DNA from: Allokutzneria sp. A3M-2-11 16
GTDB lineage: Bacteria; Actinomycetota; Actinomycetes; Mycobacteriales; Pseudonocardiaceae
Length of the DNA stretch: 64,000 nt
Assembly: GCF_024213555.1 (NCBI RefSeq)
Contig: NZ_JANAVO010000006.1
Location: 1 to 64,000, forward strand
Reading direction: 5' to 3'
In this document: positions 1 through 64,000 of the stretch, in pieces
Position numbering within the stretch: the stretch's first letter is position 1
Layout of the letters: each line of letters starts with the position of its first letter
Program-made: the position numbers and the translations under genes
Notes under the pieces: model-generated
The model's input: the letters and a program-made list of their open reading frames with translations, nothing else
What the model was told of the DNA's origin: nothing
Database searches by the model: none

Positions 1-91
1 GTGCCATACGCTTGTCGCGAGGGCCGGGGTTTCATCCCGTGCCCCCGGGAGGCCCAAGGGCACGCGCAAGGGGCCCCCAGGTCAAGCCGAC
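1..91 (-). repeat. TIR repeat element, copy 1 (cut by window edge)
   Basis: This is an inverted, edge-truncated copy of the repeat found complete at 6257-6369 and 22624-22735. It ends at 75-91 with the terminal repeat CCCCAGGTCAAGCCGAC, and its interior (GTGCCATACGCTT at 1-13 onward) matches the interior of the other copies read in reverse. The outer left end lies before the window. Confidence 0.85.
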
Positions 92-97
92 CCCCAG

Positions 98-193
98 GCT
101 GGAAGCCCAGCGCCACACGCTGGAAGTTCAGCCGACCCCGCCGGAAGCCCAGCCGTACCCCCGCTGGAAGCCCACGCAAGCTGGAAGCCCAGC
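98..193. repeat. Array of 14-nt hairpin repeats beside copy 1
   Basis: Variants of GCTGGAAGCCCAGC occur at 98-111, 119-132 (GCTGGAAGTTCAGC), 140-153 and 180-193, with a partial one near 163. Each is a 5-bp inverted repeat (GCTGG/CCAGC) around a 4-nt loop. The same 14-mers, read in the other orientation, lie on the equivalent side of copies 2 and 3, so the array belongs to the composite repeat. Confidence 0.8.
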
Positions 194-199
194 CAAAAG

Positions 200-1174
200 C
201 TACCCCGTCACAAACCCAGTCGACCCTCGAACAACCAAATGCGACGGCAACACGACCTCCCCCCGTCCACCCCTCAACAACAAATCAATAGCCGTCCGCC
301 CACAGTCCTCCCGAGGCGAAGCCAACGTAGTCAACGGCGGCGAACAAAAATCAGCCCCAAAAATATCGTCATACCCCACAACACTGATGTCCGAAGGCAC
401 CCGCCACCCCCGTTCCGCAAACCGACGCAACGTCCCAATCGCAAGCATGTCGTTGAACGCCACGACCGCCGTCGCGCCCCTACCAATCGCGGCGTCCGCG
501 GCGGCGGCTCCGCCGGAGACGGTGGGGGAGAACGGGCCGATGCGGGTGACCCGCATGCCGAGGCGCCCCGCGGACTCCCGCAGCGCGGCCCAGCGGTTCG
601 CGTTCGACCACGACGCGGGCGGCCCCGACAGGTAGGTGAGCGAGCGGTGGCCCAACGATGCGAGGTGCTCGACGACCTGCCGCGTGCCCTCGGTGTTGTC
701 GATGACAACGCTCGGCACTCCGGCCACCTGCTTGTTGATCAGGACTACGGCGTTTCTCCCCGCAGCGGCGCGGATGTCGGCTTCGGACTGCCGTGACGAG
801 GCGAGCACGAAGCCGTCGACCGCGCGCCCGAGCCGTTCCACGTTGTGCGTCTCGACCTCGGGGGATTCCTCGGTGTCCATCAGGATCAGGGTGTAGCCGG
901 CCGCGTTCGCCTGGCGTTCGGCGCCGCGGATGATGCCGAAGAAGAACGGGTTGGTGACGTCGGGCAGCAGTAACCCGATGGTGGTCGTCCGCCCGGACGG
1001 CAGCGCCCGCGCGAGCGGGTTCGGCCGGTAGCCGAGCCGTTCCGCGACGGCGACGATGTGCTGGCGGGTGTGGACGTTCACCCGCCGCGGGTTGGAGAAG
1101 GCGCGCGAGACGGTCGACGCGGCGACCCCTGCCTCGCGGGCCACGTCGTGGATGGTCGGCATGCGTTGTCGCAC
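200..1174 (-). CDS. LacI-family transcriptional regulator
   Basis: This 324-aa protein is a typical LacI/GalR repressor. An N-terminal helix-turn-helix reads PTIHDVAREAGVAASTVSRAF, split here as PTIHDVAREAGV then AASTVSRAF, and is followed by a periplasmic-binding-protein-like sugar-sensing domain. The GTG start at 1174 is chosen because GAGAGGGAGG lies six bases upstream; an internal ATG at 1162 is the alternative. It is divergent from the sugar-uptake operon, and a perfect palindrome between them (1225-1240) is the likely operator, so it probably represses that operon and itself until its ligand binds. The ligand is unknown. The 3' end stops just before the hairpin-repeat array. Confidence 0.95.
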   Translation of the reverse strand: MRQRMPTIHDVAREAGVAASTVSRAFSNPRRVNVHTRQHIVAVAERLGYRPNPLARALPSGRTTTIGLLLPDVTNPFFFGIIRGAERQANAAGYTLILMDTEESPEVETHNVERLGRAVDGFVLASSRQSEADIRAAAGRNAVVLINKQVAGVPSVVIDNTEGTRQVVEHLASLGHRSLTYLSGPPASWSNANRWAALRESAGRLGMRVTRIGPFSPTVSGGAAAADAAIGRGATAVVAFNDMLAIGTLRRFAERGWRVPSDISVVGYDDIFGADFCSPPLTTLASPREDCGRTAIDLLLRGGRGEVVLPSHLVVRGSTGFVTG

Positions 1175-1224
1175 ACGACACCTCCCTCTCAGGCGGAAGC
1201 TTTCTAGTGGCGCGCGGCAACTTT

Positions 1225-1240
1225 TGGCAACCGGTTGCCA
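1225..1240. promoter_or_regulatory. Probable LacI-family operator
   Basis: TGGCAACCGGTTGCCA is a perfect 16-bp palindrome with a central CG pair, the usual form of LacI/GalR operators. It sits between the divergent LacI-type gene and the binding-protein gene, 30 bases before the latter's start. Assignment to the adjacent regulator is inferred from position. Confidence 0.75.
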
Positions 1241-1269
1241 TCACCTTTCGGGCTTCCTAGCGTCGGCCC

Positions 1270-2607
1270 ATGCGGCGACGGCTCTCACTCGGACCGGTGG
1301 CACTGGGACTGGTCGCGCTGGTGCTGGCCGCCGGCGTCACCGGGTGCGCGAACGAGGACGACGACGACCTGTACGTGCTCGTCGGGACCATCGCCCAGTA
1401 CCCGGCGGAGCAGCGCGTGTGGTTGGACCGCATCGCCGCGAAGTTCCGGCAGCGCACCGGAAAGGGAATCACCTTCGACACCTACGCCAGTTCGGCCGAG
1501 GAGCAGACGAAGCTCCAGACCTCGGTGATCACCGGCACCGGCCCGGACGTGTACCAGGTCGGCACGACGTTCACCCCGGCCGGGGACGCCGCGCGCGGGT
1601 TCCAGGTGCTCGACGAGGCCGACTGGCGGCGGATCGGCGGACGTGAGCAGTTCATCCCCGCCGCGCTCGGCATGTCCGGTCCCGACGCCTCGCGCCAGGT
1701 CGCCGTACCGATGTCCACCCGCCCGTACGGCCTGGTCTACAACACCGCGAAGTTCCGCGCGGCGGGCATCTCCGCGCCGCCCCGGACCTGGGACGAGTTC
1801 GTCGAGATCGCCAAGCGCCTCACCGATCCCGGCGCCGGGGCCTACGGCACGGCGGTGGCCTACGCCGACTCGTACGACCCGTGGAAGTACGTGTGGATGT
1901 TCGCGCTCCAGAACGGCGGACACCTGATCAGCGCCGACCTGAAGCAGGCACGGCTCGACACACCCCAGACCCACGCCGCGGTCGGAGCGTTGTTCGAGCT
2001 GCTCACGAAGCACCGCGTGGTGGACCCGGACGCGGTGACCTGGAAAGCCCCGGAAGCGTTGGCAGCGTTCGGCCGCGGCGAGCTCGGGATGCTAGGCATG
2101 GTCGCGCCGACCGTGGTGCCGAGCCTGGAGAAGTCGGCGGTCAAAGGTTCCTACGCCTTCGCTCCGATGCCGTTGATCCCGTTCGGTGCGACGGAGCGTC
2201 CGCCGGGCGGTGTCGCGGCGGGTTCGATCACGTCCGGCTTCAACCTCGCGATCTCCAGTACTACCAAGAAGAAAGACCTCGCGCTGGAGTTGATCCAACT
2301 CCTCGTCAGCCCCGAAGAGCAGAAGCGGTACGCGGAGACCTTCGGCGATCTTCCCGCTACCACGCGCGCCGCCGAGGAAGTTGCCGCGTCGCGGCCCTTG
2401 CTGGCGCCGTTCTTGGCGGCGGAGCGCGCATCGGTGCCGACCGCGTTCACCGGCGCGTGGTCGGATCTCCAGCTGGCGCTGACCAACGTCGTCACGCAGT
2501 CCCTGCCCGCGCTCGCCTCGGGTGGCTACGATCCCGTTGCCGTGCGCGGCCTGCTCACGGAGGCGAACCGGAAAGTGCAGTCCTCCCTTGACCGGCAGAG
2601 GCGTTGA
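1270..2607 (+). CDS. Carbohydrate ABC transporter substrate-binding lipoprotein
   Basis: This 445-aa extracellular solute-binding protein belongs to the group 1 (CUT1) sugar-binding family. Residues 1-26 form a lipoprotein signal: an arginine-rich start, a hydrophobic stretch, and a lipobox-like GVTGC with the acylated Cys, followed by an acidic linker. The mature part has the usual fold (for example FRQRTGKGITF and TGTGPDVYQ near the N-terminus). It is the first gene of the operon and two bases separate its stop from the proposed start of the first permease. The substrate is unknown; the isomerase and oxidoreductase genes downstream suggest a sugar, cyclitol or derivative. Confidence 0.93.
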   Translation: MRRRLSLGPVALGLVALVLAAGVTGCANEDDDDLYVLVGTIAQYPAEQRVWLDRIAAKFRQRTGKGITFDTYASSAEEQTKLQTSVITGTGPDVYQVGTTFTPAGDAARGFQVLDEADWRRIGGREQFIPAALGMSGPDASRQVAVPMSTRPYGLVYNTAKFRAAGISAPPRTWDEFVEIAKRLTDPGAGAYGTAVAYADSYDPWKYVWMFALQNGGHLISADLKQARLDTPQTHAAVGALFELLTKHRVVDPDAVTWKAPEALAAFGRGELGMLGMVAPTVVPSLEKSAVKGSYAFAPMPLIPFGATERPPGGVAAGSITSGFNLAISSTTKKKDLALELIQLLVSPEEQKRYAETFGDLPATTRAAEEVAASRPLLAPFLAAERASVPTAFTGAWSDLQLALTNVVTQSLPALASGGYDPVAVRGLLTEANRKVQSSLDRQRR

Positions 2608-2608
2608 C

Positions 2609-3490
2609 GTGGGGCGAGAGCGACGGCCGCTGTGGCTGATGCTGCCGGGCGGAATCCTGCTCCTGCTCGTCGTCGGGGTGCCGTTCGCGCTGGCCGCGTG
2701 GATGGGGTTCTCCGGGCTCGACCAGTACTCGCTGCGCGAGTGGCTCCAGGCCCCGTGGGTCGGACTCGCCAACTTCGTCGAAGCGCTCGGATCGGCGGGC
2801 ATGCCGCACGCGTTGTGGCTGAGCGTGTCGTTTTCCTTGCTCACCACGGTATTCGCGGCTCCGATCGGCATAGTCGCCGCGCTCACGGTGAACGGGCGGA
2901 TGCGCGGCCGTGCTCTCGTGCGGTCGATTTACCTTGTGCCGTATGTGATTCCGCAGTTCGTCACCGCCATGTTGTGGCGGGTGATGTTGCAGCCGGACGG
3001 CGCGGTCAACCGTGCCCTGGAGTCACTGGGGTTGCCCGCCGGGCAGTGGCTCATCGGCCCGAACACCTTCTGGACGCTGGTTTTCGTCGATGTGTGGGCG
3101 TCGTGGGCGTTCATCTACATGTTGACGCTGGCGGGTCTCCAGACGATTCCCGCCGAGCAGTACGAGGCGGCCGACATGGACGGCGTGACGTGGTGGCAGA
3201 AGATCCGCTACGTGGTGCTGCCGCAGCTCCGCGGGCCGCTGAGCCTGGCGCTGCTGTTGTCGACCCTGCACCACTTCAACAACTTCACGTTGCCGTTCGT
3301 GTTGTTCGGGACGCCCGCGCCGGAGGCGGTGTCCGTGCTGCCGATCGCGATCTACCAGATCTCGTTCCAGGTCTTCCGGTTCGGGCTCGGCGCCGCGATG
3401 TCGATCCTGTCGCTGGTCGTCGTCGCCGTCCCCGCCGTGCTCTACCTGCGCAGCGTCGGCCTGATCGGGAGGCGTGACCATGAAGCGTGA
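2609..3490 (+). CDS. Sugar ABC transporter permease (MalF/LacF type)
   Basis: This is an integral membrane permease of about 293 aa with six predicted membrane segments. The cytoplasmic EAA loop that contacts the ATPase is visible (EQYEAADMDGVTWWQKIRY). The start is placed at GTG 2609, in frame and preceded by AGAGG at a good distance; a TTG at 2588 is possible. It overlaps the second permease by 11 bases, so the two are probably translationally coupled and pair as a heterodimer. No ATP-binding subunit is encoded nearby, as in many actinomycete sugar operons that share one ATPase (MsiK type). Confidence 0.92.
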   Translation: MGRERRPLWLMLPGGILLLLVVGVPFALAAWMGFSGLDQYSLREWLQAPWVGLANFVEALGSAGMPHALWLSVSFSLLTTVFAAPIGIVAALTVNGRMRGRALVRSIYLVPYVIPQFVTAMLWRVMLQPDGAVNRALESLGLPAGQWLIGPNTFWTLVFVDVWASWAFIYMLTLAGLQTIPAEQYEAADMDGVTWWQKIRYVVLPQLRGPLSLALLLSTLHHFNNFTLPFVLFGTPAPEAVSVLPIAIYQISFQVFRFGLGAAMSILSLVVVAVPAVLYLRSVGLIGRRDHEA

Positions 3491-4340
3491 TCCGCACGCG
3501 ATCCTGCCTCCGGCCGTGCGCGTCGGCGCCACGGTACTGATCACCGCGTTCGCCGCCGTGCCGGTGTTGTTCCTGCTGCTGATGTCGGTCACGCCGGACC
3601 ACGAGGTCGCGGGCGGCACGCTGTGGCCGACCCGGTTCGCCTTCGAGAACTACCTGCTGATGTGGGAGACCGTCGAGCTGACGACCGGGTTGGCCAACAG
3701 CCTGGTGATCTCGTTGCTGGCGGCGGTGATCGCGACCGTGTTCGCGGTGGGCACGGCCTACTGCCTGACCCGGTTCGTCTTCGTGGGCAGGCGCGCGTAC
3801 CTGGCGAGTCTGGTGACGCTCCAGTCGGTTCCGCACGTGATGCTGCTGTTGCCGCTGTTCATGGTCTTCGCCTCCGCGGGCGCGTACCTGGGGTTGAGCG
3901 TGGTCGGCACCAGGACCGCGATGGTGATCACCTACCTGACCTTCGCGCTGCCGCTGGCGACCTGGGTGATGGTCACCTACCTCGACAAGATCCCGAGGAC
4001 GTTGGAGGAGGCGGGCCTGATCGACGGGCTGTCGCGGTTCGGCACGCTGGTCCGGATCGTGCTCCCGCTGGCGTGGCCCGGCATGGTCGTCGCGCTCGTG
4101 TTCTCGTTCCTGAGCAGCTGGAACGACGTCGTGTTCGCCAGTGTGCTGAGCCGACCGTCCACCCGCACCGCTGCCGTCCAGCTGCACGTGTTCGCCCAGA
4201 GCGTCGAGGGCGGGGCGCTGCCGCTCTACGGGCAGCTGATGGGGGCGTCGGTGGTCAGCGCGGTGCCCGTCATCGTCCTGTACCTGGTCTTCCAACGGCA
4301 TCTCGTCAGCGGGCTGACGTCCGGCGGCGTGAAGAGCTGA
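3480..4340 (+). CDS. Sugar ABC transporter permease (MalG type)
   Basis: This second permease subunit has about 286 aa and six membrane segments, with an EAA motif (RTLEEAGLIDGLSRFGTLV) in the last cytoplasmic loop. ATG 3480 is preferred because GGGAGG at 3467-3472 lies seven bases upstream; a GTG at 3474 would be too close to it. The gene overlaps the end of the first permease and precedes the isomerase gene by 23 bases. It forms the membrane channel of the CUT1 importer with the upstream subunit. Confidence 0.92.
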   Translation: MKRDPHAILPPAVRVGATVLITAFAAVPVLFLLLMSVTPDHEVAGGTLWPTRFAFENYLLMWETVELTTGLANSLVISLLAAVIATVFAVGTAYCLTRFVFVGRRAYLASLVTLQSVPHVMLLLPLFMVFASAGAYLGLSVVGTRTAMVITYLTFALPLATWVMVTYLDKIPRTLEEAGLIDGLSRFGTLVRIVLPLAWPGMVVALVFSFLSSWNDVVFASVLSRPSTRTAAVQLHVFAQSVEGGALPLYGQLMGASVVSAVPVIVLYLVFQRHLVSGLTSGGVKS

Positions 4341-4363
4341 CCCGACTGGAGGGAAGCAGTCCT

Positions 4364-5191
4364 ATGTGGACTTTGTCCGGATTCGCCGACGAGATCTCGC
4401 CCGAGCTGGACGTGCAGTGCCGCGTGCTGCGCGAGCTCGGCGTCGGTCACGTCGAGTTCCGCAGCGCCTGGGACACCAATGTGCTCGACCTCGACGACGT
4501 CGAGCTGGAGCTGGTGCGGGAGACGTTGTCGCGCAACGAGCTCGCCGTGTCCTCCATCGGCTCGCCGATCGGCAAGATCGGGGTGCGCGACGACTTCGAG
4601 GAGCACCTGCTCCGGCTGGACCGGGCGCTGCACGTGGCGAAGGTCCTGGCGGCGCCGTACATCCGGATCTTCTCGTTCTTCCTGCCCGCCGCCGACGACC
4701 CCGCCGCGCACCGCGACGAGGTGCTTCGTCGCATGACCCGGATCGCCGAGCGCGCCACCGGCCACGGCGTGATCCTGCTGCACGAGAACGAGAAGAGCAT
4801 CTACGGCGACACTCCGGAGCGTTGCCTTGACGTCGTGGAAAGCGTGGGGTCGCCGTCGCTGCGCCTGGCCTGGGACGCGGCGAACTTCGTCCAATGTGGA
4901 GTCCGGCCGTACACCGACGGCTACCGGCTGCTCCGCCCGCACGTGGAGTACGTGCAGATCAAGGACGCGATCATGAAGACCGGCGAGGTCGTGCCCGCGG
5001 GCCACGGCGACGGCGAGGTCGCCGAGACCGTGCGAGCGCTGCGCGAGGACGGCTTCGACGGGTTCTTCTCCCTCGAACCGCACCTGATCGCGGCCGGGCC
5101 GATGGGCGGCTTCAGCGGACCGCAGCTGTACGGCGTCGCGCACCGCGCCTTCACCGACCTGCTCACCAACGAGGGGATCGACTACCGATGA
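4364..5191 (+). CDS. Sugar phosphate isomerase/epimerase-like TIM barrel protein
   Basis: This 275-aa protein belongs to the AP-endonuclease-2 / xylose-isomerase-like TIM barrel family. Family features include the opening LSGFADEISPELD, the acidic metal-ligand stretch LLHENEKSIYGDTPE, the AWDAANF segment, and a C-terminal FFSLEPHL strand. These proteins isomerise or epimerise sugars and cyclitols using a divalent metal. The ATG has GGAGGG upstream (4350-4355 region). It overlaps the following oxidoreductase gene by four bases (ATGA), so both are likely steps in breaking down the substrate taken up by the transporter. The exact reaction is not known. Confidence 0.88.
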   Translation: MWTLSGFADEISPELDVQCRVLRELGVGHVEFRSAWDTNVLDLDDVELELVRETLSRNELAVSSIGSPIGKIGVRDDFEEHLLRLDRALHVAKVLAAPYIRIFSFFLPAADDPAAHRDEVLRRMTRIAERATGHGVILLHENEKSIYGDTPERCLDVVESVGSPSLRLAWDAANFVQCGVRPYTDGYRLLRPHVEYVQIKDAIMKTGEVVPAGHGDGEVAETVRALREDGFDGFFSLEPHLIAAGPMGGFSGPQLYGVAHRAFTDLLTNEGIDYR

Positions 5192-6180
5192 GCATGCGAT
5201 TCGCGATCATCGGCTGCGGCGTCATCGGAGTGCAGCACGCCGCCGCCATCGCCGCGCTGCCCGACCGCGCCACCCTCGTGCTCGCCGTCGACCCGGTGGT
5301 CGAGCGCGCGCGAGCGCTGGGTGCGGAATGGACCACCTCGGTCGAAGAAGCATTGGCGCGCCCCGACATCGACGCCGTCGCAGTGTGCACTCCGAGCGGC
5401 ACGCACGCCGATCTCGCCGTCGCCGCCCTGGAAGCCGGAAAGCACGTCGTCATCGAGAAACCGCTCGACGTGAACGTCTCCGCCGTCGCGCGGGTCGCCG
5501 CTGCCCAGAAGCGCGCGGGCCGCACTGTCACCGTGATCAGCCAGCATCGCTTCGACCCGTCCAGCCAGGCTGTGTACCGGGCGATCCAGGACGGTCGCTT
5601 CGGCCGCATCACCTCCGGCGTCGCCAGCGTCGCGTGGTGGCGCGGTCAGGACTACTACGACTCCGGGGCATGGCGTGGCACGTGGGAGCTCGACGGTGGT
5701 GGAGCGCTGATGAACCAGAGCATCCATACGATTGATCTATTGGTGTGGATGCTGGGCGAGCCGGTCGAGGTCTTCGCGTGGTCCGCGTGCCTGGCCCACA
5801 CCGGCATCGAGGTCGAGGACACGGCAGTGGCGAACGTGCGTTTCGCGAGTGGTGCGCTTGGGGTGATCCATGGGACCACTGCGGCTTATCCGGGGTTGAG
5901 CGCGCGGCTTCAGGTGCACGGGTCCTTGGGGTCGGCGGTGATCGACAATGATGCGTTGACCTATTTTGGTGATGCGGAGGTGGCTGGTAGGAGTTCGGTT
6001 GGGGCGGGATCTGATCCGGCTGCGTTGTCGGATGTGCATATTGAGCAGTATCGGGACTTTTTGGGTGCGGTGGAGGAGGGGCGGGAGCCGTTGGTGACTG
6101 TGGGGGAGGGTGGGCGGACGTTGGGGGTGGTTTGTGCGATTTATGAGTCTGTGCGGAGTGGGCGGCCGGTTTTGTTGTAG
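5188..6180 (+). CDS. Gfo/Idh/MocA-family NAD(P)-dependent oxidoreductase
   Basis: This 330-aa dehydrogenase has an N-terminal Rossmann fold (IIGCGVIGVQHAAAI), the conserved family lysine region VIEKPLDVN, and a C-terminal alpha/beta substrate domain with GGALMNQSIHTIDLL, whose His and Asp fit the usual catalytic pair. Such enzymes oxidise a sugar or inositol hydroxyl group. The ATG overlaps the stop of the isomerase gene. It is the last gene of the carbohydrate operon, and composite repeat copy 2 begins just after its stop codon. Confidence 0.92.
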   Translation: MSMRFAIIGCGVIGVQHAAAIAALPDRATLVLAVDPVVERARALGAEWTTSVEEALARPDIDAVAVCTPSGTHADLAVAALEAGKHVVIEKPLDVNVSAVARVAAAQKRAGRTVTVISQHRFDPSSQAVYRAIQDGRFGRITSGVASVAWWRGQDYYDSGAWRGTWELDGGGALMNQSIHTIDLLVWMLGEPVEVFAWSACLAHTGIEVEDTAVANVRFASGALGVIHGTTAAYPGLSARLQVHGSLGSAVIDNDALTYFGDAEVAGRSSVGAGSDPAALSDVHIEQYRDFLGAVEEGREPLVTVGEGGRTLGVVCAIYESVRSGRPVLL

Positions 6181-6203
6181 CTTTCGGGTTTCCGGCTTGT
6201 GTG

Positions 6204-6234
6204 GCTGTGCTTCCAGCGGGGCTGGGCTTCCAAC
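6204..6234. repeat. 14-nt hairpin repeats beside copy 2
   Basis: Two copies occur: GCTGTGCTTCCAGC at 6204-6217 and GCTGGGCTTCCAAC at 6221-6234. They precede repeat copy 2 in the same relative position as the larger arrays beside copies 1 and 3. The rest of 6181-6488 holds the repeat and the upstream region of the HNH gene. Confidence 0.75.
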
Positions 6235-6256
6235 TTGCGCCGGTACCAGCGGTGGA

Positions 6257-6369
6257 GTCGGCTTGACCTGGGGGCCCCTTGCGCGTGCCCTTGGGCCTCT
6301 CGGGGGCACGGGATGAAACCCCGGCCCTCGCGACAAGCGTATGGCACGCGCACCCCAGGTAAAGCCGAC
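6257..6369 (+). repeat. TIR repeat element, copy 2 (complete, 113 bp)
   Basis: The element is bounded by GTCGGCTTGACCTGGGG (6257-6273) and CCCCAGGTAAAGCCGAC (6353-6369), which are inverted repeats of each other with one mismatch. The interior contains a second inverted repeat (GCGTGCC/GGCACG) and is nearly identical to copy 3. No coding potential of its own is seen. It lies 120 bases before a DUF222-HNH gene in the same orientation. Confidence 0.88.
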
Positions 6370-6488
6370 CCCGATTTCCAGCGGCGGCCTGCTGTTTCGC
6401 TGGGGTTGCGTTGTTTTGGCTTTTCGGGCGCCTGGGAATTCACCCTGTAGGGCCATGATCGACTATTATTACGCGATAGAATGGGGAC

Positions 6489-7607
6489 ATGTTTCCTGTA
6501 GATCCCGACCACTATTTGAGGGTCATGTTCACCGCGATGGGGAAAGCCTCAGCGGACTTCGCGGTCGCGTTGATCGACTACGTGTCTCGGCTTGAGTTGT
6601 GTGATCGTGAGTTTGCCGAGGAAATCCTCATGCGACTGTTGGCGGTCTCGAAGACGAAGGCCGCCCGGCTGTTGCAACGCGCAGAGGATTTGACCGGTCG
6701 CCCGGTGGTGTTGCGGGCGCTGGCCGAAGGCCGCGTCGACGAGGGCAAAGCGTTGATGATCGTCGATCTGCTCTCCACTCTGTCTGCTGTGCACGCAGCG
6801 ATCGCTGAAGAGGACTTCCTCGCTTTCGCTGAGACGCACGACTACACCGCGACTCGTCGGCATGCGGTGCGGTTCATCGACAAGCTGGACCCGAAGGCTG
6901 CTGAGCGTCGCCATAAGGAGAAGCGCAAGGCGAGGTTGGTGGAGAAGATCCCCCAAGATGACGGCATGTGCCTGCTGCGGATGTTCTTCCCCGCCCTGCA
7001 AGCCTCGTTGATCTACGACCGGATCGACCGCATCGCTAGAGCCCTGCCCAAGGACCACCGCACCCTCGACCAGAAGCGGGCCGATGTGACGATGGATGTG
7101 TTGATGGGTAAGGAAACCGGGGCACCCCAAGGCCAGGTCACCGTCTACCTGACCATGCCCATGGGTTCGTTCCTCGGTCTCAGCGACGAGCCCGCGATCC
7201 TGCACGGCTACGGGCCGTTGCCTGCGAAGATCGCCAGGGATGTGGCGGCGAACGGGATCTGGAAGCGCATCCTGACCGACCCGGTGACCGGGATCGCTGA
7301 GGACGTGACGACGTATCGGCCGTCTGCGAAGCAGCGGGAGTTGATCCACGTCCGCTACCCCACCTGCACCGCGATCGGCTGCAACCGACCCGCACACCGT
7401 TGCGATCTCGATCACTGCTGCCCCTTCGACGGGACAAACACCACGGTCGACAATCTGCGGCCGAAGTGCAGACGGCATCACCGGATGAAGCACGAATCCA
7501 ACTGGAAGTGCGAGAACCTGCCGGACGGTCGGCACGTGTGGACGACACCGAACGGGAAGACCGCCGAAACCGAGGCCGAGCCGATCGCGGAACCGGCACC
7601 CTTCTAG
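6489..7607 (+). CDS. DUF222 / HNH endonuclease domain protein (13E12 family), first copy
   Basis: This 372-aa protein has an N-terminal helical DUF222 region (about residues 1-250) and a C-terminal HNH nuclease motif with its zinc-site cysteines and histidines: CTAIGCNRPAHRCDLDH, then NLRPKCRRHHRMKH. Such genes are common multi-copy genes in actinobacteria, including the REP13E12 repeats of Mycobacterium; their biological role is not settled. A TAGAAT at 6477-6482 ends six bases before the ATG, so the transcript may be leaderless; the -35 region is weak. A repeat element lies directly upstream. The protein is only distantly similar to the second copy at 22853. Confidence 0.9.
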   Translation: MFPVDPDHYLRVMFTAMGKASADFAVALIDYVSRLELCDREFAEEILMRLLAVSKTKAARLLQRAEDLTGRPVVLRALAEGRVDEGKALMIVDLLSTLSAVHAAIAEEDFLAFAETHDYTATRRHAVRFIDKLDPKAAERRHKEKRKARLVEKIPQDDGMCLLRMFFPALQASLIYDRIDRIARALPKDHRTLDQKRADVTMDVLMGKETGAPQGQVTVYLTMPMGSFLGLSDEPAILHGYGPLPAKIARDVAANGIWKRILTDPVTGIAEDVTTYRPSAKQRELIHVRYPTCTAIGCNRPAHRCDLDHCCPFDGTNTTVDNLRPKCRRHHRMKHESNWKCENLPDGRHVWTTPNGKTAETEAEPIAEPAPF

Positions 7608-7641
7608 TACTCCAGCCGCCCTAAAGAGTATCGCAGATGTC

Positions 7642-7830
7642 TCACATGTACTCGAAGTACCGGTCGTCCCAGTACGCCTTTCCCAGCTCATCGTCGTCGT
7701 CTTCGTCCAGTTCGCCAGCGGCCCTGAGCACCGCCACGAACTCCCGGGGCAGGCGCGCGTCGCCGCTGGGTGCACCCTCCCCGCCACTCATGTGCGCGGT
7801 GACGAAAAACCTGCCGAAATTGCTCATCAT
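7642..7830 (-). CDS. Small acidic protein, unknown
   Basis: This is a proposed 62-aa protein starting MMSNFGRFFVTAHM and ending in an acidic and aromatic tail (DEDDDDELGKAYWDDRYFEYM). Its first ATG overlaps the stop of the preceding small reading frame (ATGA), which suggests translational coupling. The charged composition differs from a random GC-rich frame. It matches no family I know. It lies between the HNH gene and the divergent TPR protein. Confidence 0.45.
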   Translation of the reverse strand: MMSNFGRFFVTAHMSGGEGAPSGDARLPREFVAVLRAAGELDEDDDDELGKAYWDDRYFEYM

Positions 7831-7976
7831 GCGAAACAGTCCCGCGAAGCATCCCGGTCGAAATCCGCGGGGCGTTCCAGGTTGCGGAAGTCGGGGTCGT
7901 CGTGCTCCCGCAGGAGCGCCCGGACCTGGTCCGTCGAGAGCATGTAGTGCCCTTCGGTCAGTTCCTGGCCGATCAC
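7827..7976 (-). CDS. Very small protein upstream of the acidic protein, unknown
   Basis: This 49-codon frame includes LSTDQVRALLREHDD and PADFDRDASRDCFA and overlaps the next small gene by four bases. The GTG at 7976 has no spaced ribosome binding site. An internal ATG at 7943, giving 38 aa, has GAAGGG six bases upstream and may be the true start. Codon choice looks protein-like. The divergent TPR protein starts 32 bases away, so the two sides may share regulation. Function is unknown. Confidence 0.4.
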   Translation of the reverse strand: MIGQELTEGHYMLSTDQVRALLREHDDPDFRNLERPADFDRDASRDCFA

Positions 7977-8008
7977 CCTGATGAGACGGTGGCGGCAGAG
8001 TCGAGCTC

Positions 8009-8872
8009 ATGGCCGGAGTACTCGCTAGAGTCAGAGGCGTGCGGGGGCAAGGCGGGCCGGAGGAGCTGCACAGCGCCACAGAGCAGCTCTGCTGCGACTA
8101 CGCCTGGAAAGACCCACATCTGCTGAGCAAAGAGGCGAATCGGCTCCTGGTGAGAGCCGATGGCGAACAAGCGGGATGGCTGCACCTCCTCCTGGGCTGC
8201 GTGCACTACGACCTGAGGCACAGAGAACAGGCCGAAGCCCATCGCCGCGCGGCCTTTCGGCTGGGGCAGGAAGTGAACAACGGCGAGATCGTCGCGTGGT
8301 CCTTCGAGATGAGCGCGTGGTTCGCCCTCACGCAAGGTCGGCTGGACGAGGTCGCGGCCTATGCGGAAGCGGGGAAGCGGGCGGCGCCGAACTCCTCGGT
8401 CGCGGTCCAGCTCTGCGCGCAGGCGGCCAAAGCGGCGGCGCGCATGGGCGAGACGGGCGACCTCAGGAAAATCCTCGACGAGGGATATCGGCTCCTCGGA
8501 CAGCACCAGAACCCGGAGCGGCCGGAAAACCACTTCGTGGTGGAGCCGGGGAAGTGGGACTCGTACGCATTGGACTGCTTCACGGTCGTGGGGGAGGACA
8601 AGCTGGCCGAGGAGCACGCGCGGGAAGTCTTGAAGACCGCGGCGAAAAGCCCGATGCGGGCGAGTGAAGCGCACCTCGCGTTGGCGACGGTGGCGTTGCG
8701 GCGCGGCGATATCGAAGGCGCGGCGGAGTGGGTGCACACGGCCCTCGCGGCGCCGCGGAAGTCGTTGGACCACCTGGGGATGCTGACGGCCGAGCTGGTG
8801 CGCGAGGTGCACGAGCGGTATCCGGGAGACCCGGCGGCGCGGCTGATCACGGAGCCGATCGAGCACCGCTGA
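8009..8872 (+). CDS. TPR-domain protein resembling the sensor half of XRE regulators, HTH absent
   Basis: This 287-aa protein is made of TPR-like helices (GWLHLLLGCVHYDLRHREQ, NGEIVAWSFEMSAWFALTQ, DCFTVVGEDKLAEEHAREV). It resembles the C-terminal part of actinobacterial helix-turn-helix/TPR regulators, where a DNA-binding domain would come first. Here the frame is closed by a TGA at 7982-7984, so no HTH can be encoded in frame upstream. It is either a stand-alone sensor or binding protein or a truncated regulator. The start is uncertain because no clear ribosome binding site precedes ATG 8009. Confidence 0.65.
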   Translation: MAGVLARVRGVRGQGGPEELHSATEQLCCDYAWKDPHLLSKEANRLLVRADGEQAGWLHLLLGCVHYDLRHREQAEAHRRAAFRLGQEVNNGEIVAWSFEMSAWFALTQGRLDEVAAYAEAGKRAAPNSSVAVQLCAQAAKAAARMGETGDLRKILDEGYRLLGQHQNPERPENHFVVEPGKWDSYALDCFTVVGEDKLAEEHAREVLKTAAKSPMRASEAHLALATVALRRGDIEGAAEWVHTALAAPRKSLDHLGMLTAELVREVHERYPGDPAARLITEPIEHR

Positions 8873-8985
8873 CATTTCCGGGGTGTTAGGTGCCGGGCGT
8901 GGCACCGGGGTTCCGCGCGGGGATACGTTGCGGGAACTGGATTCGACGCCATGAACCCGAACCCAGGAAGGGCAGCGGATCACGC

Positions 8986-10173
8986 ATGGCTCAGGGATAT
9001 CGACGCTTGTTCACCGTTCCCGGGGCGCGCGGTTTCGTCGCGGCCGGGCTGCTCGGCCGGTTCCCGATGTCGATGCTCGGGTTGAGCGTGGTGCTGATGG
9101 TGACCGCGCGCGGCGGATCGTTCTCGATGGCGGGCGGCGTGGTCGCCGCGCTGCTCGTCGGCCAGGCGATCACCGCACCGTGGATAGGCAGGCTCGCGGA
9201 CCGGCTCGGGCAGGGACGCGTCCTGCGTGTGTGCGTGGCCGTGCATGTATTGGGGCTGCTGGGAATTCTGGCCAGCGGCACCTGGTGGACGGCGGTGCTG
9301 AGCGGGTTCTGCGCGGGGATCGCCTTCCCGCCCATCGGGTCCATGGTCCGGGCGCGGTGGGTGAGCGCGGTCGGCGGGACGAACATGCTGGAGACGGCGT
9401 TCTCGGTCGAAGCGGTCTCGGACGAGCTGGTGTTCGTGTTCGGCCCGCTGATCACGGTCGCCCTGTGCACGCTGGTCTCCCCGGAGGCCGGGTTGCTGTG
9501 CGTGCTGGTGTTCACGGTGATCGGCGGGATCGGGCTGGCGGCGCAGCGGAGCACCGAACCGGCCACGACGACGGCGAAGCCGGAACCGGTGATCACCAGG
9601 GACGGCATGCGCGCGCTCGTGCTGGCCTGCCTGGCACTGGGCACGATCGTCAGCTCGCTGGAGCTGGCGCTGGTCGCCGTCGCCACCGAGCGCGGCGGAC
9701 CCTTCGCGGTGGGCGCGCTGGTCGCGCTCCTCGCCGCCGGAAGCCTGGTTTCCGGTGTGCTGTACGGAATTCTCGGCTGGCAGGCGCCCGTGCACCGGCG
9801 GTTCGTGATCGCGGTGGCGGCGATGTTCGTGGGAGTCCTGCCGATGCCGTTGCTGAACGGTCTGACGGTGCTGGGCGTGCTGGTGTTCTTCGTCGGCTTC
9901 ACGTTGTCGCCCGCGCTGATCGCCTGCTACCAGCTGGTCGAACTGATGGTGCCAGCCCGCGCGCTCACCGAGGGCTTCGCGTGGTTGCAGACCGCGCTCG
10001 GCGCGGGCATGGCGATCGGCGCCGCGGTGACCGGCCAGATCGTCGATCTTGCGGGTGGACAACGTGCGTTCCTGGTCCCCGTGCTGGCCGGAGTCGCCGC
10101 GACAGCGGCGGTCGGCCTCGCGTACGGGGCACTGGGCCGGTGCAGTGAGGAGCGACATGTCGAGCAGCCCTAG
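8986..10173 (+). CDS. MFS transporter
   Basis: This 395-aa protein has about twelve membrane helices and the loop signature GRLADRLGQGRVLRV between helices 2 and 3, typical of the major facilitator superfamily drug/solute exporters. ATG 8986 (MAQGYRRLF) is used. It overlaps the start of the first PKS gene by 17 bases, so it is likely co-transcribed with the PKS and may export or give self-resistance to its product. That role is inferred from position. Confidence 0.85.
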   Translation: MAQGYRRLFTVPGARGFVAAGLLGRFPMSMLGLSVVLMVTARGGSFSMAGGVVAALLVGQAITAPWIGRLADRLGQGRVLRVCVAVHVLGLLGILASGTWWTAVLSGFCAGIAFPPIGSMVRARWVSAVGGTNMLETAFSVEAVSDELVFVFGPLITVALCTLVSPEAGLLCVLVFTVIGGIGLAAQRSTEPATTTAKPEPVITRDGMRALVLACLALGTIVSSLELALVAVATERGGPFAVGALVALLAAGSLVSGVLYGILGWQAPVHRRFVIAVAAMFVGVLPMPLLNGLTVLGVLVFFVGFTLSPALIACYQLVELMVPARALTEGFAWLQTALGAGMAIGAAVTGQIVDLAGGQRAFLVPVLAGVAATAAVGLAYGALGRCSEERHVEQP

Positions 10174-13100
10174 CGAGATCCTGGACACCGACATCGCGAT
10201 CGTCGGCATGTCGGGCAGTTTCCCCGGCGCGGCCGACGTGCCAGCGCTGTGGGCGAACCTGCGGGCGGGGGTGGAGGGCATCACCCGCTTCACCGCGGAC
10301 GAGCTGCGCGCGGCCGGGGTGCCCGAGGAGTCCATCGCCGATCCGCGTTACGTGCGCGCGGGGGCGGTGCTGGACGGCATCGACCTCTTCGACGCGGAGT
10401 TCTTCGGCTACCCGCCGCGGCAGGCGCAGATCCTCGACCCGCAGCAGCGGTTGTTCCTGGAGCACTGCTGGCGGGCGCTGGAGGACAGCGGGCACGACCC
10501 CGCGCGGTTCCCAGGCGAGGCGGGGGTTTTCGGCGGGTGCGCGCTGAGCGGCTACCTGCTCAACAACCTGCTGCCGGACCGGCGGCTGGTGGAGACGGTC
10601 GGGGACCTGGCGCTGGGACTGGCCAACGACAAGGACTCGCTGGCCACCAGGGTCGCGCACGCGCTCGGCCTGTCCGGGCCGAGCTACACGGTGCAGAGCT
10701 ACTGCTCGACGTCGCTGGTCGCGGTGTGCGCGGCGGCGACCAGCCTGAGCAGCGGGGAATGCGATCTCGCGCTCGCGGGCGGGGTCGCGGTGTCCGTGCC
10801 GCACCGGGTCGGCTACCGCTACGAGGAAGCGGGGATGACCTCGCCGGACGGGCGGTGCCGGGCCTTCGACGCCGAGGCCATGGGAACGCCGGTGGGCAGC
10901 GGGGTCGCGGTCATCGCCCTGCGCAGGCTGGGTGACGCGCTGGCCGACGGCGACCAGGTCTACGCGGTGATCAAGGGCTGGGCGATCACCAACGACGCCG
11001 GGCACACGCCCGGGTTCACCGCACCCGGCGTCCGGGGACAGGCCGCGGTGGTCGCGGAAGCGTTGGCCAGCGCGGGTTTCACCCCTGCCGACATCGACTA
11101 CGTGGAAGCCCACGGAACCGGCACGGCGCTCGGGGATGCGGCCGAACTCGCCGCGCTGCAACGGGTTTTCCGCGGTGAGCGCTGCGTCATCGGCTCGGTC
11201 AAGACCAACGTGGGGCACCTGGACCGCGCGGCCGGGGCGACGGGCCTGATCAAGACGGCCCTGGCTCTGCGCAACGAGGAACTGCCCGCGACGCTGAACT
11301 TCCGAACACCCAGCCCGCACCTCGGCGACGGACTGGAAGTGGTCGCCGAACTCCGCCCGTGGCCGCGTCAGGACCGGCCGCGCCGCGCCGGAGTCAGCTC
11401 GTTCGGCATCGGTGGCACGAACGCCCACGTGGTGCTGGAAGAAGCACCTCTGCCGTCACCGAAGGAATCCACGCGCCGTCATCACGCGCTGCTGCTGTCC
11501 GCACGCTCGGAGATCGCCGCAGACGAAGCCGTTGCCAACCTGCGCGCACACCTCGATGACGCGCAGGACCTCGGGGACGTCGCGTTCACGCTGAGCACCG
11601 GCCGTGCGCGGTTCGAGCACCGACGAGCGATCCTGTCGTCCACTGTGGACGAAGTGCTGGCGGGCGAAGGAAACGTGGACGACCGGCCGGTCGGGTTCCT
11701 GATCGCCGGAGTCGGCGAGCACTTCCCCGGGATGGCGGCGGGCCTCTACCAGACGGAGCCGGAGTTCCGCCGGGTGGTCGACGAGTGCCGTGCGGTGCTG
11801 CGCGAGCTGACCGGTGACGACCCAGTCCAGGAGTTGATCACGCCGGGCGAGCGGGGTGGCGGCGAGCTGGCGCGGCTCCTCGGGCGCACGGACACCGAAG
11901 CGTCCGGCATGGTGCATCCGGCGCTGTTCACGGTGGAGTTCGGGCTGGCGCGGCTGCTGATGTCGTGGGGCCTGGAACCCAAGGCGCTGGCCGGGTACAG
12001 CCTCGGTGAGTACGTCGCGGCGTGCCTGGCCGGTGTGATGACGCTGCGCGACGCGTTGGCCGTGGTCGTCCGGCGGGCCGAGCTGGTCTCCGGGCTGCCC
12101 GCGGGCGCGATGCTCGCGGTCCCGCTGGGCGAGCGGGAAGCGGCCGACCGCCTGAGCGCGGGCCTGGACATCGCGGCGGTGAACGGCCCTGAGCTGACCG
12201 TGCTGGCCGGACCCGAGGACGCGATCGCGGAGCTGGCGCGGCTGATGACCGAGGAACAGTTGCCGTGCCGGAAACTCGACGTCGGGCACGCGTTCCACTC
12301 CCGCATGCTTGAGCCGATCCGTGACGAGTTCGTGGCTTGGTTGCGCGAAAACGTGGAACTGCGGGCTCCCGAGATCGAGCTGATGTCCAATGTGACCGGT
12401 CGGCCGATGACGGCGGAGCAGGCGTGCGATCCCGAGTACTGGGGCGAACACCTGTGCTCGGCGGTCCGCTTCCACGACCAGATCGGCGGCCTGCTCGGCC
12501 ACGAGGACATGGCCCTGGTGGAGATCGGCCCGGGGCAGTCGCTCGGCGCGATGGTGCGCAGCCATCCGGACTGCCCGCGTTCGCGCTGGCCGCTGATGAT
12601 CCCGACGCTGCCCTCGGCCGCCGATCGCCGCGAGGACGATGCCGTGCTGGCCGAGGCGGTCGCCCGGCTGTGGCTCGTCGGTGCGACGCTCGACTGGGAC
12701 GCCTACTACGAAGGGCAGCACCCGCGACGCGTCAGCCTGCCGACCTATCCCTTCCAGCGGCAGCGCTACTGGGTCGAGCGGTCCACTGTGGACAAAGCAG
12801 CGGACAAAGCAGCGGACAAACCAGTGGTCGAGCCGGTGGACGATGTGGAGCTGCTGGCACCGAGCTGGCGGCCGGAGTCGTTGACCGGCGAGCGCGACCT
12901 CGGGCAGTGCGTGGTGTTCGCGGATTCCCAGGGCGTCGCGGACGCTCTCGGAATCGATGCTGTCGTTGTCCGCAGGGGGGAAGCCTTCGCGAAGACCGCG
13001 GACGGCTTCACGATTCGACCTGAAGAGCCTGAGGACTACGCGAAACTCGTTGCCGCGCTCGACAAGAACGTCAGCGTTGCCCACCTGTGGGCGCTCGACG

Positions 13101-16100
13101 GCGGGAATGAGTTCCTCGGGTTGGGTCGGCTGGCCGCCGCGCTCGGCGGCGCGTGCGACTCGGCCACGGTGATCGTCGCTACCCGGCGTGCTCAGCACGT
13201 GCTCGACACCGACGTGCCCGATCCGGTGCAGGCGATGCTCGCGCCGTTGTGCGTGGTCACCGGGCAGGAGTACCCGAACCTGGTGTTCCGCCCGGTCGAC
13301 CTGGACGGCACGTCGGATGCCCAGAACATCGTCAACGAGCTGCGCGGCAAGGCTTCGCGGCTCGGAGTGTCCTATAGGGACGGTCAGCGCCGCGTGCCGG
13401 ACTACACGGCCGCGACGGGTGGGACACCGCCGCTGGAGGTCCGTGCGGGCGGCACCTACTTGATCACAGGCGGGCTCGGCGAGGTCGGCAAGCTGCTCGC
13501 GGCGCACCTGACCCGCCGCGGCGCCGGGCGCGTCGTGCTGACCAGCAGGTCCGGTCGTCGAGACGAAACCCTTGGTGCGCAAGTGGAAGTGGTTGCGGCC
13601 GACGTCACCGACGTCGACCGCATGCGCGAGGTCGTGGCCGGGCTGGACCGGCTCGACGGCGTGCTGCACCTGGCGGCAGTGACCGAGCCGTCGACCTTCC
13701 GGGGCCTGGGCGAACTGGAACCGGACCTGCTCGCCGCGCAGTTCGCCCCGAAGGTCGACGGAACCCTCGCACTGGAGCAGGTGCTCGCCCAGCGCTCGCC
13801 CGACTTCTGCCTGCTCTTCTCCTCCATGTCGGCGGTGCTCGGCGGCATCGGGTTCGCCGGGTACGCTGCGGCGAACGCCTTCCTGGACGCGGTCGCGCAC
13901 CGCAACCCGGGCTGGATCAGCGTCAACTGGGACACGTGGTCGGTGACGCTGGACAAGCTCGGCGACGGCGTCGGCGCGGAGATGATCGCGAACTCGATGT
14001 CGGAGGAGCGGGCCCTCGACGCCTTCGACCGGGTGCTGGCCCAACCACGGCCCAGGCTGCTCGCGACTGCCGGGGACCTGTCCGCGCGGCTGGAGAGCTG
14101 GGTGAGCACACCCGCGGTGACGGCCGTGCCGATCCCCAGTGAGCGCTTCCCCCGTCCCGCGATCGCCCAGGCGTACGTCCCGCCGACCGGCGCGACCGAA
14201 ACCAGGCTGGCCGAGCTCTGGCAGGACATGCTCGGGCTCGACCGCGTCGGCGTGAACGACAACTTCTTCGACCTCGGCGGTACGTCGATGCTCGGGTTGC
14301 AGCTGCTGTCGTTGGTGCGCAAGGAGTTCGGCGTCGCGGTCCCGTCGGTGACGCTGTTCGAGGCGCCCACCGTGCACACGGTGGCCGCCTTCCTGGGCGG
14401 CGGCGAGGAAAAGCCGGAGGAAGCCCCCAAGGCGGTCGTCGCAGCGCCCAGTGACGCGATCGCGATCGTCGGCATGGCGGGCCGGTTCCCCGGCGCCGCA
14501 AACGTTGACGAGTTCTGGGCCAACCTCACCGCGGGCGTGGAGTCGATCAGCTTCTTCAGCGATGAGGAACTGCTCGCCTCCGGCGTCGACCCGAGTGCTT
14601 TCGGTGCCCCGAACTACGTCCGCGCCCGGCCGGTGCTGGCCGACGTGCGCGGGTTCGACGCGGCGTTCTTCGGGTTCAGCCCGCGCGCCGCGGCGCTGAC
14701 CGACCCGCAGCAGCGGATCTTCATGGAGTGCTGCTGGGAAGCGTTGGAGCACGGCGGTTACGGCTCGCCGGAGCACCGCGACCGCGTCGGTGTCTTCGGC
14801 GGCACCAACATCAGCACCTACCTGCTGGGGCTGCACGAGCAGTTGCGCGCCGAGGCCGACGACTTCAACGACTACGAGATGGTGATCGGCAACGACAAGG
14901 ACGCGCTCACCACCGCGGTCTCCTACAACTTCGACCTCGACGGGCCGAGCGTGGCGGTGCAGACGTTCTGCTCGACCTCGTTGGTCGCGGTGCACATGGC
15001 GTGCCAGAGCCTGCGGCGCGGCGAATGCGAACTGGCGCTCGCCGGTGGTGTCTCCGTCCGCGTTCCCGACAAGGTCGGCCACCACTACCAACCCGGTGGG
15101 ATGGAGTCGCCGGACGGGCACGTGCGGACCTTCGACGCCGACGCCCACGGCAGCATGTTCGGCGACGGCGCGGCGGTACTGCTGCTCAAACCGCTGAGCG
15201 CCGCGCAGGCCGACGGCGATCACGTGTGGGCGGTGATCCGCGGCTCGGCCATGAACAACGACGGCGCGCGCAAGGTCGGCTACACCGCGCCCAGTGTCGC
15301 CGGGCAGGCCCGGGTGGTCGTCGACGCCATGGCCGACGCGGGGGTCAAGGCGTCCGACGTCTCCTACATCGAGGCGCACGGCACCGCGACCGAGCTCGGC
15401 GACCCGATCGAGATCGCCGCGCTGACAAGGGCTTTCGGCGATGCGGCCGGAAAGCAGTACTGCGCGGTCGGTTCGGTGAAGACCAACGTCGGCCACCTCG
15501 ACCGGGCCGCGGGTGCCACCGGGCTGATCAAGACGGCGTTGTCGTTGTGGCACGGAGTGTTGCCGCCGACGCTGCACTACAAGGCGCCCAACCCGGAGAT
15601 CGACTTCGCGGAGTCGCCGTTCTACGTCAACGCGGACCTGAACCCGTTGCCCCGCCGGGATCGTCCGCACGTGGCCGGGGTCAACTCACTGGGCATGGGC
15701 GGCACCAACGTGCACGTCGTCGTCGAGCAGGCGCCCCGTCTCGACGTGGGTGACAGCACGCGCCGCTACCAGGTGCTCGGGCTGTCCGCGCGCACCGCCA
15801 CCGCTGCCGACGAGGCATCTCGCAGGCTGAAGGCGTACCTCGGCGCGCGGCCCGAGACCCCGCTGGCCGATGTCGCGTACACGCTCCAGGTGGGCCGCGC
15901 GACCTTCGAACACCGGCGCGCGATGATCACTTCGTCCACACTGTCCACAGTAGACGCTGTGCCGGTGCTGGAGCGGGTCGACCCCGTGCGCCGCAGGCCG
16001 GTCGCGTTCCTGCTCGGCGGGGTCGGCGAGCAGTACCCCGGCCTGGTCAGCGAACTCTACGAGCGCGAGCCGGAGTTCCGCGCCACGCTCGACGAGGCCG

Positions 16101-19012
16101 CGGCGATCGTGCACGAGCTGACGGGCACCGATCCGCTTCCCCTGTTGACGGGCGGGCGTTCGGCAGCAGGCAGCAGCCTCGCCGCCGCGCTCGGCCGAGC
16201 TTCGGACGCCGACCCCCGCTCGGCGGACCTCGCCCGCACGGAGATCCTCCAGCCCGCGGTGTTCATCGCGGAGTACGCGATCGCGTCCACGCTGATGTCC
16301 TGGGGTGTGCGCCCGGAGATCATGCTCGGTTACAGCCTCGGTGAGTACGTGGCGGCCTGCCTGTCCGGAGTGCTCTCGCTGCGCGACGCCCTGCGCCTGG
16401 TTTCCCACCGTGCCAAGCTGATCTCGGCTTTGCCCGAGGGTTCCATGCTGGCCGTTGGCCGCGCGCGCGAGGAGCTGGGAGAGCTGCCGTCCGATGTGGA
16501 CTTGGCGGCGGTCAACGGTCCGCAGCTGTGCGTGCTCGCCGGGCCGACCGACGCGATCGGACGCCTGCGCGCGGAGTTGCTGAAAGCCGAGGTGCCGCAC
16601 CGCGAACTGGAGACCACGCACGCTTTCCACTCGCGCATGTTGGCTCCGGTGGCTGAAGAACTGACCGCTTGGGTCGCGGCGAACATCACGATCAACCCGC
16701 CGCGGCTGCCGTACCTGTCCAACCTCACCGGCGAGCCGGTCACCGCCGAGCAGATCGCCGATCCCGGTTACTGGGCGCGGCACATGTGCGAGCCGGTGCT
16801 CTTCGCGCAGGGCGTGCACACGCTGCTCACCAACCCCGACATCGCCTTGGCGGAGGTCGGTCCTGGTCAGTCGCTCGGCGCGTTGGTGCGCAGTCACCCC
16901 GACTGCCCGCCGGAGCGCTGGTCGCTGGTGTCGGCGACCCTCCCGGGCGCGGCCGACCCGCGCCCCGACGACGAGGTCCTGACGGACGCGCTGGCCCGCC
17001 TGTGGCTGGCAGGCGTTCCGGTGGACTGGGTCGCCTACCACGGCCGCAAGGACGCGCGCCCCGGAGTGCGGCCGTCGCGGCGGGTGCCGCTGCCGACCTA
17101 TCCGTTCGAACGGCAGGAACACTGGATCGAGGCCAAGGCGCCGCAGGTCGACGCGGGCACGGCCCTGTCCGCACTGCCAAGGCTCGCCGAGGAGGACTGG
17201 CTCCACTTGCCGGTCTGGCAACAGACCCCGTTCGCGTCGGGGGCCCTTGACCCGCGGGCGAAGTGGCTGGTGTTCACCGACGAAGACCCGCTTGCGGGGT
17301 CGAGCATGGGCACCGAAGACCCGGTTCCCGCACTCGGCGGGGGACAGGTCGTCGCGGTGCGGCCCGGTGGGCAGTTCGCGGTGGAGGACGAGGGATATCG
17401 CGTGCGGCCCGGCTCGCCGGAGGACATGGTCGCGCTGTTCCGGGAACTCCGCGACCGTGATCTCCTGCCCGACCGGGTGCTGCACCTGTGGTTGATGTCC
17501 AGTGAGCGGGACGCGATCGCGCGCGGCCTGAACACGCTGGCTTCGCTCGCGCGGGCTTCTGGCGAGGTCGGCAATGCCGAATGGACGCTCGACGTCGTGG
17601 TCACCGGCGCGCACCAGGTTCTCGGTGACGAGGACGTCCATCCCGCGGTGGCGACTGTGGTCGGTCCGTGCCGCGTGATCCCGTTGGAGTACGCGGGTGT
17701 GCGCGTCCGGCTGATCGACACCGACGGGGCCGCCGGGTTGCTTCGCGAGCTTGCCGCACCGCCCGCGGAGCCGGTTGTGGCTCTGCGGCGCGGAAAGCGG
17801 TGGGTCCGGGCGTTCCGGGGCATGCCGGGGGAGAAGGTCGAGAGCACGATCCGGGAACGGGGCGTCTACCTGATCACCGGCGGTCTCGGCGGGGTCGGCC
17901 TGGCGATGGCCGAACGCCTCGCCGAGGACCACCGCGCGCGACTGGTCCTGCTCGGCCGAACCGGGTTGCCGCCGGAGAGCGACTGGGATTCCGTCACCGA
18001 CGCGGACGTGCGACGCAGGATCGACGGCGTCCGGATGCTGCGCGAACACGGCGCGGAGGTGGAGATCGTCGTTGGCGATGTGGCCTCCGAGTCCGCCGTC
18101 GAACGTGCGGTTTCTGTTGCCTACAAGCGTTTCGGTGCGTTGAACGGGGTGTTGCACGCGGCAGGGCTTCCTGGGATCGGTCTGATCCAGCTCCGGCATC
18201 CCGACTCCTTCGCCGACGTGCTCGCCCCGAAGGTCGCGGGCACGCTCGCGCTGGAGAAAGCCTTGCACGGAAAGGAAGTGGACTTCGTCGCGCTGTTCTC
18301 CTCGATCACCTCCGTCACCGGTGGCGGGCCGGGGCAGATCGACTACTGCGCGGCCAACGCCTTCCTGGACGCGTACGCGCACAACGCCGATCGCGTGGTG
18401 AGCATCGGCTGGGGTGAGTGGACGTGGAACGCGTGGGGCCACGGGCTGGACGGTTACGACACCGAGCTCCAGCAGTTCTTCCGCGCGCACCGCGCTCGCT
18501 TCGGCATCGAGTTCGACCAGGGGTGGCGATCGCTGCTGCGAGCACTGGCCTCCGGTGAGAACCACGTGATCGTGTCCACACAGGACTTCTCCGCGGTGAC
18601 CGAGCTCAGTGATCAGTTCACTGTGGACAGTGTGCGACCCGATCAGGGCACCGCGATCGGCAAGCACGCGCGGCCCGACCTGGCGACCGCCTACGCCGCG
18701 CCGAACACGCCGACCGAGCACGCGATCGCCGAGATCTGGGCGGCGGCACTGGGACTGGACCGGGTCGGCGTGCTGGACAGCTTCTTCGAGCTGGGCGGTA
18801 ACTCGCTGATCGGCGTGGACGTGATCGCCCGGATTCGCGGCGCGGTCGGGGTCGCGGAGCTGCCGCCGCACGTGCTCTACGAGGCACCCACGGTGCGTGC
18901 GCTCGCGGCGTCCGTCGACGGCGGTCCGGCCGACAGCGCGGACGAGACCGAGGAACGCAGGAAACGGGCGCAGCGCAAGCGGGGCGCCGTGCGGAGGGGG
19001 AGAACCTCATGA
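10157..19012 (+). CDS. Type I PKS, two modules: KS-AT-KR-ACP-KS-AT-KR-ACP
   Basis: This 2951-aa synthase starts at ATG 10157 after GAGGAG. Module 1 has a KS with Cys near residue 182 (SYCSTSLVAV), VEAHGTGT and KTNVGHLD; an AT with GYSLGEY near 612 and malonyl-type HAFHS; a KR with GGLGEVG near 1104 and intact Ser/Tyr; and an ACP with GGTS near 1373. Module 2 repeats this order: KS Cys near 1603, AT near 2057, KR near 2574, ACP near 2879. There is no DH or ER, so beta-hydroxy units are expected. The ATs carry GYSLG instead of the usual GHSLG. The C-terminus is very basic. Its stop overlaps the next PKS gene (ATGA). No loading or release domain is present. Confidence 0.93.
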   Translation: MSSSPSEILDTDIAIVGMSGSFPGAADVPALWANLRAGVEGITRFTADELRAAGVPEESIADPRYVRAGAVLDGIDLFDAEFFGYPPRQAQILDPQQRLFLEHCWRALEDSGHDPARFPGEAGVFGGCALSGYLLNNLLPDRRLVETVGDLALGLANDKDSLATRVAHALGLSGPSYTVQSYCSTSLVAVCAAATSLSSGECDLALAGGVAVSVPHRVGYRYEEAGMTSPDGRCRAFDAEAMGTPVGSGVAVIALRRLGDALADGDQVYAVIKGWAITNDAGHTPGFTAPGVRGQAAVVAEALASAGFTPADIDYVEAHGTGTALGDAAELAALQRVFRGERCVIGSVKTNVGHLDRAAGATGLIKTALALRNEELPATLNFRTPSPHLGDGLEVVAELRPWPRQDRPRRAGVSSFGIGGTNAHVVLEEAPLPSPKESTRRHHALLLSARSEIAADEAVANLRAHLDDAQDLGDVAFTLSTGRARFEHRRAILSSTVDEVLAGEGNVDDRPVGFLIAGVGEHFPGMAAGLYQTEPEFRRVVDECRAVLRELTGDDPVQELITPGERGGGELARLLGRTDTEASGMVHPALFTVEFGLARLLMSWGLEPKALAGYSLGEYVAACLAGVMTLRDALAVVVRRAELVSGLPAGAMLAVPLGEREAADRLSAGLDIAAVNGPELTVLAGPEDAIAELARLMTEEQLPCRKLDVGHAFHSRMLEPIRDEFVAWLRENVELRAPEIELMSNVTGRPMTAEQACDPEYWGEHLCSAVRFHDQIGGLLGHEDMALVEIGPGQSLGAMVRSHPDCPRSRWPLMIPTLPSAADRREDDAVLAEAVARLWLVGATLDWDAYYEGQHPRRVSLPTYPFQRQRYWVERSTVDKAADKAADKPVVEPVDDVELLAPSWRPESLTGERDLGQCVVFADSQGVADALGIDAVVVRRGEAFAKTADGFTIRPEEPEDYAKLVAALDKNVSVAHLWALDGGNEFLGLGRLAAALGGACDSATVIVATRRAQHVLDTDVPDPVQAMLAPLCVVTGQEYPNLVFRPVDLDGTSDAQNIVNELRGKASRLGVSYRDGQRRVPDYTAATGGTPPLEVRAGGTYLITGGLGEVGKLLAAHLTRRGAGRVVLTSRSGRRDETLGAQVEVVAADVTDVDRMREVVAGLDRLDGVLHLAAVTEPSTFRGLGELEPDLLAAQFAPKVDGTLALEQVLAQRSPDFCLLFSSMSAVLGGIGFAGYAAANAFLDAVAHRNPGWISVNWDTWSVTLDKLGDGVGAEMIANSMSEERALDAFDRVLAQPRPRLLATAGDLSARLESWVSTPAVTAVPIPSERFPRPAIAQAYVPPTGATETRLAELWQDMLGLDRVGVNDNFFDLGGTSMLGLQLLSLVRKEFGVAVPSVTLFEAPTVHTVAAFLGGGEEKPEEAPKAVVAAPSDAIAIVGMAGRFPGAANVDEFWANLTAGVESISFFSDEELLASGVDPSAFGAPNYVRARPVLADVRGFDAAFFGFSPRAAALTDPQQRIFMECCWEALEHGGYGSPEHRDRVGVFGGTNISTYLLGLHEQLRAEADDFNDYEMVIGNDKDALTTAVSYNFDLDGPSVAVQTFCSTSLVAVHMACQSLRRGECELALAGGVSVRVPDKVGHHYQPGGMESPDGHVRTFDADAHGSMFGDGAAVLLLKPLSAAQADGDHVWAVIRGSAMNNDGARKVGYTAPSVAGQARVVVDAMADAGVKASDVSYIEAHGTATELGDPIEIAALTRAFGDAAGKQYCAVGSVKTNVGHLDRAAGATGLIKTALSLWHGVLPPTLHYKAPNPEIDFAESPFYVNADLNPLPRRDRPHVAGVNSLGMGGTNVHVVVEQAPRLDVGDSTRRYQVLGLSARTATAADEASRRLKAYLGARPETPLADVAYTLQVGRATFEHRRAMITSSTLSTVDAVPVLERVDPVRRRPVAFLLGGVGEQYPGLVSELYEREPEFRATLDEAAAIVHELTGTDPLPLLTGGRSAAGSSLAAALGRASDADPRSADLARTEILQPAVFIAEYAIASTLMSWGVRPEIMLGYSLGEYVAACLSGVLSLRDALRLVSHRAKLISALPEGSMLAVGRAREELGELPSDVDLAAVNGPQLCVLAGPTDAIGRLRAELLKAEVPHRELETTHAFHSRMLAPVAEELTAWVAANITINPPRLPYLSNLTGEPVTAEQIADPGYWARHMCEPVLFAQGVHTLLTNPDIALAEVGPGQSLGALVRSHPDCPPERWSLVSATLPGAADPRPDDEVLTDALARLWLAGVPVDWVAYHGRKDARPGVRPSRRVPLPTYPFERQEHWIEAKAPQVDAGTALSALPRLAEEDWLHLPVWQQTPFASGALDPRAKWLVFTDEDPLAGSSMGTEDPVPALGGGQVVAVRPGGQFAVEDEGYRVRPGSPEDMVALFRELRDRDLLPDRVLHLWLMSSERDAIARGLNTLASLARASGEVGNAEWTLDVVVTGAHQVLGDEDVHPAVATVVGPCRVIPLEYAGVRVRLIDTDGAAGLLRELAAPPAEPVVALRRGKRWVRAFRGMPGEKVESTIRERGVYLITGGLGGVGLAMAERLAEDHRARLVLLGRTGLPPESDWDSVTDADVRRRIDGVRMLREHGAEVEIVVGDVASESAVERAVSVAYKRFGALNGVLHAAGLPGIGLIQLRHPDSFADVLAPKVAGTLALEKALHGKEVDFVALFSSITSVTGGGPGQIDYCAANAFLDAYAHNADRVVSIGWGEWTWNAWGHGLDGYDTELQQFFRAHRARFGIEFDQGWRSLLRALASGENHVIVSTQDFSAVTELSDQFTVDSVRPDQGTAIGKHARPDLATAYAAPNTPTEHAIAEIWAAALGLDRVGVLDSFFELGGNSLIGVDVIARIRGAVGVAELPPHVLYEAPTVRALAASVDGGPADSADETEERRKRAQRKRGAVRRGRTS

Positions 19013-22000
19013 GCGAGCGCGATCCCGATTCCCTGGTGGCGATCGTCGGCATGGCGGGCCGGTTCCCCGGTGCCCGCGGCGTCGACGAGCTGTGGGCCAA
19101 CCTCATGGCCGGGCGACCCGGGCTGCGCCGGGCGGCCGGTGAGCACGAAGAGGGCTTCGTCCCGGTGTCCGGGCGCGTCGAGGGCATCGCCGAGTTCGAC
19201 GCGGGTTTCTTCGGGCTCACCCCGCGCGAGGCCGAGATCACCGACCCGCAGCAGCGGCTGTTCCTGGAGTGCTGCTGGGAAGCGCTGGAGGTCTCCGGGC
19301 ACGATCCGGCGACGACCGCGGGCCAGATCGGGGTGTTCGGTGGCTCGGGATATCCCGACTACCTGGACCGCTACCTGCTCACCCGGCCCGACCTGGTGGC
19401 GTCGGTGTCCAAAATGGAGTTCGGTGCGGGGAACGACCGGGATGCCTTGTGCACCATGGTCTCCTACCGCCTGAACCTGCGCGGGCCCAGCGTGAGCGTG
19501 CAGTCGTTCTGCTCCAGTTCGCTGGTCGCGGTGCACATGGCCGCACAGAGCCTGCTCGGTTTCGAGAGCGATATCGCGTTGGCGGGAGGCGTTGCGCTCG
19601 ATCCCGCGCAGCCGGAGGGATACCAGTACCACGAGGGCGGGATTGCTTCGCCGGACGGCGTTGTGCGCACCTTCGACGCCGAAGCGTCCGGGACTGTGCT
19701 GGGCGACGGGGTCGGCGTGGTGGCGCTGAAGCGGTTGGCTGACGCGCAGCGCGACGGTAATGAGATCCACGCGGTGATCCTCGGCTCCGCGATGAACAAC
19801 GACGGCCGCGCGAAGGTCGGGTACGCGGCGCCGGGAACGGACGGTCAGTCCGCGGTCATCCAGGATGCCTTGCTGGTGGCGGATGTTCCTCCGAGCACCA
19901 TCGGTTACGTCGAGTGCCACGCGGCGGGAACCACGCTCGGGGACTCGGTCGAGCTGACCGCACTGGAGCGGGCGTTCTCGGCGCTGGACGAGTCGGGTGA
20001 GGTCTGCGTTGTCAGCTCGTTGAAACCGAGCATCGGGCACCTCGACCGGGCGTCCGGGGTCACCGGGCTGATCCGGGCGGCTCTGGCGTTGCGGCACGGG
20101 ATTCTGCCGGAGACCCCGAATTTCCGCACGCCGAATTCGGCTCTGGGCAAGCGATTCGAAGTCCTGACGGAGAACAAGCCGTGGCCATCGAATCCGTGGC
20201 CTCGGCGCGCTGGGGTCAGCTCTTTCGGACTCGGCGGGACCAACGCGCACGTCGTCCTGGAGGAAGCTCCTGCGCCGTCGCCACGTCCTGCTTCGTCGGG
20301 ACCACAGCTGATCACCCTGTCCGCCAAGGACCCTGTGGCTTTGGCGGAGGCTTCGGAGCAGCTTCGCGCTTATGTCGCCGCGAATCCTTCGCTTGATCTC
20401 GCCGACGTGGCGTTCACCTTGCAGCAGTCTCGGTCTGGTCATGCCGTGCGGCGCGCTGTCGTGTGTTCGAGCCTCGACGCGTTGGACGGGCCTGTTCACA
20501 CCGTCTCATCTCCTGATCCGTTGGTGCGGATCGATTTGCCCGCGCCGGACTCCGTGCCCGCGTCCGCGTGGTCGGCGCTGGCCTCGGCGATGAATGTCGA
20601 CGCGTCGGAACCAGCTGAGATCCAGCAGGCGTTGCGGCGGCTGTTGCTCGATTCGGGTTTGCGGGAAGGGGAAGGCGCGCTCTCGCTTGTGCTCGCGCCG
20701 GATGCGGACGACCCGGTCGGCTGGTGGTGGGCACAGCTCGGCAGGTTGTGGGAGCAGGGCGTTCAGTGGGACTGGCCTGCCTTCCACGACGGTCATCGGC
20801 GGCGCGTTTCCTTGCCCACGTATCCGTTCCAGCGGCACCGTCATTGGGCAGAGCCGGAAGGGAAGACCAAGCGTGCGGACATCGCCGACTGGTTCTACGT
20901 TCCGGGTGCGCGACAGCATCCCTTGCTGGTCACCGATCTCGACGCTCGCTTGCGCGCGGCGGGGCCTTGGTTGGTGGTGTCCGACAATCCGGTGCTCGAT
21001 GAAGCTGTGACCCAGCTGCGCGCGGTCGGCGCTTCAGTGACCGTCGCCCGGCCCGGCGACGACCTTGCCGGGGTCGCGCCGCGTACGGTGCTGCACGGCT
21101 GGACGGCGGAATCCGGGTTTCACGGAGCGCTGGATACCCTTGCGGCGCTTGTGAAAGGGCCGTCCGGTCCGGTCGACCTGCTGCTCGTCACCTCCGGTGC
21201 TGTCGGCATCACGCCCGCTGATCTCACCAATCCCGCCGGGGCGACGATGAGCGGTCTGGCGCCCGTGATCAGCCAGGAGAATCCCGAGATCACCTGTCGG
21301 CACGTCGACATCGACGGCTTCGGCCCGGCGCCCGAACTGGCGCGACGGCTGCTCGCAGAGGCGTGCGCGGGCAGTGGTGGGCCGGTCATCCTGCGCGGCG
21401 GCGAGCGCTGGGTTCGCGACTACACCGCCCTGCCTGTCCCGCCTTCGCCGAGCGACCGCCATCCGGTGCCGGAAGGCGGCGTCGTGCTGATCACCGGTGG
21501 GCTCGGCGATGTTGGGCTCGCGCTCGCCGATCACCTCGCGCGCACGCGGCGGGCCAGGCTCGTGCTCACCGCGCGCACCGAACTACCGCCGCGTGACACG
21601 TGGTCGAGCCGGGCGGATGGCGATGACCGGGTGGCGCGGCACATCCGCAACATCCTGGCGCTGGAGGAACGCGGTGCCCAGGTGCTCGCCGCCTCCGCCG
21701 ACGTCGCCGACGCCGCGCGCATGTTCGAGGTCATCGCCGAGGCGCAGCGGTGGTTCGGTGAACTCGACCTCGTCGTGCACGCCGCCGGGGCTTCGGACGC
21801 GTCGTACTTCGCCCTGGCCCACGAGACCGAGCGCGCCCAGGCCGCCGCCCACTTCCGGTCCAAAGTGGACGGACTGCTCGCGCTCCGCGAAGTCGTTCCC
21901 GCGCAGACACCCGTCGTCGCGGTCTCCTCGCTGTCGGCGATGCTCGGCGGCCTCGCCTTCGCCGGTTACGCCGCTGCCAACGCCGCCCTCGACGCCTACT

Positions 22001-22518
22001 GCCGCCAGGCCCGCGCGTCCGGGCTACCGTGGTTCGCCATCAACTCCGATGGCTGGCAGATCCGTTCCGAGGAACACTTCATGCCCGGCGACACCATCGC
22101 CAGCTACGGCATGTCCGTCGCCGAGGGCAACGCCGTCTTCGACCGCCTCCTCCCACTCATGGGAGAAGTCGGCCAAGTCGTCGTGTCCAGCGGCGACCTC
22201 CACGCCCGCCTCTCGGACTGGGCGCCCGCCACCGCCCGTCCCCGCCCCGTCGCCGCGCGGCACCCACGCCCTCCGCTGACTACCCCGTACGTGGCGCCCG
22301 CCGGGGAGATGGAGAGTCGCGTCGCGGCGTTGTGGGAAGAGGTGCTCGGCATCTCAGGGGTGGGCGTCGACGACGATTTCTTCGAGCTGGGCGGGCATTC
22401 GCTGGTCGCGGTGCGGTTGATCGGGTTGTTGCGGGAGACGGTGGGGGACGCCGTGCCGATCACCGCGTTGGCGGTGTACCCGACTGTGCGGCGTTTGGTG
22501 GCCGGGCTGTCGGCTTGA
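19009..22518 (+). CDS. Type I PKS, one module lacking AT: KS-KR-ACP
   Basis: This 1169-aa module has a KS with Cys near residue 167 (SFCSSSLVAV), altered but His-containing VECHAAGT and KPSIGHLD, a KR with GGLGDVG near 829 and intact Ser/Tyr (GYAAAN), and an ACP with GGHS near 1128. Between KS and KR only the KS-AT linker (about 440-500) and the post-AT linker (LPTYPFQRHRHW) remain; there is no GxSxG or HAFH segment, so the AT core is deleted. Extender loading must come in trans or the module is inactive. There is no thioesterase. The stop codon lies in GTCGGCTTGA, the same 10 bases as the repeat-element end. Confidence 0.9.
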   Translation: MSERDPDSLVAIVGMAGRFPGARGVDELWANLMAGRPGLRRAAGEHEEGFVPVSGRVEGIAEFDAGFFGLTPREAEITDPQQRLFLECCWEALEVSGHDPATTAGQIGVFGGSGYPDYLDRYLLTRPDLVASVSKMEFGAGNDRDALCTMVSYRLNLRGPSVSVQSFCSSSLVAVHMAAQSLLGFESDIALAGGVALDPAQPEGYQYHEGGIASPDGVVRTFDAEASGTVLGDGVGVVALKRLADAQRDGNEIHAVILGSAMNNDGRAKVGYAAPGTDGQSAVIQDALLVADVPPSTIGYVECHAAGTTLGDSVELTALERAFSALDESGEVCVVSSLKPSIGHLDRASGVTGLIRAALALRHGILPETPNFRTPNSALGKRFEVLTENKPWPSNPWPRRAGVSSFGLGGTNAHVVLEEAPAPSPRPASSGPQLITLSAKDPVALAEASEQLRAYVAANPSLDLADVAFTLQQSRSGHAVRRAVVCSSLDALDGPVHTVSSPDPLVRIDLPAPDSVPASAWSALASAMNVDASEPAEIQQALRRLLLDSGLREGEGALSLVLAPDADDPVGWWWAQLGRLWEQGVQWDWPAFHDGHRRRVSLPTYPFQRHRHWAEPEGKTKRADIADWFYVPGARQHPLLVTDLDARLRAAGPWLVVSDNPVLDEAVTQLRAVGASVTVARPGDDLAGVAPRTVLHGWTAESGFHGALDTLAALVKGPSGPVDLLLVTSGAVGITPADLTNPAGATMSGLAPVISQENPEITCRHVDIDGFGPAPELARRLLAEACAGSGGPVILRGGERWVRDYTALPVPPSPSDRHPVPEGGVVLITGGLGDVGLALADHLARTRRARLVLTARTELPPRDTWSSRADGDDRVARHIRNILALEERGAQVLAASADVADAARMFEVIAEAQRWFGELDLVVHAAGASDASYFALAHETERAQAAAHFRSKVDGLLALREVVPAQTPVVAVSSLSAMLGGLAFAGYAAANAALDAYCRQARASGLPWFAINSDGWQIRSEEHFMPGDTIASYGMSVAEGNAVFDRLLPLMGEVGQVVVSSGDLHARLSDWAPATARPRPVAARHPRPPLTTPYVAPAGEMESRVAALWEEVLGISGVGVDDDFFELGGHSLVAVRLIGLLRETVGDAVPITALAVYPTVRRLVAGLSA

Positions 22519-22527
22519 GCTTACGGG

Positions 22528-22602
22528 GCTGGGCTTCCAGCGTTCGCGGGCTGGGCTTCCAGCGGAGTCGGCTGGGACTTCCAGCGGGGCTGGGCTTCCA
22601 GC
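22528..22602. repeat. Array of 14/15-nt hairpin repeats beside copy 3
   Basis: Four units occur: GCTGGGCTTCCAGC at 22528-22541, 22550-22563 and 22589-22602, and the 15-base variant GCTGGGACTTCCAGC at 22571-22585. They start ten bases after the PKS stop codon and lead into repeat copy 3. Confidence 0.85.
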
Positions 22603-22623
22603 CCACGCCGGTACCAGCGTGGG

Positions 22624-22735
22624 GTCGGCTTGACCTGGGGCCCCTTGCGCGTGCCCTTGGGCCTTTCAGGGGCACGGGATGAAACCCCGGCCCTCGCGAT
22701 GAGCGTATGGCACGCGCTCCCCAGGTAAAGCCGAC
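22624..22735 (+). repeat. TIR repeat element, copy 3 (complete, 112 bp)
   Basis: Left end GTCGGCTTGACCTGGGG (22624-22640) and right end CCCCAGGTAAAGCCGAC (22719-22735) form 17-bp inverted repeats with one mismatch. The interior is almost the same as copy 2. The element lies between the PKS genes and the second DUF222-HNH gene, in the same orientation as copy 2. Confidence 0.9.
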
Positions 22736-22795
22736 TGTTTCGTGTGCGGCCTGCGGCGGGGTGGCGCCTGGGTTTTTCCTTGTGGCACAACGGAT

Positions 22796-22823
22796 TTGTG
22801 ACTGTCAGAGAACACGATATAAT
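22796..22823 (+). promoter_or_regulatory. Predicted sigma-70-type promoter of second HNH gene
   Basis: TTGTGA (22796-22801) and TATAAT (22818-22823) are separated by 16 bases. The perfect -10 box in otherwise GC-rich DNA is 29 bases before the ATG at 22853, and a GGGGAGG ribosome binding site lies in between. Confidence 0.65.
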
Positions 22824-22852
22824 GGAGGTATCCATCGAGGGGAGGTGTGATC

Positions 22853-24073
22853 ATGTTGGATACCAAGGCAATCAAGGATCTACTCGCCGCGCAGCTGGCG
22901 GCCAACGACTCGTATCAGTTGTCCGAGAACGATCATCTAGAGTTCCTGTCGGAGTTGGAGACGATCGGCAGACTGCTGACCGCCGTGAAGACCGACGCCA
23001 ATACTCAGGCTGATGAGCGTGTGCTGCACTCCACGTACAGGTGTAAGGACCTGTCGATGTTGTTGTGTAACAAGCTGAAGATCCATCCGGGTGAGGCCAA
23101 GCGGCGAACGCGGTTGGTGCGGGAGTTGCCGGGACTGCCCCACACCCGGGAGGCGATGTATGCCGGGGAGATCAGTGGTGAACACGCGCTGGTGATCTCC
23201 GATGCCATCAAGCGTCTGCCTGCGGAGCATGTGGAGGGTGCGGAGCGGGTGTTGGCGGATGTGGCGCCGACGTTGGACCCGGAGTTCCTGAAGCGCGCGG
23301 GGAAGTATGTGCGGACGGTGGTTGACCCTGATGGTGTCTATCGGGATGAGCGGGAGGCGGTGGAGCGGCGTGCGGCGCGGATGTCCCGTGGCAAGGACGG
23401 GAGCGTGCGCCTCAGTGCCACGATGGGTCCGCTCGAGGGTGAGAAGGTCTCCACCTTCCTGCTCGGGATGGCCAAACCCCGGTCCGTGGACGGGGAGAAA
23501 GACCCGCGTACCTTCGAGCAGCGGTTGGCCGATGCCTTCATTGAGGCGATGACGATCGCTATGGCCCACCATGACATCCCGGGCTTGCCCCGCTCGCTGC
23601 TGGTCATGACGATGAACGCGGACAACCTCAAGGACAAGACCGGGTGCGCCCGAACCGACACTGGACAGCCGGTGTCCCCGGACCTGGCCCAGCATGTCGC
23701 CTGTGATGCCGATATCGCTGAGGTCGTGCTCGGGGAGAAGGGTGAACCCCTGGCCTACGGGCGCGGACGACGACTCGCCTCACTCGCTCAGCGGAGGGCG
23801 TTGGCGGTGCGGGACAAGGGATGTGCCTTCCCCGGATGTGACCGGCCTCCTTCGTGGACAGAAGCTCACCATGTGGTGCATTGGATCGACGGAGGACCGA
23901 CCGATCTCGACAACCTCGTGCTCCTGTGCGTGTACCACCATCACGTGATCCACGCACAAGAGTGGGTGATCATCTTCGAGCATGGGATACCGGCGTTCAT
24001 CCCGCCGAAGTGGATCGACCCTGATCAGGTGCCGTTGCGGAACATCAGGGTGGACTGCCCATTGGTGCTGTAG
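22853..24073 (+). CDS. DUF222 / HNH endonuclease domain protein (13E12 family), second copy
   Basis: This 406-aa protein has a DUF222 helical domain over most of its length and a C-terminal HNH motif: GCAFPGCDRPPSWTEAHH, then NLVLLCVYHHHVIH. ATG 22853 is preferred over GTG 22847 because GGGGAGG at 22839-22845 is then seven bases away. It is a different DUF222 subtype from the copy at 6489, yet lies beside the same repeat element. A strong hairpin follows its stop codon, so it is probably a one-gene unit. Its biological role is unknown. Confidence 0.9.
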   Translation: MLDTKAIKDLLAAQLAANDSYQLSENDHLEFLSELETIGRLLTAVKTDANTQADERVLHSTYRCKDLSMLLCNKLKIHPGEAKRRTRLVRELPGLPHTREAMYAGEISGEHALVISDAIKRLPAEHVEGAERVLADVAPTLDPEFLKRAGKYVRTVVDPDGVYRDEREAVERRAARMSRGKDGSVRLSATMGPLEGEKVSTFLLGMAKPRSVDGEKDPRTFEQRLADAFIEAMTIAMAHHDIPGLPRSLLVMTMNADNLKDKTGCARTDTGQPVSPDLAQHVACDADIAEVVLGEKGEPLAYGRGRRLASLAQRRALAVRDKGCAFPGCDRPPSWTEAHHVVHWIDGGPTDLDNLVLLCVYHHHVIHAQEWVIIFEHGIPAFIPPKWIDPDQVPLRNIRVDCPLVL

Positions 24074-24075
24074 CC

Positions 24076-24106
24076 CCGGGACGTCCACAGTGGACGGACG
24101 TCCCGG
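24076..24106 (+). terminator. Hairpin terminator after second HNH gene
   Basis: CCGGGACGTCC (24076-24086) pairs with GGACGTCCCGG (24096-24106) to give an 11-bp perfect stem with a 9-nt loop. It starts three bases after the stop codon. There is no U-tract, as is usual in actinomycetes. Confidence 0.65.
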
Positions 24107-24178
24107 AAGCCACGCAGGAACGTGACGGTTCCAGCGTGGTGCAGGCGCGGGCTGAAAAGGTAAGGGGCACAAGGGAAC

Positions 24179-24240
24179 CGAGGCTTTACCTGGGGTGCGC
24201 GTGCCATACGCTTCCCGCGAGGGCCCCAGGTCAAGCCGAC
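24179..24240 (+). repeat. TIR repeat element, copy 4 (internally deleted, about 62 bp)
   Basis: The left end GGCTTTACCTGGGG (24182-24195) and right end CCCCAGGTCAAGCCGAC (24224-24240) match the element termini. Only about 28 bases of the interior remain (GTGCCATACGCTTCCCGCGAG region), so roughly 50 bases are missing. It overlaps the 3' end of the DJ-1 gene and supplies its stop codon. Confidence 0.8.
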
Positions 24241-24920
24241 CCCACGCCGGAAGTCAAGCGCGAGAGGAGATCGGGATGATCGGCGAGCTCGGCGCGCATG
24301 GCTCGGCGGATCGGCTCGGCCAGGGCGGTGGTGTCCACGGTGTTCCAGTCCAGCGGGCCGAGCGGAGGCTCGGGGTCGTACTCGATCGCGAGCTGGACGT
24401 GCCGCGCGACCTCGGGCCCGGCGAAGCGCTCGGCCAGGTGCAGCGCGAGGTCGATGCCCGCGGACACGCCGGCGGCGGTGATCACGTTGCCGTCCTCGAC
24501 CCACCGCTCGGCGACGGGGATCGCGCCGAACGCCGCCAGGGTGTCCCGGACGGCCCAGTGGCTGGTGGCCCTGCGGCCCTCCAACAACCCGGCGGCGCCG
24601 AGGATCAGGGAGCCGGTGCACACGGACGCGGCGTGCTCGGCGCCGCGGACGTAGTCGAGCAGCGCGTGGTTCGCGAGCTGGCGGTAGGTGCCGAGGCCAC
24701 CCGGGACCACGACGGTGTGCGGACGGGGCACGTCCTCGAAGGTGTCGCTCGCGGTGAGGAGCAGCGGAAGGTCGGTGCGCGTGGAGCCGATGCGCTCACT
24801 GACGACGACGGTCCGGTACTCGGGCGCGAAAGCGCTCAGCGTCGTGAGCGTCTGGAGCGGCCCCACGAGGTCGAGCGGAGTGAGGCCGGGGTAGAGGACG
24901 AAGGCGACGATCTTGGTCAT
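24231..24920 (-). CDS. DJ-1/PfpI-family protein (isonitrile hydratase-like)
   Basis: This 229-aa cytoplasmic protein of the DJ-1/PfpI superfamily has the nucleophile elbow SVCTGSLILGAAGLLEGRR with the reactive Cys, followed by ATSHWA, as in GlxA/isonitrile-hydratase relatives. The reaction is unknown. The last codons (GVGSA and stop) lie inside repeat copy 4, where TCGGCTTGA gives the stop, so the original C-terminus may have been replaced. It is divergent from an AraC/GlxA-type regulator containing the same domain type. Confidence 0.85.
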   Translation of the reverse strand: MTKIVAFVLYPGLTPLDLVGPLQTLTTLSAFAPEYRTVVVSERIGSTRTDLPLLLTASDTFEDVPRPHTVVVPGGLGTYRQLANHALLDYVRGAEHAASVCTGSLILGAAGLLEGRRATSHWAVRDTLAAFGAIPVAERWVEDGNVITAAGVSAGIDLALHLAERFAGPEVARHVQLAIEYDPEPPLGPLDWNTVDTTALAEPIRRAMRAELADHPDLLSRLTSGVGSA

Positions 24921-25000
24921 GGGACGAGCCTGACAAGCCGGGGGCCGTGTGCGAGGGGCGATGTCCGGAGCCCTGCGATCCTGGGCCGAAACTGTGCGGT

Positions 25001-25966
25001 GTGGAAGCTGACAACGCGAGGCGGGTGCTCGTCGTCGCCTACGAAGGCGCGGAGTTGCTGGACATCGCCTGCCCCACGGACGTGCTCGACGCAGCGAACC
25101 GGCTCGGGGCGCGGCCGGGGTACCGGATCGAACTGGCGACGCTGGGCGGAGCGGCGGTGCGGTGTTCCTCCGGGCTGGTGCTGACCGCGCAGCAGCGGCT
25201 GGAGCTGGTGACCGGGTCGCTCGACACGGTGATCGTGATCGGCGGCTGGGGCCACGAGAACGCGGCGGCCGACCATCGGATGACCACGCACCTGCGCAGG
25301 CTCGCCGCGTGCAGCCGCCGCGTGGCGTCGGTGTGCACCGGGGCGTTCGTGCTCGCCGCCGCGGGACTGCTGAACGGCCGTCGCGCCACGACGCACTGGG
25401 CGTTCGCGGAACGGCTCGCGGAGACCTATCCCGCCGTGCACGTCGACGCCGGGCCGATCTTCGTCCGCGAAGGCGAGGTCTACACGGCGGCCGGGGTCAC
25501 CAGCGGACTGGACCTGGCGCTGTCCTTCGTCACCGACGACCACGGGCCGGAGCTGGCGCGCGCGGTCGCCCGATCCCTCATCGCCTACCTGCAACGGCCG
25601 GGCGACCAGGACCAGGTCAGCATGTTCCTCACCGCCCCGACACCGGAGAAGGACCTGGTGCGGTCGGTCACCGCCTACGTCGAGGCCAACCCGGCCGAAG
25701 ACCTCGGAGTCGCCGCGCTCGCCAAGCGCTTCGGCCACAGCGCGCGCCACCTGACCCGGCTGTTCTCCGAACACCTCGACACGAGCCCGAGCCGCTACGT
25801 GCGGACGGTGCGGTCGGAACTGGCGTGCAGGCTGCTCGTCGGCACCGGACTGCCGTTGGCGGCGGTGGCGCGCAGGTGCGGGTTCGGCTCGACGGAGACG
25901 CTGCGGAAAACCTTCGTCGACCAGTACGGCACCTCGCCGTCGGCCTATCGGAAACTGCGGGCCTGA
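25001..25966 (+). CDS. GlxA-type transcriptional regulator (DJ-1 domain + AraC HTH)
   Basis: This protein has about 321 aa. An N-terminal DJ-1/PfpI-like domain (VCTGAFVLAAAGLLNGRR) is followed by a C-terminal AraC-type DNA-binding domain with two HTHs (LAKRFGHSARHLTRLF and AVARRCGFGSTETLRKTF). GTG 25001 (VEADNARRVLVV) is chosen as the start because the domain begins there. It is divergent from the DJ-1 gene at 24920 and probably regulates it. The 3' end overlaps that of the convergent STAS gene by 22 bases. Confidence 0.88.
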   Translation: MEADNARRVLVVAYEGAELLDIACPTDVLDAANRLGARPGYRIELATLGGAAVRCSSGLVLTAQQRLELVTGSLDTVIVIGGWGHENAAADHRMTTHLRRLAACSRRVASVCTGAFVLAAAGLLNGRRATTHWAFAERLAETYPAVHVDAGPIFVREGEVYTAAGVTSGLDLALSFVTDDHGPELARAVARSLIAYLQRPGDQDQVSMFLTAPTPEKDLVRSVTAYVEANPAEDLGVAALAKRFGHSARHLTRLFSEHLDTSPSRYVRTVRSELACRLLVGTGLPLAAVARRCGFGSTETLRKTFVDQYGTSPSAYRKLRA

Positions 25967-26298
25967 AGCGCCTCGTCGACGGAGTGGAACAGCGCCAGCT
26001 CGCGGTCGAGCCCGGTGATCTCGATCGGCCTGATCACCGCGTGGTTGCCGTCGACGACGATGCGCAGCGAAGCCCGGCGCGCCCGCGCGCGGACGGTCGC
26101 GTCGAGCAACGCGGTGAGCCCGGCGGAACCGAGGAACGTCACCTCGGTCAGGTCCACGACGCAGACCTCGTCACGGCACGCGGTGACCGCCTCGTGCAGC
26201 GACGGAGCGGTGTCCAGGTCGATCTCCCCGCCGATCGTGAGCACCGCGGCGCCCCCGATCTGGCTCCGCGAGACCTCCAACCCGATGACACCGCGCAC
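25945..26298 (-). CDS. STAS-domain anti-anti-sigma factor
   Basis: This 117-aa protein is one STAS domain. The segment VVDLTEVTFLGSAGLTALL contains the conserved Ser that an anti-sigma kinase phosphorylates in RsbV/SpoIIAA-like proteins. GTG 26298 has GAGGAGG five bases upstream. It lies ten bases after the kinase-like gene at 26309-26746 on the same strand, so the pair likely forms a partner-switching module that releases an unidentified sigma factor encoded elsewhere. Confidence 0.88.
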   Translation of the reverse strand: MRGVIGLEVSRSQIGGAAVLTIGGEIDLDTAPSLHEAVTACRDEVCVVDLTEVTFLGSAGLTALLDATVRARARRASLRIVVDGNHAVIRPIEITGLDRELALFHSVDEALQARSFR

Positions 26299-26308
26299 GC
26301 GGGCCTCC

Positions 26309-26746
26309 TCAGCTCGAACGCGCCAGGTGCGGAGCCCGGCCCCGCACCCCCGGACGCCCCAGGTCGACCTCGGCCCACACCGTCTTCGCGTGCTCGCGCC
26401 GCGTCGCGCCCCAGGCCGAGGCGATCCGGTCGACCAGCAGCAGGCCGCGCCCACCGCTGTTGTCCGGCGGGCGGATCCGCGGCAGATCGAGCGAACCGTC
26501 GTCGACCTCGACCCGCAGCCGGTCGCGGCCCACCAGGCTGATGCGGCAGTTCCTGGGCGCCGCACCGTGCCGGTGGGAGTTGCTGACCAGCTCATCGACG
26601 ACCTGCACGGCGTCCTCGACCGGAACCCCGGTCCCGCCCGCGAGCAGGCCCCGTACCTGGTCCCGGACCTCGCGCATGCTCATCGCGTCGAGATCGCAGG
26701 TGATGCTCGCCGAGATGTTCAGCGCGCCCAACGGTTGGGAGCACAT
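26309..26746 (-). CDS. RsbW/SpoIIAB-like ATP-binding anti-sigma factor
   Basis: This 145-aa protein has a GHKL-type ATPase fold: the N-box DELVSNSHRHG, then a DDGSLDLP segment and the glycine-rich GGRGLLLVDRIASAWG. Such proteins bind and inhibit a sigma factor and phosphorylate a STAS partner. The STAS gene follows immediately in the same operon. Unlike classic RsbW the target sigma factor is not encoded nearby. Confidence 0.87.
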   Translation of the reverse strand: MCSQPLGALNISASITCDLDAMSMREVRDQVRGLLAGGTGVPVEDAVQVVDELVSNSHRHGAAPRNCRISLVGRDRLRVEVDDGSLDLPRIRPPDNSGGRGLLLVDRIASAWGATRREHAKTVWAEVDLGRPGVRGRAPHLARSS

Positions 26747-26880
26747 AGGCAGACCACACCCTCGCTGTCCTTGTCACGTCCGCCAATCCGATACCCGGTG
26801 GCGCCGGACCGGAAACACTGACCACCATCAGGGCATTGCCAAGGGGTGAGGGCCGAATCCCGTAACACCGGTACTCCGGA

Positions 26881-27723
26881 ATGCGTAAAGTCCGCACGGT
26901 GTCTTGTTCCTGCTTGATCTGCACGGATCGCACCGGCGGACGTGACGCGGCGACCGCGGAGGTCGTGCGCAAGTCCCGCTGGTGCGTGCTGAGGATTCCC
27001 GGGCCGGTGGACTTCACCTACACGGTCGGCCTCTGGCACAGCTTCCGGCAGCCGGAGCTGGTGATGTTCGGGCTGGGCGGGGAGGACATGCAGCACTGGC
27101 TCAACACCTGCGTGCAGCGGTGCGTCGAGCACGGCTGGCCCGCCGAGGGGGAGCCGTTCACCGGGGTGATCGAGGGCGTCGCGACGCAGCTGCGCGTCGT
27201 GCACCGGGACTGGCACGACCCGCTTTTCGGTACGGCGCACCGGTTCTACGGCGTCGACGTCCCGTTCCGCCAGGTGGTCTGGCCGGACAAGGACGGGCGC
27301 TGGCCGTGGGACGACCGGGCCACCAGCAGCTGCCGCACCCGGCAGGCGCGGACCTGGCTCCCGGTGACCGAGCACCCGGCGGGCGGGTGGCGGCTGGTCG
27401 GCGAGCTGGAGCCGGGTTTCCCGTTCGCCTCCGGGCCCGACGTGTGGGCGCTGACCAGCAGGTCCGTCCTGAACGGGGCGTCGCCGACGTGGGTGCTCAA
27501 CGAGTCGGGCTGCTTCGACGTGCTCGACGACCGCCGCTACGACGCGGACGACCTGTGCCTGGCCTACCTCGGGGAGCTGGTGGTCCGGCATCCCGGTTTG
27601 GTTGAGCGCGCGGACCTGGCCGAGGGCCATTCGGCCACCGCGGGCAACGCGTGGAAGAGCGTGAAGCTCACCAGCGACGATCTTCGGCGCAGCGAGGACG
27701 CCTGGCAGGCCGCTACGCCGTGA
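26881..27723 (+). CDS. DUF4262-family protein
   Basis: This 280-aa protein shows the DUF4262 pattern: WCVLRIPGPVDFTYTVGLW near the N-terminus and PELVMFGL shortly after. The N-terminus carries a CSCLIC cysteine cluster that could bind metal. The function of the family is unknown. An alternative GTG at 26899 would start at the cysteine cluster. The 3' end overlaps that of the convergent hydrolase gene by 11 bases. Confidence 0.75.
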   Translation: MRKVRTVSCSCLICTDRTGGRDAATAEVVRKSRWCVLRIPGPVDFTYTVGLWHSFRQPELVMFGLGGEDMQHWLNTCVQRCVEHGWPAEGEPFTGVIEGVATQLRVVHRDWHDPLFGTAHRFYGVDVPFRQVVWPDKDGRWPWDDRATSSCRTRQARTWLPVTEHPAGGWRLVGELEPGFPFASGPDVWALTSRSVLNGASPTWVLNESGCFDVLDDRRYDADDLCLAYLGELVVRHPGLVERADLAEGHSATAGNAWKSVKLTSDDLRRSEDAWQAATP

Positions 27724-28465
27724 GCCTGCTCCGCAGGTACGCGACGGAGTCGGTGACGAGCGCGCCGACGTCCCGGTGCCCCTCGAAACCGTGCCCAGCC
27801 CCGGCAATTGCCTGATAGGTCGATTCCACCCCCGTGTCGAGCAGCCGCGCGTGCATGCGGGCGCTCTGCGACGCGGGCACGAGCGCGTCGGCCGTCCCGT
27901 GGACGAGCAGGCACGGTGGCGCGTCCGCGGTCACGTGCGTGATCGGGCTCGCGTCCGCGACCCGGTCCGGGTTCGTGGCGGGCCAGCACCCGAGCCACGG
28001 CGAGTAGAAGTCGTCGTCCATCGGCATCGCCGCGATGTCGGTGATCGGGTACCAGGCGACCACTGCCCGAACGTGCTGACTTGTCATTCCGGCCGTCAAC
28101 GCCAACTGCCCACCGGCGGAATCCCCCCACACGCCAAGGCGATCCGCGTCGAGCCCGTACTCGTCGGCGTTCGCGAGGAGGAAGGCGATCGCGGCGGCGA
28201 CGTCGTCGCGTTGCGCGGGCCAGGTGGCCTCCGCGCTGAGCCGGTAGTCGATGGTGGCGCACGCGATTCCGGCGCTGGTCAGGGACGTGTAGACGGAGTT
28301 GCGCGGGAATGTGCGGTGCAGCCGGCGCCGATCGCCGGAGTGGAAGTCGCCGCCGTGGATCCAGATCACGATCGGCGCGCGCTCGGCGTTGTCCGGTAGA
28401 TGGAGGTCCAACAGCAATGGCCGGAAACCGCGAATGACGGAGTAGGTCAGCTGCTCGTGAATCAC
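27713..28465 (-). CDS. Alpha/beta hydrolase (esterase/lipase-like)
   Basis: This 250-aa cytoplasmic hydrolase belongs to the hormone-sensitive-lipase-like group. The oxyanion motif reads WIHGGDF, the nucleophile elbow GDSAGG, and a C-terminal HGTAD segment and GAGHGFEG supply the catalytic Asp and His. It should cleave small esters or amides; the substrate is unknown. The start is GTG. It is convergent with the DUF4262 gene and divergent from the amidohydrolase gene 57 bases away. Confidence 0.87.
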   Translation of the reverse strand: MIHEQLTYSVIRGFRPLLLDLHLPDNAERAPIVIWIHGGDFHSGDRRRLHRTFPRNSVYTSLTSAGIACATIDYRLSAEATWPAQRDDVAAAIAFLLANADEYGLDADRLGVWGDSAGGQLALTAGMTSQHVRAVVAWYPITDIAAMPMDDDFYSPWLGCWPATNPDRVADASPITHVTADAPPCLLVHGTADALVPASQSARMHARLLDTGVESTYQAIAGAGHGFEGHRDVGALVTDSVAYLRSRLTA

Positions 28466-28521
28466 CCTCGCATCGTTTCACGGTTGACCCTCACGCGACG
28501 TGAGTCCCTAACTTCGTCGGC

Positions 28522-29790
28522 ATGGCAACAGTTATGACGAACATCCGCGTCTTCGACGGCGAGAGCGTGACCGAGGACTCGGCGATCCGTTGGCGGGACG
28601 GCTTGATCGTGGCCGTGGGCGGCGCCGAACTGCTGGAGCCGGGGGACGAGCACGTCGACGGCCGCGGTGGCACGGTGCTGCCCGGGATGATCGACGCGCA
28701 CGTGCACCTGCTGCCGGGCTCGCCTCGGCAGGCGGTGACGTTCGGGGTGACGACCGTGCTGGACATGTTCAGCAAGCCCGATCTCGTGCGCGAGGCGACG
28801 GCCCAGGGAGCCGGTCCCGACGCCTCCGACGTGCGCTCGTCGAGCGTCGGAGCGACCGCGCCCGGCGGGCACCCGTCGCTGATGTACGCGCCATTCCCTT
28901 ACGTCTCGGGCCCGGCGGACGCGGAGGCGTTCGTCGCCGACCGGGTCGCGGAAGGCGCAACACATCTGAAGGTCCTCTACGAAGACGGCACGGTCGGGCC
29001 GATGTCGTGGCCGTCGCTGGACGTGCCGACCGTCGCCGCGCTCGTCAGGGCCGCGCACGGTGCGGGGCTCCTGGTCGCGGCGCACATCAGCACGGCGCAG
29101 GCCGCGATGGACCTCCTGCCGACCGGCGTGGACGTGTTCGCGCACGTGCCTTTCGACGCGCTCACCGACGAGCAGGTCCAGGCGATCGCCGACGCAGGTA
29201 TCGCGGTGATCGCCACGCTGTCGATCGCGGACGGTTTTCCCGGTGCGAACGGCCACATGCCGTTGCTGGACGAGCTGACCCTGAAGCCGCGGCTCGGCCC
29301 GGCGTGGTCGGAAGTCGTGAAAGCGCAAGGGGAGCGGTGGTTGCCGCCGGAGTTCCCGGACTTCAGCGTGCCGCAGGACAACGTGCGACGCCTGCGCGCG
29401 GCTGGAGTCCCGATCCTCGTGGGGACCGACGCGCCGAACCCCGGTGTCGTGCACGGGGCGAGCGTGCACCGCGAACTCCAACACCTGGTGGCGGCCGGTC
29501 TTGACCCGTTGGACGCCCTGAAAGCGGCGACCGCGCAGACCGCGGACGTGTTCGGCCTGGCCGACCGGGGCCGCATCCGGCCGGGGCTGCGCGCGGATCT
29601 CGTGCTCGTCGAAGGACAGCCGGACCGCTACATCTCCGACTCGCAGTACGTGGCGGCGGTGTGGAAGCAGGGCGCGCGCGTCGACCTCGACGGGTACGTG
29701 GGCTCGGCCGATGAGCGCGCGGGCATTGCGTTGCTGCAAGAGATGACCAACAAGGTGATTGCCGCTATGCAGAAGGAGTTTGGCCGATGA
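28522..29790 (+). CDS. Amidohydrolase-family metal-dependent hydrolase
   Basis: This 422-aa protein has the amidohydrolase architecture: a small beta domain at both ends and a TIM barrel opening with the metal motif GMIDAHVHL. Later ligands are visible in VAAHISTAQ and LVGTDAPNP. Such enzymes (imidazolonepropionase/dipeptidase-like group) hydrolyse C-N bonds in ring or peptide substrates. There is no signal peptide. It overlaps the next gene by four bases (ATGA), so that small gene is co-translated. The substrate is unknown. Confidence 0.88.
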   Translation: MATVMTNIRVFDGESVTEDSAIRWRDGLIVAVGGAELLEPGDEHVDGRGGTVLPGMIDAHVHLLPGSPRQAVTFGVTTVLDMFSKPDLVREATAQGAGPDASDVRSSSVGATAPGGHPSLMYAPFPYVSGPADAEAFVADRVAEGATHLKVLYEDGTVGPMSWPSLDVPTVAALVRAAHGAGLLVAAHISTAQAAMDLLPTGVDVFAHVPFDALTDEQVQAIADAGIAVIATLSIADGFPGANGHMPLLDELTLKPRLGPAWSEVVKAQGERWLPPEFPDFSVPQDNVRRLRAAGVPILVGTDAPNPGVVHGASVHRELQHLVAAGLDPLDALKAATAQTADVFGLADRGRIRPGLRADLVLVEGQPDRYISDSQYVAAVWKQGARVDLDGYVGSADERAGIALLQEMTNKVIAAMQKEFGR

Positions 29791-30137
29791 CCACCGGAAC
29801 GAGCCCGATCCCCGTGCACCGCGACGACGACGGTGAGGTCCTGGGCCATCTGGTGCCGACGACGGGCGGCTGGCAGCCGATGACGGTGTTCGCCGCGGCG
29901 CTCGCCGGGCCATCGGACTTCGAACAGGCCGAGAGCGTCCTCCGCAACGACGGCATGTCCTGCCTCGCCGACCCGTGGTGGGTGGAGCACGAGCCGGGCC
30001 AGTGGCGCGAGGCCCGCATCCAGGAGGCGCGGCCGGACCGGCTCCGCGTCTGGTGGGCGGACCCGATGATCGAGCAGTCGGCGCACGGGCAGTGGATCGA
30101 CCCGCGTGCGATCAAGGTGCAGCGACACCGTCCATAG
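29787..30137 (+). CDS. Conserved-looking small protein, unknown
   Basis: This 116-aa soluble protein overlaps the amidohydrolase stop by four bases. It is rich in Trp in the centre (ADPWWVEHEPGQW, VWWADPMIEQ) and has a beta-rich, acidic composition. It matches no family I can name. The tight coupling to the amidohydrolase is the only functional clue. Confidence 0.65.
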   Translation: MTTGTSPIPVHRDDDGEVLGHLVPTTGGWQPMTVFAAALAGPSDFEQAESVLRNDGMSCLADPWWVEHEPGQWREARIQEARPDRLRVWWADPMIEQSAHGQWIDPRAIKVQRHRP

Positions 30138-30172
30138 TGGATATCGCTTGCGCCGCGGTGAATCCTGGTTGC

Positions 30173-30964
30173 GTGAGCAGCAGATTGCGGGCGATCGCCC
30201 GCGAGACCGTGTCCATCGCCGAGCGTGGCTGGTATCAGACCGCGTCCGGTGGCACGGTGGACATCAGCGCCGGTGTAACGAGTGCGGTGTCCGGAACGCG
30301 TATCTACCAACCAGAAGACACCGTGTCGGCCCCGCGGGAGGCGGAGCCGTTCGTCGAGGTCGTCAACGAGTCCAGCCTGGACGCCGCGCGGCGCCTCGGC
30401 GGGGACTTGGCGTGCCTGGTCTTCGCGTCGGCGCGCAATCCCGGTGGCGGGTTCCTGAACGGGGCCCAAGCGCAGGAGGAGTCGCTGGCGCGCGGATCGG
30501 CGCTGTACCCGTGCCTGCGCGCCGCGTGGGACTTCTACGTGCACCACCGCGGCGATCCCGATCTCACCTACAGCGACCGCGTGATCTACTCGCCGGGCGT
30601 TCCGGTGTTCCGGGACGACAAGGGGAACCTGCTCGATCAGCCGTACCCGGTGTCGTTCCTGACGTCGGCGGCGCCGAACCTCCAGGCGATCGCGCGCAAC
30701 CAGCCGGAGCGGGCAGCCGGTGTCCCGGAAGCGTTGCGCCGCAGGGCGATGCGTGTTCTTGAGGTGGCCGCGGACAACGGTCACCGCAGGCTCGTCCTCG
30801 GTGCGTGGGGCTGTGGGGTCTTCGGCAACGATCCGTCCACTGTGGCCGATGCGTTCGCCGAGGCGCTGCGGCGTGGCCCCTGGTTCGAGCACGTCACGTT
30901 CGCCGTGCTCGACCGGGGCCGCGACGCGCCGATCTACACGGCCTTCCGCGACCGGCTGAACTGA
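30173..30964 (+). CDS. TIGR02452-family protein (PARG-like macrodomain)
   Basis: This protein of about 263 aa matches the TIGR02452/DUF2263 family, related to microbial poly(ADP-ribose) glycohydrolases. The family signature NPGGGFLNGAQAQEESLARGS is present, seen as VFASARNPGGGFLNG and then QEESLARGSALYPCL; the GGG and adjacent acidic pair correspond to the catalytic loop. A C-terminal VLGAWGCGVFGNDP segment is also typical. It may remove ADP-ribose from proteins or DNA. The start is GTG 30173. The 3' end overlaps that of the convergent phosphatase by 31 bases. Confidence 0.88.
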   Translation: MSSRLRAIARETVSIAERGWYQTASGGTVDISAGVTSAVSGTRIYQPEDTVSAPREAEPFVEVVNESSLDAARRLGGDLACLVFASARNPGGGFLNGAQAQEESLARGSALYPCLRAAWDFYVHHRGDPDLTYSDRVIYSPGVPVFRDDKGNLLDQPYPVSFLTSAAPNLQAIARNQPERAAGVPEALRRRAMRVLEVAADNGHRRLVLGAWGCGVFGNDPSTVADAFAEALRRGPWFEHVTFAVLDRGRDAPIYTAFRDRLN

Positions 30965-31383
30965 GCGACCCAACGGCGCTGCCACGGTGTCTCGACGGCC
31001 TTGGGGTGCAGGTGTTCCCTGGTCCACGCGATCGCGTCGCCGGGTTCGACACCGGCCAGGACGGCGAGGCAGCTGACCACGGTGCCGGTGCGGCCGACCC
31101 CGCCTCCGCAGGCGACCTCGACCGCCGCGCCGGAGCGCGCTTTCTCGTGCAGCTCATGGATTTGCCGGATGGCGAAGCCCCTGTCGCGGGGTAGGAGGAA
31201 GTCCGGCCACTGGATCCACGTGTGCGGCCAGTGCAGCGTTTTCTCCTTCTCGCGGCGGAAACGGCCCGCGCCCAGGTAGAGGCCGAAGTCGGGCAGGGGC
31301 CCGTCCGGCATCGGGCGCCACAGGCCGCGGCCACGAATCCAGCTGCCGTCCGGGAGCTGGATGGCTCCGGTGAGTCGGGTCAT
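30934..31383 (-). CDS. Protein tyrosine/dual-specificity phosphatase-like protein
   Basis: This 149-aa protein has the phosphatase loop CGGGVGRTGT, a C-x5-R signature in which the residue before Cys is Ala rather than the usual His. A W/P-rich N-terminal half (HWPHTWIQWPDFLLP) precedes it, with a conserved-looking Asp-Arg segment. The ATG overlaps the stop of the CGNR gene (ATGA), so both are made from one transcript. Its phosphorylated target is unknown. Confidence 0.8.
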   Translation of the reverse strand: MTRLTGAIQLPDGSWIRGRGLWRPMPDGPLPDFGLYLGAGRFRREKEKTLHWPHTWIQWPDFLLPRDRGFAIRQIHELHEKARSGAAVEVACGGGVGRTGTVVSCLAVLAGVEPGDAIAWTREHLHPKAVETPWQRRWVAQFSRSRKAV

Positions 31384-31958
31384 GCGATCACGCTCCCTGC
31401 CTGGCGTCGTGCTCGGTGGTTGGCGACGTTGAGCCGGTTTCCGCACAGCTCGGGCATGCAGTAGCGGCGCCGCCCGGCCCGGCTCGTGTCGGCGAAAACC
31501 CCGCGACAGCCAGGGGCCGCGCACGCGCGGAAGCGCTCGTGGCCGAGGGTGCGCACCACGCCGAGCAACGCGGTGCTGATGAACGCGGCCAGCTCGTCGG
31601 CCAGCGACGCCCCCGGGGCGGTCGGCACGTGCCACTGCCACTTTCCTTCGGCGCGGAGCAGCACCGGGGCGAGGCCCGCGCGCCGCAGCAGCACCCGGCC
31701 ACCGGCAACTGCCTGGTCGGCAGTCTCCGTTTCCATGATGCCGCGCACCTCACGCCGCAGGAGTTGCACCTGGAAGACGTCGTCGGTGGTCGGCGGCAGC
31801 GCGGCGTCGAGCCGGAGTTCGTGCGCGGCGAGGAAAGCCGCCAGGGCCTCCGGTGTCGGCAGCGCCTCGCCCGTGCTCTCGCGGACGGTGGGCGAGGTGG
31901 TGACCAGGCCGGTCGCCACCGCCGCCCCGGCCGCGTAGTCGTCGATCGGGATGTGCAC
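31380..31958 (-). CDS. CGNR zinc-finger / ABATE-domain protein
   Basis: This 192-aa protein has an N-terminal ABATE (DUF1470) region and a C-terminal CGNR zinc finger: C-x4-C in CAAPGC and the signature CGNRLNVANHRAR. It is probably a DNA-binding transcriptional regulator. GTG 31958 is chosen because GGAGG lies five bases upstream; a GTG at 31970 is the alternative. It is coupled to the phosphatase gene. Confidence 0.85.
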   Translation of the reverse strand: MHIPIDDYAAGAAVATGLVTTSPTVRESTGEALPTPEALAAFLAAHELRLDAALPPTTDDVFQVQLLRREVRGIMETETADQAVAGGRVLLRRAGLAPVLLRAEGKWQWHVPTAPGASLADELAAFISTALLGVVRTLGHERFRACAAPGCRGVFADTSRAGRRRYCMPELCGNRLNVANHRARRQAGSVIA

Positions 31959-32140
31959 CGCTTCCTCCACGTGTAAGCGGTGAAAACGTAGCACAAGCCT
32001 TACGGAGGGAATGGCCGGACGAGACTGGCGACGCTTCTTCCCCGAGATCACTCCGTTCCCCGGTTGCCTGCCGCCCAGCCGGTGACCGGTCAGCACGTTT
32101 CCGGAAGCGCCTCGGGGCTCCGCGCGTGATGCTGGCCCGC

Positions 32141-32506
32141 ATGGACACGACCGTGATCATCGTGGTGGGCGTTTTCTTCCTGGCGATGGGCGGCTACGCG
32201 CTGGCCGCCCCCGCGGCGCTGGCCCGCCCGTTCCGGATGAAGATCGACAGCCCGGAGGGCCGCTCGGAGATCAGGGCCGTCTACGGCGGGTTCGGGCTCG
32301 CGGTCGCCGGGGTGCTCGGCGCGGCCGCGGCCGACTTCGGCGGGATCCGGACGGGCGTGGTGATCGCGGTCGGCGCCGCGCTCGCGGGAATGGCACTGGG
32401 GCGCCTCATCTCGCGCGCGGTGGACACGAGGACCGCGTTCTACCCGATCTGGTTCTACTTCTGCGTCGAAGTCGCCGCCGCCGGACTGCTCTTCACAGTC
32501 GCCTAG
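32141..32506 (+). CDS. Small membrane protein, DUF4345-like
   Basis: This 121-aa protein has four hydrophobic segments (about residues 5-25, 48-65, 70-88 and 101-120) with the conserved-looking EIRAVYGGFGLAVAG between the first two, the pattern of DUF4345 membrane proteins. Function is unknown. The ATG at 32141 begins MDTTVIIVVGVFF. Confidence 0.75.
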   Translation: MDTTVIIVVGVFFLAMGGYALAAPAALARPFRMKIDSPEGRSEIRAVYGGFGLAVAGVLGAAAADFGGIRTGVVIAVGAALAGMALGRLISRAVDTRTAFYPIWFYFCVEVAAAGLLFTVA

Positions 32507-32524
32507 CCGCTGTCTCCGGAGAAC

Positions 32525-32584
32525 CCCGTTTCGTACTCATAACGGGAGTTGCGCCCTGAAGACCCGCTATGAGTACGAAACGGG
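32525..32584. repeat. Long hairpin, first of a tandem pair
   Basis: CCCGTTTCGTACTCATA (32525-32541) pairs perfectly with TATGAGTACGAAACGGG (32568-32584): a 17-bp stem with a 26-nt loop. It starts 19 bases after the DUF4345 stop and could be a terminator or a structured RNA. A related hairpin follows at 32645-32705. The rest of 32507-32805 holds no recognisable gene. Confidence 0.85.
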
Positions 32585-32644
32585 ACAAGCGCCGCCCCAC
32601 CCACGCGCACACCCCTCATCCTGTGCTGAGGCCGCCAAGATCTT

Positions 32645-32705
32645 CCGTTTCGTACTCTTGCCGGGATTTGGGAGCGCTCTCTTCTCCGTTAAGAGTACGA
32701 AACGG
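32645..32705. repeat. Long hairpin, second of a tandem pair
   Basis: CCGTTTCGTACTCTT (32645-32659) pairs perfectly with AAGAGTACGAAACGG (32691-32705): a 15-bp stem with a 31-nt loop. It shares CCGTTTCGTACTC with the first hairpin. Where the two stems differ (CATA/TATG versus CTT/AAG) both arms have changed together, so pairing is kept. Confidence 0.85.
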
Positions 32706-32805
32706 GGTTACCTAGGTTGCGGCCGCCGGAGGTGGGGTGTGGGGGCGGTTGGGGCGCATGGGTTCAGTTTACGTGGTGCGCGTGGATGTGTTGCAGGACA
32801 GGGCG

Positions 32806-33312
32806 TTAGTCGATGATGAACCAGTTGCCGTCGCGGTAGGACAGCACGACGCTGCCGAGTTCCTGTTCGGCGAACGTGGTGCTGGAGCGGACCGCCTTGA
32901 CCGGGACGTCGACGTCGCCGTTGGCCTTCTGCCGCACCAGTTTCGGGTCGACGGTCGCGGTCTCCAGCGCCTTGCGCTTGGCCGCCGGGATCATCTGGAA
33001 GGTGATCGGGAAGGTCTGGCGGCAGGTCCCGAAGCCCTGCCTCTCGGCCTGCTTCGCCGCGGGCCCGGCGATGTCGCAGACGGTGTCCAGGTCCTGCTTG
33101 CCCAGCCCGTGCAGGTACCTCTCGTAGCGCTGGATCGCCGCTTCCACGGTCTTCGGCACACCGGCGGGAGTGGTCGGGGCGGGGGTGGTGGGGGCGACAG
33201 TGGTCGTCGTCGTGACCGGCGGTGGCGGCGGAGTGACCGGGGCTTTCGTCTCGTCCTGACAACCCGTGAGTGCCAGTGCCAGCCCGGCCGCCAGGAAGAT
33301 CGCCGACCTCAT
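32806..33312 (-). CDS. Putative secreted lipoprotein, unknown
   Basis: This 168-aa protein has a lipoprotein signal with lipobox LTGC at about residues 15-18, then a Pro/Thr-rich linker (about 24-50), then a folded domain with two cysteines (VCDIAG and GTCRQTF) that may form a disulfide. A C-terminal VVLSYRDGNWFIID resembles NTF2-like mature domains. It should be anchored outside the membrane. Function is unknown. Confidence 0.8.
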   Translation of the reverse strand: MRSAIFLAAGLALALTGCQDETKAPVTPPPPPVTTTTTVAPTTPAPTTPAGVPKTVEAAIQRYERYLHGLGKQDLDTVCDIAGPAAKQAERQGFGTCRQTFPITFQMIPAAKRKALETATVDPKLVRQKANGDVDVPVKAVRSSTTFAEQELGSVVLSYRDGNWFIID

Positions 33313-33366
33313 CGTGCCCCCGTCATCGTCGTGGAATCGATCAACCCTAGTACGACGCCTTCCGGG

Positions 33367-33402
33367 CTGAACATGTGTTCAGTATGCTGATCATATGTTC
33401 AG
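33367..33402. promoter_or_regulatory. Two tandem palindromic operator-like sites
   Basis: CTGAACATGTGTTCAG (33367-33382) has 7-bp inverted arms with a 2-nt centre. CTGATCATATGTTCAG (33387-33402) is a second version with one arm mismatch. Their centres are 20 bp apart, about two helical turns, which suits cooperative dimer binding. They overlap the first possible start codon of the membrane protein gene. The binding protein is unknown. Confidence 0.65.
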
Positions 33403-33403
33403 G

Positions 33404-33838
33404 ATGAGCGAGGAGACGTGGCGGCGGCACGCCAACCCGTGGAGCGTGTGGACGCGCTTCGCCGCGATCCCGGCCATGCTGCTGGCGATCTGGAGCCGCA
33501 CCTGGATCGGCTGGTGGAGCCTGCTGCCGATCGCCGTGGTGATCGTCTGGCTGATCGTCAACCCGTGGGCCTTCCCGCCGGTGCGGCCCGATTCGTGGGC
33601 GGCGCGGGGGATCTACGGCGAGCACGCGTGGGTCAGCCACCCCGACCGAGTGCCCCCGGACCACCGGCGCGTCGCGCGGCTGCTGATGGCGGTCGGAGCG
33701 TGTGGATTCGCGCTGATCACCTGGGGGCTGATCGCATTGGAGGTCTGGCCGACGGTGTTCGGCGCGACCCTGGTCGTCTTGGCGCAATTGTGGCGGATCG
33801 ACCGATTCGGCTGGCTGTGGGAACGCGTTTCGCAATGA
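33404..33838 (+). CDS. Small membrane protein, DUF6653-like
   Basis: This 144-aa protein starts MSEETWRRHANPWSVWTR and has hydrophobic segments at about 20-33, 40-55, 95-115 and 115-130 separated by a Trp/Pro-rich loop, the pattern of DUF6653-type proteins. An ATG at 33395 would add three residues but lies inside an operator-like palindrome; ATG 33404 fits the family start better. Function is unknown, but expression is probably controlled through the twin palindromes directly upstream. Confidence 0.7.
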   Translation: MSEETWRRHANPWSVWTRFAAIPAMLLAIWSRTWIGWWSLLPIAVVIVWLIVNPWAFPPVRPDSWAARGIYGEHAWVSHPDRVPPDHRRVARLLMAVGACGFALITWGLIALEVWPTVFGATLVVLAQLWRIDRFGWLWERVSQ

Positions 33839-33968
33839 AGTCCATTCGCGTCGAAACAAAAGTCCTTATGTGGCCTCAGGGTTGTCCCCGATACGCGGTA
33901 AACACGCGAAGGAATACGGTCGCGATGAATCCGCCGCCGGGCAGTCGCAGCAGGACAACGGAGGACCT

Positions 33969-35555
33969 TTGACCCGCACAGCATTCGCCGCGTCGGCGGT
34001 GGTGGCGCTCGTCGCCACCCTGGTGACGGTGGTACCGGCCGCGTCGGCCGCCCCCGCGCCGGAGTGGAAACTCTGCAAGGAGATCGCCAACGGCTGGCCC
34101 GCAGGGGACGCGCGCACCGAGTGCGCCACCGTCGCGGTCCCGGTGGACCACGCGAAGCCGGACGGCCGCAAGATCAAAATCGCGATCAGCCGGATCACGG
34201 CGTCCGAGCCGGCCGCGCGCCGCGGCGTCATGGTGTTCAACCCCGGTGGTCCCGGCGGCTCGGGCATCTCGATGCCGCCGTCGATGCTGCAGAGCACCGT
34301 CAAGGACATCGGGCGCACTCACGACCTGATCGGCTTCGACCCGCGCGGCGTCGGCTACAGCGACAAGATGACCTGCCCGGTCCTGCCCGGTGACACCGAG
34401 CAGCCGCCCGCGTCGTGGTCGGTCAAGGAGAAGGCGCGGTTCATCTCCGCCCGCAACGGCAAGGCCAACCGGCGCTGCGCCGAGACCGACCTCGAGTTCG
34501 CCAGGAACCTGACCACCGACGCGATCGCCCGCGATATCGACGCGATCCGCGCCGCCCTCGGCGAGAAGAAGATCAACTACTACGGCATCTCCTGGGGCAC
34601 GGCGCTCGGGGCGCACTACCGCAGCCTGTTCGACGGCAACGTGGACCGGATGCTGCTCGACTCGGTGATGCTGGCGAACTTCGACCTCAACGAGATCGAC
34701 AACACCACGGTCGCGGCGAACGAGAACCTGTTCAACGACTTCGTCTCGTGGATCGCGCGCTACGACCGGGTCTACCGCTTCGGCACCACCCACGGCGAGG
34801 TGTCCAAGGCGCTGTTCGACCTGCGCAAGCTGCTCACCGAGTCCCCGAGGGTGGTCGGCAGCGGGCCGTCGCAGACCGTCATCGACGGCGAGACGATCAC
34901 CAACCTGATCACCCAGAACCGCAGCTGGTGGTCCGCGGCCGCGGCCGAGCTGGTCAAGATCCGCGACAACGACGTGCCGGAGCGCGCGCGGCAGGCCGCC
35001 ACCGCCGCCGGGGACCGGGCCGCCGCCCGATCGGCCTCACGGGGCTTCGAGGGCAGGCCGGAGTTCTTCAGCCGCTTCCTCAACGTCGCGGTGATCTGCA
35101 ACGAGGCGCTGAGCACCCGGGACTTCGAGACCGCGTGGGGACACCGGATGGGCCGGATCGCCAAGTACCCGGCGGCCGGGGAGAGCGCGTCCTTCGACGG
35201 CATGTGCGCGAACTGGCCGCTGCCGGTGCAGCCGTGGCGGCTGAAGTCCGGGGCCAGCGCGCTCCAGCTGGTTGGCCACCTCTACGAGGGCGTCACGCCG
35301 ATCGACTGGGCGGTGTCGATGCGCGCCAAGATCGGCGGCGCGCTGTTCACCATCGAGGACGACTGGCACGGCTCGCTGTCGCGGTTGCCTTGCGGCGCAA
35401 CGGGTGTGGAGTTCTTCGCCACCGGAAAGGCCAGCACCGCGTCCTGTACGGGCGCCCCGATCCCCACTCCGGAGACGGCCGCGCCGTCCTCCGGTGACGG
35501 TCTCACCGTCGAGCGGTCCCCGTACGACAAGGAGCGCGTCGCCACCTTCGGCTGA
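33969..35555 (+). CDS. Secreted alpha/beta hydrolase, TAP/SlpD-like peptidase
   Basis: This protein has about 528 aa and starts at TTG 33969, after GGAGG at 33960-33964. A signal peptide covers about residues 1-28 and ends near ASAAP. The mature protein resembles tripeptidyl aminopeptidases of the SlpD/SlpE type: oxyanion region FNPGGPGGSG and nucleophile GISWGTALG. The C-terminal catalytic His fits DDWHGS. The position that normally reads D-x-V-T-P is HLYEGVTP, so the catalytic Asp seems replaced by Glu or displaced. It is likely an extracellular peptidase or esterase of reduced or altered activity. Confidence 0.85.
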   Translation: MTRTAFAASAVVALVATLVTVVPAASAAPAPEWKLCKEIANGWPAGDARTECATVAVPVDHAKPDGRKIKIAISRITASEPAARRGVMVFNPGGPGGSGISMPPSMLQSTVKDIGRTHDLIGFDPRGVGYSDKMTCPVLPGDTEQPPASWSVKEKARFISARNGKANRRCAETDLEFARNLTTDAIARDIDAIRAALGEKKINYYGISWGTALGAHYRSLFDGNVDRMLLDSVMLANFDLNEIDNTTVAANENLFNDFVSWIARYDRVYRFGTTHGEVSKALFDLRKLLTESPRVVGSGPSQTVIDGETITNLITQNRSWWSAAAAELVKIRDNDVPERARQAATAAGDRAAARSASRGFEGRPEFFSRFLNVAVICNEALSTRDFETAWGHRMGRIAKYPAAGESASFDGMCANWPLPVQPWRLKSGASALQLVGHLYEGVTPIDWAVSMRAKIGGALFTIEDDWHGSLSRLPCGATGVEFFATGKASTASCTGAPIPTPETAAPSSGDGLTVERSPYDKERVATFG

Positions 35556-35576
35556 TGATCCGCGAGCCTGCCCGGT

Positions 35577-36188
35577 TCAGCCGGACAGGCCGCGCAGGCC
35601 GATCTCCACCCCTCGCCGCAGCGCCGCCCAGAACTCCTCCGGCGGCTGGTCCAGCTCCAGGCTCTTCAGCGCCGCCGCCTGCGCCCCGCCGCTCATGGCG
35701 CCGACCGCCGCCGCCGCGCTGATCGGGTCGAGCTCGTCCGGGAAGGCCCGCAGCAGGCCGTCGGCGATCTCCCGTTGCAGCTCGTGGCCCAGCTGCAACG
35801 CCCGTCCCTGCAACGCGGGCTCCGACATGATCACCCGGCGGAAGAGCTCCATGCCCTCCGGGTCCCGCCGCCCGACGCCCTCGGCGAGGTAGTCCGACAC
35901 CATCGCCTCGTAGGCCCGCAGCAGCAGGTCCGCGACGGTCTCGCCGGGCTGCCGGTCGGCCAGCACTTCGAGCGGGACCGGTGCCCTCGGGCCGGAGTCG
36001 GCGAAGAGCACGTCCTCCTTGCTGCGGAAGTGGTTGAAGAACGTCTTGGTCGCCACGTCCGCGGCCGCCGCGATCTGCGCGACCGTCGTGCGGTCGTAGC
36101 CCCGCTCGCTGAACAACCGCAGCGCCGCGTCCGCGAGCTGCCGCCTGACCAGTCGCTTCTTCCGCTCGCGCCGGGACTCCTCTGCCAC
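35577..36188 (-). CDS. TetR-family transcriptional regulator
   Basis: This 203-aa protein has an N-terminal TetR HTH (YDRTTVAQIAAAADVATKTFFNHF) seen as TTVAQIAAAADV then TKTFFNHFRSKEDVLF, and an all-helical ligand-binding C-terminal domain. It is divergent from the glycosyltransferase gene, and a 15-bp inverted repeat lies between them (36216-36230), so it likely represses that gene. It starts with GTG. Confidence 0.92.
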   Translation of the reverse strand: MAEESRRERKKRLVRRQLADAALRLFSERGYDRTTVAQIAAAADVATKTFFNHFRSKEDVLFADSGPRAPVPLEVLADRQPGETVADLLLRAYEAMVSDYLAEGVGRRDPEGMELFRRVIMSEPALQGRALQLGHELQREIADGLLRAFPDELDPISAAAAVGAMSGGAQAAALKSLELDQPPEEFWAALRRGVEIGLRGLSG

Positions 36189-36215
36189 CCCGCGAACTTT
36201 ACACCGAGGCTATGG

Positions 36216-36230
36216 TTACATTCGTTGTAA
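36216..36230. promoter_or_regulatory. Probable TetR-type operator
   Basis: TTACATTCGTTGTAA has inverted arms TTACA/TGTAA around a 5-bp centre. It is placed between the divergent TetR and glycosyltransferase genes, 30 bases before the latter's ATG. The assignment rests on position. Confidence 0.6.
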
Positions 36231-36260
36231 GTTTGCAGTTGATGTAGACGAGGAGGTCTG

Positions 36261-37478
36261 ATGAGTCGGATAGCCCTGGCGGGGATGCCCGCGGCAGGTC
36301 ACGTCAACCCGAGCGCGCCGATCGTGCGCGAGCTGGTCGGCCGCGGAGTCGCCGTCACCTACTACAGCAGCGAGGAGTTCCGCGACACCATCGAGCGCAC
36401 CGGCGCCGAGTTCCGCCCGTACCCGTCGAACACGGTCTCCGCGCGCGCCATCGCCGAGGCCACCACGTCCGGCGGCCCGGTGCGCGTGGTCGCGACGCTG
36501 ATGCCCGCCACCGAGACCCTGGTGCCGTTCCTGGTCGAGGAGTTCCGGGAGCTCCGGCCGGACGCGGTCGCCTTCGACTCCAACGCGCTGTGGGGCTACA
36601 TGGCCGCGGCGCGCGCGGAGCTGCCGAAGATCTCGCTCATGACGACGTTCATGTTGGGCACCAAGGACTTCACGTGCCTCACCGCACGCGAGTGGTTCAG
36701 CTCGATGGTGCCGATGGTGCCCGACATCCCCGCCGTGGTGCGGGCGAAGCGCCGGTTGCTGAAGCGGGTCGGCAAGGACATCTTCCCGCCCCGCCCGGCC
36801 CTGCCGATGCGCGGCGACGTGACGATCTTCCCGATCCCCCGCGAACTCCAGCCGCCGAACCCGTTGCTGGACGAGCGCTGCCACTTCGTCGGCCCCACCA
36901 TCGACCCCGCGACCCGTCCTCACGAGGCCGATCCCGAGCTGATCGCGTTCCTGGACAGCCCAGCCCCGGTCGTCCTGGTGTCGATGGGCACCCTGCACGC
37001 GGGGACGGACGAGTTCTTCAGTACCTGCTTCACCGCGTTCGCCGACCTGCCCGCGCGCTTCGTCCTCGCTGTGGGCCCGCACGCCCGCCCGGGAACTCCG
37101 CCGCCGAACATGCTGGTCCGCGAATCCGTGCCGCAGCTGGACATTCTCGCGCGCGCCTCCGCGTTCGTCACCCACGGCGGGATGAACAGCGCGTTGGAAG
37201 GACTGTTCTACGGAGTTCCCCTCGTTGTGCTCCCGCAGCAGGTCGAGCAGCTCATCATCGGCCTCGCCGTCGCTTCCCGAGGCGCTGCGGAAGTGTTGCG
37301 CCACAACCTTTCCAACCGCGCAGTCCCATCCACCGACCTGCGCGCCGCGGTTTCACGCGCCCTGACCGACCCGTCGATGCGCGACGCCGCGAAGGCGTTG
37401 TCCGATGTCATCAGCTCCTCGGGGGGAGCGAGCGCGGGTGCTCAGGTGATTCAGGATTTCCTCGCCGCAGCACGTTAG
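36261..37478 (+). CDS. MGT-type UDP-glycosyltransferase (macrolide glycosyltransferase-like)
   Basis: This 405-aa GT-B fold enzyme is like OleD/Mgt. The N-terminal acceptor domain starts MSRIALAGMPAAGHVNPSAP, and the C-terminal donor domain has VSMGTLHAG and the signature FVTHGGMNSALEGLFYGVP followed by PQQVEQ. It transfers a sugar to a small molecule; in producers such enzymes often inactivate antibiotics or decorate them. ATG 36261 has GAGGAGG four bases upstream. Divergent TetR control fits an inducible self-resistance role. It stands before the ketosynthase operon. Confidence 0.9.
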   Translation: MSRIALAGMPAAGHVNPSAPIVRELVGRGVAVTYYSSEEFRDTIERTGAEFRPYPSNTVSARAIAEATTSGGPVRVVATLMPATETLVPFLVEEFRELRPDAVAFDSNALWGYMAAARAELPKISLMTTFMLGTKDFTCLTAREWFSSMVPMVPDIPAVVRAKRRLLKRVGKDIFPPRPALPMRGDVTIFPIPRELQPPNPLLDERCHFVGPTIDPATRPHEADPELIAFLDSPAPVVLVSMGTLHAGTDEFFSTCFTAFADLPARFVLAVGPHARPGTPPPNMLVRESVPQLDILARASAFVTHGGMNSALEGLFYGVPLVVLPQQVEQLIIGLAVASRGAAEVLRHNLSNRAVPSTDLRAAVSRALTDPSMRDAAKALSDVISSSGGASAGAQVIQDFLAAAR

Positions 37479-37562
37479 GCCGGGAAACCGCATCCTGGTA
37501 CGAAAGCTAACAGCACAACCCCGCTCGCCCGCAATTAGACTCGATGCCACAAAGGGGGTCTG

Positions 37563-38609
37563 GTGGCGAGTGACCCGGCCGACCGGGCCGTCTGTGTGAG
37601 CGGTATGGCGTGGCACACCGCGCTGGGTACCGACCTGAACGACGTCTGGCAACGGCTCCTGCGCGGCGACACCGGCGACAGCACCGCGAGCGCGGACGCG
37701 ACGGAACAGCTCGTGCGCCTGGCGACGCTGACGGCGAAGGCGGCGCTGCGAAACGCGGGGATCGGTGTCGACCTCCTGGTGCTGGGGAGCAGCCTCGGGG
37801 CGAGCTTGGACGGTGCGGCGGGGAACACGTGGACCGGCGAGGTGGCCGAAGCGCTGGGTGTGCGGCAGCCGCCGGTGTCGCTGAGCACGGCGTGTTCCTC
37901 GGGTTCGGACGCGGTGCTCACGGCGGCGGCGTTGATCCGGGCGGGCGTGGCGGACCGGGTGCTGTGCGGAGGTGTGGACGTGCTGAGCGAGGCCAAGCGG
38001 CTGGGGCACTCCGCGCTCGGCACGTTGTCCCCGACGGAGATCCGCCCGTTCGACGCGGATCGGGACGGCACGGTGCTCGGTGAGGGCGCGGGGTTCCTGG
38101 TGCTGGAGTCGCGGGAAGCGGCGCGGGCGCGGGGCGCGCAGGTGTGGGGAGAGGTGCGGGGCTGGGGCTCGTCGAACGACGCGTCGGGGCCGACCGCGCC
38201 GGACCGCACGGGCGGCGCGGCCGTGCTCGCGGTGCGACGTGCACTGAAGAAAGCCGGTGCGCGCGCGGAGGACATCGCGGTGATCAACGCGCACGGGACG
38301 GGCACGCCGAGCAACGACGCGACCGAAGCGGCCTGCTACACCACCTTGTACGGGGATGGCGCCGCCAAGCCGATTCTGTTCGCCACCAAGGCTTCCTTCG
38401 GTCACACGCTCGGCGCGACCGGAGCGATCGAGGTGATCGCGCTGCTGCTCGCGTTGCACCACGGGAAAGTGCCGCCGTTGGCGCGCACGCGCTCGGTCAT
38501 GGCGGAGCTCCCCCTGCCGGTGGGGCCGTCGCCGGTCGAGGGAAAACTCGGGTTCAGCCTCACGTTGGGCTTCGGCGGCTTCAACACGTGCCTGGTGGTG
38601 GCCGCGTGA
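37563..38609 (+). CDS. FabF-like ketosynthase
   Basis: This 348-aa condensing enzyme is shorter than typical FabF (about 410 aa). The catalytic triad is intact: Cys in LSTACSSGSDAV, His in NAHGTGTPSND, and His in KASFGHTLGATGA. The N-terminal part is shortened. The GTG start follows GGGGGT. It overlaps the half-size ketosynthase-like gene by four bases, in an operon with a ligase and a thioesterase. It probably forms or extends an acyl starter on a carrier protein. The partner may be the adjacent half-size protein, as in KS/chain-length-factor pairs. Confidence 0.88.
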   Translation: MASDPADRAVCVSGMAWHTALGTDLNDVWQRLLRGDTGDSTASADATEQLVRLATLTAKAALRNAGIGVDLLVLGSSLGASLDGAAGNTWTGEVAEALGVRQPPVSLSTACSSGSDAVLTAAALIRAGVADRVLCGGVDVLSEAKRLGHSALGTLSPTEIRPFDADRDGTVLGEGAGFLVLESREAARARGAQVWGEVRGWGSSNDASGPTAPDRTGGAAVLAVRRALKKAGARAEDIAVINAHGTGTPSNDATEAACYTTLYGDGAAKPILFATKASFGHTLGATGAIEVIALLLALHHGKVPPLARTRSVMAELPLPVGPSPVEGKLGFSLTLGFGGFNTCLVVAA

Positions 38610-39076
38610 TCAGGATCGAGTCGGCCGACCCCACCAAGGCGCCGCGCCGGATCTCCGGTGTCTACGCGGACCCGGTGGCCTGGTTGATCACCGACGCGGT
38701 GGCCGCCGTGCTGAACACGCGCGGGGCCCTCGATCCCACGACGGTCGGCGTGCTCGTGGTCAGCGAGCACTCGACCGAGCACACGCAGCGGCTGGTCGCC
38801 GAAACCGTTGCACAAGGCCGGATTTCCCCGATGCGGTTCGCCGCCGCCGGGCCGGGATCGCTGGTCGGAGTGGTGTGCGCGGCATTCGGGTTCCAGGGGC
38901 CGACGTTGATGTTGTCCATGTCCGCGGAGCACGCGACGCCGGTCGTGGACGCGCTGCTGAGCGACTGGCTGCACGACTCCGCCGAGCACGTGATCGTCGT
39001 GACGCACGACATCGCCGAGGACGGGCGGCATTCCGTGACCTGCTCCGTGGTCGACGGGAGGAGCGAACCCAGGTGA
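38606..39076 (+). CDS. Half-size ketosynthase-like protein without catalytic residues
   Basis: This 156-aa protein corresponds to the N-terminal half of a thiolase/ketosynthase fold (VVSEHSTEHTQRLVAETVAQG, GSLVGVVCAAFGFQGPTLMLS). The site of the nucleophilic Cys reads MLSMSAEH, with no Cys, and the two His motifs are absent. GTG start, ATGA-type overlap with the ketosynthase before it and with the ligase after it. It could act like a chain-length factor or structural partner. I infer this from fold likeness and gene order. Confidence 0.65.
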   Translation: MIRIESADPTKAPRRISGVYADPVAWLITDAVAAVLNTRGALDPTTVGVLVVSEHSTEHTQRLVAETVAQGRISPMRFAAAGPGSLVGVVCAAFGFQGPTLMLSMSAEHATPVVDALLSDWLHDSAEHVIVVTHDIAEDGRHSVTCSVVDGRSEPR

Positions 39077-40410
39077 ACGCACAGCAGATCGACGACTTCC
39101 TCCGCCGCGCCGTGCAGACGGAGCCGGCTCAGCACGAGGGCGACGTCTCCGAGGTGGTGGCGGCCCTGGACGCCGAGCCCGGCTCGGTCGTGATCATCGC
39201 GCTGCCCAACGGAATCCGGACGCTGCGAGTGTTCTTCGCGGCCCACCTCGCCGGTTACGTCCCCGTGCTGGTCTCACCGTCCACCCCGCCCGCCCGGGTG
39301 TGGGAGGTCGCCAGGTACCTCGGTGCCTGCGCGCTCGTGCGGGCCAGGATTCGGCCCGCGGACTTCGGCGAGCACGAGGTGTCGCGGCTCGCCGGCGTCG
39401 AGCTGCTCCGCTTCACCGGTCACCGCATGATCAGGCACGAGCCGGGGCACGTCATCCTGATGAGCTCCGGCACGTCCGGCCTGGCGACCGGTTGCCTGCA
39501 CAGCATGTCCGCGCTGCTGCGCAACGCGCGCAGGCACACCGCCTCGATCGGCCAGAGCGCCGAGGACACGGTGCTGGTGAACCTGCCGGTGTACTACTCG
39601 TTCGCTCTGGTGGCGCAGGTGCTCGGCTGCCTCACCGCGGGCTCGCGGCTGGTCCTGTCCGGGCCGCCGTTCACCGTCTCGGACTACCTGGACGCCGTTA
39701 CGCGGCACGGCGTCAGCATCTCGTCGCTGACCCCGATCCTGGCGAAGACGGTCGCCACGACGGGGGAGGAGCTGCCGAAGCCGTTGCGGGCGTTGACGAT
39801 CGGCGGCCAGGCGCTCGATCCGAACTACGTGTCGCGTCTGATCAAGCTCAATCCCGACCTCGGCGTCTACCTCACCTACGGGCTGACCGAAGCCGGTCCG
39901 CGAGTGTCCACTTTGGCCGCTCACCTTGAGCAGCTGCACCGCTTCGGCACGGTCGGGAAACCGTTGGACGGCGTGGAAGTGCTGACGCGCGGCGAAGAGT
40001 TGCTGGTGCGCTCGGACACCGTCTACCGTGAGCGCGTCGGCGAGCCCGCGCCGTCCAAGCGCGGACAGCTGATCGAGCCCGGCCTGGTCGCCACCGGCGA
40101 CATCGGGTTCGTCGACGACGACGGCTACGTGACCGTGCGCGGTCGCTCGACGGACTTCGCGGTGGTGCGCGGCGAGAAGGTGTCCATGGCCGGAGTGCGC
40201 CGCGTCGCCGAGTCGCTGCCCCACGTGGTGCGGGCAGCGACGCGGATCGCCGAGGACGACGGCACGTTGGAGCTGGACGTCTACGTGGACGATGTCGAGC
40301 TTCCCTCGGAAACCGAGATGCACCGACGGTTGCGGCCGTTGCTGACGCGCAACGAGCGCCCAGGCGTGGTGCGCGTGCACCCGTTGCCCGCCGGGGAGTT
40401 CCACAAGTGA
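39073..40410 (+). CDS. AMP-dependent acyl-CoA/ACP ligase
   Basis: This 445-aa member of the ANL superfamily is somewhat short. The P-loop is ILMSSGTSGLATG (the final Lys is replaced, giving LATG instead of RPKG), the A5-type motif is TYGLTEAGP, the A7-type region is ATGDIGFVDDDGYVTVRGRS, and a C-terminal Lys occurs in PAGEFHK. It should adenylate a carboxylic acid for loading on a carrier or CoA. It overlaps the ketosynthase-like gene and the thioesterase gene by four bases each, so it likely activates the starter acid of this operon. Confidence 0.86.
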   Translation: MNAQQIDDFLRRAVQTEPAQHEGDVSEVVAALDAEPGSVVIIALPNGIRTLRVFFAAHLAGYVPVLVSPSTPPARVWEVARYLGACALVRARIRPADFGEHEVSRLAGVELLRFTGHRMIRHEPGHVILMSSGTSGLATGCLHSMSALLRNARRHTASIGQSAEDTVLVNLPVYYSFALVAQVLGCLTAGSRLVLSGPPFTVSDYLDAVTRHGVSISSLTPILAKTVATTGEELPKPLRALTIGGQALDPNYVSRLIKLNPDLGVYLTYGLTEAGPRVSTLAAHLEQLHRFGTVGKPLDGVEVLTRGEELLVRSDTVYRERVGEPAPSKRGQLIEPGLVATGDIGFVDDDGYVTVRGRSTDFAVVRGEKVSMAGVRRVAESLPHVVRAATRIAEDDGTLELDVYVDDVELPSETEMHRRLRPLLTRNERPGVVRVHPLPAGEFHK

Positions 40411-41078
40411 CAGAACCACTTCACGTGTTCTGCGTGCCGCACGCGGGCGGCTCGGCGCGCACGTTTCTGAAGTGGCAACGCACTTTCCCGCCGGAGCTGC
40501 GCATCGTGCCGCTGGAGATCGCGGGCAAGGGGCGGCGCAGTCTCGAACCGCGCCACGCGACCGTGCGCGAGGTCGCCGACGACCTCGTCCAGCGGATCGA
40601 GACGCCCGGTCGCTACGCGATCTTCGGGCACAGCATGGGCGGGCTGATCGCCTACGAGATGGCGCGGTCGCTCGCACCGGAGTTCGTGGTCGTGGCCGCG
40701 ACGAGGCCGCCGCACCTGATCCCGTCGGACCACCGCGCGTCCCTGGCCTCGCTTCCCGACGACGAGCTGCTCGACGCGATGGCCTCCGCGGGGACCGTGC
40801 CGGAGTCGGTGCGGAACTCGCCCATGCGCGACCTCTTCGTGCCGAACCTGCGCGCCGACCTCGCGCTCGTCGCCACCTACCGCCCGGCTCCGGCCCCCGC
40901 GCCGCTACCCGTAGATCTCCACGTCTGGCACGGCACCGAGGACCCCACGACCCCTGCTCCGGTGATGGCCGAATGGCGCCGCTACACCGCGCGCGAGTGC
41001 CGGATGCGGGCCTTCACCGGCGACCACTTCTTCCCGCACTCCGCCCCGCACCTCGTCGCCGAAGCCCTCAGCGGGTGA
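40407..41078 (+). CDS. Type II thioesterase
   Basis: This 223-aa thioesterase is of the PKS/NRPS editing type. It begins with the typical VFCVPHAGGSARTFLKW, has the nucleophile elbow FGHSMGG, an Asp in WHGTEDPTTP and a C-terminal His in FTGDHFF. Such enzymes remove wrong or stalled groups from carrier proteins. It overlaps the ligase gene by four bases, and its end overlaps that of the convergent dioxygenase gene by 11 bases. Its presence ties this operon to an assembly line. Confidence 0.92.
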   Translation: MTEPLHVFCVPHAGGSARTFLKWQRTFPPELRIVPLEIAGKGRRSLEPRHATVREVADDLVQRIETPGRYAIFGHSMGGLIAYEMARSLAPEFVVVAATRPPHLIPSDHRASLASLPDDELLDAMASAGTVPESVRNSPMRDLFVPNLRADLALVATYRPAPAPAPLPVDLHVWHGTEDPTTPAPVMAEWRRYTARECRMRAFTGDHFFPHSAPHLVAEALSG

Positions 41079-41877
41079 CGGGGCAGGTGCCGGGGTCGTG
41101 ACGGGTGCCGAGGGTCCAGTAGGCCTCCTCGGCGGACCGCCACAGTTCGGGGAACAGCGGCACGTCGGACCGGGTTTCCAGGGTGGAGACCGATCGGCCG
41201 CCGAGGCTCTGCGGGAGCGTGGAGCGGCCTTCGTCGCGCAGGCCGGGCTGCCCGCCGAGCTGCGACCACACCATGATCAGGTGGGTGTGCTTCCACGACA
41301 GGAAGCCGCTGTCCAGGCGCAGCAAGCCTTCCCGCACGAGGGCGAGGGCTTGCGCCTGCTGAGACTGGCCTGACGTGTCGTCCTGCGCGGCGATCAGGTC
41401 GGGCAGCTTCAGGCCCGCGCGGTCGAGCGCGCCCTCGAAGGACTTCGACACCGCGCGCGCGACCCGCTTGAGGTTGCGGTAGCCGGGGGAGTCCAGGCCG
41501 GTGGCGTCGTCGGGCAGGGCGTTGCGCATCATCAGCAGGCTGTGCTGCGGCAGGTGATCGCCGATCATCCGCACCGACTGCACGGTGATGTCGCTGAGCC
41601 CGACCGCCCGTGCGAGCAGCCGCGACGCCTGCTGCGGGCGCGAGGCGTCGAGGTGCTCGATCACCCGGCGCAGCTCGTAGTGGATCTGCACCCACGCGTA
41701 CTCGCTGATCAGGTGCACCACTTGGAAGAAGCGGTGGTCGGGGTGGCGGGTGTCGTCCTCCGGGATGAGCGCGGACAGCGCGGTGGTGAGGCGCAGCTCG
41801 TCCTCGTAGTTGCTGCCGCGGTCGTACTCGTAGGACAGCTGGCCGTTGGTCTCATTCGGGTTGAGCGAGCGCTTCAC
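41068..41877 (-). CDS. Tryptophan 2,3-dioxygenase-family heme enzyme
   Basis: This 269-aa protein matches the TDO superfamily: an N-terminal YEDELRLTTALSAL helix, FFQVVHLISEYAWVQIHYEL (the ELWFK-type region), and the C-terminal heme-proximal segment FLSWKHTHLIMVWSQLGGQPG. TDO-family enzymes oxidise indole rings: N-formylkynurenine formation, or variants such as MarE and PrnB in natural-product pathways. GTG 41877 overlaps the stop of the MBL gene (GTGA). It is the last gene of the minus-strand operon and suggests that a tryptophan-derived unit is used. Confidence 0.82.
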   Translation of the reverse strand: MKRSLNPNETNGQLSYEYDRGSNYEDELRLTTALSALIPEDDTRHPDHRFFQVVHLISEYAWVQIHYELRRVIEHLDASRPQQASRLLARAVGLSDITVQSVRMIGDHLPQHSLLMMRNALPDDATGLDSPGYRNLKRVARAVSKSFEGALDRAGLKLPDLIAAQDDTSGQSQQAQALALVREGLLRLDSGFLSWKHTHLIMVWSQLGGQPGLRDEGRSTLPQSLGGRSVSTLETRSDVPLFPELWRSAEEAYWTLGTRHDPGTCPVTR

Positions 41878-42660
41878 GAGCCCTTCCCTTCCGTGGTCAC
41901 GAGAAAACGATGCAGGGCGACCAAGGTGTGATCGCGGGGATACGGCGACCGGGCGATGATCTCGGCCCGGTCGGCGGTGGTGCGGAACAGATCGACCACA
42001 GTGGACAGTTCGTCGCGAGCGGCCTTGATGAAGGAGAGCGGCACCGGTGTGCCGTGCCCGGGGATGATCGTGCCGAGCGCCGAATCGAGGAGCCGGTCCA
42101 ACGCGGCGGGCCACTGCGCGGGCCAGGAGTCGGCGAACGCGGGCGCCATGCCCTCCTCCAGCAGGTCGCCGGTGAACGTGACGTCGGCGTCGGGGATGTC
42201 GACCACCAGGTCGTGGTCGGTGTGCCCGACGCCGGGATGCCAGAGCACGACCGTCCGGCCACCGAGGTCGATCTCGGCGCGCGTGTCCACGAGGTGTGTC
42301 GGCGGAGTGATCGTCACGTCAGCGCGGTCCGGCAGCGCCTTCACCACCATCGCCTTCTCCGCCTCGCCTTCCCGCCGCAGCCGCGCGGCGCAGAGCCGGT
42401 GGCCCCAGATCGCGGCCGGGAGGAACGCCTCGTTGCCGAAGCAGTGGTCGAAGTGGAAGTGCGTGTTGACCACGTGTCGCACGGGAACCGTTGTCAGCGC
42501 TTGGATTTCGGCAAGCATCTCGCGGCCTTCGCGCGCAGAGGACCGCGTGTCGACGACGAGCGCCGCCTCCGAACCCACGACGAGCCCGACGTTCGTGGAG
42601 AAGCCGGAGCAGGTCCGGTAGTAGACGCCCTCGGCCACCGAAGTCCACTGGTCAGCCACG
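41874..42660 (-). CDS. Metallo-beta-lactamase-fold hydrolase
   Basis: This protein has about 261 aa. It contains the zinc motif NTHFHFDHCFGN (HxHxDH), VGHTDHD and IIPGHGTPV, which make a complete two-metal MBL site. GTG 42660 (VADQWTSVAEGVYYR) overlaps the end of the aminopeptidase gene by nine bases. Possible roles are hydrolysis of a thioester or ester intermediate, or of an N-formyl group formed by the neighbouring dioxygenase; the sequence does not decide. Confidence 0.85.
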
Positions 42661-45108
42661 GTCGCACCGCCGCGCGGCCAGGGCGCGGACCACGCTGGCG
42701 TTGGCCTCGCTGACGATCCGCCGCAGCCCGGCCGGACGATCCGCGGACAGCCAACGCGAAGCCAGGTCAATGGTTTCCTCGTTGACATGCCACTCCGGAA
42801 ACAGACCGCGCACCACCGTCTGCGCGGACTCGCTGGACCGCCGCGCCCACACGCCGTCGACGTCGTCGAAATACCGCGCCACGTAAGGGCGAAGCAGGTG
42901 GGGCTGAGCGGGATGCCAGAAGCCGCCGACGATCGCTTCGCTGGTCGCGTTCGACAAGTTCCCCTGAATCAGCCGCAACCACGCCTTTTCCTTGGCCTGC
43001 ATGGTCGGGAGGAGCGCGCTCGCCTTCTCAGCCGCCAGGTGACCGGTGGCCGTGGGATCGCGCTTCAGCTCCGCGGCGATCTCCGACGCATCGGCCGCCC
43101 CGTGCGCGACGAGGCCGCACAGGATGTGCCACCGCAGATCGGTGTCCAACGAGAGCCCAGGCAACGAGCCGGAAAACCACCCGCGCAGCACCTCGCTGTG
43201 CGAAGGGGACAACACGGAACCGGCCAGCGAACGCACGAACGCCAGCTGGTGATCGGAACCCGGCTCAGCCGAAAGGGCCAGCTCGACGAGCCGATCGCTG
43301 ACGATCTGCCACCCCTGTGCTTCCCAGGCAGGATCGGCGAAGTACGACAGCGACGTGCCCGCCTGCCACAGGACCCGCGCGACGACGCTGACCTCGGTCT
43401 CCGCGCCGACGTGCCGCATCACCAGGTCGACGAGATCACGCGCTCGCAGCTCGGCGTCGCGCACCATCTCCCACGTGGCCGACCAGCACAACGCCCGGGT
43501 GAGCGGTCGATCGATGCTCGACAGCCCCTCCCGCACCGCCGCCAGCGATCCCGCGTCGAGCCGGATGTCGGCGTAGGTGAGGGCATCGTCGTTGAGCACC
43601 ACCAGATCCCCGGCCGGAACACCCACCAGCGAGGGGACCTCCGTGCGCGGCCCGCTGATCTCCAGCTCCACCCGGCGCCGCGAAGCCCCGGAGTACACGC
43701 CGACCGCGAGCCGATGCGTGCGCGGAGCGGACTCCTGACAGACCGCGAAGCGCGTGTACTTGCCGTCTTCAACCGTGAAGTCCGGCCGCAGCACGGAAAC
43801 CCCGATCGTCGTCAGCCACTCCGTTGTCCAGGAAGACAAATCGACGTCGGCCGCCTTGGACAGCGCGATGATCAAATCAGCCAGGGTGGCGTTGTCCCAG
43901 GCGTGCGCGCGGAAGTACTCGCGCAGGCCCACCAGGAACGTGTCCAGGCCGATGCGGGCCACGAGCTGCCGCAGCACACTGGCGCCCTTGGCGTAGGTGA
44001 TGCCGTCGAAGTTCACCTCGGCCGCGTAGAGATCCGGTGTGGGACAAGCGATCGGATGCGCCGAAGGCAGCTTGTCCTGCCACCGCGCCCAAGCCTCCTC
44101 GTGCACCGCGAAAGTCGCCCACGCCGAGCGGTACTCGGTGGCCTCGACCAACGTGTGGAAGCCGACCCACGTGGCGAAGGACTCGTTCAGCCACAGATCG
44201 TCCCACCACCGCATGGTGACGAGGTCGCCGAACCACATGTGCGCCAGCTCGTGCAGCAGCGTCTCCGCGCGCCGCTCGTAGTCGGTGCGCGTGACCCGGC
44301 CGCGGAACACGTACTTCTCCGACAACGTCGTGCACGCGGCGTTTTCCATTGCGCCGCCGTTGAACTCCGGCACGAAGCACTGGTCGTACTTCGCGAACGG
44401 ATACTGCGTGCCGAACGAGCGGGTCAGGAACTCCAACCCCTGCTTGGTTTCGGTGAACAACCGCGACGCGTCGAGGTGCTTGGCCAGCGACGAACGGCAG
44501 TACAGGCCGAGTGGCACCGAGCCGCTGTCATCACGGAACTCCGCGTACGGACCGGCCACCAAGGACACGAGATATGTCGGCAGCGGGGGAGTCTGCTCGA
44601 AGGTGACCTCGACGAAATCGCCAAGCAGACGCCGTTCGAGCACAGGCGTGTTCGACACCAGTGTCCAGGAAGGCGGCGCGACAACGGTCAACTCGAAGCG
44701 CGCCTTGAGATCCGGCTGGTCGAAGCACGCGAACACGCGCTGCGCGTCGGCGGGTTCGAACTGGGTGAACAGGTACACACCGTCATCCACCGGGTCCACG
44801 AACCGATGCAGTCCCGCACCCGTCCGCAGGTACTGGCAGTCGGCTCGCACCACCAAGTGGTTGTGCTCCTGGAGATCCTGTAGCAGCAAGTCATCCTGCG
44901 ACTGTCCATTGAGGACAATCTCGTGCACCGTGTCCGCGACCAGGTCGACGCGGACGGTGGAGCCGGGACGGGTCGCGCGGAACCACACCTCCGTCGTGCT
45001 GGCGAAGGTGTGGTCCCCGGTCAGGTCAAGCCTGATCCGGTACTCGTCGACCTCGACCAGGCGGGCGCGCTCGCGCGCGGCCACCTCGGTCAGGTTGGTG
45101 CTCACCAC
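42652..45108 (-). CDS. M1-family aminopeptidase (PepN-like)
   Basis: This protein has about 818 aa. The substrate-binding exopeptidase motif reads FNGGAMENAA, and the zinc site HELAHMWFGDL (HExxH) is followed by NESFATW, which supplies the third ligand; the C-terminal half is the ERAP1-like helical domain. GTG 45108 follows GAGAGGTGG. It removes N-terminal residues from peptides. Its place inside a biosynthetic operon, coupled to the MBL gene, suggests it trims a peptide intermediate or leader, although a housekeeping-type enzyme captured by the operon cannot be excluded. Confidence 0.92.
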   Translation of the reverse strand: MVSTNLTEVAARERARLVEVDEYRIRLDLTGDHTFASTTEVWFRATRPGSTVRVDLVADTVHEIVLNGQSQDDLLLQDLQEHNHLVVRADCQYLRTGAGLHRFVDPVDDGVYLFTQFEPADAQRVFACFDQPDLKARFELTVVAPPSWTLVSNTPVLERRLLGDFVEVTFEQTPPLPTYLVSLVAGPYAEFRDDSGSVPLGLYCRSSLAKHLDASRLFTETKQGLEFLTRSFGTQYPFAKYDQCFVPEFNGGAMENAACTTLSEKYVFRGRVTRTDYERRAETLLHELAHMWFGDLVTMRWWDDLWLNESFATWVGFHTLVEATEYRSAWATFAVHEEAWARWQDKLPSAHPIACPTPDLYAAEVNFDGITYAKGASVLRQLVARIGLDTFLVGLREYFRAHAWDNATLADLIIALSKAADVDLSSWTTEWLTTIGVSVLRPDFTVEDGKYTRFAVCQESAPRTHRLAVGVYSGASRRRVELEISGPRTEVPSLVGVPAGDLVVLNDDALTYADIRLDAGSLAAVREGLSSIDRPLTRALCWSATWEMVRDAELRARDLVDLVMRHVGAETEVSVVARVLWQAGTSLSYFADPAWEAQGWQIVSDRLVELALSAEPGSDHQLAFVRSLAGSVLSPSHSEVLRGWFSGSLPGLSLDTDLRWHILCGLVAHGAADASEIAAELKRDPTATGHLAAEKASALLPTMQAKEKAWLRLIQGNLSNATSEAIVGGFWHPAQPHLLRPYVARYFDDVDGVWARRSSESAQTVVRGLFPEWHVNEETIDLASRWLSADRPAGLRRIVSEANASVVRALAARRCDRG

Positions 45109-45122
45109 CGCAGGACCACCTC

Positions 45123-46157
45123 TCAGGAACGGACGACGAACTCCAGCAACCACATTCCCGGCGTCTCGAACCGCAGAGTCTCGGTCAGTTCCAGGCCGAC
45201 GCGCCCGCCGATCTCGCGGAAGTCGTCCGCCGTGCGCTCCCTCGCGCCCAGCAGCACCAGCATCAGCAGGTCGGCGTAGGCGGCCATCACCGGGTCCTTG
45301 CCGCTGTCCAGCAGGCGTTCGACGACCACGACGCGGTTGCCGGGACCCGCGGCCTCGACGCAGCGCCGCAGGATCTTCTCGGCGTTGTCGTCGCTCCAGT
45401 TGTGCAGGGTGTTGGCGATCAGGTAGACGTCGGCGCCCGCGGGCATCGGGTCGAAGAAGCTGCCCGGAGCCGTCTCGCAGCGGTCGGCAACGGGGGCGAG
45501 CACGTCGGCGGCCTGCTCCACCACGTTGGGCAGCTCCAGCAGTGTGCCGCGCAGCTCGGGGTGCTCGCCGAGGAGCTTGGCCAGCAGCGCGCCCTTGCCG
45601 CCGCCGACGTCGACGACGTGCTTGACCGAGGCCCAGTCGTAGATGCGCGCCAGCTCCGGCACGATCCGGTTGGCGGTGCGCGCGATGCCCTCGTTGAACG
45701 ACTTGTCGATCTCCGGGTTCGCGGCCAGGTCGGACCAGAAGTCGCGGCCGTAGACCTTCTCGTAGACCGGCTGCCCGGTGCGCACGGCGTCCAGCAGCTC
45801 GTCCACGGCGGGCTCGAAGCGCTTCTCGACCAGGCGGCTGCGCTCCTCGAAGTCCAGCCACCGGCGCAGGCCGCTGGGGTGGTCGTCGAGCAGCACGCGG
45901 CCGACGTCGGTCACCTCGTAGGTCTTCTGCTGTGTCTGATCCTGGGCCTCGGTGAACACGCCGAGCAGGCTCAGGTAGTGCATCACCCGGCCCAGCGCGC
46001 TCTTGTCGCAGCCGGTCCGCTCCGCCAAGGCGTCCACAGTGGAGTGTCCATCCTGGACGAGTCCGGGCAGGCGCAGCGTGGCGGCGGTCCGCAACGCGAC
46101 CGGCGTGAACCGGGACCCCAGTGCCATGATCGTGTTCAACGGGTCTTGACGGAACAC
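45123..46157 (-). CDS. SAM-dependent O-methyltransferase (family 2)
   Basis: This 344-aa methyltransferase is of the hydroxyneurosporene/plant OMT type. An N-terminal winged-helix dimerisation domain (STVDALAERTGCDKSALGRVM) is followed by a Rossmann domain with the SAM motif VVDVGGGKGALLAKLL and a C-terminal NTLHNWSDDNAEKIL, whose HNW gives the usual catalytic His. It probably methylates a hydroxyl of an aromatic or polyketide intermediate. It lies 14 bases before the aminopeptidase gene and 10 bases after the ThiF-like gene. Confidence 0.9.
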   Translation of the reverse strand: MFRQDPLNTIMALGSRFTPVALRTAATLRLPGLVQDGHSTVDALAERTGCDKSALGRVMHYLSLLGVFTEAQDQTQQKTYEVTDVGRVLLDDHPSGLRRWLDFEERSRLVEKRFEPAVDELLDAVRTGQPVYEKVYGRDFWSDLAANPEIDKSFNEGIARTANRIVPELARIYDWASVKHVVDVGGGKGALLAKLLGEHPELRGTLLELPNVVEQAADVLAPVADRCETAPGSFFDPMPAGADVYLIANTLHNWSDDNAEKILRRCVEAAGPGNRVVVVERLLDSGKDPVMAAYADLLMLVLLGARERTADDFREIGGRVGLELTETLRFETPGMWLLEFVVRS

Positions 46158-46167
46158 CGTTCGCTCC

Positions 46168-47202
46168 TTAGTCGGTTTCGTGTGCGGGACAGCGGGACTC
46201 TGGTGCGGGCGCGAAGAACGACAGCCCCTCGCCGAAGCGCAGGATCGCCCTCCTGCCCAGTGAGGCGCAGTCCCCGGAGGCCAGGTACTGGCAGACGTCG
46301 TGCCCGAGCATCGCGGCGATGACGCTGTTCGACGGCCCGAAGGAGTACGGGGTCGGATCGGTGAGCGCCTGCCGCAGCTCGTGCTCCAACGGGCTCATCT
46401 GCGCTCGCTTCGCGTGGTCGAAGCAATCCAGGCAGCCGCCGCGCTCGGGCACCACCAACGGCCCCCAGTACCCGCTGCCCAGGCCGACCGCGCCGGAGAC
46501 CAGCGGAACACCCGTCGGACCGGCCCAGCGCCAGCAGATCAGCGCGATGTCGGTGGGCACGTCCGCGGCGCACACCAACAGGTCCAGGTCGTCGGGGAGC
46601 ACGTTCAGGTCTTCGGCGGAGCGCACGGCCAGCCGGATCGGGTGGTACTCGGTGTGCTCGGAGTGCGCGGTCAGCGCGTCCACCGCGGCCTCGACTTTGG
46701 GGCGGCCGAAGTCCTTGCGCGAGAACAGGTATTGCCGGTTCAGGTTGTGCGCGGCCACCACGTCGTCGTCGATCAGCCAAAGCGCGCCGACACCGGCGCC
46801 GACGAGGTGCTGGGCGACGAGCCCGCCGATCCCACCGACGCCGAGGATGCCGACCCGGGCAGCACGCAGGCGTTCCTGCATCCGTCCGGCCTCCGTGCCG
46901 AACAGCGAGAGGTAGCCGAGCTGGCGCTCCCACGGCATACCGGGGGCTTCGGGCGTGGAAAGCTCGCCGCTGAGCCAGTTCTCGGCGCCGAGCCGGGCCA
47001 GGAACGCGTCGATGACGTCCGCGGGGGCGTGCCGGGTCAGCTCGTCCCGGGTCGTCCCCCGTTCGAGCGCGGAGGCGATCCGGGTCAGGACCTCCTTGTC
47101 CCCCTTGACCCGCACGGCCTTGGTGTCCCGCAACAGGGTGAGCGCGTCGTCGTGGCACACCCACCGCAGCGTGGGCACCAGGCGGATCGGACGATCAGTC
47201 AT
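46168..47202 (-). CDS. ThiF/MccB-like E1 adenylating enzyme with possible RRE domain
   Basis: This 344-aa protein has an N-terminal domain (about 1-85) with winged-helix features like the RiPP recognition elements of MccB/TOMM ThiF-like proteins. An E1 domain follows: GILGVGGIGGLVAQ (ATP loop), then DDDVVAAHNLNRQYLF and FGRPKVEA with the Arg and Lys that bind ATP. Zinc ligands are CLDC and probably CPAH near the end. E1 enzymes adenylate C-terminal carboxylates of peptides or small proteins. It overlaps the SBP-like gene by eight bases. No ThiS-like partner is seen; the 19-residue peptide at 53108 is a candidate substrate. Confidence 0.85.
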   Translation of the reverse strand: MTDRPIRLVPTLRWVCHDDALTLLRDTKAVRVKGDKEVLTRIASALERGTTRDELTRHAPADVIDAFLARLGAENWLSGELSTPEAPGMPWERQLGYLSLFGTEAGRMQERLRAARVGILGVGGIGGLVAQHLVGAGVGALWLIDDDVVAAHNLNRQYLFSRKDFGRPKVEAAVDALTAHSEHTEYHPIRLAVRSAEDLNVLPDDLDLLVCAADVPTDIALICWRWAGPTGVPLVSGAVGLGSGYWGPLVVPERGGCLDCFDHAKRAQMSPLEHELRQALTDPTPYSFGPSNSVIAAMLGHDVCQYLASGDCASLGRRAILRFGEGLSFFAPAPESRCPAHETD

Positions 47203-48520
47203 CGTGGACCACCAGGTTCCGCATCGGCATGGTTCCGTCCATGGCCAGGTCGAGCCCGCCGACCCGCGGCGCGCGGAGGCAGTGCGCGCGCACCTGGAGC
47301 AGCGTGATCTTGGGCATCACTTCGCACCACCGCCGTGCCACGTCGATCCACCGGGCCGCCGCATCCGAGTCGGGCAGCGTGCACGCCTCGGTGACCAACG
47401 CGTCGAACCCCGCGTCCGCGAACCCGGCGTGCCGCGCTTGCGCTCCTGTCGAAGCCCAAGGCCCCAGAACCGCCGCGGGATGCGGGTACTCCGGCGCGGT
47501 CAGCGTGTAGAGCAGGCAGTGATCACGGGAAACGGCGAGCTTGATGTAGTCCTCGAACGAGTGCGAGGCGGTCGTCACCTCGACACCGATGGCCTCGCGC
47601 ACCTGGCGGGCGATCTCTCCGACGACCTCCGCGTTGGGCGTGTAGTCGGCGTAGTCGATGTGCAGCCGCCCATCGGGACACGCCGCGCGAAGCTCCGCCG
47701 CGTCGAATCCGTCCTGTTCGGACACTTCGCCGAACCACGGTTGCAGTGGAGACCAGCACGGGCGCGCGGTCCCGCCGGTCGCAGCGGCGATCTCCGTGCG
47801 CCGCAACAACCTTCCGAGCGCGGCGCGCAGGTGGCCGGAGGTGCCAAGCGAACCGCTCCGCGACCCGAAGTCGAGCGAACCGTAGAGCAGGATGTCGCGC
47901 CGAATCAGATCCGGACGGTCCTTGATGACAGTGAGCTCGGCCGGACCGAAGCTGGTGATCGGCGTGACGTCGATCTCTCCGTTGGCGTAGGCGGCCAGGA
48001 TCTCGTCGGGCTTCTCGGTGAGCCGGAAGACCAGGCGCTTGGGCTGATCGGAACCGAAGGCGTGCCAAGGGTTGCGCTCAAGCACGATCTCAGACGATTC
48101 CCACGACGACACCGCGTACGGGCCCAGCACGAGATCGTCCCGCACCGGCGCGAACCGGGTCATCGACAGCACATGCGGCGCGTACCCGACCGGCCGAGCG
48201 AACTGGTACTCGACGGTGTGGGCGTCCACGGCGCGAACCGCGCTGACCAGGCCGGGCCTGCGCTCGATCGCCCGAGTCGCCGCGCGCACGGCGTCCTCCG
48301 CGGCCAACGGCTGTCCATCAGACCATCGAAGCGAGTCGGAGAGCGTTACTCGCCAAAGCTTTCCGTCATCCAAAGACTCCGCATCCACGGCACTGCCGAA
48401 GCCGTCGTCCCACAGCGGACGCAGCAGCGCCCCGGCGAGCAACCGCCCGTTGACGTCGACGGGCCAGTGCGGGTCGCGGTTGACGGGCAGCGCGTCGAGC
48501 CCGAACACGATCTCGCTCAT
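47195..48520 (-). CDS. SBP_bac_5-like substrate-binding domain protein, no signal peptide
   Basis: This 441-aa protein resembles family 5 (oligopeptide) solute-binding proteins: LLRPLWDDGF, SLRWSDGQPLAAEDAVRA, LGPYAVSSWESSEIVLERN. Unlike secreted relatives it begins MSEIVFGLDALPVNRD with no signal peptide or lipobox, and no transporter genes are adjacent, so it should be cytoplasmic. SgrR-type regulators use such a domain as an intracellular sensor, but no HTH is present here. It overlaps the A-domain gene by four bases and the ThiF-like gene by eight. It may bind a peptide intermediate; this is inferred. Confidence 0.8.
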   Translation of the reverse strand: MSEIVFGLDALPVNRDPHWPVDVNGRLLAGALLRPLWDDGFGSAVDAESLDDGKLWRVTLSDSLRWSDGQPLAAEDAVRAATRAIERRPGLVSAVRAVDAHTVEYQFARPVGYAPHVLSMTRFAPVRDDLVLGPYAVSSWESSEIVLERNPWHAFGSDQPKRLVFRLTEKPDEILAAYANGEIDVTPITSFGPAELTVIKDRPDLIRRDILLYGSLDFGSRSGSLGTSGHLRAALGRLLRRTEIAAATGGTARPCWSPLQPWFGEVSEQDGFDAAELRAACPDGRLHIDYADYTPNAEVVGEIARQVREAIGVEVTTASHSFEDYIKLAVSRDHCLLYTLTAPEYPHPAAVLGPWASTGAQARHAGFADAGFDALVTEACTLPDSDAAARWIDVARRWCEVMPKITLLQVRAHCLRAPRVGGLDLAMDGTMPMRNLVVHDD

Positions 48521-49950
48521 GCCGACCGCCTGGTGAACGCACGTCGATCGAGCTTCCCACTCGGAGTCCTCGGCAGCGCGGGGGCGAGATCGATGCGTGA
48601 CGGCACCATGTAGTCCGGCATGCGATCCCGCAGCCGCGCGAACACTTCCGCCGTGCTGAGCGAGGACGTGCGCGGCACCACCACGGCGGCCAGATGTCTG
48701 TCCAAAGAGGACTCACCCGCCACGTACACGGCCGACTCGGCCACCCCGGGCACGTCGTTGAGCATGTGCTCGACCTCGCTGGGCTCCACGCGGTGACCGC
48801 GGATCTTGACCTGATCGTCCATCCGGCCAAGGCATTCGACCTCGCCGTACTCGTTGATCAGGCCCAGGTCCCCGGTGAGGTAGGCGCGCCCGTCAGGGGT
48901 GCAGGGATCGGGCACGAAGCTCGCGGCGGTGCGCTCCGGCAGGCCGTGGTAGCCACGCGCGACACAGGCCCCCGCGACCACCAACTCGCCGGACTCGCCC
49001 GGCAGCAGCGTCGCACCGGAAGCGTTGCGCACGTGCACGTGGATGTTCGGCAACGGCTTCCCGACCGGCGGGTGCAGCGGCCAGTCGGCCGGATCACCGG
49101 TGAGCCGGTGATTGGTCACGATCAGCACTTCCACCGTGCCCCACTGGTTGATCAGGTCGCACTGCGGCAGCGCGGCGAACATCCGCCGGACGTCGTCGTC
49201 GCAGCGCAGTCGCTCACCGCCGACCACGACCTCGCGCAGCGGGTACGTGGAGATGTCGCGGTCCTGTGCGAACACCGCCAGCGACTTGAGCCCGACGAAG
49301 GTCAGGAAGACCCGGCGGACACCCTCGCGTTCGATGAGGTCCCACAACAGATCCGGATCGAGCCGCTCGTCCTCCTCGCAGCACACCAGGGTGCCGCCGG
49401 AGCACAGCGTCGCCAGGATCTCCTCGTAGGCCACGTCGAACGAGATCGGGGTGAGCTGGAGAGTGCGGTCGCCGACCCCGCACACGCTGTCTTTCACTTG
49501 CCACTCAACGAAGTTCGCCACGGCGGCGTGCTCGTAGACCACGCCCTTGGGGCGCCCGGTCGAGCCCGATGTGTACGCGATGTAACAGGTGTCCTCGCCG
49601 ACTGAGCCATCCATTGTGGACAGATGCGTGAAGTCGCCGAGGACCAACGCGCACTGGGCGTCCTCGCACATGTACCGCAGCCGGTCCTCGGGGTAAGCCG
49701 TGTCGAGCGCGACACAGGCGCTTCCCGAACGGAGGATGCCGATGAAGGACACCACGAGTTCGATCGACCGCTCGATGTGCAGCCCGACAGGACGTCCAGG
49801 GCCTCCACCCGACGCGAGGACCTTCTCCGCGATGTGCCCGGAGCGCTCCCACAGCTCGGCGTAGCTGATCGCCTCGCCCCGGAACCGCACCGCCTCGACA
49901 TCGGGATGAGCGACGACGTGCCGCTCCAGCATCTCCAGCACGGTCGTCAC
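48517..49950 (-). CDS. Stand-alone NRPS adenylation domain
   Basis: This 477-aa amino-acid-activating enzyme has A3 YTSGSTGRPKG, A4 LTPISFDVAYEEI, A5 NQWGTVEVLIV, A7 YLTGDLGLINEYGEVE, A8 GRMDDQVKIRGHRVEPSEVE and A10 PRTPSGKLDRRAF with the catalytic Lys. No carrier domain is fused, so it most likely loads the discrete carrier protein encoded at the head of the operon. The neighbouring aminotransferase/cupin/methyltransferase genes suggest a beta-methylated aromatic amino acid as substrate; the specificity pocket was not decoded with confidence. Confidence 0.93.
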   Translation of the reverse strand: MTTVLEMLERHVVAHPDVEAVRFRGEAISYAELWERSGHIAEKVLASGGGPGRPVGLHIERSIELVVSFIGILRSGSACVALDTAYPEDRLRYMCEDAQCALVLGDFTHLSTMDGSVGEDTCYIAYTSGSTGRPKGVVYEHAAVANFVEWQVKDSVCGVGDRTLQLTPISFDVAYEEILATLCSGGTLVCCEEDERLDPDLLWDLIEREGVRRVFLTFVGLKSLAVFAQDRDISTYPLREVVVGGERLRCDDDVRRMFAALPQCDLINQWGTVEVLIVTNHRLTGDPADWPLHPPVGKPLPNIHVHVRNASGATLLPGESGELVVAGACVARGYHGLPERTAASFVPDPCTPDGRAYLTGDLGLINEYGEVECLGRMDDQVKIRGHRVEPSEVEHMLNDVPGVAESAVYVAGESSLDRHLAAVVVPRTSSLSTAEVFARLRDRMPDYMVPSRIDLAPALPRTPSGKLDRRAFTRRSA

Positions 49951-50963
49951 AGGCCCACCTCGTCCAACGCGTCGAGGAACCGGGTCAGCGCTTCGCGCGT
50001 ACCCAGGGAAACCCTTAGGTAGCCCGGAAAACCGAACAGCCCAGCATTGCGAACGAGCACACCGTGCTCGGCGGCGAGCCGGTCCTGCGCAACGGCCGGA
50101 TCGGCAACGCGGACCGCGACGAAGTTCGTCACCGACGGCAGGTGCGCCCGTCCACGCCGGTCAAGCGCGTCGCAGAACCACGTGCGCGTCTCGGCGTTGG
50201 CCTGCTCCGTCTGGCGAAGGAACTCCTGATCGTCGAGGGCAGCGACGGCTGCGGCCTGCGCGAGCCGGTTGACGCTGAAAGGCAACGCCCGCAAGGTTTC
50301 GCGCAGCTCGGCCATCAGCTCGGCCGGGCCGAGCGCATAGCCGATCCGCAGCGCCGCGAGCCCGTACGCCTTCGAGAAGGTCCGCAGCGCGAGCACGGGC
50401 ACATCCCGGTCCAGGTAGTCACGAGCCTGCGGTGTCCCGGCGCCCGCGAACTCCATGTACGCCTCGTCGAACACCAGCGGCACGCCGGACCGCTCGGCGG
50501 CCGACACCAGGGAGTCCATGTCCCGCCGGGACAGCACGGAACCGCTGGGGTTGTGGGGGTTGCAGATATAGCCGATGCCGTGTGCGGGCAGTTGCTCGAC
50601 GAAGCCCGCACCGTCGAGCGGCACGACGCTCGAACCACGCCCGATGCGGTTCAGACAGGTGCGGTAACCGGGAAAGGTGCCGTCGGTGACCAGGCCCGCG
50701 GTGGTGCGGTCGCCCAACGTCAGAGCGGTGGCGAGCACGAGTTCGTCGCTCCCGTTGGCGACCGCGATCCGATCAGCGGGCAGATCCCAGTGCCGTGCAA
50801 GGGAATCCACCAGCTCATCGCGCTCCGGCGCCGGGTACACGCTGACCCGGGTCAGCTCCCGCTCAGCCGCCTTCACAGCCAACGCGCTTGCGCCGTAAGG
50901 GCTTTCGCTCAGGTGCAGCCGCACAAGATCATCGGCCCCGGCGACGCTCGCGTTGAAGCTCAC
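49947..50963 (-). CDS. PLP aminotransferase, histidinol-phosphate/aromatic type
   Basis: This 338-aa fold-type I aminotransferase has CNPHNPSGSVLS (substrate-binding Asn), FDEAYMEFAG (Asp to the pyridine N) and RTFSKAYGLAALRIGYALG with the PLP-binding Lys. It interconverts an aromatic amino acid and its 2-keto acid. Its neighbours, a cupin and a SAM methyltransferase, match the gene set that makes beta-methyltryptophan in maremycin and streptonigrin producers (MarG/MarH/MarI type). It overlaps both flanking genes by four bases. Confidence 0.9.
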   Translation of the reverse strand: MSFNASVAGADDLVRLHLSESPYGASALAVKAAERELTRVSVYPAPERDELVDSLARHWDLPADRIAVANGSDELVLATALTLGDRTTAGLVTDGTFPGYRTCLNRIGRGSSVVPLDGAGFVEQLPAHGIGYICNPHNPSGSVLSRRDMDSLVSAAERSGVPLVFDEAYMEFAGAGTPQARDYLDRDVPVLALRTFSKAYGLAALRIGYALGPAELMAELRETLRALPFSVNRLAQAAAVAALDDQEFLRQTEQANAETRTWFCDALDRRGRAHLPSVTNFVAVRVADPAVAQDRLAAEHGVLVRNAGLFGFPGYLRVSLGTREALTRFLDALDEVGL

Positions 50964-51358
50964 AGCCCGTCTCCGACCAGCATGCCGAAGCAGTAGCTGC
51001 CCACCTCGGCCTCAAGGGTCAGGAAGCAGTGCTCGCTCCCGGCGGGGATGCGCATCGCGGCGGGGGAGCTCAGCTCGTGCCGCACGCCGTCCAGCAGCAC
51101 CTCGATCCGCGCGCCACCGGGATTGGGGGAGACCAGCAGGTAGATCTCGTCGACCTCGTGGGTGTGCGGCGCGGCCACCGGCTTGCCGACCAGACCGCTC
51201 AGCTCGCCGCCCGCCAGCTGCACCGGCAGCCCGCCGAACATGTCCGCGGTCAGGTAGAACGGCGCGGGCTGGTGATGCCCGGCCACCGCGAGCGGGATCG
51301 GCAGGTCGGTGACGATGCTCGACCCCGCGAGCGGGTCTTCGGTGACGATCTCGCTCAC
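50960..51358 (-). CDS. Small cupin protein (MarH-like candidate isomerase)
   Basis: This 132-aa single cupin domain has metal ligands visible in THEVDEIYLLVSP and a second half ending PAGSEHCFLTLE. In beta-methyltryptophan biosynthesis a cupin (MarH) sets the C3 stereochemistry of the methylated keto acid; size and gene order fit that role. GTG start overlaps the methyltransferase stop (GTGA). An aldose/keto-acid isomerase of another type remains possible. Confidence 0.8.
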   Translation of the reverse strand: MSEIVTEDPLAGSSIVTDLPIPLAVAGHHQPAPFYLTADMFGGLPVQLAGGELSGLVGKPVAAPHTHEVDEIYLLVSPNPGGARIEVLLDGVRHELSSPAAMRIPAGSEHCFLTLEAEVGSYCFGMLVGDGL

Positions 51359-52413
51359 TGCGCCTCCAGGACGAACAGGAAGGTGTGCGGGGCGCCGAAA
51401 GGCACGGTGCGGCGCACGGTCAACCCACCGCGCTCGAACAGCTCCTCGTAAGCCTCACGCGTGTGCAGGGGAACCCCCATCAGCGCGTGCGCGAGCTCGA
51501 AACCGCTGGAGAACACCGGAAGCGAGGTGCCACCGGCGTCGCGCGGGCGGATCACCGTGTCCGCGATGAGGAAGGTGTGCGCGTTCGGGAACGCCGCGCG
51601 AAGGAGGGGCACGACGTTGTCGCCGTGCACCGGGTCGGCCAGCAGGTCGTGGAAGAACATGAAGCTCATGACCACGTCGACCTCGTCGGCGCCGTCCACC
51701 CGCTGAGCCCCGGCGAGCACTTCGCGTACGTCCGCGCGAACCGGCTTCACCCGGTCGCCCAGGCCGTAGGAGGCCACGTTCTCCACCGCCAGCTCGGTGG
51801 CCGACGCGCTGATGTCGAGGCCGATCCCGCGACCGCCGTGCGCCGTGACCATCCGGCAGAGCCGATCGCTGGTCCCGCTGCCGAGGTCGGCGAGCACGGA
51901 GAAGTCGACGTGCGCCATCTCCTCGCCCAGCAGGTGCCGCATCAGCGCGGTGTCGGCCTGGGTGGAACCGAGCGCCACCATGGCCTCGTCCCGCAGCACG
52001 TCGACGCCGAACTTGCGCCGCCCGCTGGCGATCGCGGCCGCGCCCGCGAAGACGTCGTGGTAGCCGCCGACCGCCCAGGTGAAGAAGCCGACCAGGTGGC
52101 GGCACCGCCTGCCCTCCTCGGTCAGCGAGAACCCGCCCCCGTCCACCCGGACCAGGCCGAACGCCTCGGCAGAGGAGACCAGCGCGCCGAAGACCGCGTC
52201 GTCGAGCCCGTGCCGCGCGCAGAAGGCCGCGCTCTCCAGCGCCCCGCCCGCGTCCAGCTCGGCGAACACCCCCAGCCGGTCCAGCGCGAACACCACGTGC
52301 GTGCCGACGAACCCGTTGAAGGCGGTGTCCGCGGTGAGCGGGGTGAGCGCGGTGCCCCGCCATTCCGGGGGCTCGGCGATCCCGGTGTCGGATTGAGCGT
52401 GCACCGAAGTCAC
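51355..52413 (-). CDS. SAM-dependent C-methyltransferase, MarI/MppJ-like candidate
   Basis: This 352-aa methyltransferase has an N-terminal helical/winged dimerisation region (FNGFVGTHVVFALDRLGVF) and a Rossmann domain with VLADLGSGTSDRLCRM, GIGLDISAS and a C-terminal MSFMFFHDLLAD. Together with the aminotransferase and cupin it fits a C-methyltransferase acting on an aromatic 2-keto acid at the beta carbon. The GTG has AGAGAGGA seven bases upstream. It is the second gene of the minus-strand operon, 36 bases after the carrier gene. Confidence 0.83.
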   Translation of the reverse strand: MTSVHAQSDTGIAEPPEWRGTALTPLTADTAFNGFVGTHVVFALDRLGVFAELDAGGALESAAFCARHGLDDAVFGALVSSAEAFGLVRVDGGGFSLTEEGRRCRHLVGFFTWAVGGYHDVFAGAAAIASGRRKFGVDVLRDEAMVALGSTQADTALMRHLLGEEMAHVDFSVLADLGSGTSDRLCRMVTAHGGRGIGLDISASATELAVENVASYGLGDRVKPVRADVREVLAGAQRVDGADEVDVVMSFMFFHDLLADPVHGDNVVPLLRAAFPNAHTFLIADTVIRPRDAGGTSLPVFSSGFELAHALMGVPLHTREAYEELFERGGLTVRRTVPFGAPHTFLFVLEAQ

Positions 52414-52449
52414 AGGCGTATCCTCTCTGTTTCCGGGCAGGCGCGGCGG

Positions 52450-52698
52450 CTAATTCGGAGTGGACTTCGAAATCACGTTGCCCGCCCCGGCCTTTTCCGC
52501 TAACGCGCTTGCCAGCCCGCGAATGGTCGGGTTGTCGAACACCGTCCGGACACCGACCGCGATGCCGGTCCGCCGACGTAGTGATCTCAGCATCAGCGTA
52601 GCTCGGAGCGAATGTCCGCCGACTTCGAAAAAGTTTGCTTCGTCATCGAAATTCCCGTGTTCGAGAACCTCGGTCCAGGCGTCGCGTACCAGGGGCAG
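52450..52698 (-). CDS. Discrete peptidyl carrier protein, unusual start
   Basis: This carrier protein of about 82 aa was found by direct translation. The helix-1 region is PLVRDAWTEVL, the phosphopantetheine site NFFEVGGHSLRA, and the C-terminal helix TVFDNPTIRGLASAL. No ATG, GTG or TTG is available in frame. CTG 52698 has GGGGAGG eight bases upstream. An ATC at 52782 would give 110 aa. If one A of the AAAA run (plus strand 52786-52789) is extra, ATG 52801 would give a natural MTLGKEINDFDD start. It is the first gene of the operon and is the likely partner of the stand-alone A domain. Confidence 0.8.
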   Translation of the reverse strand: MPLVRDAWTEVLEHGNFDDEANFFEVGGHSLRATLMLRSLRRRTGIAVGVRTVFDNPTIRGLASALAEKAGAGNVISKSTPN

Positions 52699-52861
52699 CC
52701 ACGGATCCTCCCCGGCGCATTCGGTCCTGACCTGCGCTGAAGCGTCCGATGGCGCCCGTGATGCGTCATCGAAATCGTTGATTTCTTTTCCCCAGTGTCA
52801 TCACGTTGCCATCTCGGTCACCCGGTCGTCGGTGTGCGACGACAGGCGGGTCCCGTTTCGC

Positions 52862-52890
52862 ACTGTAGGTCTGTGCTTTTGGTCGGTCAA
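52862..52890 (-). promoter_or_regulatory. Predicted promoter of the minus-strand operon
   Basis: On the minus strand TTGACC (52890-52885) and TACAGT (52867-52862) are 17 bases apart, a reasonable sigma-70-like promoter. Transcription would start near 52855, ahead of the carrier gene. The stretch 52783-52861 would be an untranslated leader or hold the N-terminal codons if the carrier gene is frameshifted. Confidence 0.5.
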
Positions 52891-52922
52891 GCGGGTGGGA
52901 GTGCTCTGCCCAGGTGGTTAAT

Positions 52923-52943
52923 TACTAGTATTTTTAGTACTAG
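52923..52943. promoter_or_regulatory. AT-rich twin palindromes between divergent promoters
   Basis: TACTAGTA (52923-52930) and TAGTACTA (52935-52942) are each perfect 8-bp palindromes, and CTAGTA/TACTAG (52925-52930 and 52938-52943) form an inverted repeat with a 7-nt spacer. The patch is strikingly AT-rich for this DNA and lies midway between the two predicted TTGACC promoters, so it is a candidate operator for the cluster regulator. Confidence 0.6.
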
Positions 52944-52985
52944 GATGCGGCTGCCTGTGCGTTTCCTGAAAATGAGATCGGGGGC

Positions 52986-53015
52986 TTGACCGTCGAATCG
53001 GGATCTGGGTAGCTT
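52986..53015 (+). promoter_or_regulatory. Predicted promoter of the 19-residue peptide / NRPS operon
   Basis: TTGACC (52986-52991) and TAGCTT (53010-53015) are separated by 18 bases. Transcription would start near 53022 and give a leader of about 86 nt before the peptide start codon at 53108. Confidence 0.6.
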
Positions 53016-53107
53016 TTGTCCCGGCGGCGAAAGTGCTTTCGTCGCGAATCTGATCCTGGGGTAAAAGCCGTGGTGACGATTCATTCCTGTGATAGAAGGA
53101 GGATGTC

Positions 53108-53167
53108 ATGGAGCGCATCGAGACGATCGAGCTGAACGAGGTCGCGGACCTGCTTCACCGCACCTGA
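53108..53167 (+). CDS. 19-residue peptide, candidate precursor/scaffold or leader peptide
   Basis: The frame encodes MERIETIELNEVADLLHRT and ends in two adjacent stops (TGA, TAG). GAAGGAGG at 53095-53102, a perfect anti-16S match, lies five bases before the ATG, much better than most sites in this window. A strong promoter precedes it and a GC-rich hairpin follows eight bases after the stop. The peptide is amphipathic (I4, I7, L9, V12, L15, L16) and has no Trp or Cys. It could be a substrate of the ThiF-like enzyme and aminopeptidase of the divergent operon, or a regulatory leader peptide. No known family is recognised. Confidence 0.7.
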   Translation: MERIETIELNEVADLLHRT

Positions 53168-53174
53168 TAGCTCG

Positions 53175-53206
53175 GCCGGGGGCCCGGTTCCGGCCGGGCC
53201 CCCGGC
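53175..53206 (+). terminator. GC-rich hairpin after the peptide gene (terminator or attenuator)
   Basis: GCCGGGGGCCCGG (53175-53187) pairs perfectly with CCGGGCCCCCGGC (53194-53206): a 13-bp all-GC stem with a 6-nt loop, followed by a pyrimidine-rich GTTCTTCTTCC. It would stop most transcripts after the peptide and let some through to the biosynthetic genes. Confidence 0.8.
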
Positions 53207-53268
53207 ACACGTTCTTCTTCCGAAGACCCGCTTGTCGGGGTCGAGCGTCAACACCGCCTGGGGGCACC

Positions 53269-54123
53269 GTGCGGCACGCGATTCTCGGGGCCGGTGGCGT
53301 CGGCCTGGCGCTGGGCGCCGCGCTGACTCGGGCCGGGCACCCGGTCACGCTGGTCATGCGGGAGTCCTCGCGCGCGGCCTACTCCGGCACCATCACCGTC
53401 CACAGTAGACTCAAGGGTGGCTCCGCGGTCCCCGTTCCCGCCGTCGACCGGCTCGACGAGGACGTGGACGCGCTGTGGCTGACCGTCAAGGCGCCCGCGT
53501 TGGAAAGCGCTTTGCGCCGGATCGGCCCGGCCGTCGCCACCGCTTCGGTCATCCCGTTGCTCAACGGGATCGACCACCTCGACCTCCTGCGCGCGCGGTT
53601 CGGTCCGCGCGTGCTCGCGGGCGCGATCCGGATCGAGGCCGAGCGCGGCGCGCCGGGGGAGGTCACCTGGAACTCCCTGTTCGGCTCGGTCGAGCTGGCC
53701 GGGGCGAACGAGGCGCTGCGCGCGGACCTGTACTCCGCCGGGATCGACTGCGAACTCGCGGCCGACCCGGCGAAAGTGCTGTGGCACAAGCTGATCCTGT
53801 TGCTCCCGTTGGCGCTGGCGACCACGGTCGCCGAGGGCCCGCTCGGCGTGGTGCGGCGTGATCGCGAACTCACCTCGCTCATGGTCGGCGCAGCTCGCGA
53901 GGTCTGCGCCGTGGCCGCCGCGCACGGTGTTCCCGTGGACGCGGCGGCGAGCGTGCGGGCCCTGGAATCGTTGCCGGGCCGGACGAACAGCTCGCTCCGG
54001 CGGGACGTGGCCGCGGGCGTCCGGCCGACCGAGCTGGACACCATCGCCGGTCCGGTGCTGCGGCACGGGACCGCGCCGTCGGTGGCCGAGCTGGTCCGGC
54101 TCGCCCGCGCGGCGGGGGCCTGA
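53269..54123 (+). CDS. Ketopantoate reductase-family (ApbA/PanE-like) oxidoreductase
   Basis: This protein has about 284 aa. The N-terminal Rossmann motif is ILGAGGVGLALGAAL, VKAPALESAL follows, and the C-terminal helical domain begins with AKVLWHKLILLLPLAL, whose Lys is the catalytic residue of PanE. The family reduces 2-keto acids or related carbonyls with NADPH. GTG 53269 is used; upstream codons would run across the hairpin. Cluster position suggests tailoring or building-block reduction rather than pantothenate synthesis. Confidence 0.85.
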   Translation: MRHAILGAGGVGLALGAALTRAGHPVTLVMRESSRAAYSGTITVHSRLKGGSAVPVPAVDRLDEDVDALWLTVKAPALESALRRIGPAVATASVIPLLNGIDHLDLLRARFGPRVLAGAIRIEAERGAPGEVTWNSLFGSVELAGANEALRADLYSAGIDCELAADPAKVLWHKLILLLPLALATTVAEGPLGVVRRDRELTSLMVGAAREVCAVAAAHGVPVDAAASVRALESLPGRTNSSLRRDVAAGVRPTELDTIAGPVLRHGTAPSVAELVRLARAAGA

Positions 54124-54184
54124 CAAGCGTTCGACCGGACAAAGCCCCACTTGGACGAGCCCCACTTGGACGAAGGGAAATGCC

Positions 54185-54457
54185 ATGACGATCGGAACCG
54201 ACCGGACGTTGGAGGACGACGTCAGGGCCATCCTGGTCTTCGACGTCTACGTGGAGGCCTCGGCCGAGGAGATCGGGCTCGACGACGGGCTGCGGGACGT
54301 CCTCGGCCTGGACTCGCTGGGCTTCGTCGAGCTGCGCGCCCAGTGCGAGCAGCGGTTCGGCGTGAAGATCACCGACGCCGAGTTCACCCAGGTGCACTTC
54401 CGGTCCGTGCGCACCGTCGCCGACCTCGTCCGCAAGCTGCGGGACGGCCGCTCTTGA
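54185..54457 (+). CDS. Acyl carrier protein
   Basis: This 90-aa carrier protein has the phosphopantetheine motif VLGLDSLGFVEL (Ser near residue 44) and acidic helices, as in discrete type II ACPs. ATG 54185 has AAGGGA upstream. Its stop overlaps the TTG start of the NRPS gene (TTGA), so the two are coupled. It may carry the acyl group joined by the first condensation domain or by the discrete ketosynthases. Confidence 0.92.
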   Translation: MTIGTDRTLEDDVRAILVFDVYVEASAEEIGLDDGLRDVLGLDSLGFVELRAQCEQRFGVKITDAEFTQVHFRSVRTVADLVRKLRDGRS

Positions 54458-57400
54458 ACACCACGCCGGCCTCGGTCGAGCAGAGCGAAGTGTGGCTGGC
54501 CTGTCAGCGCGAGCCGGAGTCCGACCGCTACAACATCACCGTCGACGTGGAGTTCACGCCCGCCGTTGACGTGACGGCGCTGCGCGCGGCCTTCGCCGAC
54601 GTGGTGCGGGCTCATCCCACGCTGCGCAGCCGTTTCGACACCATCGGCGGCCAGCTGACCCGCGTGATCGAAACGGATCCGCCGCTGGCCCTCGTGGAGG
54701 AGCGCTCCGCCGATCCCTACGACCGCGCCCGCGCGCAACGGTGGGCGGTTCTCGTCGGCCGCGCCCCGCTGGACCTCACGGTCGCCCCGGTCGTCCGCGC
54801 CGCGCTGCTCGTGGCCGATGGCGGGGCGCTGCTCGCGGTCACGATGCACCACATCATCTCCGACGGTTGGTCCGTCGACGTCTTCACCCGCGAGCTGGTC
54901 GCCGCCTATCGCGCGCGGCTCGCCGGAGAACCGTTGCCCGCCAAGGAAGAAGTGCCAGCCCAGGAAGAAGTGTCGACTGAGGCGGAGCCGGGCAGCGAGG
55001 ACTACTGGGCGGACCTGCTCAGCGAAGCCCCGACTCCCTTGACGCCGCTGCATGATCTGGCCCCCGAGGACGGCCTGCCCGGCGAGTCGGCCTCCCTGGA
55101 ACTGCCGTTGCCCGCGGACGTCGTCGCTTCGGTGCGCGCGGTGGCCAAGGTCGAGCGCAGCTCCCCGGCCGTGGTGCTGCTCAGCGGCTGGTCGATCCTG
55201 TTGCACGCCTGGAGCGGGCGGGCCGAGGGCACCTTCGGCACGGTCTTCGCCGGACGCGAGCCAGGCAGCGAGGACCTGATTGACCTGCGCAGCCGCGTGC
55301 TGCCGATGCGCGACCGGCTCGACCCGGATCGCCCGTTCCGCGACGTGCTCGCCGCGTTGCGGAACCAACTCCTGGATTCGCTGGAGCACTCCGCGCTGCC
55401 CGTCGAACGGTTGCAGCACGTCGAGCGCACGGTGTTCATGCACACCCCGGCGCCCGCGGACGCGTGGCCGGTCGGAGATTGCACGATCCGCAGGCTCGAA
55501 CACCTGACGGACACGACGAAGTACGAGTTCTCGCTCAACATCATCGAAGGCGCCGACGACATGCGGCTGCTCTTCTACTACGACGCGGCCCGCTACCGTG
55601 CGAGTTCGGTGCGGCTGTTCGCGGAGCAGCTTCGAGATCTCCTTGCCGCCGCGACAACGGAACCGGCCACGTCGTGCGGTGACCTCCTCGTCGCCTGTGA
55701 CTCCGATCGACCGTCCACTTCGGTCACGCGAACGCAGTCCGAGCTGATCCCGGACCTCGTTCTGCAGTGCGCCGCTGAGCGCCCGAACGCCGTCGCGGTC
55801 CGCCACGGGGACGACACGATCACCTACGGCGAACTCGTCGACCGCGCGTGTGCGATCGCCAACTGGTTGCGGGACAACGGAGTTCGCGAAGGCGACATCG
55901 TCGCCCTGCTGCTGCCGCCCGGGATCGACCCACCCGTGTTCTGGTTGGGCACGGTGCTCGCGGGCGCCGCGTACGTCCCGCTCGACCCGGCCTATCCCAC
56001 GGCGCAGTTGCAGCTGATCGTCGACGACGCCAAGCCGCCGGTGCTCGTGGTCGACCCGGAGTGGGCGGGCGAGGTTACTCTGGGCAGTGGAACCGTGATC
56101 TCCGTGTCGGACTTGCTCGCGCAGGCGCCGACCGGTGGCGAGCCGCCTGTGGTCGACCGCGACGGCGAGTCCACCTTCTGCGTGCTCTACACCTCTGGCA
56201 CCACCGGGCGCCCCAAGGGAGTCGTTGTCCCGCACCGAGGTATGGCGCGGTTGATGGCACAGCCCGACTTCATCCCGCTGGACGACTCGGATGTCGTAGC
56301 GCAGTTGTGCCCGTTGAACTTCGACGGTGCGGCATATGAGGTTTGGGGCGCGCTGGCGCACGGTGCGCAGCTGGTCGTCTTCGACAAGCACCTCGTGCTG
56401 GACCCGCGTGCGATGCGCGCGATCGTCCGCGAGCGCGGAGTGACGACGTTGCTCGTGACCACACCGCTGCTGAACCGGATCATCGAAGACGCACCGGATC
56501 TGTTGCAGTCACTGCGCCGTGTGTACTTCGGCGGCGAGCTGATCTCCGTGTCGCACATGCGCCGCGCGCTGAACTGGTGCCGCCCCGGTGTGTTGCTGCA
56601 CAGCTACGGCCCCACGGAGAACTCGTTCACCTCCACGTGGTTCCCGATCACCGAGGTCGACCTGAGGGCGCGGACGCTGCCGATCGGCGATCCGGTGCCG
56701 GGTACTGAGCTGTACGTCGTGCAGGAAGGCACCACCCGCCTGGCCCCGCGCGGTGTGGCGGGGGAGCTGCTGCTCGGCGGGACCGGGCTGGCCCACGGCT
56801 ACCTCAACGATCCCGAGCTGACCGCGGCGCGGTTCGTCCCGAACCCGTTCTCCGCCGACGAGCGGGCTCGGCTGTACCGCACCGGCGATCGCGTGCGCTG
56901 GACCGCACACGGGCTGCTGGAGTTCATCGGCCGCACCGACAACCAGGTGAAGATCCGCAGCCAGCGAGTCGAACTCGGCGAGGTCGAAGCGGTCGTGGAC
57001 GCGCACCCCTCGGTGCGTTCGGTCTTCGTCACCGCGCGCCGTAACCAGCGCGACGAGAAGGAGATCGTCGCCTATGTGGTCGGCGCGGCCGACGAGGCCG
57101 AACTGCGGCGGCACGCCCAGGCCCGGCTTCCCGGATTCGCCGTGCCGCGGCACTTCGTGCTGCTCGACCAGCTGCCGCTGACCCCGACCGGCAAGATCGA
57201 CCGGCGTCGGCTGCCCGATCCGGAACACGTGGTGGTCGCGGCGGCTCCGAGCACCGGCGCCATCGAGGGCGTTCGCGCCGCATGGCGGGCCGTCCTCGGA
57301 CAGGAGTCGTTCGGGCACAACCAGAACTTCTTCGACGCCGGAGGCCACTCGCTGTTGCTGGTGCGGCTCCAGGATGAGCTGCGCGCCGCGACCGGGGTGA

Positions 57401-57975
57401 CGCTGTCGATCATGGATCTGATGCGGCACGCGACCGTGCGCGAGCAGTCCGATCTCCTTGCGGGGCAAGCGACTTCGCCGGACACCGCGCCCGTGGTGAC
57501 GCGTGCTCGCACCACGGTCGTGGTGCCGAGCGCGGAACAGTCGGCCGATGGCCACGTGCCGCAGGTCATCGCGTTGTCGGCCAGTACGGGGCCGCTGCTC
57601 GACGCCGCCCGCCACCGCCTGGCCGAGCACCTCCGCGCCACACCCGGGCTGTCCCTGGACGACGTCGCGCGCACCCTCGACGTGGGCCGGGAACCGCTGC
57701 CGCACCGCTTCGCCGTGGTCGCCGCCGATCTTGAGGAAGCCGTGCGCGGCCTCGAAGGCGAGCCCGGAGCGCGGGTGTTCCTCGGTGCGGCCGAGGCACC
57801 GCCGCCCGCGGCCCCCGCGGACGCCTCGCCGGAAGCCGTCGCGCGAGCGTGGTGCCGCGGCGCCGAGGTGGGCCTCACCCCGGCCGGGCGCGGGCGCCGG
57901 ATCCGTCTGCCCGGCCAGCCGTTGGCCTGGGCCGTCCTGAAGATGAGAGGTCAGCATGTCGCAACTGCGCGGTGA
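54454..57975 (+). CDS. NRPS C-A-T protein with C-terminal PKS linker remnant
   Basis: This 1173-aa protein starts at TTG 54454. The condensation domain (1-430) has an intact MHHIISDGWS at 131-140. The adenylation domain (about 440-930) has YTSGTTGRPKG near 580, SYGPTENSFTSTW, YRTGDRVRW and PTGKIDRRRLP. The carrier has DAGGHSLLL near 962. From about 1040 on it holds IALSASTGPLLDAARHRLAEHL and VARAWCRGAEVGL, which match the KS-AT linker and post-AT linker of a PKS with KS and AT cores missing. The dehydrogenase gene overlaps its end by 20 bases. Confidence 0.92.
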   Translation: MNTTPASVEQSEVWLACQREPESDRYNITVDVEFTPAVDVTALRAAFADVVRAHPTLRSRFDTIGGQLTRVIETDPPLALVEERSADPYDRARAQRWAVLVGRAPLDLTVAPVVRAALLVADGGALLAVTMHHIISDGWSVDVFTRELVAAYRARLAGEPLPAKEEVPAQEEVSTEAEPGSEDYWADLLSEAPTPLTPLHDLAPEDGLPGESASLELPLPADVVASVRAVAKVERSSPAVVLLSGWSILLHAWSGRAEGTFGTVFAGREPGSEDLIDLRSRVLPMRDRLDPDRPFRDVLAALRNQLLDSLEHSALPVERLQHVERTVFMHTPAPADAWPVGDCTIRRLEHLTDTTKYEFSLNIIEGADDMRLLFYYDAARYRASSVRLFAEQLRDLLAAATTEPATSCGDLLVACDSDRPSTSVTRTQSELIPDLVLQCAAERPNAVAVRHGDDTITYGELVDRACAIANWLRDNGVREGDIVALLLPPGIDPPVFWLGTVLAGAAYVPLDPAYPTAQLQLIVDDAKPPVLVVDPEWAGEVTLGSGTVISVSDLLAQAPTGGEPPVVDRDGESTFCVLYTSGTTGRPKGVVVPHRGMARLMAQPDFIPLDDSDVVAQLCPLNFDGAAYEVWGALAHGAQLVVFDKHLVLDPRAMRAIVRERGVTTLLVTTPLLNRIIEDAPDLLQSLRRVYFGGELISVSHMRRALNWCRPGVLLHSYGPTENSFTSTWFPITEVDLRARTLPIGDPVPGTELYVVQEGTTRLAPRGVAGELLLGGTGLAHGYLNDPELTAARFVPNPFSADERARLYRTGDRVRWTAHGLLEFIGRTDNQVKIRSQRVELGEVEAVVDAHPSVRSVFVTARRNQRDEKEIVAYVVGAADEAELRRHAQARLPGFAVPRHFVLLDQLPLTPTGKIDRRRLPDPEHVVVAAAPSTGAIEGVRAAWRAVLGQESFGHNQNFFDAGGHSLLLVRLQDELRAATGVTLSIMDLMRHATVREQSDLLAGQATSPDTAPVVTRARTTVVVPSAEQSADGHVPQVIALSASTGPLLDAARHRLAEHLRATPGLSLDDVARTLDVGREPLPHRFAVVAADLEEAVRGLEGEPGARVFLGAAEAPPPAAPADASPEAVARAWCRGAEVGLTPAGRGRRIRLPGQPLAWAVLKMRGQHVATAR

Positions 57976-58939
57976 AGCCGCGATCCTGGTGGGCCCCGGG
58001 CGCCTTGAGGTGGAGGAGGTCCCCGTCCGCGAGCTGGCCGACGGCGAAGTGCTGGTGCGCAACACGGTCGGCGCCATCTGCGGCAGCGACGTGCACCGGG
58101 TGCGGGCCGAATCGCCGTTCTTCCGGGACATGAACGACCACCCCTTCCCGTGCCCGCCCGGCTACCCCGGGCACGAGGGCCTCGGCGAGGTGCTGGAGAG
58201 CCGGTCGCCGAAGTTCCGCCCCGGCGAGATCGTGCTGACCGTGCCGAACCACGCGTACATGGCCTCTTTCGCCAAGTACCAGACCATTTCCGACCAGTTC
58301 CTGCTGCACGTGCCCTCCGACGGCTCGCCCATGCACTACCTGATGGCGCAGCAGCTCGGCACGGTCGTCTACGCGCTGAAGAAGTTCTGGCCGGAGCCCA
58401 CCCCCGGGCGCACCGCCGCGGTCGTCGGCGTCGGCTCGGCGGGCATGCTCTTCGTGCAGCTGCTCAAGCACCGCGGCTTCGAGCACGTGGTCGCGGTCGA
58501 CCTCGACGCCGGTCGGCTCGCGTTGGCCCGCGAGCTCGGCGCGGACGAGACGGTCCTCGTGCCCGACCAATCCCTCGCGGAGTTCGGCGTCGACCTCGCG
58601 ATCGAGGCGGCCGGAACCGACTCGGCGCGCGAGTACGCGATGGAGATGGTGGGGCTGCGCGGGAAGCTGGGCTTCTTCGGCATGCCCGAGGCGTACGGCC
58701 TCGAAGTCCCCTACGCGGCGCTGTTCGGCAAGCAGATCACCCTCACCACGGCGGTCGGCGCGCAGCTCGAACCCGATCTCGCGTCGTTCCGCGAGTCGCT
58801 CGGGCTGATCGTGGCGGACGAGATCGCGGTGAAGGACCACATCACGCACACCTTCGACCTGAAGCGGATCGGCGAGGCCTTCGAGCTGGCGCACTCCCGG
58901 GCGGACGGTGTGGTCAAGGTCGGCATCACCTACGAGTGA
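57956..58939 (+). CDS. Zinc-type medium-chain dehydrogenase
   Basis: This 327-aa MDR-family oxidoreductase has catalytic zinc ligands in GAICGSDVHRV and GYPGHEGLGEV, and the Rossmann motif VVGVGSAGMLFVQLL. The structural-zinc four-Cys loop is absent. It should oxidise an alcohol or reduce a carbonyl with NAD(P)H. The ATG follows GAGAGG and overlaps the NRPS gene. It lies between the NRPS with its PKS remnant and the discrete ketosynthase, so it likely acts on the chain or on a building block. Confidence 0.88.
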   Translation: MSQLRGEAAILVGPGRLEVEEVPVRELADGEVLVRNTVGAICGSDVHRVRAESPFFRDMNDHPFPCPPGYPGHEGLGEVLESRSPKFRPGEIVLTVPNHAYMASFAKYQTISDQFLLHVPSDGSPMHYLMAQQLGTVVYALKKFWPEPTPGRTAAVVGVGSAGMLFVQLLKHRGFEHVVAVDLDAGRLALARELGADETVLVPDQSLAEFGVDLAIEAAGTDSAREYAMEMVGLRGKLGFFGMPEAYGLEVPYAALFGKQITLTTAVGAQLEPDLASFRESLGLIVADEIAVKDHITHTFDLKRIGEAFELAHSRADGVVKVGITYE

Positions 58940-58950
58940 GGGGGAACGCC

Positions 58951-60180
58951 GTGACTGGTGTGTCTGTTTCGGACGACGCCGTCGCGATCATCGGGATGGG
59001 CGGCCGGTTCGCGAAATCCCCCGATGTGGCGGCGTTCTGGGACAACCTGGTGGCGGGCAGGGACTGCCTGAGCCGCGACCCCGTTCCGGAGGTGGAGGAC
59101 CTGGGGGAGGGCACGCTGCGCGTGCGCTCCTGGGGCACGGCGCCGGACCGGGACCGCTACGACACCGACCTGGTCGGGCTGGACGGCCTGGACCCGCAGC
59201 ACGGCATCCTCTACGAGGCGTGCTGGCAGGCCGTGGAGGACGCGAGCCTGCGGATCTCCGCCATCGGCCCGAGGACCGCGGTCTACGCGGGGTGCGCGCG
59301 CACCAAGCACATCCCGCGCGCGGCCTTCGACGAGGTGGCCAACGTCGACCCGACCTTCGCCGGGCCGCACTTCTCGTACCTGCGCGACCTGTGGGGCGAG
59401 AGCATCATGATCGACTCCGCCTGCGCGACCTCGACCGTCGCGGTGCACCTGGCCTGCCAGAGCCTGCGGCTGCGCGCCTGCGACTACGCCATCGCCGGTG
59501 CGGTGGCGATCCAGGACGACAACGACGGCTCCTACCTCCGGCCGCCGCGCAGCATCAACTCCACCGAGGGAATCTGCCGTCCCTTCGACCGCGCGAGCAC
59601 CGGTGTGGTGCCGGGCGACGGGGCGGGCGCGGTGCTGCTGCGGCGGTTCTCCGACGCGCTCGCCGACGGCGACCCGATCCACGCCGTGATCACCGCGAGC
59701 GTGGTGGACAACGACGGCAGGACCAAGCCGGGCTTCACCATCCCCGGCGTCGACGGCAAGGTCAGGGTGGTCCGCTCCGCGCTGGCCATGGCCAGGCTGA
59801 CCGGGGCGGACATCGGCTACGTCGAGGCGCACGGCGTCGGCATCCCGATGAACGACCAGATCGAGGCCACCGCGCTGACCGAGGCGCTGGGCACCGAGGG
59901 CCCGCCGGTCGCGATCGGCTCGGTGAAGGCCACGGTCGGCCACTGCGACACCGCCGCGGGCATGGCCGGGTTGATCAAGACGGCGCTGGCGCTGCGCGAG
60001 GGCTTCCTGCCCGCCACGCCCAACACCGCCGACCCGATCGACGAGATCGCCAAGGTCGACCGCTTCCACATCCTTCCCGAGGGACGGGCCTGGCCCGGAC
60101 CCCGCCGGGCGGGGCTGATGTCCGCGGGCATCGGCGGGACCAACGCGTTTCTGATCCTGGAACAACCCCCCGTTTCCTGA
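58951..60180 (+). CDS. Discrete type I ketosynthase domain
   Basis: This 409-aa protein is a single modular-type KS with an intact triad: DSACATSTVAV, VEAHGVGIPMN and KATVGHCDTAAGM. It ends at the normal KS boundary GIGGTNAFLILEQPP, exactly where a linker and AT would begin in a modular PKS. The GTG has GAGGGGGAAC upstream. The NRPS two genes earlier carries that missing linker without a KS, so this protein may serve in trans. No AT is encoded nearby. Confidence 0.92.
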   Translation: MTGVSVSDDAVAIIGMGGRFAKSPDVAAFWDNLVAGRDCLSRDPVPEVEDLGEGTLRVRSWGTAPDRDRYDTDLVGLDGLDPQHGILYEACWQAVEDASLRISAIGPRTAVYAGCARTKHIPRAAFDEVANVDPTFAGPHFSYLRDLWGESIMIDSACATSTVAVHLACQSLRLRACDYAIAGAVAIQDDNDGSYLRPPRSINSTEGICRPFDRASTGVVPGDGAGAVLLRRFSDALADGDPIHAVITASVVDNDGRTKPGFTIPGVDGKVRVVRSALAMARLTGADIGYVEAHGVGIPMNDQIEATALTEALGTEGPPVAIGSVKATVGHCDTAAGMAGLIKTALALREGFLPATPNTADPIDEIAKVDRFHILPEGRAWPGPRRAGLMSAGIGGTNAFLILEQPPVS

Positions 60181-60220
60181 GTCTTCTTCTGTTTTGTCCG
60201 TTTCGTATCGAGGAGTTTCC

Positions 60221-60676
60221 GTGTCGCAATCCCTTCAGACCTCCCCGCCCGTCACCGCGGATCTCTACGTGGAGGTGATGACCTTCTACGCGCGGCAGAT
60301 GCGACTGCTCGACGAACTCGATATCGACCGATTCGTGATGACCTTCACCGAGGACGGCTCGGTGGCCCACCCGCACCGTTCCGAGGAGGTCCGCGGCCGG
60401 GCCGACATGCGGGTCAAGATGGGCAGGGCGCTGCCCGAGTACGTCGACGTGGTCACCCGGCACTGGTTCGACCACTACCTGGTGGAACGCGACGGCGACG
60501 AGCTTCGCGTGACCTACTACTCCCTGGTCACCGAGGCCGACAAGGAGGGCGCCGTGCGGCTCAAGACCTCCTCCGCGGTCGAGGACGTGCTGGTCCGGGA
60601 GGACGACGGGGAACTGCGCATCCGGGCCCGGATCATCCGTCGCGACACGCCGGACACGGTCCGCCCGAAGTCCTGA
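60221..60676 (+). CDS. SnoaL/NTF2-like protein
   Basis: This 151-aa protein has an NTF2-like cone fold pattern: a long first helix (YVEVMTFYARQMRLLDEL), DIDRFVMTFTEDGSVAHP, and a beta-rich end (LRIRARIIRRDTP). Relatives act as cyclases, isomerases, dehydratases or hydroxylases in polyketide pathways. GTG 60221 is chosen because GAGGAG lies about six bases upstream. It is the last biosynthetic gene of the plus-strand operon. The reaction is unknown. Confidence 0.82.
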   Translation: MSQSLQTSPPVTADLYVEVMTFYARQMRLLDELDIDRFVMTFTEDGSVAHPHRSEEVRGRADMRVKMGRALPEYVDVVTRHWFDHYLVERDGDELRVTYYSLVTEADKEGAVRLKTSSAVEDVLVREDDGELRIRARIIRRDTPDTVRPKS

Positions 60677-60870
60677 CGCAGTCGCGTTCAAGGATTGTTC
60701 AAGCAGGCGTTCGACTGGCCACGCCGTGAAAATCCTAATTTAGCCAGATCAGGTGGGTGATTGGGAATGCGACGGCGAGGTCAAGCACCATCACTCTCGT
60801 CGAATTTCATCGTGGTTCGCAATTTCCTTTTGTGGTATCTGGCCCGATGAACGGTATTAGAGTGGATTTC

Positions 60871-61755
60871 GTGAATCCAGTCGATCGGCAGCGAAGGCAC
60901 GCGTTGGGGGAGTTCCTCCGGATGGCCCGGTCCCGGGTGGACCCGGCCACCGCGGGCTTCCAGGTGGGGCGGCGGCGCACGCCCGGCCTGCGCCGCGAGG
61001 AGGTCGCCCAGCTCGCCAACGTCTCGGCCACCTGGTACACGTGGCTCGAACAGGGCAGGGACATCCAGCCCTCGGAGCACGTGCTGGTCGCGCTGGCGAA
61101 GGCGTTGCGGCTGAAGAAGAGCGAGCGGGACTACGTCTTCGGGCTGGGCAGGCGCTCCGCCCCGGCGATCGCCGCGCTCTCCCCGCACGCGCCGGGCGGG
61201 GAGGCGACCACGCCGGAGCTGGAGACGGCGCTGGACGACCTGATCGCGGCGATGTGGATCCCCACCTACATCACCGACCGCAGGTGGAACATCCTCTCCT
61301 ACAACCGGGCCGCCGACGCCGTCTTCGGCATCAGCGGGCTGGGCGAGCGCAACATGATGCGGCTGCTGTTCACCCACCCGCGCGCGCAAACGTTTCTACT
61401 GGACTGGGCCGACTCGGCGCGCAGGCTCGTCTGCCAGTTCCGGGCGATGTACTCCCTGGCCTCCCACGACCAGGAGTTCCTGGACCTGGTCGCCGAGCTG
61501 TGCGCGGCCTCGCCGGACTTCGACCGCTGGTGGCACGAGTACCAGGTGGAGACCAACCCCTCCACGCGGCACCGCTTCCGGCACCCGGTCGCGGGCGAGC
61601 TCACCCTGGACTCGGTGCCACTGCGCAGTTTCAGCGACTCCGACTTCTTCCTCGCCACCTACGTCCCGGTCGGCGCGACCACCCGCGAGACACTGACCCG
61701 GCTGCTCTCCTGGGACCGCGTCATCCCGGAGCAGTACGACCGCACCGCCTCCTAA
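60871..61755 (+). CDS. XRE-type HTH regulator with MmyB-like ligand-binding domain
   Basis: This protein has about 294 aa. The N-terminal HTH (GLRREEVAQLANVSATWYTWLEQG) is seen as GLRREEVAQLANV then ATWYTWLEQGRD, and the C-terminal MmyB-like PAS-type domain has DRRWNILSYNRAADAVFG and a RHRFRHPVAGELTLD segment. Such regulators bind a fatty-acid-like or similar ligand. GTG 60871 follows AGAGTGGA; ATG 60847 is an alternative. It ends the cluster and may act on the twin palindromes at 52923-52943. The target is inferred. Confidence 0.88.
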   Translation: MNPVDRQRRHALGEFLRMARSRVDPATAGFQVGRRRTPGLRREEVAQLANVSATWYTWLEQGRDIQPSEHVLVALAKALRLKKSERDYVFGLGRRSAPAIAALSPHAPGGEATTPELETALDDLIAAMWIPTYITDRRWNILSYNRAADAVFGISGLGERNMMRLLFTHPRAQTFLLDWADSARRLVCQFRAMYSLASHDQEFLDLVAELCAASPDFDRWWHEYQVETNPSTRHRFRHPVAGELTLDSVPLRSFSDSDFFLATYVPVGATTRETLTRLLSWDRVIPEQYDRTAS

Positions 61756-63503
61756 CGGCGGTGGAGGTTGATCGCCGCGGTGGTGGCCAGCCGCTCCGCC
61801 TCGGGGCACAGTTCGGGGCCGGGCCGGTTGCCCCGCACGGTCAGCCGCAGCACGTCGACGTGGGAGCGCGGGGCCGAGTTCGCCGGCCGGTACGGCACCT
61901 GGACCGTGCACGTCTGGCCGGAGTGCGTGTCGAGCTCGACGTAGGCCTCGTGGCCGCCGAGCCGCTTCGCCAGGCCCTTGATCCAGTCCATCGTGGCGTG
62001 CTGGTCGTAGCGCAGGTGCACCTCGGTCCTGGTGACCGCGGTGGACCACTTGCACGACCAGTCACCGAACACGTCCACCCCGGGGTTCATCCCCTCCAGG
62101 TGGGCCAGCGCGGGGGCGGGCAGCAGCGCGCACGCGTTCACCCTGGCCAGCGACTCGGGCGGGAAGTCCTTGGCGCGCCGGGGAATCGGGCCCTGCCGGA
62201 GGACGTCGCGCACCGTCTCCACCGCGACGTCGGCGACCTCGCACAGGTTCCTGGGGGAGTTGGCCAGCTTCGCCGACACCCGCACGCCGTAGGTCTCGTC
62301 CACCCGCACCAGGCGGTTGCACTCGGTCTCGCCAGACGGCGCCTCCAGGACGTCGAACGGGTTGCCCGCGATGACGCGCCACTCCTTCTGGCCCGTCTGC
62401 GACGCCCGCTTCACCAGCTGCACCTCGACGTCGAGCTTCTCCTCCCGGCCCACGTCGATCAGGACGTCGCAGCGGTTGAAGTTGCCGTAGTCGGTCTTGA
62501 GCTCCGGCGGCCCGAAGTCGCGGAACACCGACAGCCTGATCAGCGAGCACGGATCGGCCGTGCGCTCCTCGCCGACCAGGCCCTCGGTCGCGACCGGGCT
62601 CGAATTCTGTTGTGCCACAAGGAAAATCGTTGCCGCGACGAGGATGAAGGCCGCCGCCGCCCTGACCGGCAACCGCCGCCGCGCCCGCGGGGGCTTCGGG
62701 ACCTCGGGCTCCCAGTCGCCGACGATCTCCCTGAGCTGCCGCCGCACCTCGTCGGCGGTCGGCCGCCTCCTCGGGTTGCGCTCCAGCATCCGCGTGATCA
62801 ACAGGGCGAGCGGACCCGCGTTGGCCATCGGCTCGGTCCGGCCCTCGCGGGCGCGCGCCACCACCTCGGCCACCTCGCCGGTGCCGAACGGCGGGGTTCC
62901 CTCCAGCGCGGTGAACAGCGTCGCCCCGAGCGAGAACACGTCCGAGGCCCCGGTGGCCGCGCGGCCCGCCGCCACCTCCGGCGCCATGAACGCCGGGGTC
63001 CCGGTGACCCGGCCGTCGTCGGTGCCGGTCACCTCGCACCAGATGGAGATGCCGAAGTCGGTCAGCTTCGCCAGATCGTCCCCGGTGACCAGGATGTTGC
63101 CCGGCTTGACGTCTCGGTGCACGATCTTCCTGGCGTGCACGGCCGCCAGCGCCGCGGCGATCTGCACACCGATCCGGGCCACCCGGTGCGGCGGCAGCGT
63201 CCCGTGCTCCGCGAGGATCTTGTCGAGGCTGTCGGTCGGCAGGTGCTCCATCACCAGCCAGCACTCGTCGCCGTCGATCGTGTCGAACACCGAGATCGCG
63301 TTCGGGTGCTGCACCTGGGCCGCGTTCTCGGCCTCCCGCCGGAACTGCGCGCGATCGGCCGCGCTCGCCATCGTGTGCGGGCGCTTGAGCGCCACGGTCC
63401 GCTTGAGCTTGCGGTCGAACGCGGTCCAGACGAGCCCGCCCGCGCCGCCACCCCTGGCGTCCTCGAGCTGGTACCGCCCGCCGACCACGTCTCCCGTCCG
63501 CAC
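61752..63503 (-). CDS. Membrane Ser/Thr protein kinase with extracellular domain
   Basis: This 583-aa receptor-like kinase has a kinase domain over residues 10-265: glycine loop ARGGGAGGLVW, catalytic Lys40 (VALKRP), HRDVKPGN at 129-136 and DFG at 149-151. A basic juxtamembrane stretch and one membrane segment (FILVAATIFLVA, about residue 300) follow. The extracellular part has paired cysteines (DPCSLI, RCDVLID, ACALLP, WSCKW) like DUF3558-type sensor domains. It overlaps the regulator's 3' end by four bases, convergently. It probably marks the end of the biosynthetic region. Confidence 0.92.
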   Translation of the reverse strand: MRTGDVVGGRYQLEDARGGGAGGLVWTAFDRKLKRTVALKRPHTMASAADRAQFRREAENAAQVQHPNAISVFDTIDGDECWLVMEHLPTDSLDKILAEHGTLPPHRVARIGVQIAAALAAVHARKIVHRDVKPGNILVTGDDLAKLTDFGISIWCEVTGTDDGRVTGTPAFMAPEVAAGRAATGASDVFSLGATLFTALEGTPPFGTGEVAEVVARAREGRTEPMANAGPLALLITRMLERNPRRRPTADEVRRQLREIVGDWEPEVPKPPRARRRLPVRAAAAFILVAATIFLVAQQNSSPVATEGLVGEERTADPCSLIRLSVFRDFGPPELKTDYGNFNRCDVLIDVGREEKLDVEVQLVKRASQTGQKEWRVIAGNPFDVLEAPSGETECNRLVRVDETYGVRVSAKLANSPRNLCEVADVAVETVRDVLRQGPIPRRAKDFPPESLARVNACALLPAPALAHLEGMNPGVDVFGDWSCKWSTAVTRTEVHLRYDQHATMDWIKGLAKRLGGHEAYVELDTHSGQTCTVQVPYRPANSAPRSHVDVLRLTVRGNRPGPELCPEAERLATTAAINLHRR

Positions 63504-63536
63504 TCTGCGTAGCTTAGCTGTGACTATGCTCGCCCA

Positions 63537-63977
63537 GTGAGCTCACGTGGGCTGCTGGCGGTGTGCGCGGGTTCCTTCGATCCCGTGACGCCCGGCCACC
63601 TGGACGTGATCACCCGGGCCACCGCCCTGTTCGGCGAGGTGATCGCCCTGGTGGCGGTGAACCCGGCCAAGGCGGGGCGCCACCCGGTTCCCCGGCGGCT
63701 GGCGATGCTGCGGGAGGTCGCCGGTGACCGGTTCGGCGTCGACTCCTGGGACGGCCTGCTCGTCGACTACTGCCGCAAGGTCGGCGCGGACGTGATCGTG
63801 CGCGGGATCCGGACCCGCGCCGACCTCGCCCAGGAGCTGGCCATGGCGGAGATGAACCTCGCCGTCGGTGGGGTCCGCACGATCTTCCTGCCGACCTCGC
63901 CGGGGCTGGGGCACGTGTCGTCGACCCTGGTCACGGAACTGGGGGACTCCGATGGCGGAGTGACCGCGCCGGCTTGA
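63537..63977 (+). CDS. coaD: CoaD-like phosphopantetheine adenylyltransferase, divergent
   Basis: This 146-aa nucleotidyltransferase has the motifs of phosphopantetheine adenylyltransferase: CAGSFDPVTPGHLDVI (TxGH-type with PGH), DGLLVDYCRK, IVRGIRTRADL and PTSPGLGHVSSTLV. CoaD forms dephospho-CoA from phosphopantetheine and ATP. It has several changes from the usual consensus (for example GLGHVSS for YSFISS), so it may be a second, specialised copy. Start GTG 63537 is uncertain. It is divergent from the kinase gene. Confidence 0.85.
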   Translation: MSSRGLLAVCAGSFDPVTPGHLDVITRATALFGEVIALVAVNPAKAGRHPVPRRLAMLREVAGDRFGVDSWDGLLVDYCRKVGADVIVRGIRTRADLAQELAMAEMNLAVGGVRTIFLPTSPGLGHVSSTLVTELGDSDGGVTAPA

Positions 63978-64000
63978 TCATTGCGCCCATGACCTTCGTC

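Follow-up and report, generated by a model that had tools for sequence, protein, structure and literature searches.

The peptide gene and the gene cluster around it

The window, which is the whole 64-kb stretch of DNA analysed here, comes from contig C40, part of an 8.8-Mb genome. On its plus strand, an RBS (GAAGGAGG, 53095-53102), read from the sequence and identical in the sister species G034, is separated by a 5-nt spacer from an ATG at 53108, which opens a 19-codon gene (53108-53167; CDS 53108-53164) with the product MERIETIELNEVADLLHRT. The frame is closed by tandem stop codons, TGA (53165-53167) and TAG (53168-53170), confirming at exact positions (53095-53170) the RBS five bases before an ATG, the peptide frame and the double stop of the original prediction. 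According to its codon list, the 19-mer ends in H-R-T and contains no Cys, Lys, Trp, Tyr or Phe and a single His. Between 37.5 and 61.8 kb, no other SD-preceded ORF of 8-60 codons on either strand lies mostly outside annotated genes. The sigma-70-like promoter also predicted for it was not borne out: no plus-strand site passed the sigma-70 scan, one minus-strand site did, and the gene is preceded by a weak promoter-like pair, TTGACC-N18-TAGCTT (52986-53015, plus strand), that falls below the scan threshold. A pair with the same spacing and the same second hexamer (TTGACG-18 nt-TAGCTT) precedes the gene of a ketopantoate-reductase-like enzyme (KPR) in a peptide-less paralogous cluster on contig C41.

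Four nucleotides past the second stop begins a GC hairpin (53175-53206, plus strand) with the predicted stem of 13 perfect base pairs and a 6-nt loop. It is the sole perfect Watson-Crick stem of at least 11 bp (loop 3-8 nt) in the whole 64 kb, and the RNA fold of 53165-53264 had a z of -3.5, with none of 200 shuffles equally stable. The likeness to a terminator did not hold, as the hairpin has no U-run and an intrinsic-terminator scan returned no site. Further downstream, the stretch 53220-53254 belongs to a palindromic repeat (core GAAGACCCGCTTG[T]CGGGGTCGAGC) that is dispersed through the genome, where it has at least 18 further matches, including one at 51302-51342 of the window; this repeat is missing at the corresponding spot in G034.

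The peptide gene and the hairpin head a plus-strand operon that continues with KPR (53269-54123; domain annotation), an acyl carrier protein (ACP, 54185-54457; PP-binding, 4.1e-12), an NRPS C-A-PCP module (54454-57975; domain annotation, with the name MarM-like given by inference), ADH, KS, SnoaL and a regulator. The divergent minus-strand operon carries, from the promoter side onward, a stand-alone carrier protein (PCP, 52450-52776; PP-binding, 2.9e-14), a MarI/StnQ1-like C-methyltransferase (51355-52413; sequence matches), a MarH/StnK3-like cupin (50960-51358), a MarG/StnR-like aminotransferase for beta-methyltryptophan (49947-50963), a stand-alone adenylation (A) domain (48517-49950; domain annotation), an SBP_bac_5 protein (SBP, 47195-48520), a ThiF-like enzyme (46168-47202), an O-methyltransferase, a PepN-type M1 aminopeptidase (42652-45096; TIGR02412), a metallo-beta-lactamase-fold (MBL) hydrolase as an accessory gene (41874-42650; Pfam) and a MarE-like heme oxygenase (41068-41874). 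The 19-mer gene does not adjoin the ThiF gene, being located in the operon divergent from it. The cupin matched PDB 7eqk and 6j4b (E about 1e-67), which we take to be MarH/StnK3, and the heme oxygenase matched PDB 9ca3 and 8vyy (E about 1e-115), presumably both MarE. The methyltransferase-cupin-aminotransferase order is that of the stnQ1-stnK3-stnR cassette for beta-methyltryptophan as described in the consulted part of PMC4742848. Judged by its MarG-H-I cassette, its MarE and its core gene order, the cluster is of the maremycin/FR900452 type, for which we consulted parts of the mar cluster literature (PMC4611700 and PMC5454204; also PMC10698177, PMC8949500 and PMC11355689).

By coordinates and annotation, the A, SBP and ThiF genes overlap within this beta-methyltryptophan operon. 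None of the cluster's annotated genes was recognised as a MarQ-like Cys A domain, and none of those of 37.6-61.8 kb as a RiPP-type exporter or resistance gene; the radical SAM/B12, 2OG oxygenase and ABC-F genes of the relatives described below were likewise not found there. The genome has three full-length PepN copies, and the one here shares 54% and 47% identity with the others; besides the trimming role considered below, it could just as well serve in resistance, should the product be an inhibitor of aminopeptidase N. Read by eye, PCP (52450-52802, minus strand) has no in-frame ATG, GTG or TTG start, and in the window its frame is interrupted by a stop immediately upstream; G034 differs by one base at this stop, and both genomes keep a GGGGA with an ATC codon after it.

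Comparison within the genus and with sister clusters

The genus sample comprised three genomes, and the sister species G034 keeps the entire set of ThiF, SBP, PepN, the 19-mer (18/19 residues) and the complete stem. The RBS, the double stop and the stem are retained while the non-coding flanks diverge, with identities of 81% in the upstream non-coding DNA and 29% in the 58 bp downstream. In the coding part, two of 57 sites differ, one of them synonymous and the other causing I7V. At the sequence level, the 19-codon gene is a real conserved ORF. Its conservation is coding-like and not exceptional, because 12% of all 117-nt segments of the aligned 24 kb are conserved at least as well as the stretch from RBS to hairpin. 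The dN/dS values against G034 (ThiF 0.12, SBP 0.16, A 0.13 and PepN 0.11) indicate purifying selection. A conserved hairpin without a conserved peptide, the pattern expected of a pure attenuator in the original prediction, was not seen, as both are retained jointly in G034.

A MarE query found matches in 10 of 392 Streptomyces genomes and 7 of 390 genomes of the family, giving 18 loci in total; the family-level matches include two loci in the window's own genome. Five clusters share the core order of the window (KS, AMP-ligase, TE, MarE, OMT, MarG-H-I, PCP, KPR, ACP and NRPS), namely those of the Streptomyces genomes G1098, G1291, G1269 and G1281 and the second locus of the window's own genome on C41. 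In three of them (G1098, G1291 and the C41 paralog) ADH-KS-SnoaL follow, and in G1281 (a 12-kb stretch) and G1269 (a 40-kb stretch) this part lies outside view. This comparison excludes the own cluster of the named producer, strain B9173, and kept matches of NRPS, A and AMP-ligase at E <= 1e-20, with the best three matches per query.

In contrast to the window, the same-order clusters have no ThiF, SBP, PepN, 19-mer or stand-alone A gene at this place. ThiF, SBP and PepN had no match at E <= 1e-3 in the examined stretches of all five, and none of the five PCP-KPR gaps contains such a peptide or a perfect stem of at least 9 bp. In the four Streptomyces clusters of this set, nothing matched the MBL hydrolase; its single, distant match (22%) is located about 4 kb beyond the C41 cluster. 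The other MarE loci, six from other Streptomyces and five from the family (G016, G124, G1375, G1402 and G1406), have other layouts, and among the matches listed there was none to ThiF in the examined stretches of these eleven loci. The 19-mer, ThiF, SBP and PepN are thus together in both clusters of the genus (the window and G034), and the peptide and ThiF are both absent from all five sister clusters, in agreement with the predicted pairing of the peptide with a ThiF-like gene. The 19-mer is known in two genomes, both of one genus, so its co-occurrence with ThiF counts as one evolutionary event.

Candidates for a MarQ-like A domain, assigned irrespective of an S-methyltransferase interruption, lie beside SnoaL in G1098, G1291 and the paralog (G000b), whereas MarQ, an A domain interrupted by an S-methyltransferase, was not recognised among the annotated genes of the cluster in the window. 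The C41 locus (G000:C41, about 140000-159500; L077-L079) is a further maremycin/FR900452-type cluster that appears to be complete; it lacks the ThiF module and has its MarQ-like A domain next to SnoaL. As a paralog from the window's own genome that is free of the module, it provides a natural control.

The ThiF enzyme, its relatives and their precursors

The ThiF-like enzyme is an MccB-like adenylyltransferase (Pfam ThiF, E 1.2e-35) proposed to act on the 19-mer. Its best solved-structure relative is MccB (E 3e-24 with the single sequence and 3e-47 as a profile), with the match starting at profile position 56. The N-terminal domain gave no RRE-type Pfam hit, and an AlphaFold model of ThiF alone had a pLDDT of 37. 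The closest ThiF proteins outside the genus are those of G551 and of an S. chartreusis plasmid, and both are encoded directly behind another SBP_bac_5 gene, together with radical SAM/B12, a P450 and a 53-residue precursor ending in ARRC. As loci, L032 (9407-13853) and L036 are RiPP-like clusters with an ARRC precursor, radical SAM/B12, SBP, ThiF and a divergent P450, the former being part of a 2.0-Mb contig of one Streptomyces and the latter of a linear plasmid of S. chartreusis.

With a ThiF profile (A2) built from four proteins (those of G551 and the plasmid and two from the window's genus), we obtained matches in 33 of 199 Streptomyces genomes at E <= 1e-25 and in nine at E <= 1e-42, including G551, which is itself in the profile. 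These nine genomes were studied at the locus level, with G1131 and weaker matches outside the set. The window ThiF is 37-45% identical to those of L108-L113, 33% to L032 and about 30% to L114. A related SBP is present in eight of the nine genomes, and the plasmid copy likewise combines ThiF with an SBP and a precursor. The SBP of the window, whose gene overlaps the ThiF gene start, is thus a recurrent partner of this ThiF clade; it is 26-35% identical to the SBPs of L108, L109, L111, L112 and L113 and 24% to that of L032. Inspection of the SBP N-termini by eye revealed no signal-like stretch, and the window protein is accordingly without an evident signal peptide.

At E <= 0.01, no SBP was found within about 3.5 kb at 18 ThiF loci of an earlier search (21 matches besides the genus's two), nor in longer stretches of three of these loci, and the window SBP matched only its own genome at E <= 1e-25 among 394 genomes of the class. 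Genome-contig scans with the methyltransferase and with ThiF found no relatives. A plasmid search gave no match for the cupin, distant matches only for the methyltransferase and one weak match for the window SBP.

We examined the relatives' loci for precursor genes and found an ORF ending in R-[S/T/C] in eight of the nine closest ThiF genomes, with the ends ARRC (G551 and G1120), KHRS (G950), RVRS (G1083 and G1110), RVRT (G1041), VHRS (G1099) and VHRC (G984). The precursor of G1099 (L113) was found via this ending, and the others via position and RBS. Across all loci compared, 28 of 507 short SD-preceded ORFs have such an end, true precursors included. The ninth genome, G958 (L110), has no precursor; the match of its locus to L109 begins only inside the cluster, and the end seems to be lost. 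Among the nine closest loci, a ThiF-like gene without a peptide, the contrary case named in the original prediction, was therefore seen only at this apparently truncated one.

The 19-mer (ELNEVADLLHRT) aligns gap-free to the ends of the G950 (TLNDLLAMKHRS) and G1099 (RLGDVLEVVHRS) precursors. Against these precursors (L108 and L113), the BLOSUM62 scores were 16 and 20 with shuffle p values of 0.004 and 0.001, and with the terminal RT fixed the p values were 0.020 and 0.008, all of them uncorrected for the eight precursors tried. Towards the precursors of L109/L111/L112, L032/L107 and L114, the likeness was not significant beyond the terminal motif. Stable structures follow the precursor in seven of the eight relatives' loci folded (z -2.7 to -5.1), a set that leaves aside the plasmid copy; in L109 there is no hairpin after the precursor (z +2.0), and in the near-identical loci L032 and L107 the stem falls inside the first part of the following gene. 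Since hairpins are found behind unrelated precursors, the structure looks like a device for making more precursor than enzyme. Its probable effect is to curb read-through or to shield the 3' end of a short message, which would provide precursor in excess of enzyme.

The window shares the traits that define this family, namely a precursor ending in R-[S/T/C], a ThiF of the A2/A3 clade and an SBP_bac_5 homologue without a signal peptide as judged by eye, and it lacks the radical SAM/B12 and ABC-F genes that are a non-defining trait of several relatives. The 19-mer is best read as the shortest member of the precursor family of ThiF+SBP loci. We found no paper on such a RiPP family in the open-licence PMC literature, searched mostly through titles and the beginnings of abstracts, and a ThiF+SBP_bac_5 precursor family has apparently been undescribed so far. 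Annotated genes in the relatives' loci further include 2OG oxygenases (L109 and L112) and MFS and M16 genes (L111). L108, L109, L111, L112 and L114 are flanked by a gene that we read as ABC-F, in all but L109 from its N-terminal sequence; the ABC-F-like ATPase of L109 scored below the curated profile cut-offs. Radical SAM/B12 and ABC-F-like genes in several relatives hint at ribosome-targeting products, and the ABC-F-flanked ThiF+SBP clusters possibly make ribosome-targeting peptides.

Possible functions of the 19-mer

The relatives' SBP genes, R-[S/T/C] precursors and hairpins, together with the absence of the module from the sister clusters, suggest that the 19-mer is best read as a precursor for ThiF. 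We consider it probable, on the basis of sequence comparison, that the 19-mer is the precursor of a RiPP-type arm served by the MccB-like ThiF and built into a maremycin/FR900452-type NRPS-PKS cluster. Points that weigh against this reading are the restriction of the 19-mer to one genus, its place in the operon divergent from ThiF, its unexceptional conservation, the insignificant likeness to several of the relatives' precursors beyond the terminal motif, the occurrence of R-[S/T/C] ends among other short ORFs, the negative RRE search and the missing hairpin of L109. In this pathway, the 19-mer would correspond to the C-terminal part of the longer precursors of the MccB-like ThiF family, and the SBP_bac_5 partner, probably cytosolic, perhaps helps ThiF as a peptide-holding protein. 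With MccB as the nearest solved structure, the reaction is expected to open with C-terminal adenylation, and ThiF probably activates the 19-mer by adenylating the carboxylate of its C-terminal Thr. The peptidyl-AMP would then be captured by a nucleophile, which may be the side chain of the Thr, the Arg next to it or an amine from another molecule. The family-wide terminal Ser, Thr or Cys beside Arg suggests that a side chain or the guanidine matters in this second step. PepN, the candidate trimming enzyme, may then remove N-terminal residues of the peptide.

With microcin C7 the window shares a ThiF-like enzyme of nearly MccB length with MccB as its best solved match, a very short precursor and, as expected, peptidyl-AMP chemistry at the C-terminus. 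In contrast, its peptide ends in Thr (Ser, Thr or Cys in the family) instead of Asn, no MccC/D/E-like genes were recognised among the annotated genes, and ThiF has a partner SBP and an NRPS-PKS cluster setting. The C-terminal Thr does not fit membership in the microcin C (peptide-nucleotide) group. The pantocin-type core is Glu-Glu-Asn, and the 19-mer, which lacks it, does not fit that type either. Other ThiF-RiPPs are pantocin (PaaA), the GrcB thiolactone, enterofaecin and the IndF indolylamide, according to the consulted parts of PMC12150305 and PMC12250964. As far as these parts describe them, they have in common with the window a RiPP precursor and a ThiF-like enzyme activating a carboxylate, and the M16 protease that removes the leader in the ind system has a counterpart in the M16 gene of L111. 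The 19-mer differs from them in having no Cys, Lys, Trp or Glu-Glu-Asn core, and a dedicated SBP is not mentioned in the same parts of the two papers. Of the original prediction, the RiPP-type precursor tied to a ThiF-like enzyme has been upheld by the alike endings of the Streptomyces relatives' precursors and by MccB as best solved relative, while MccA-like chemistry, which calls for a terminal Asn, and an amino-acid attenuator have not.

How far the peptide is connected with the NRPS-PKS product is a more tentative matter. A leaderless 19-mer that is C-terminally activated by the MccB-like enzyme, joined to or matured into the NRPS-PKS indole building block and then trimmed by the aminopeptidase would make a RiPP-NRPS-PKS hybrid, which we regard as possible and rather unlikely. 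A link between peptide and indole can be argued from the overlap of the A, SBP and ThiF genes in the beta-methyltryptophan operon, from the cluster's apparent lack of a MarQ-like A domain and from the fact that none of the annotated genes of 37.6-61.8 kb was recognised as a radical SAM, ABC-F or exporter gene. Similarly doubtful is a special case of the precursor reading, in which the peptide is a sacrificial scaffold or prodrug: ThiF would couple its C-terminus to an NRPS-PKS amine and PepN would remove it later. The gene overlap in the beta-methyltryptophan operon is consistent with this, as are the MarQ-like candidates that G1098, G1291 and the paralog have beside SnoaL and the cluster in the window seems to lack, the unrecognised RiPP-type exporter and resistance gene, and a PepN that is one of three divergent copies. 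However, relatives of the A domain, about 50% identical, occur among the matches listed in the G016 and G124 clusters without ThiF, and the relatives of ThiF sit in seemingly stand-alone RiPP clusters.

The 19-mer might instead be a regulatory leader peptide whose translation controls the folding of the hairpin and hence the expression of the KPR-ACP-NRPS operon. Like his/trp leader attenuators, the window has a short ORF with a strong RBS and a strong hairpin at an operon head, and the peptide-hairpin unit is kept in G034. Unlike them, it has no run of regulatory codons (no Trp, Cys, Tyr or Phe and one His) and no U-run, it is absent from the five sister operons, and the end of its peptide follows the precursor rule. 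Moreover, the hairpin starts only 4 nt past the second stop, no alternative antiterminator was recognised in the computed folds, and similarly ending precursors, mostly with hairpins, are found in other ThiF/SBP loci. An amino-acid attenuator as the main reading was rejected on the codons, the missing U-run and the sister operons, and attenuation, which had been offered in the original prediction, is quite improbable. Least probable of all is a chance short ORF or decaying remnant, with ThiF using another substrate such as a host sulfur-carrier protein: the 19-mer is confined to one lineage and ThiF enzymes often act on ubiquitin-like proteins, but its conservation is coding-like between diverging flanks, its C-terminal rule and hairpin layout are common to other ThiF+SBP loci, the cluster has no second short SD-preceded ORF outside its genes, and the sulfur-carrier partner was rejected for want of a C-terminal Gly-Gly.

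On the reading of the 19-mer as a ThiF precursor, the window contains the ThiF+SBP module at its minimum, within an otherwise known type of indole NRPS-PKS pathway. Such a minimal module inside an indole pathway means that a single deletion of the peptide gene could show whether ribosomal and non-ribosomal logic join here. If the hybrid reading were true, the locus would represent a ThiF+SBP peptide module transplanted into an NRPS-PKS assembly.
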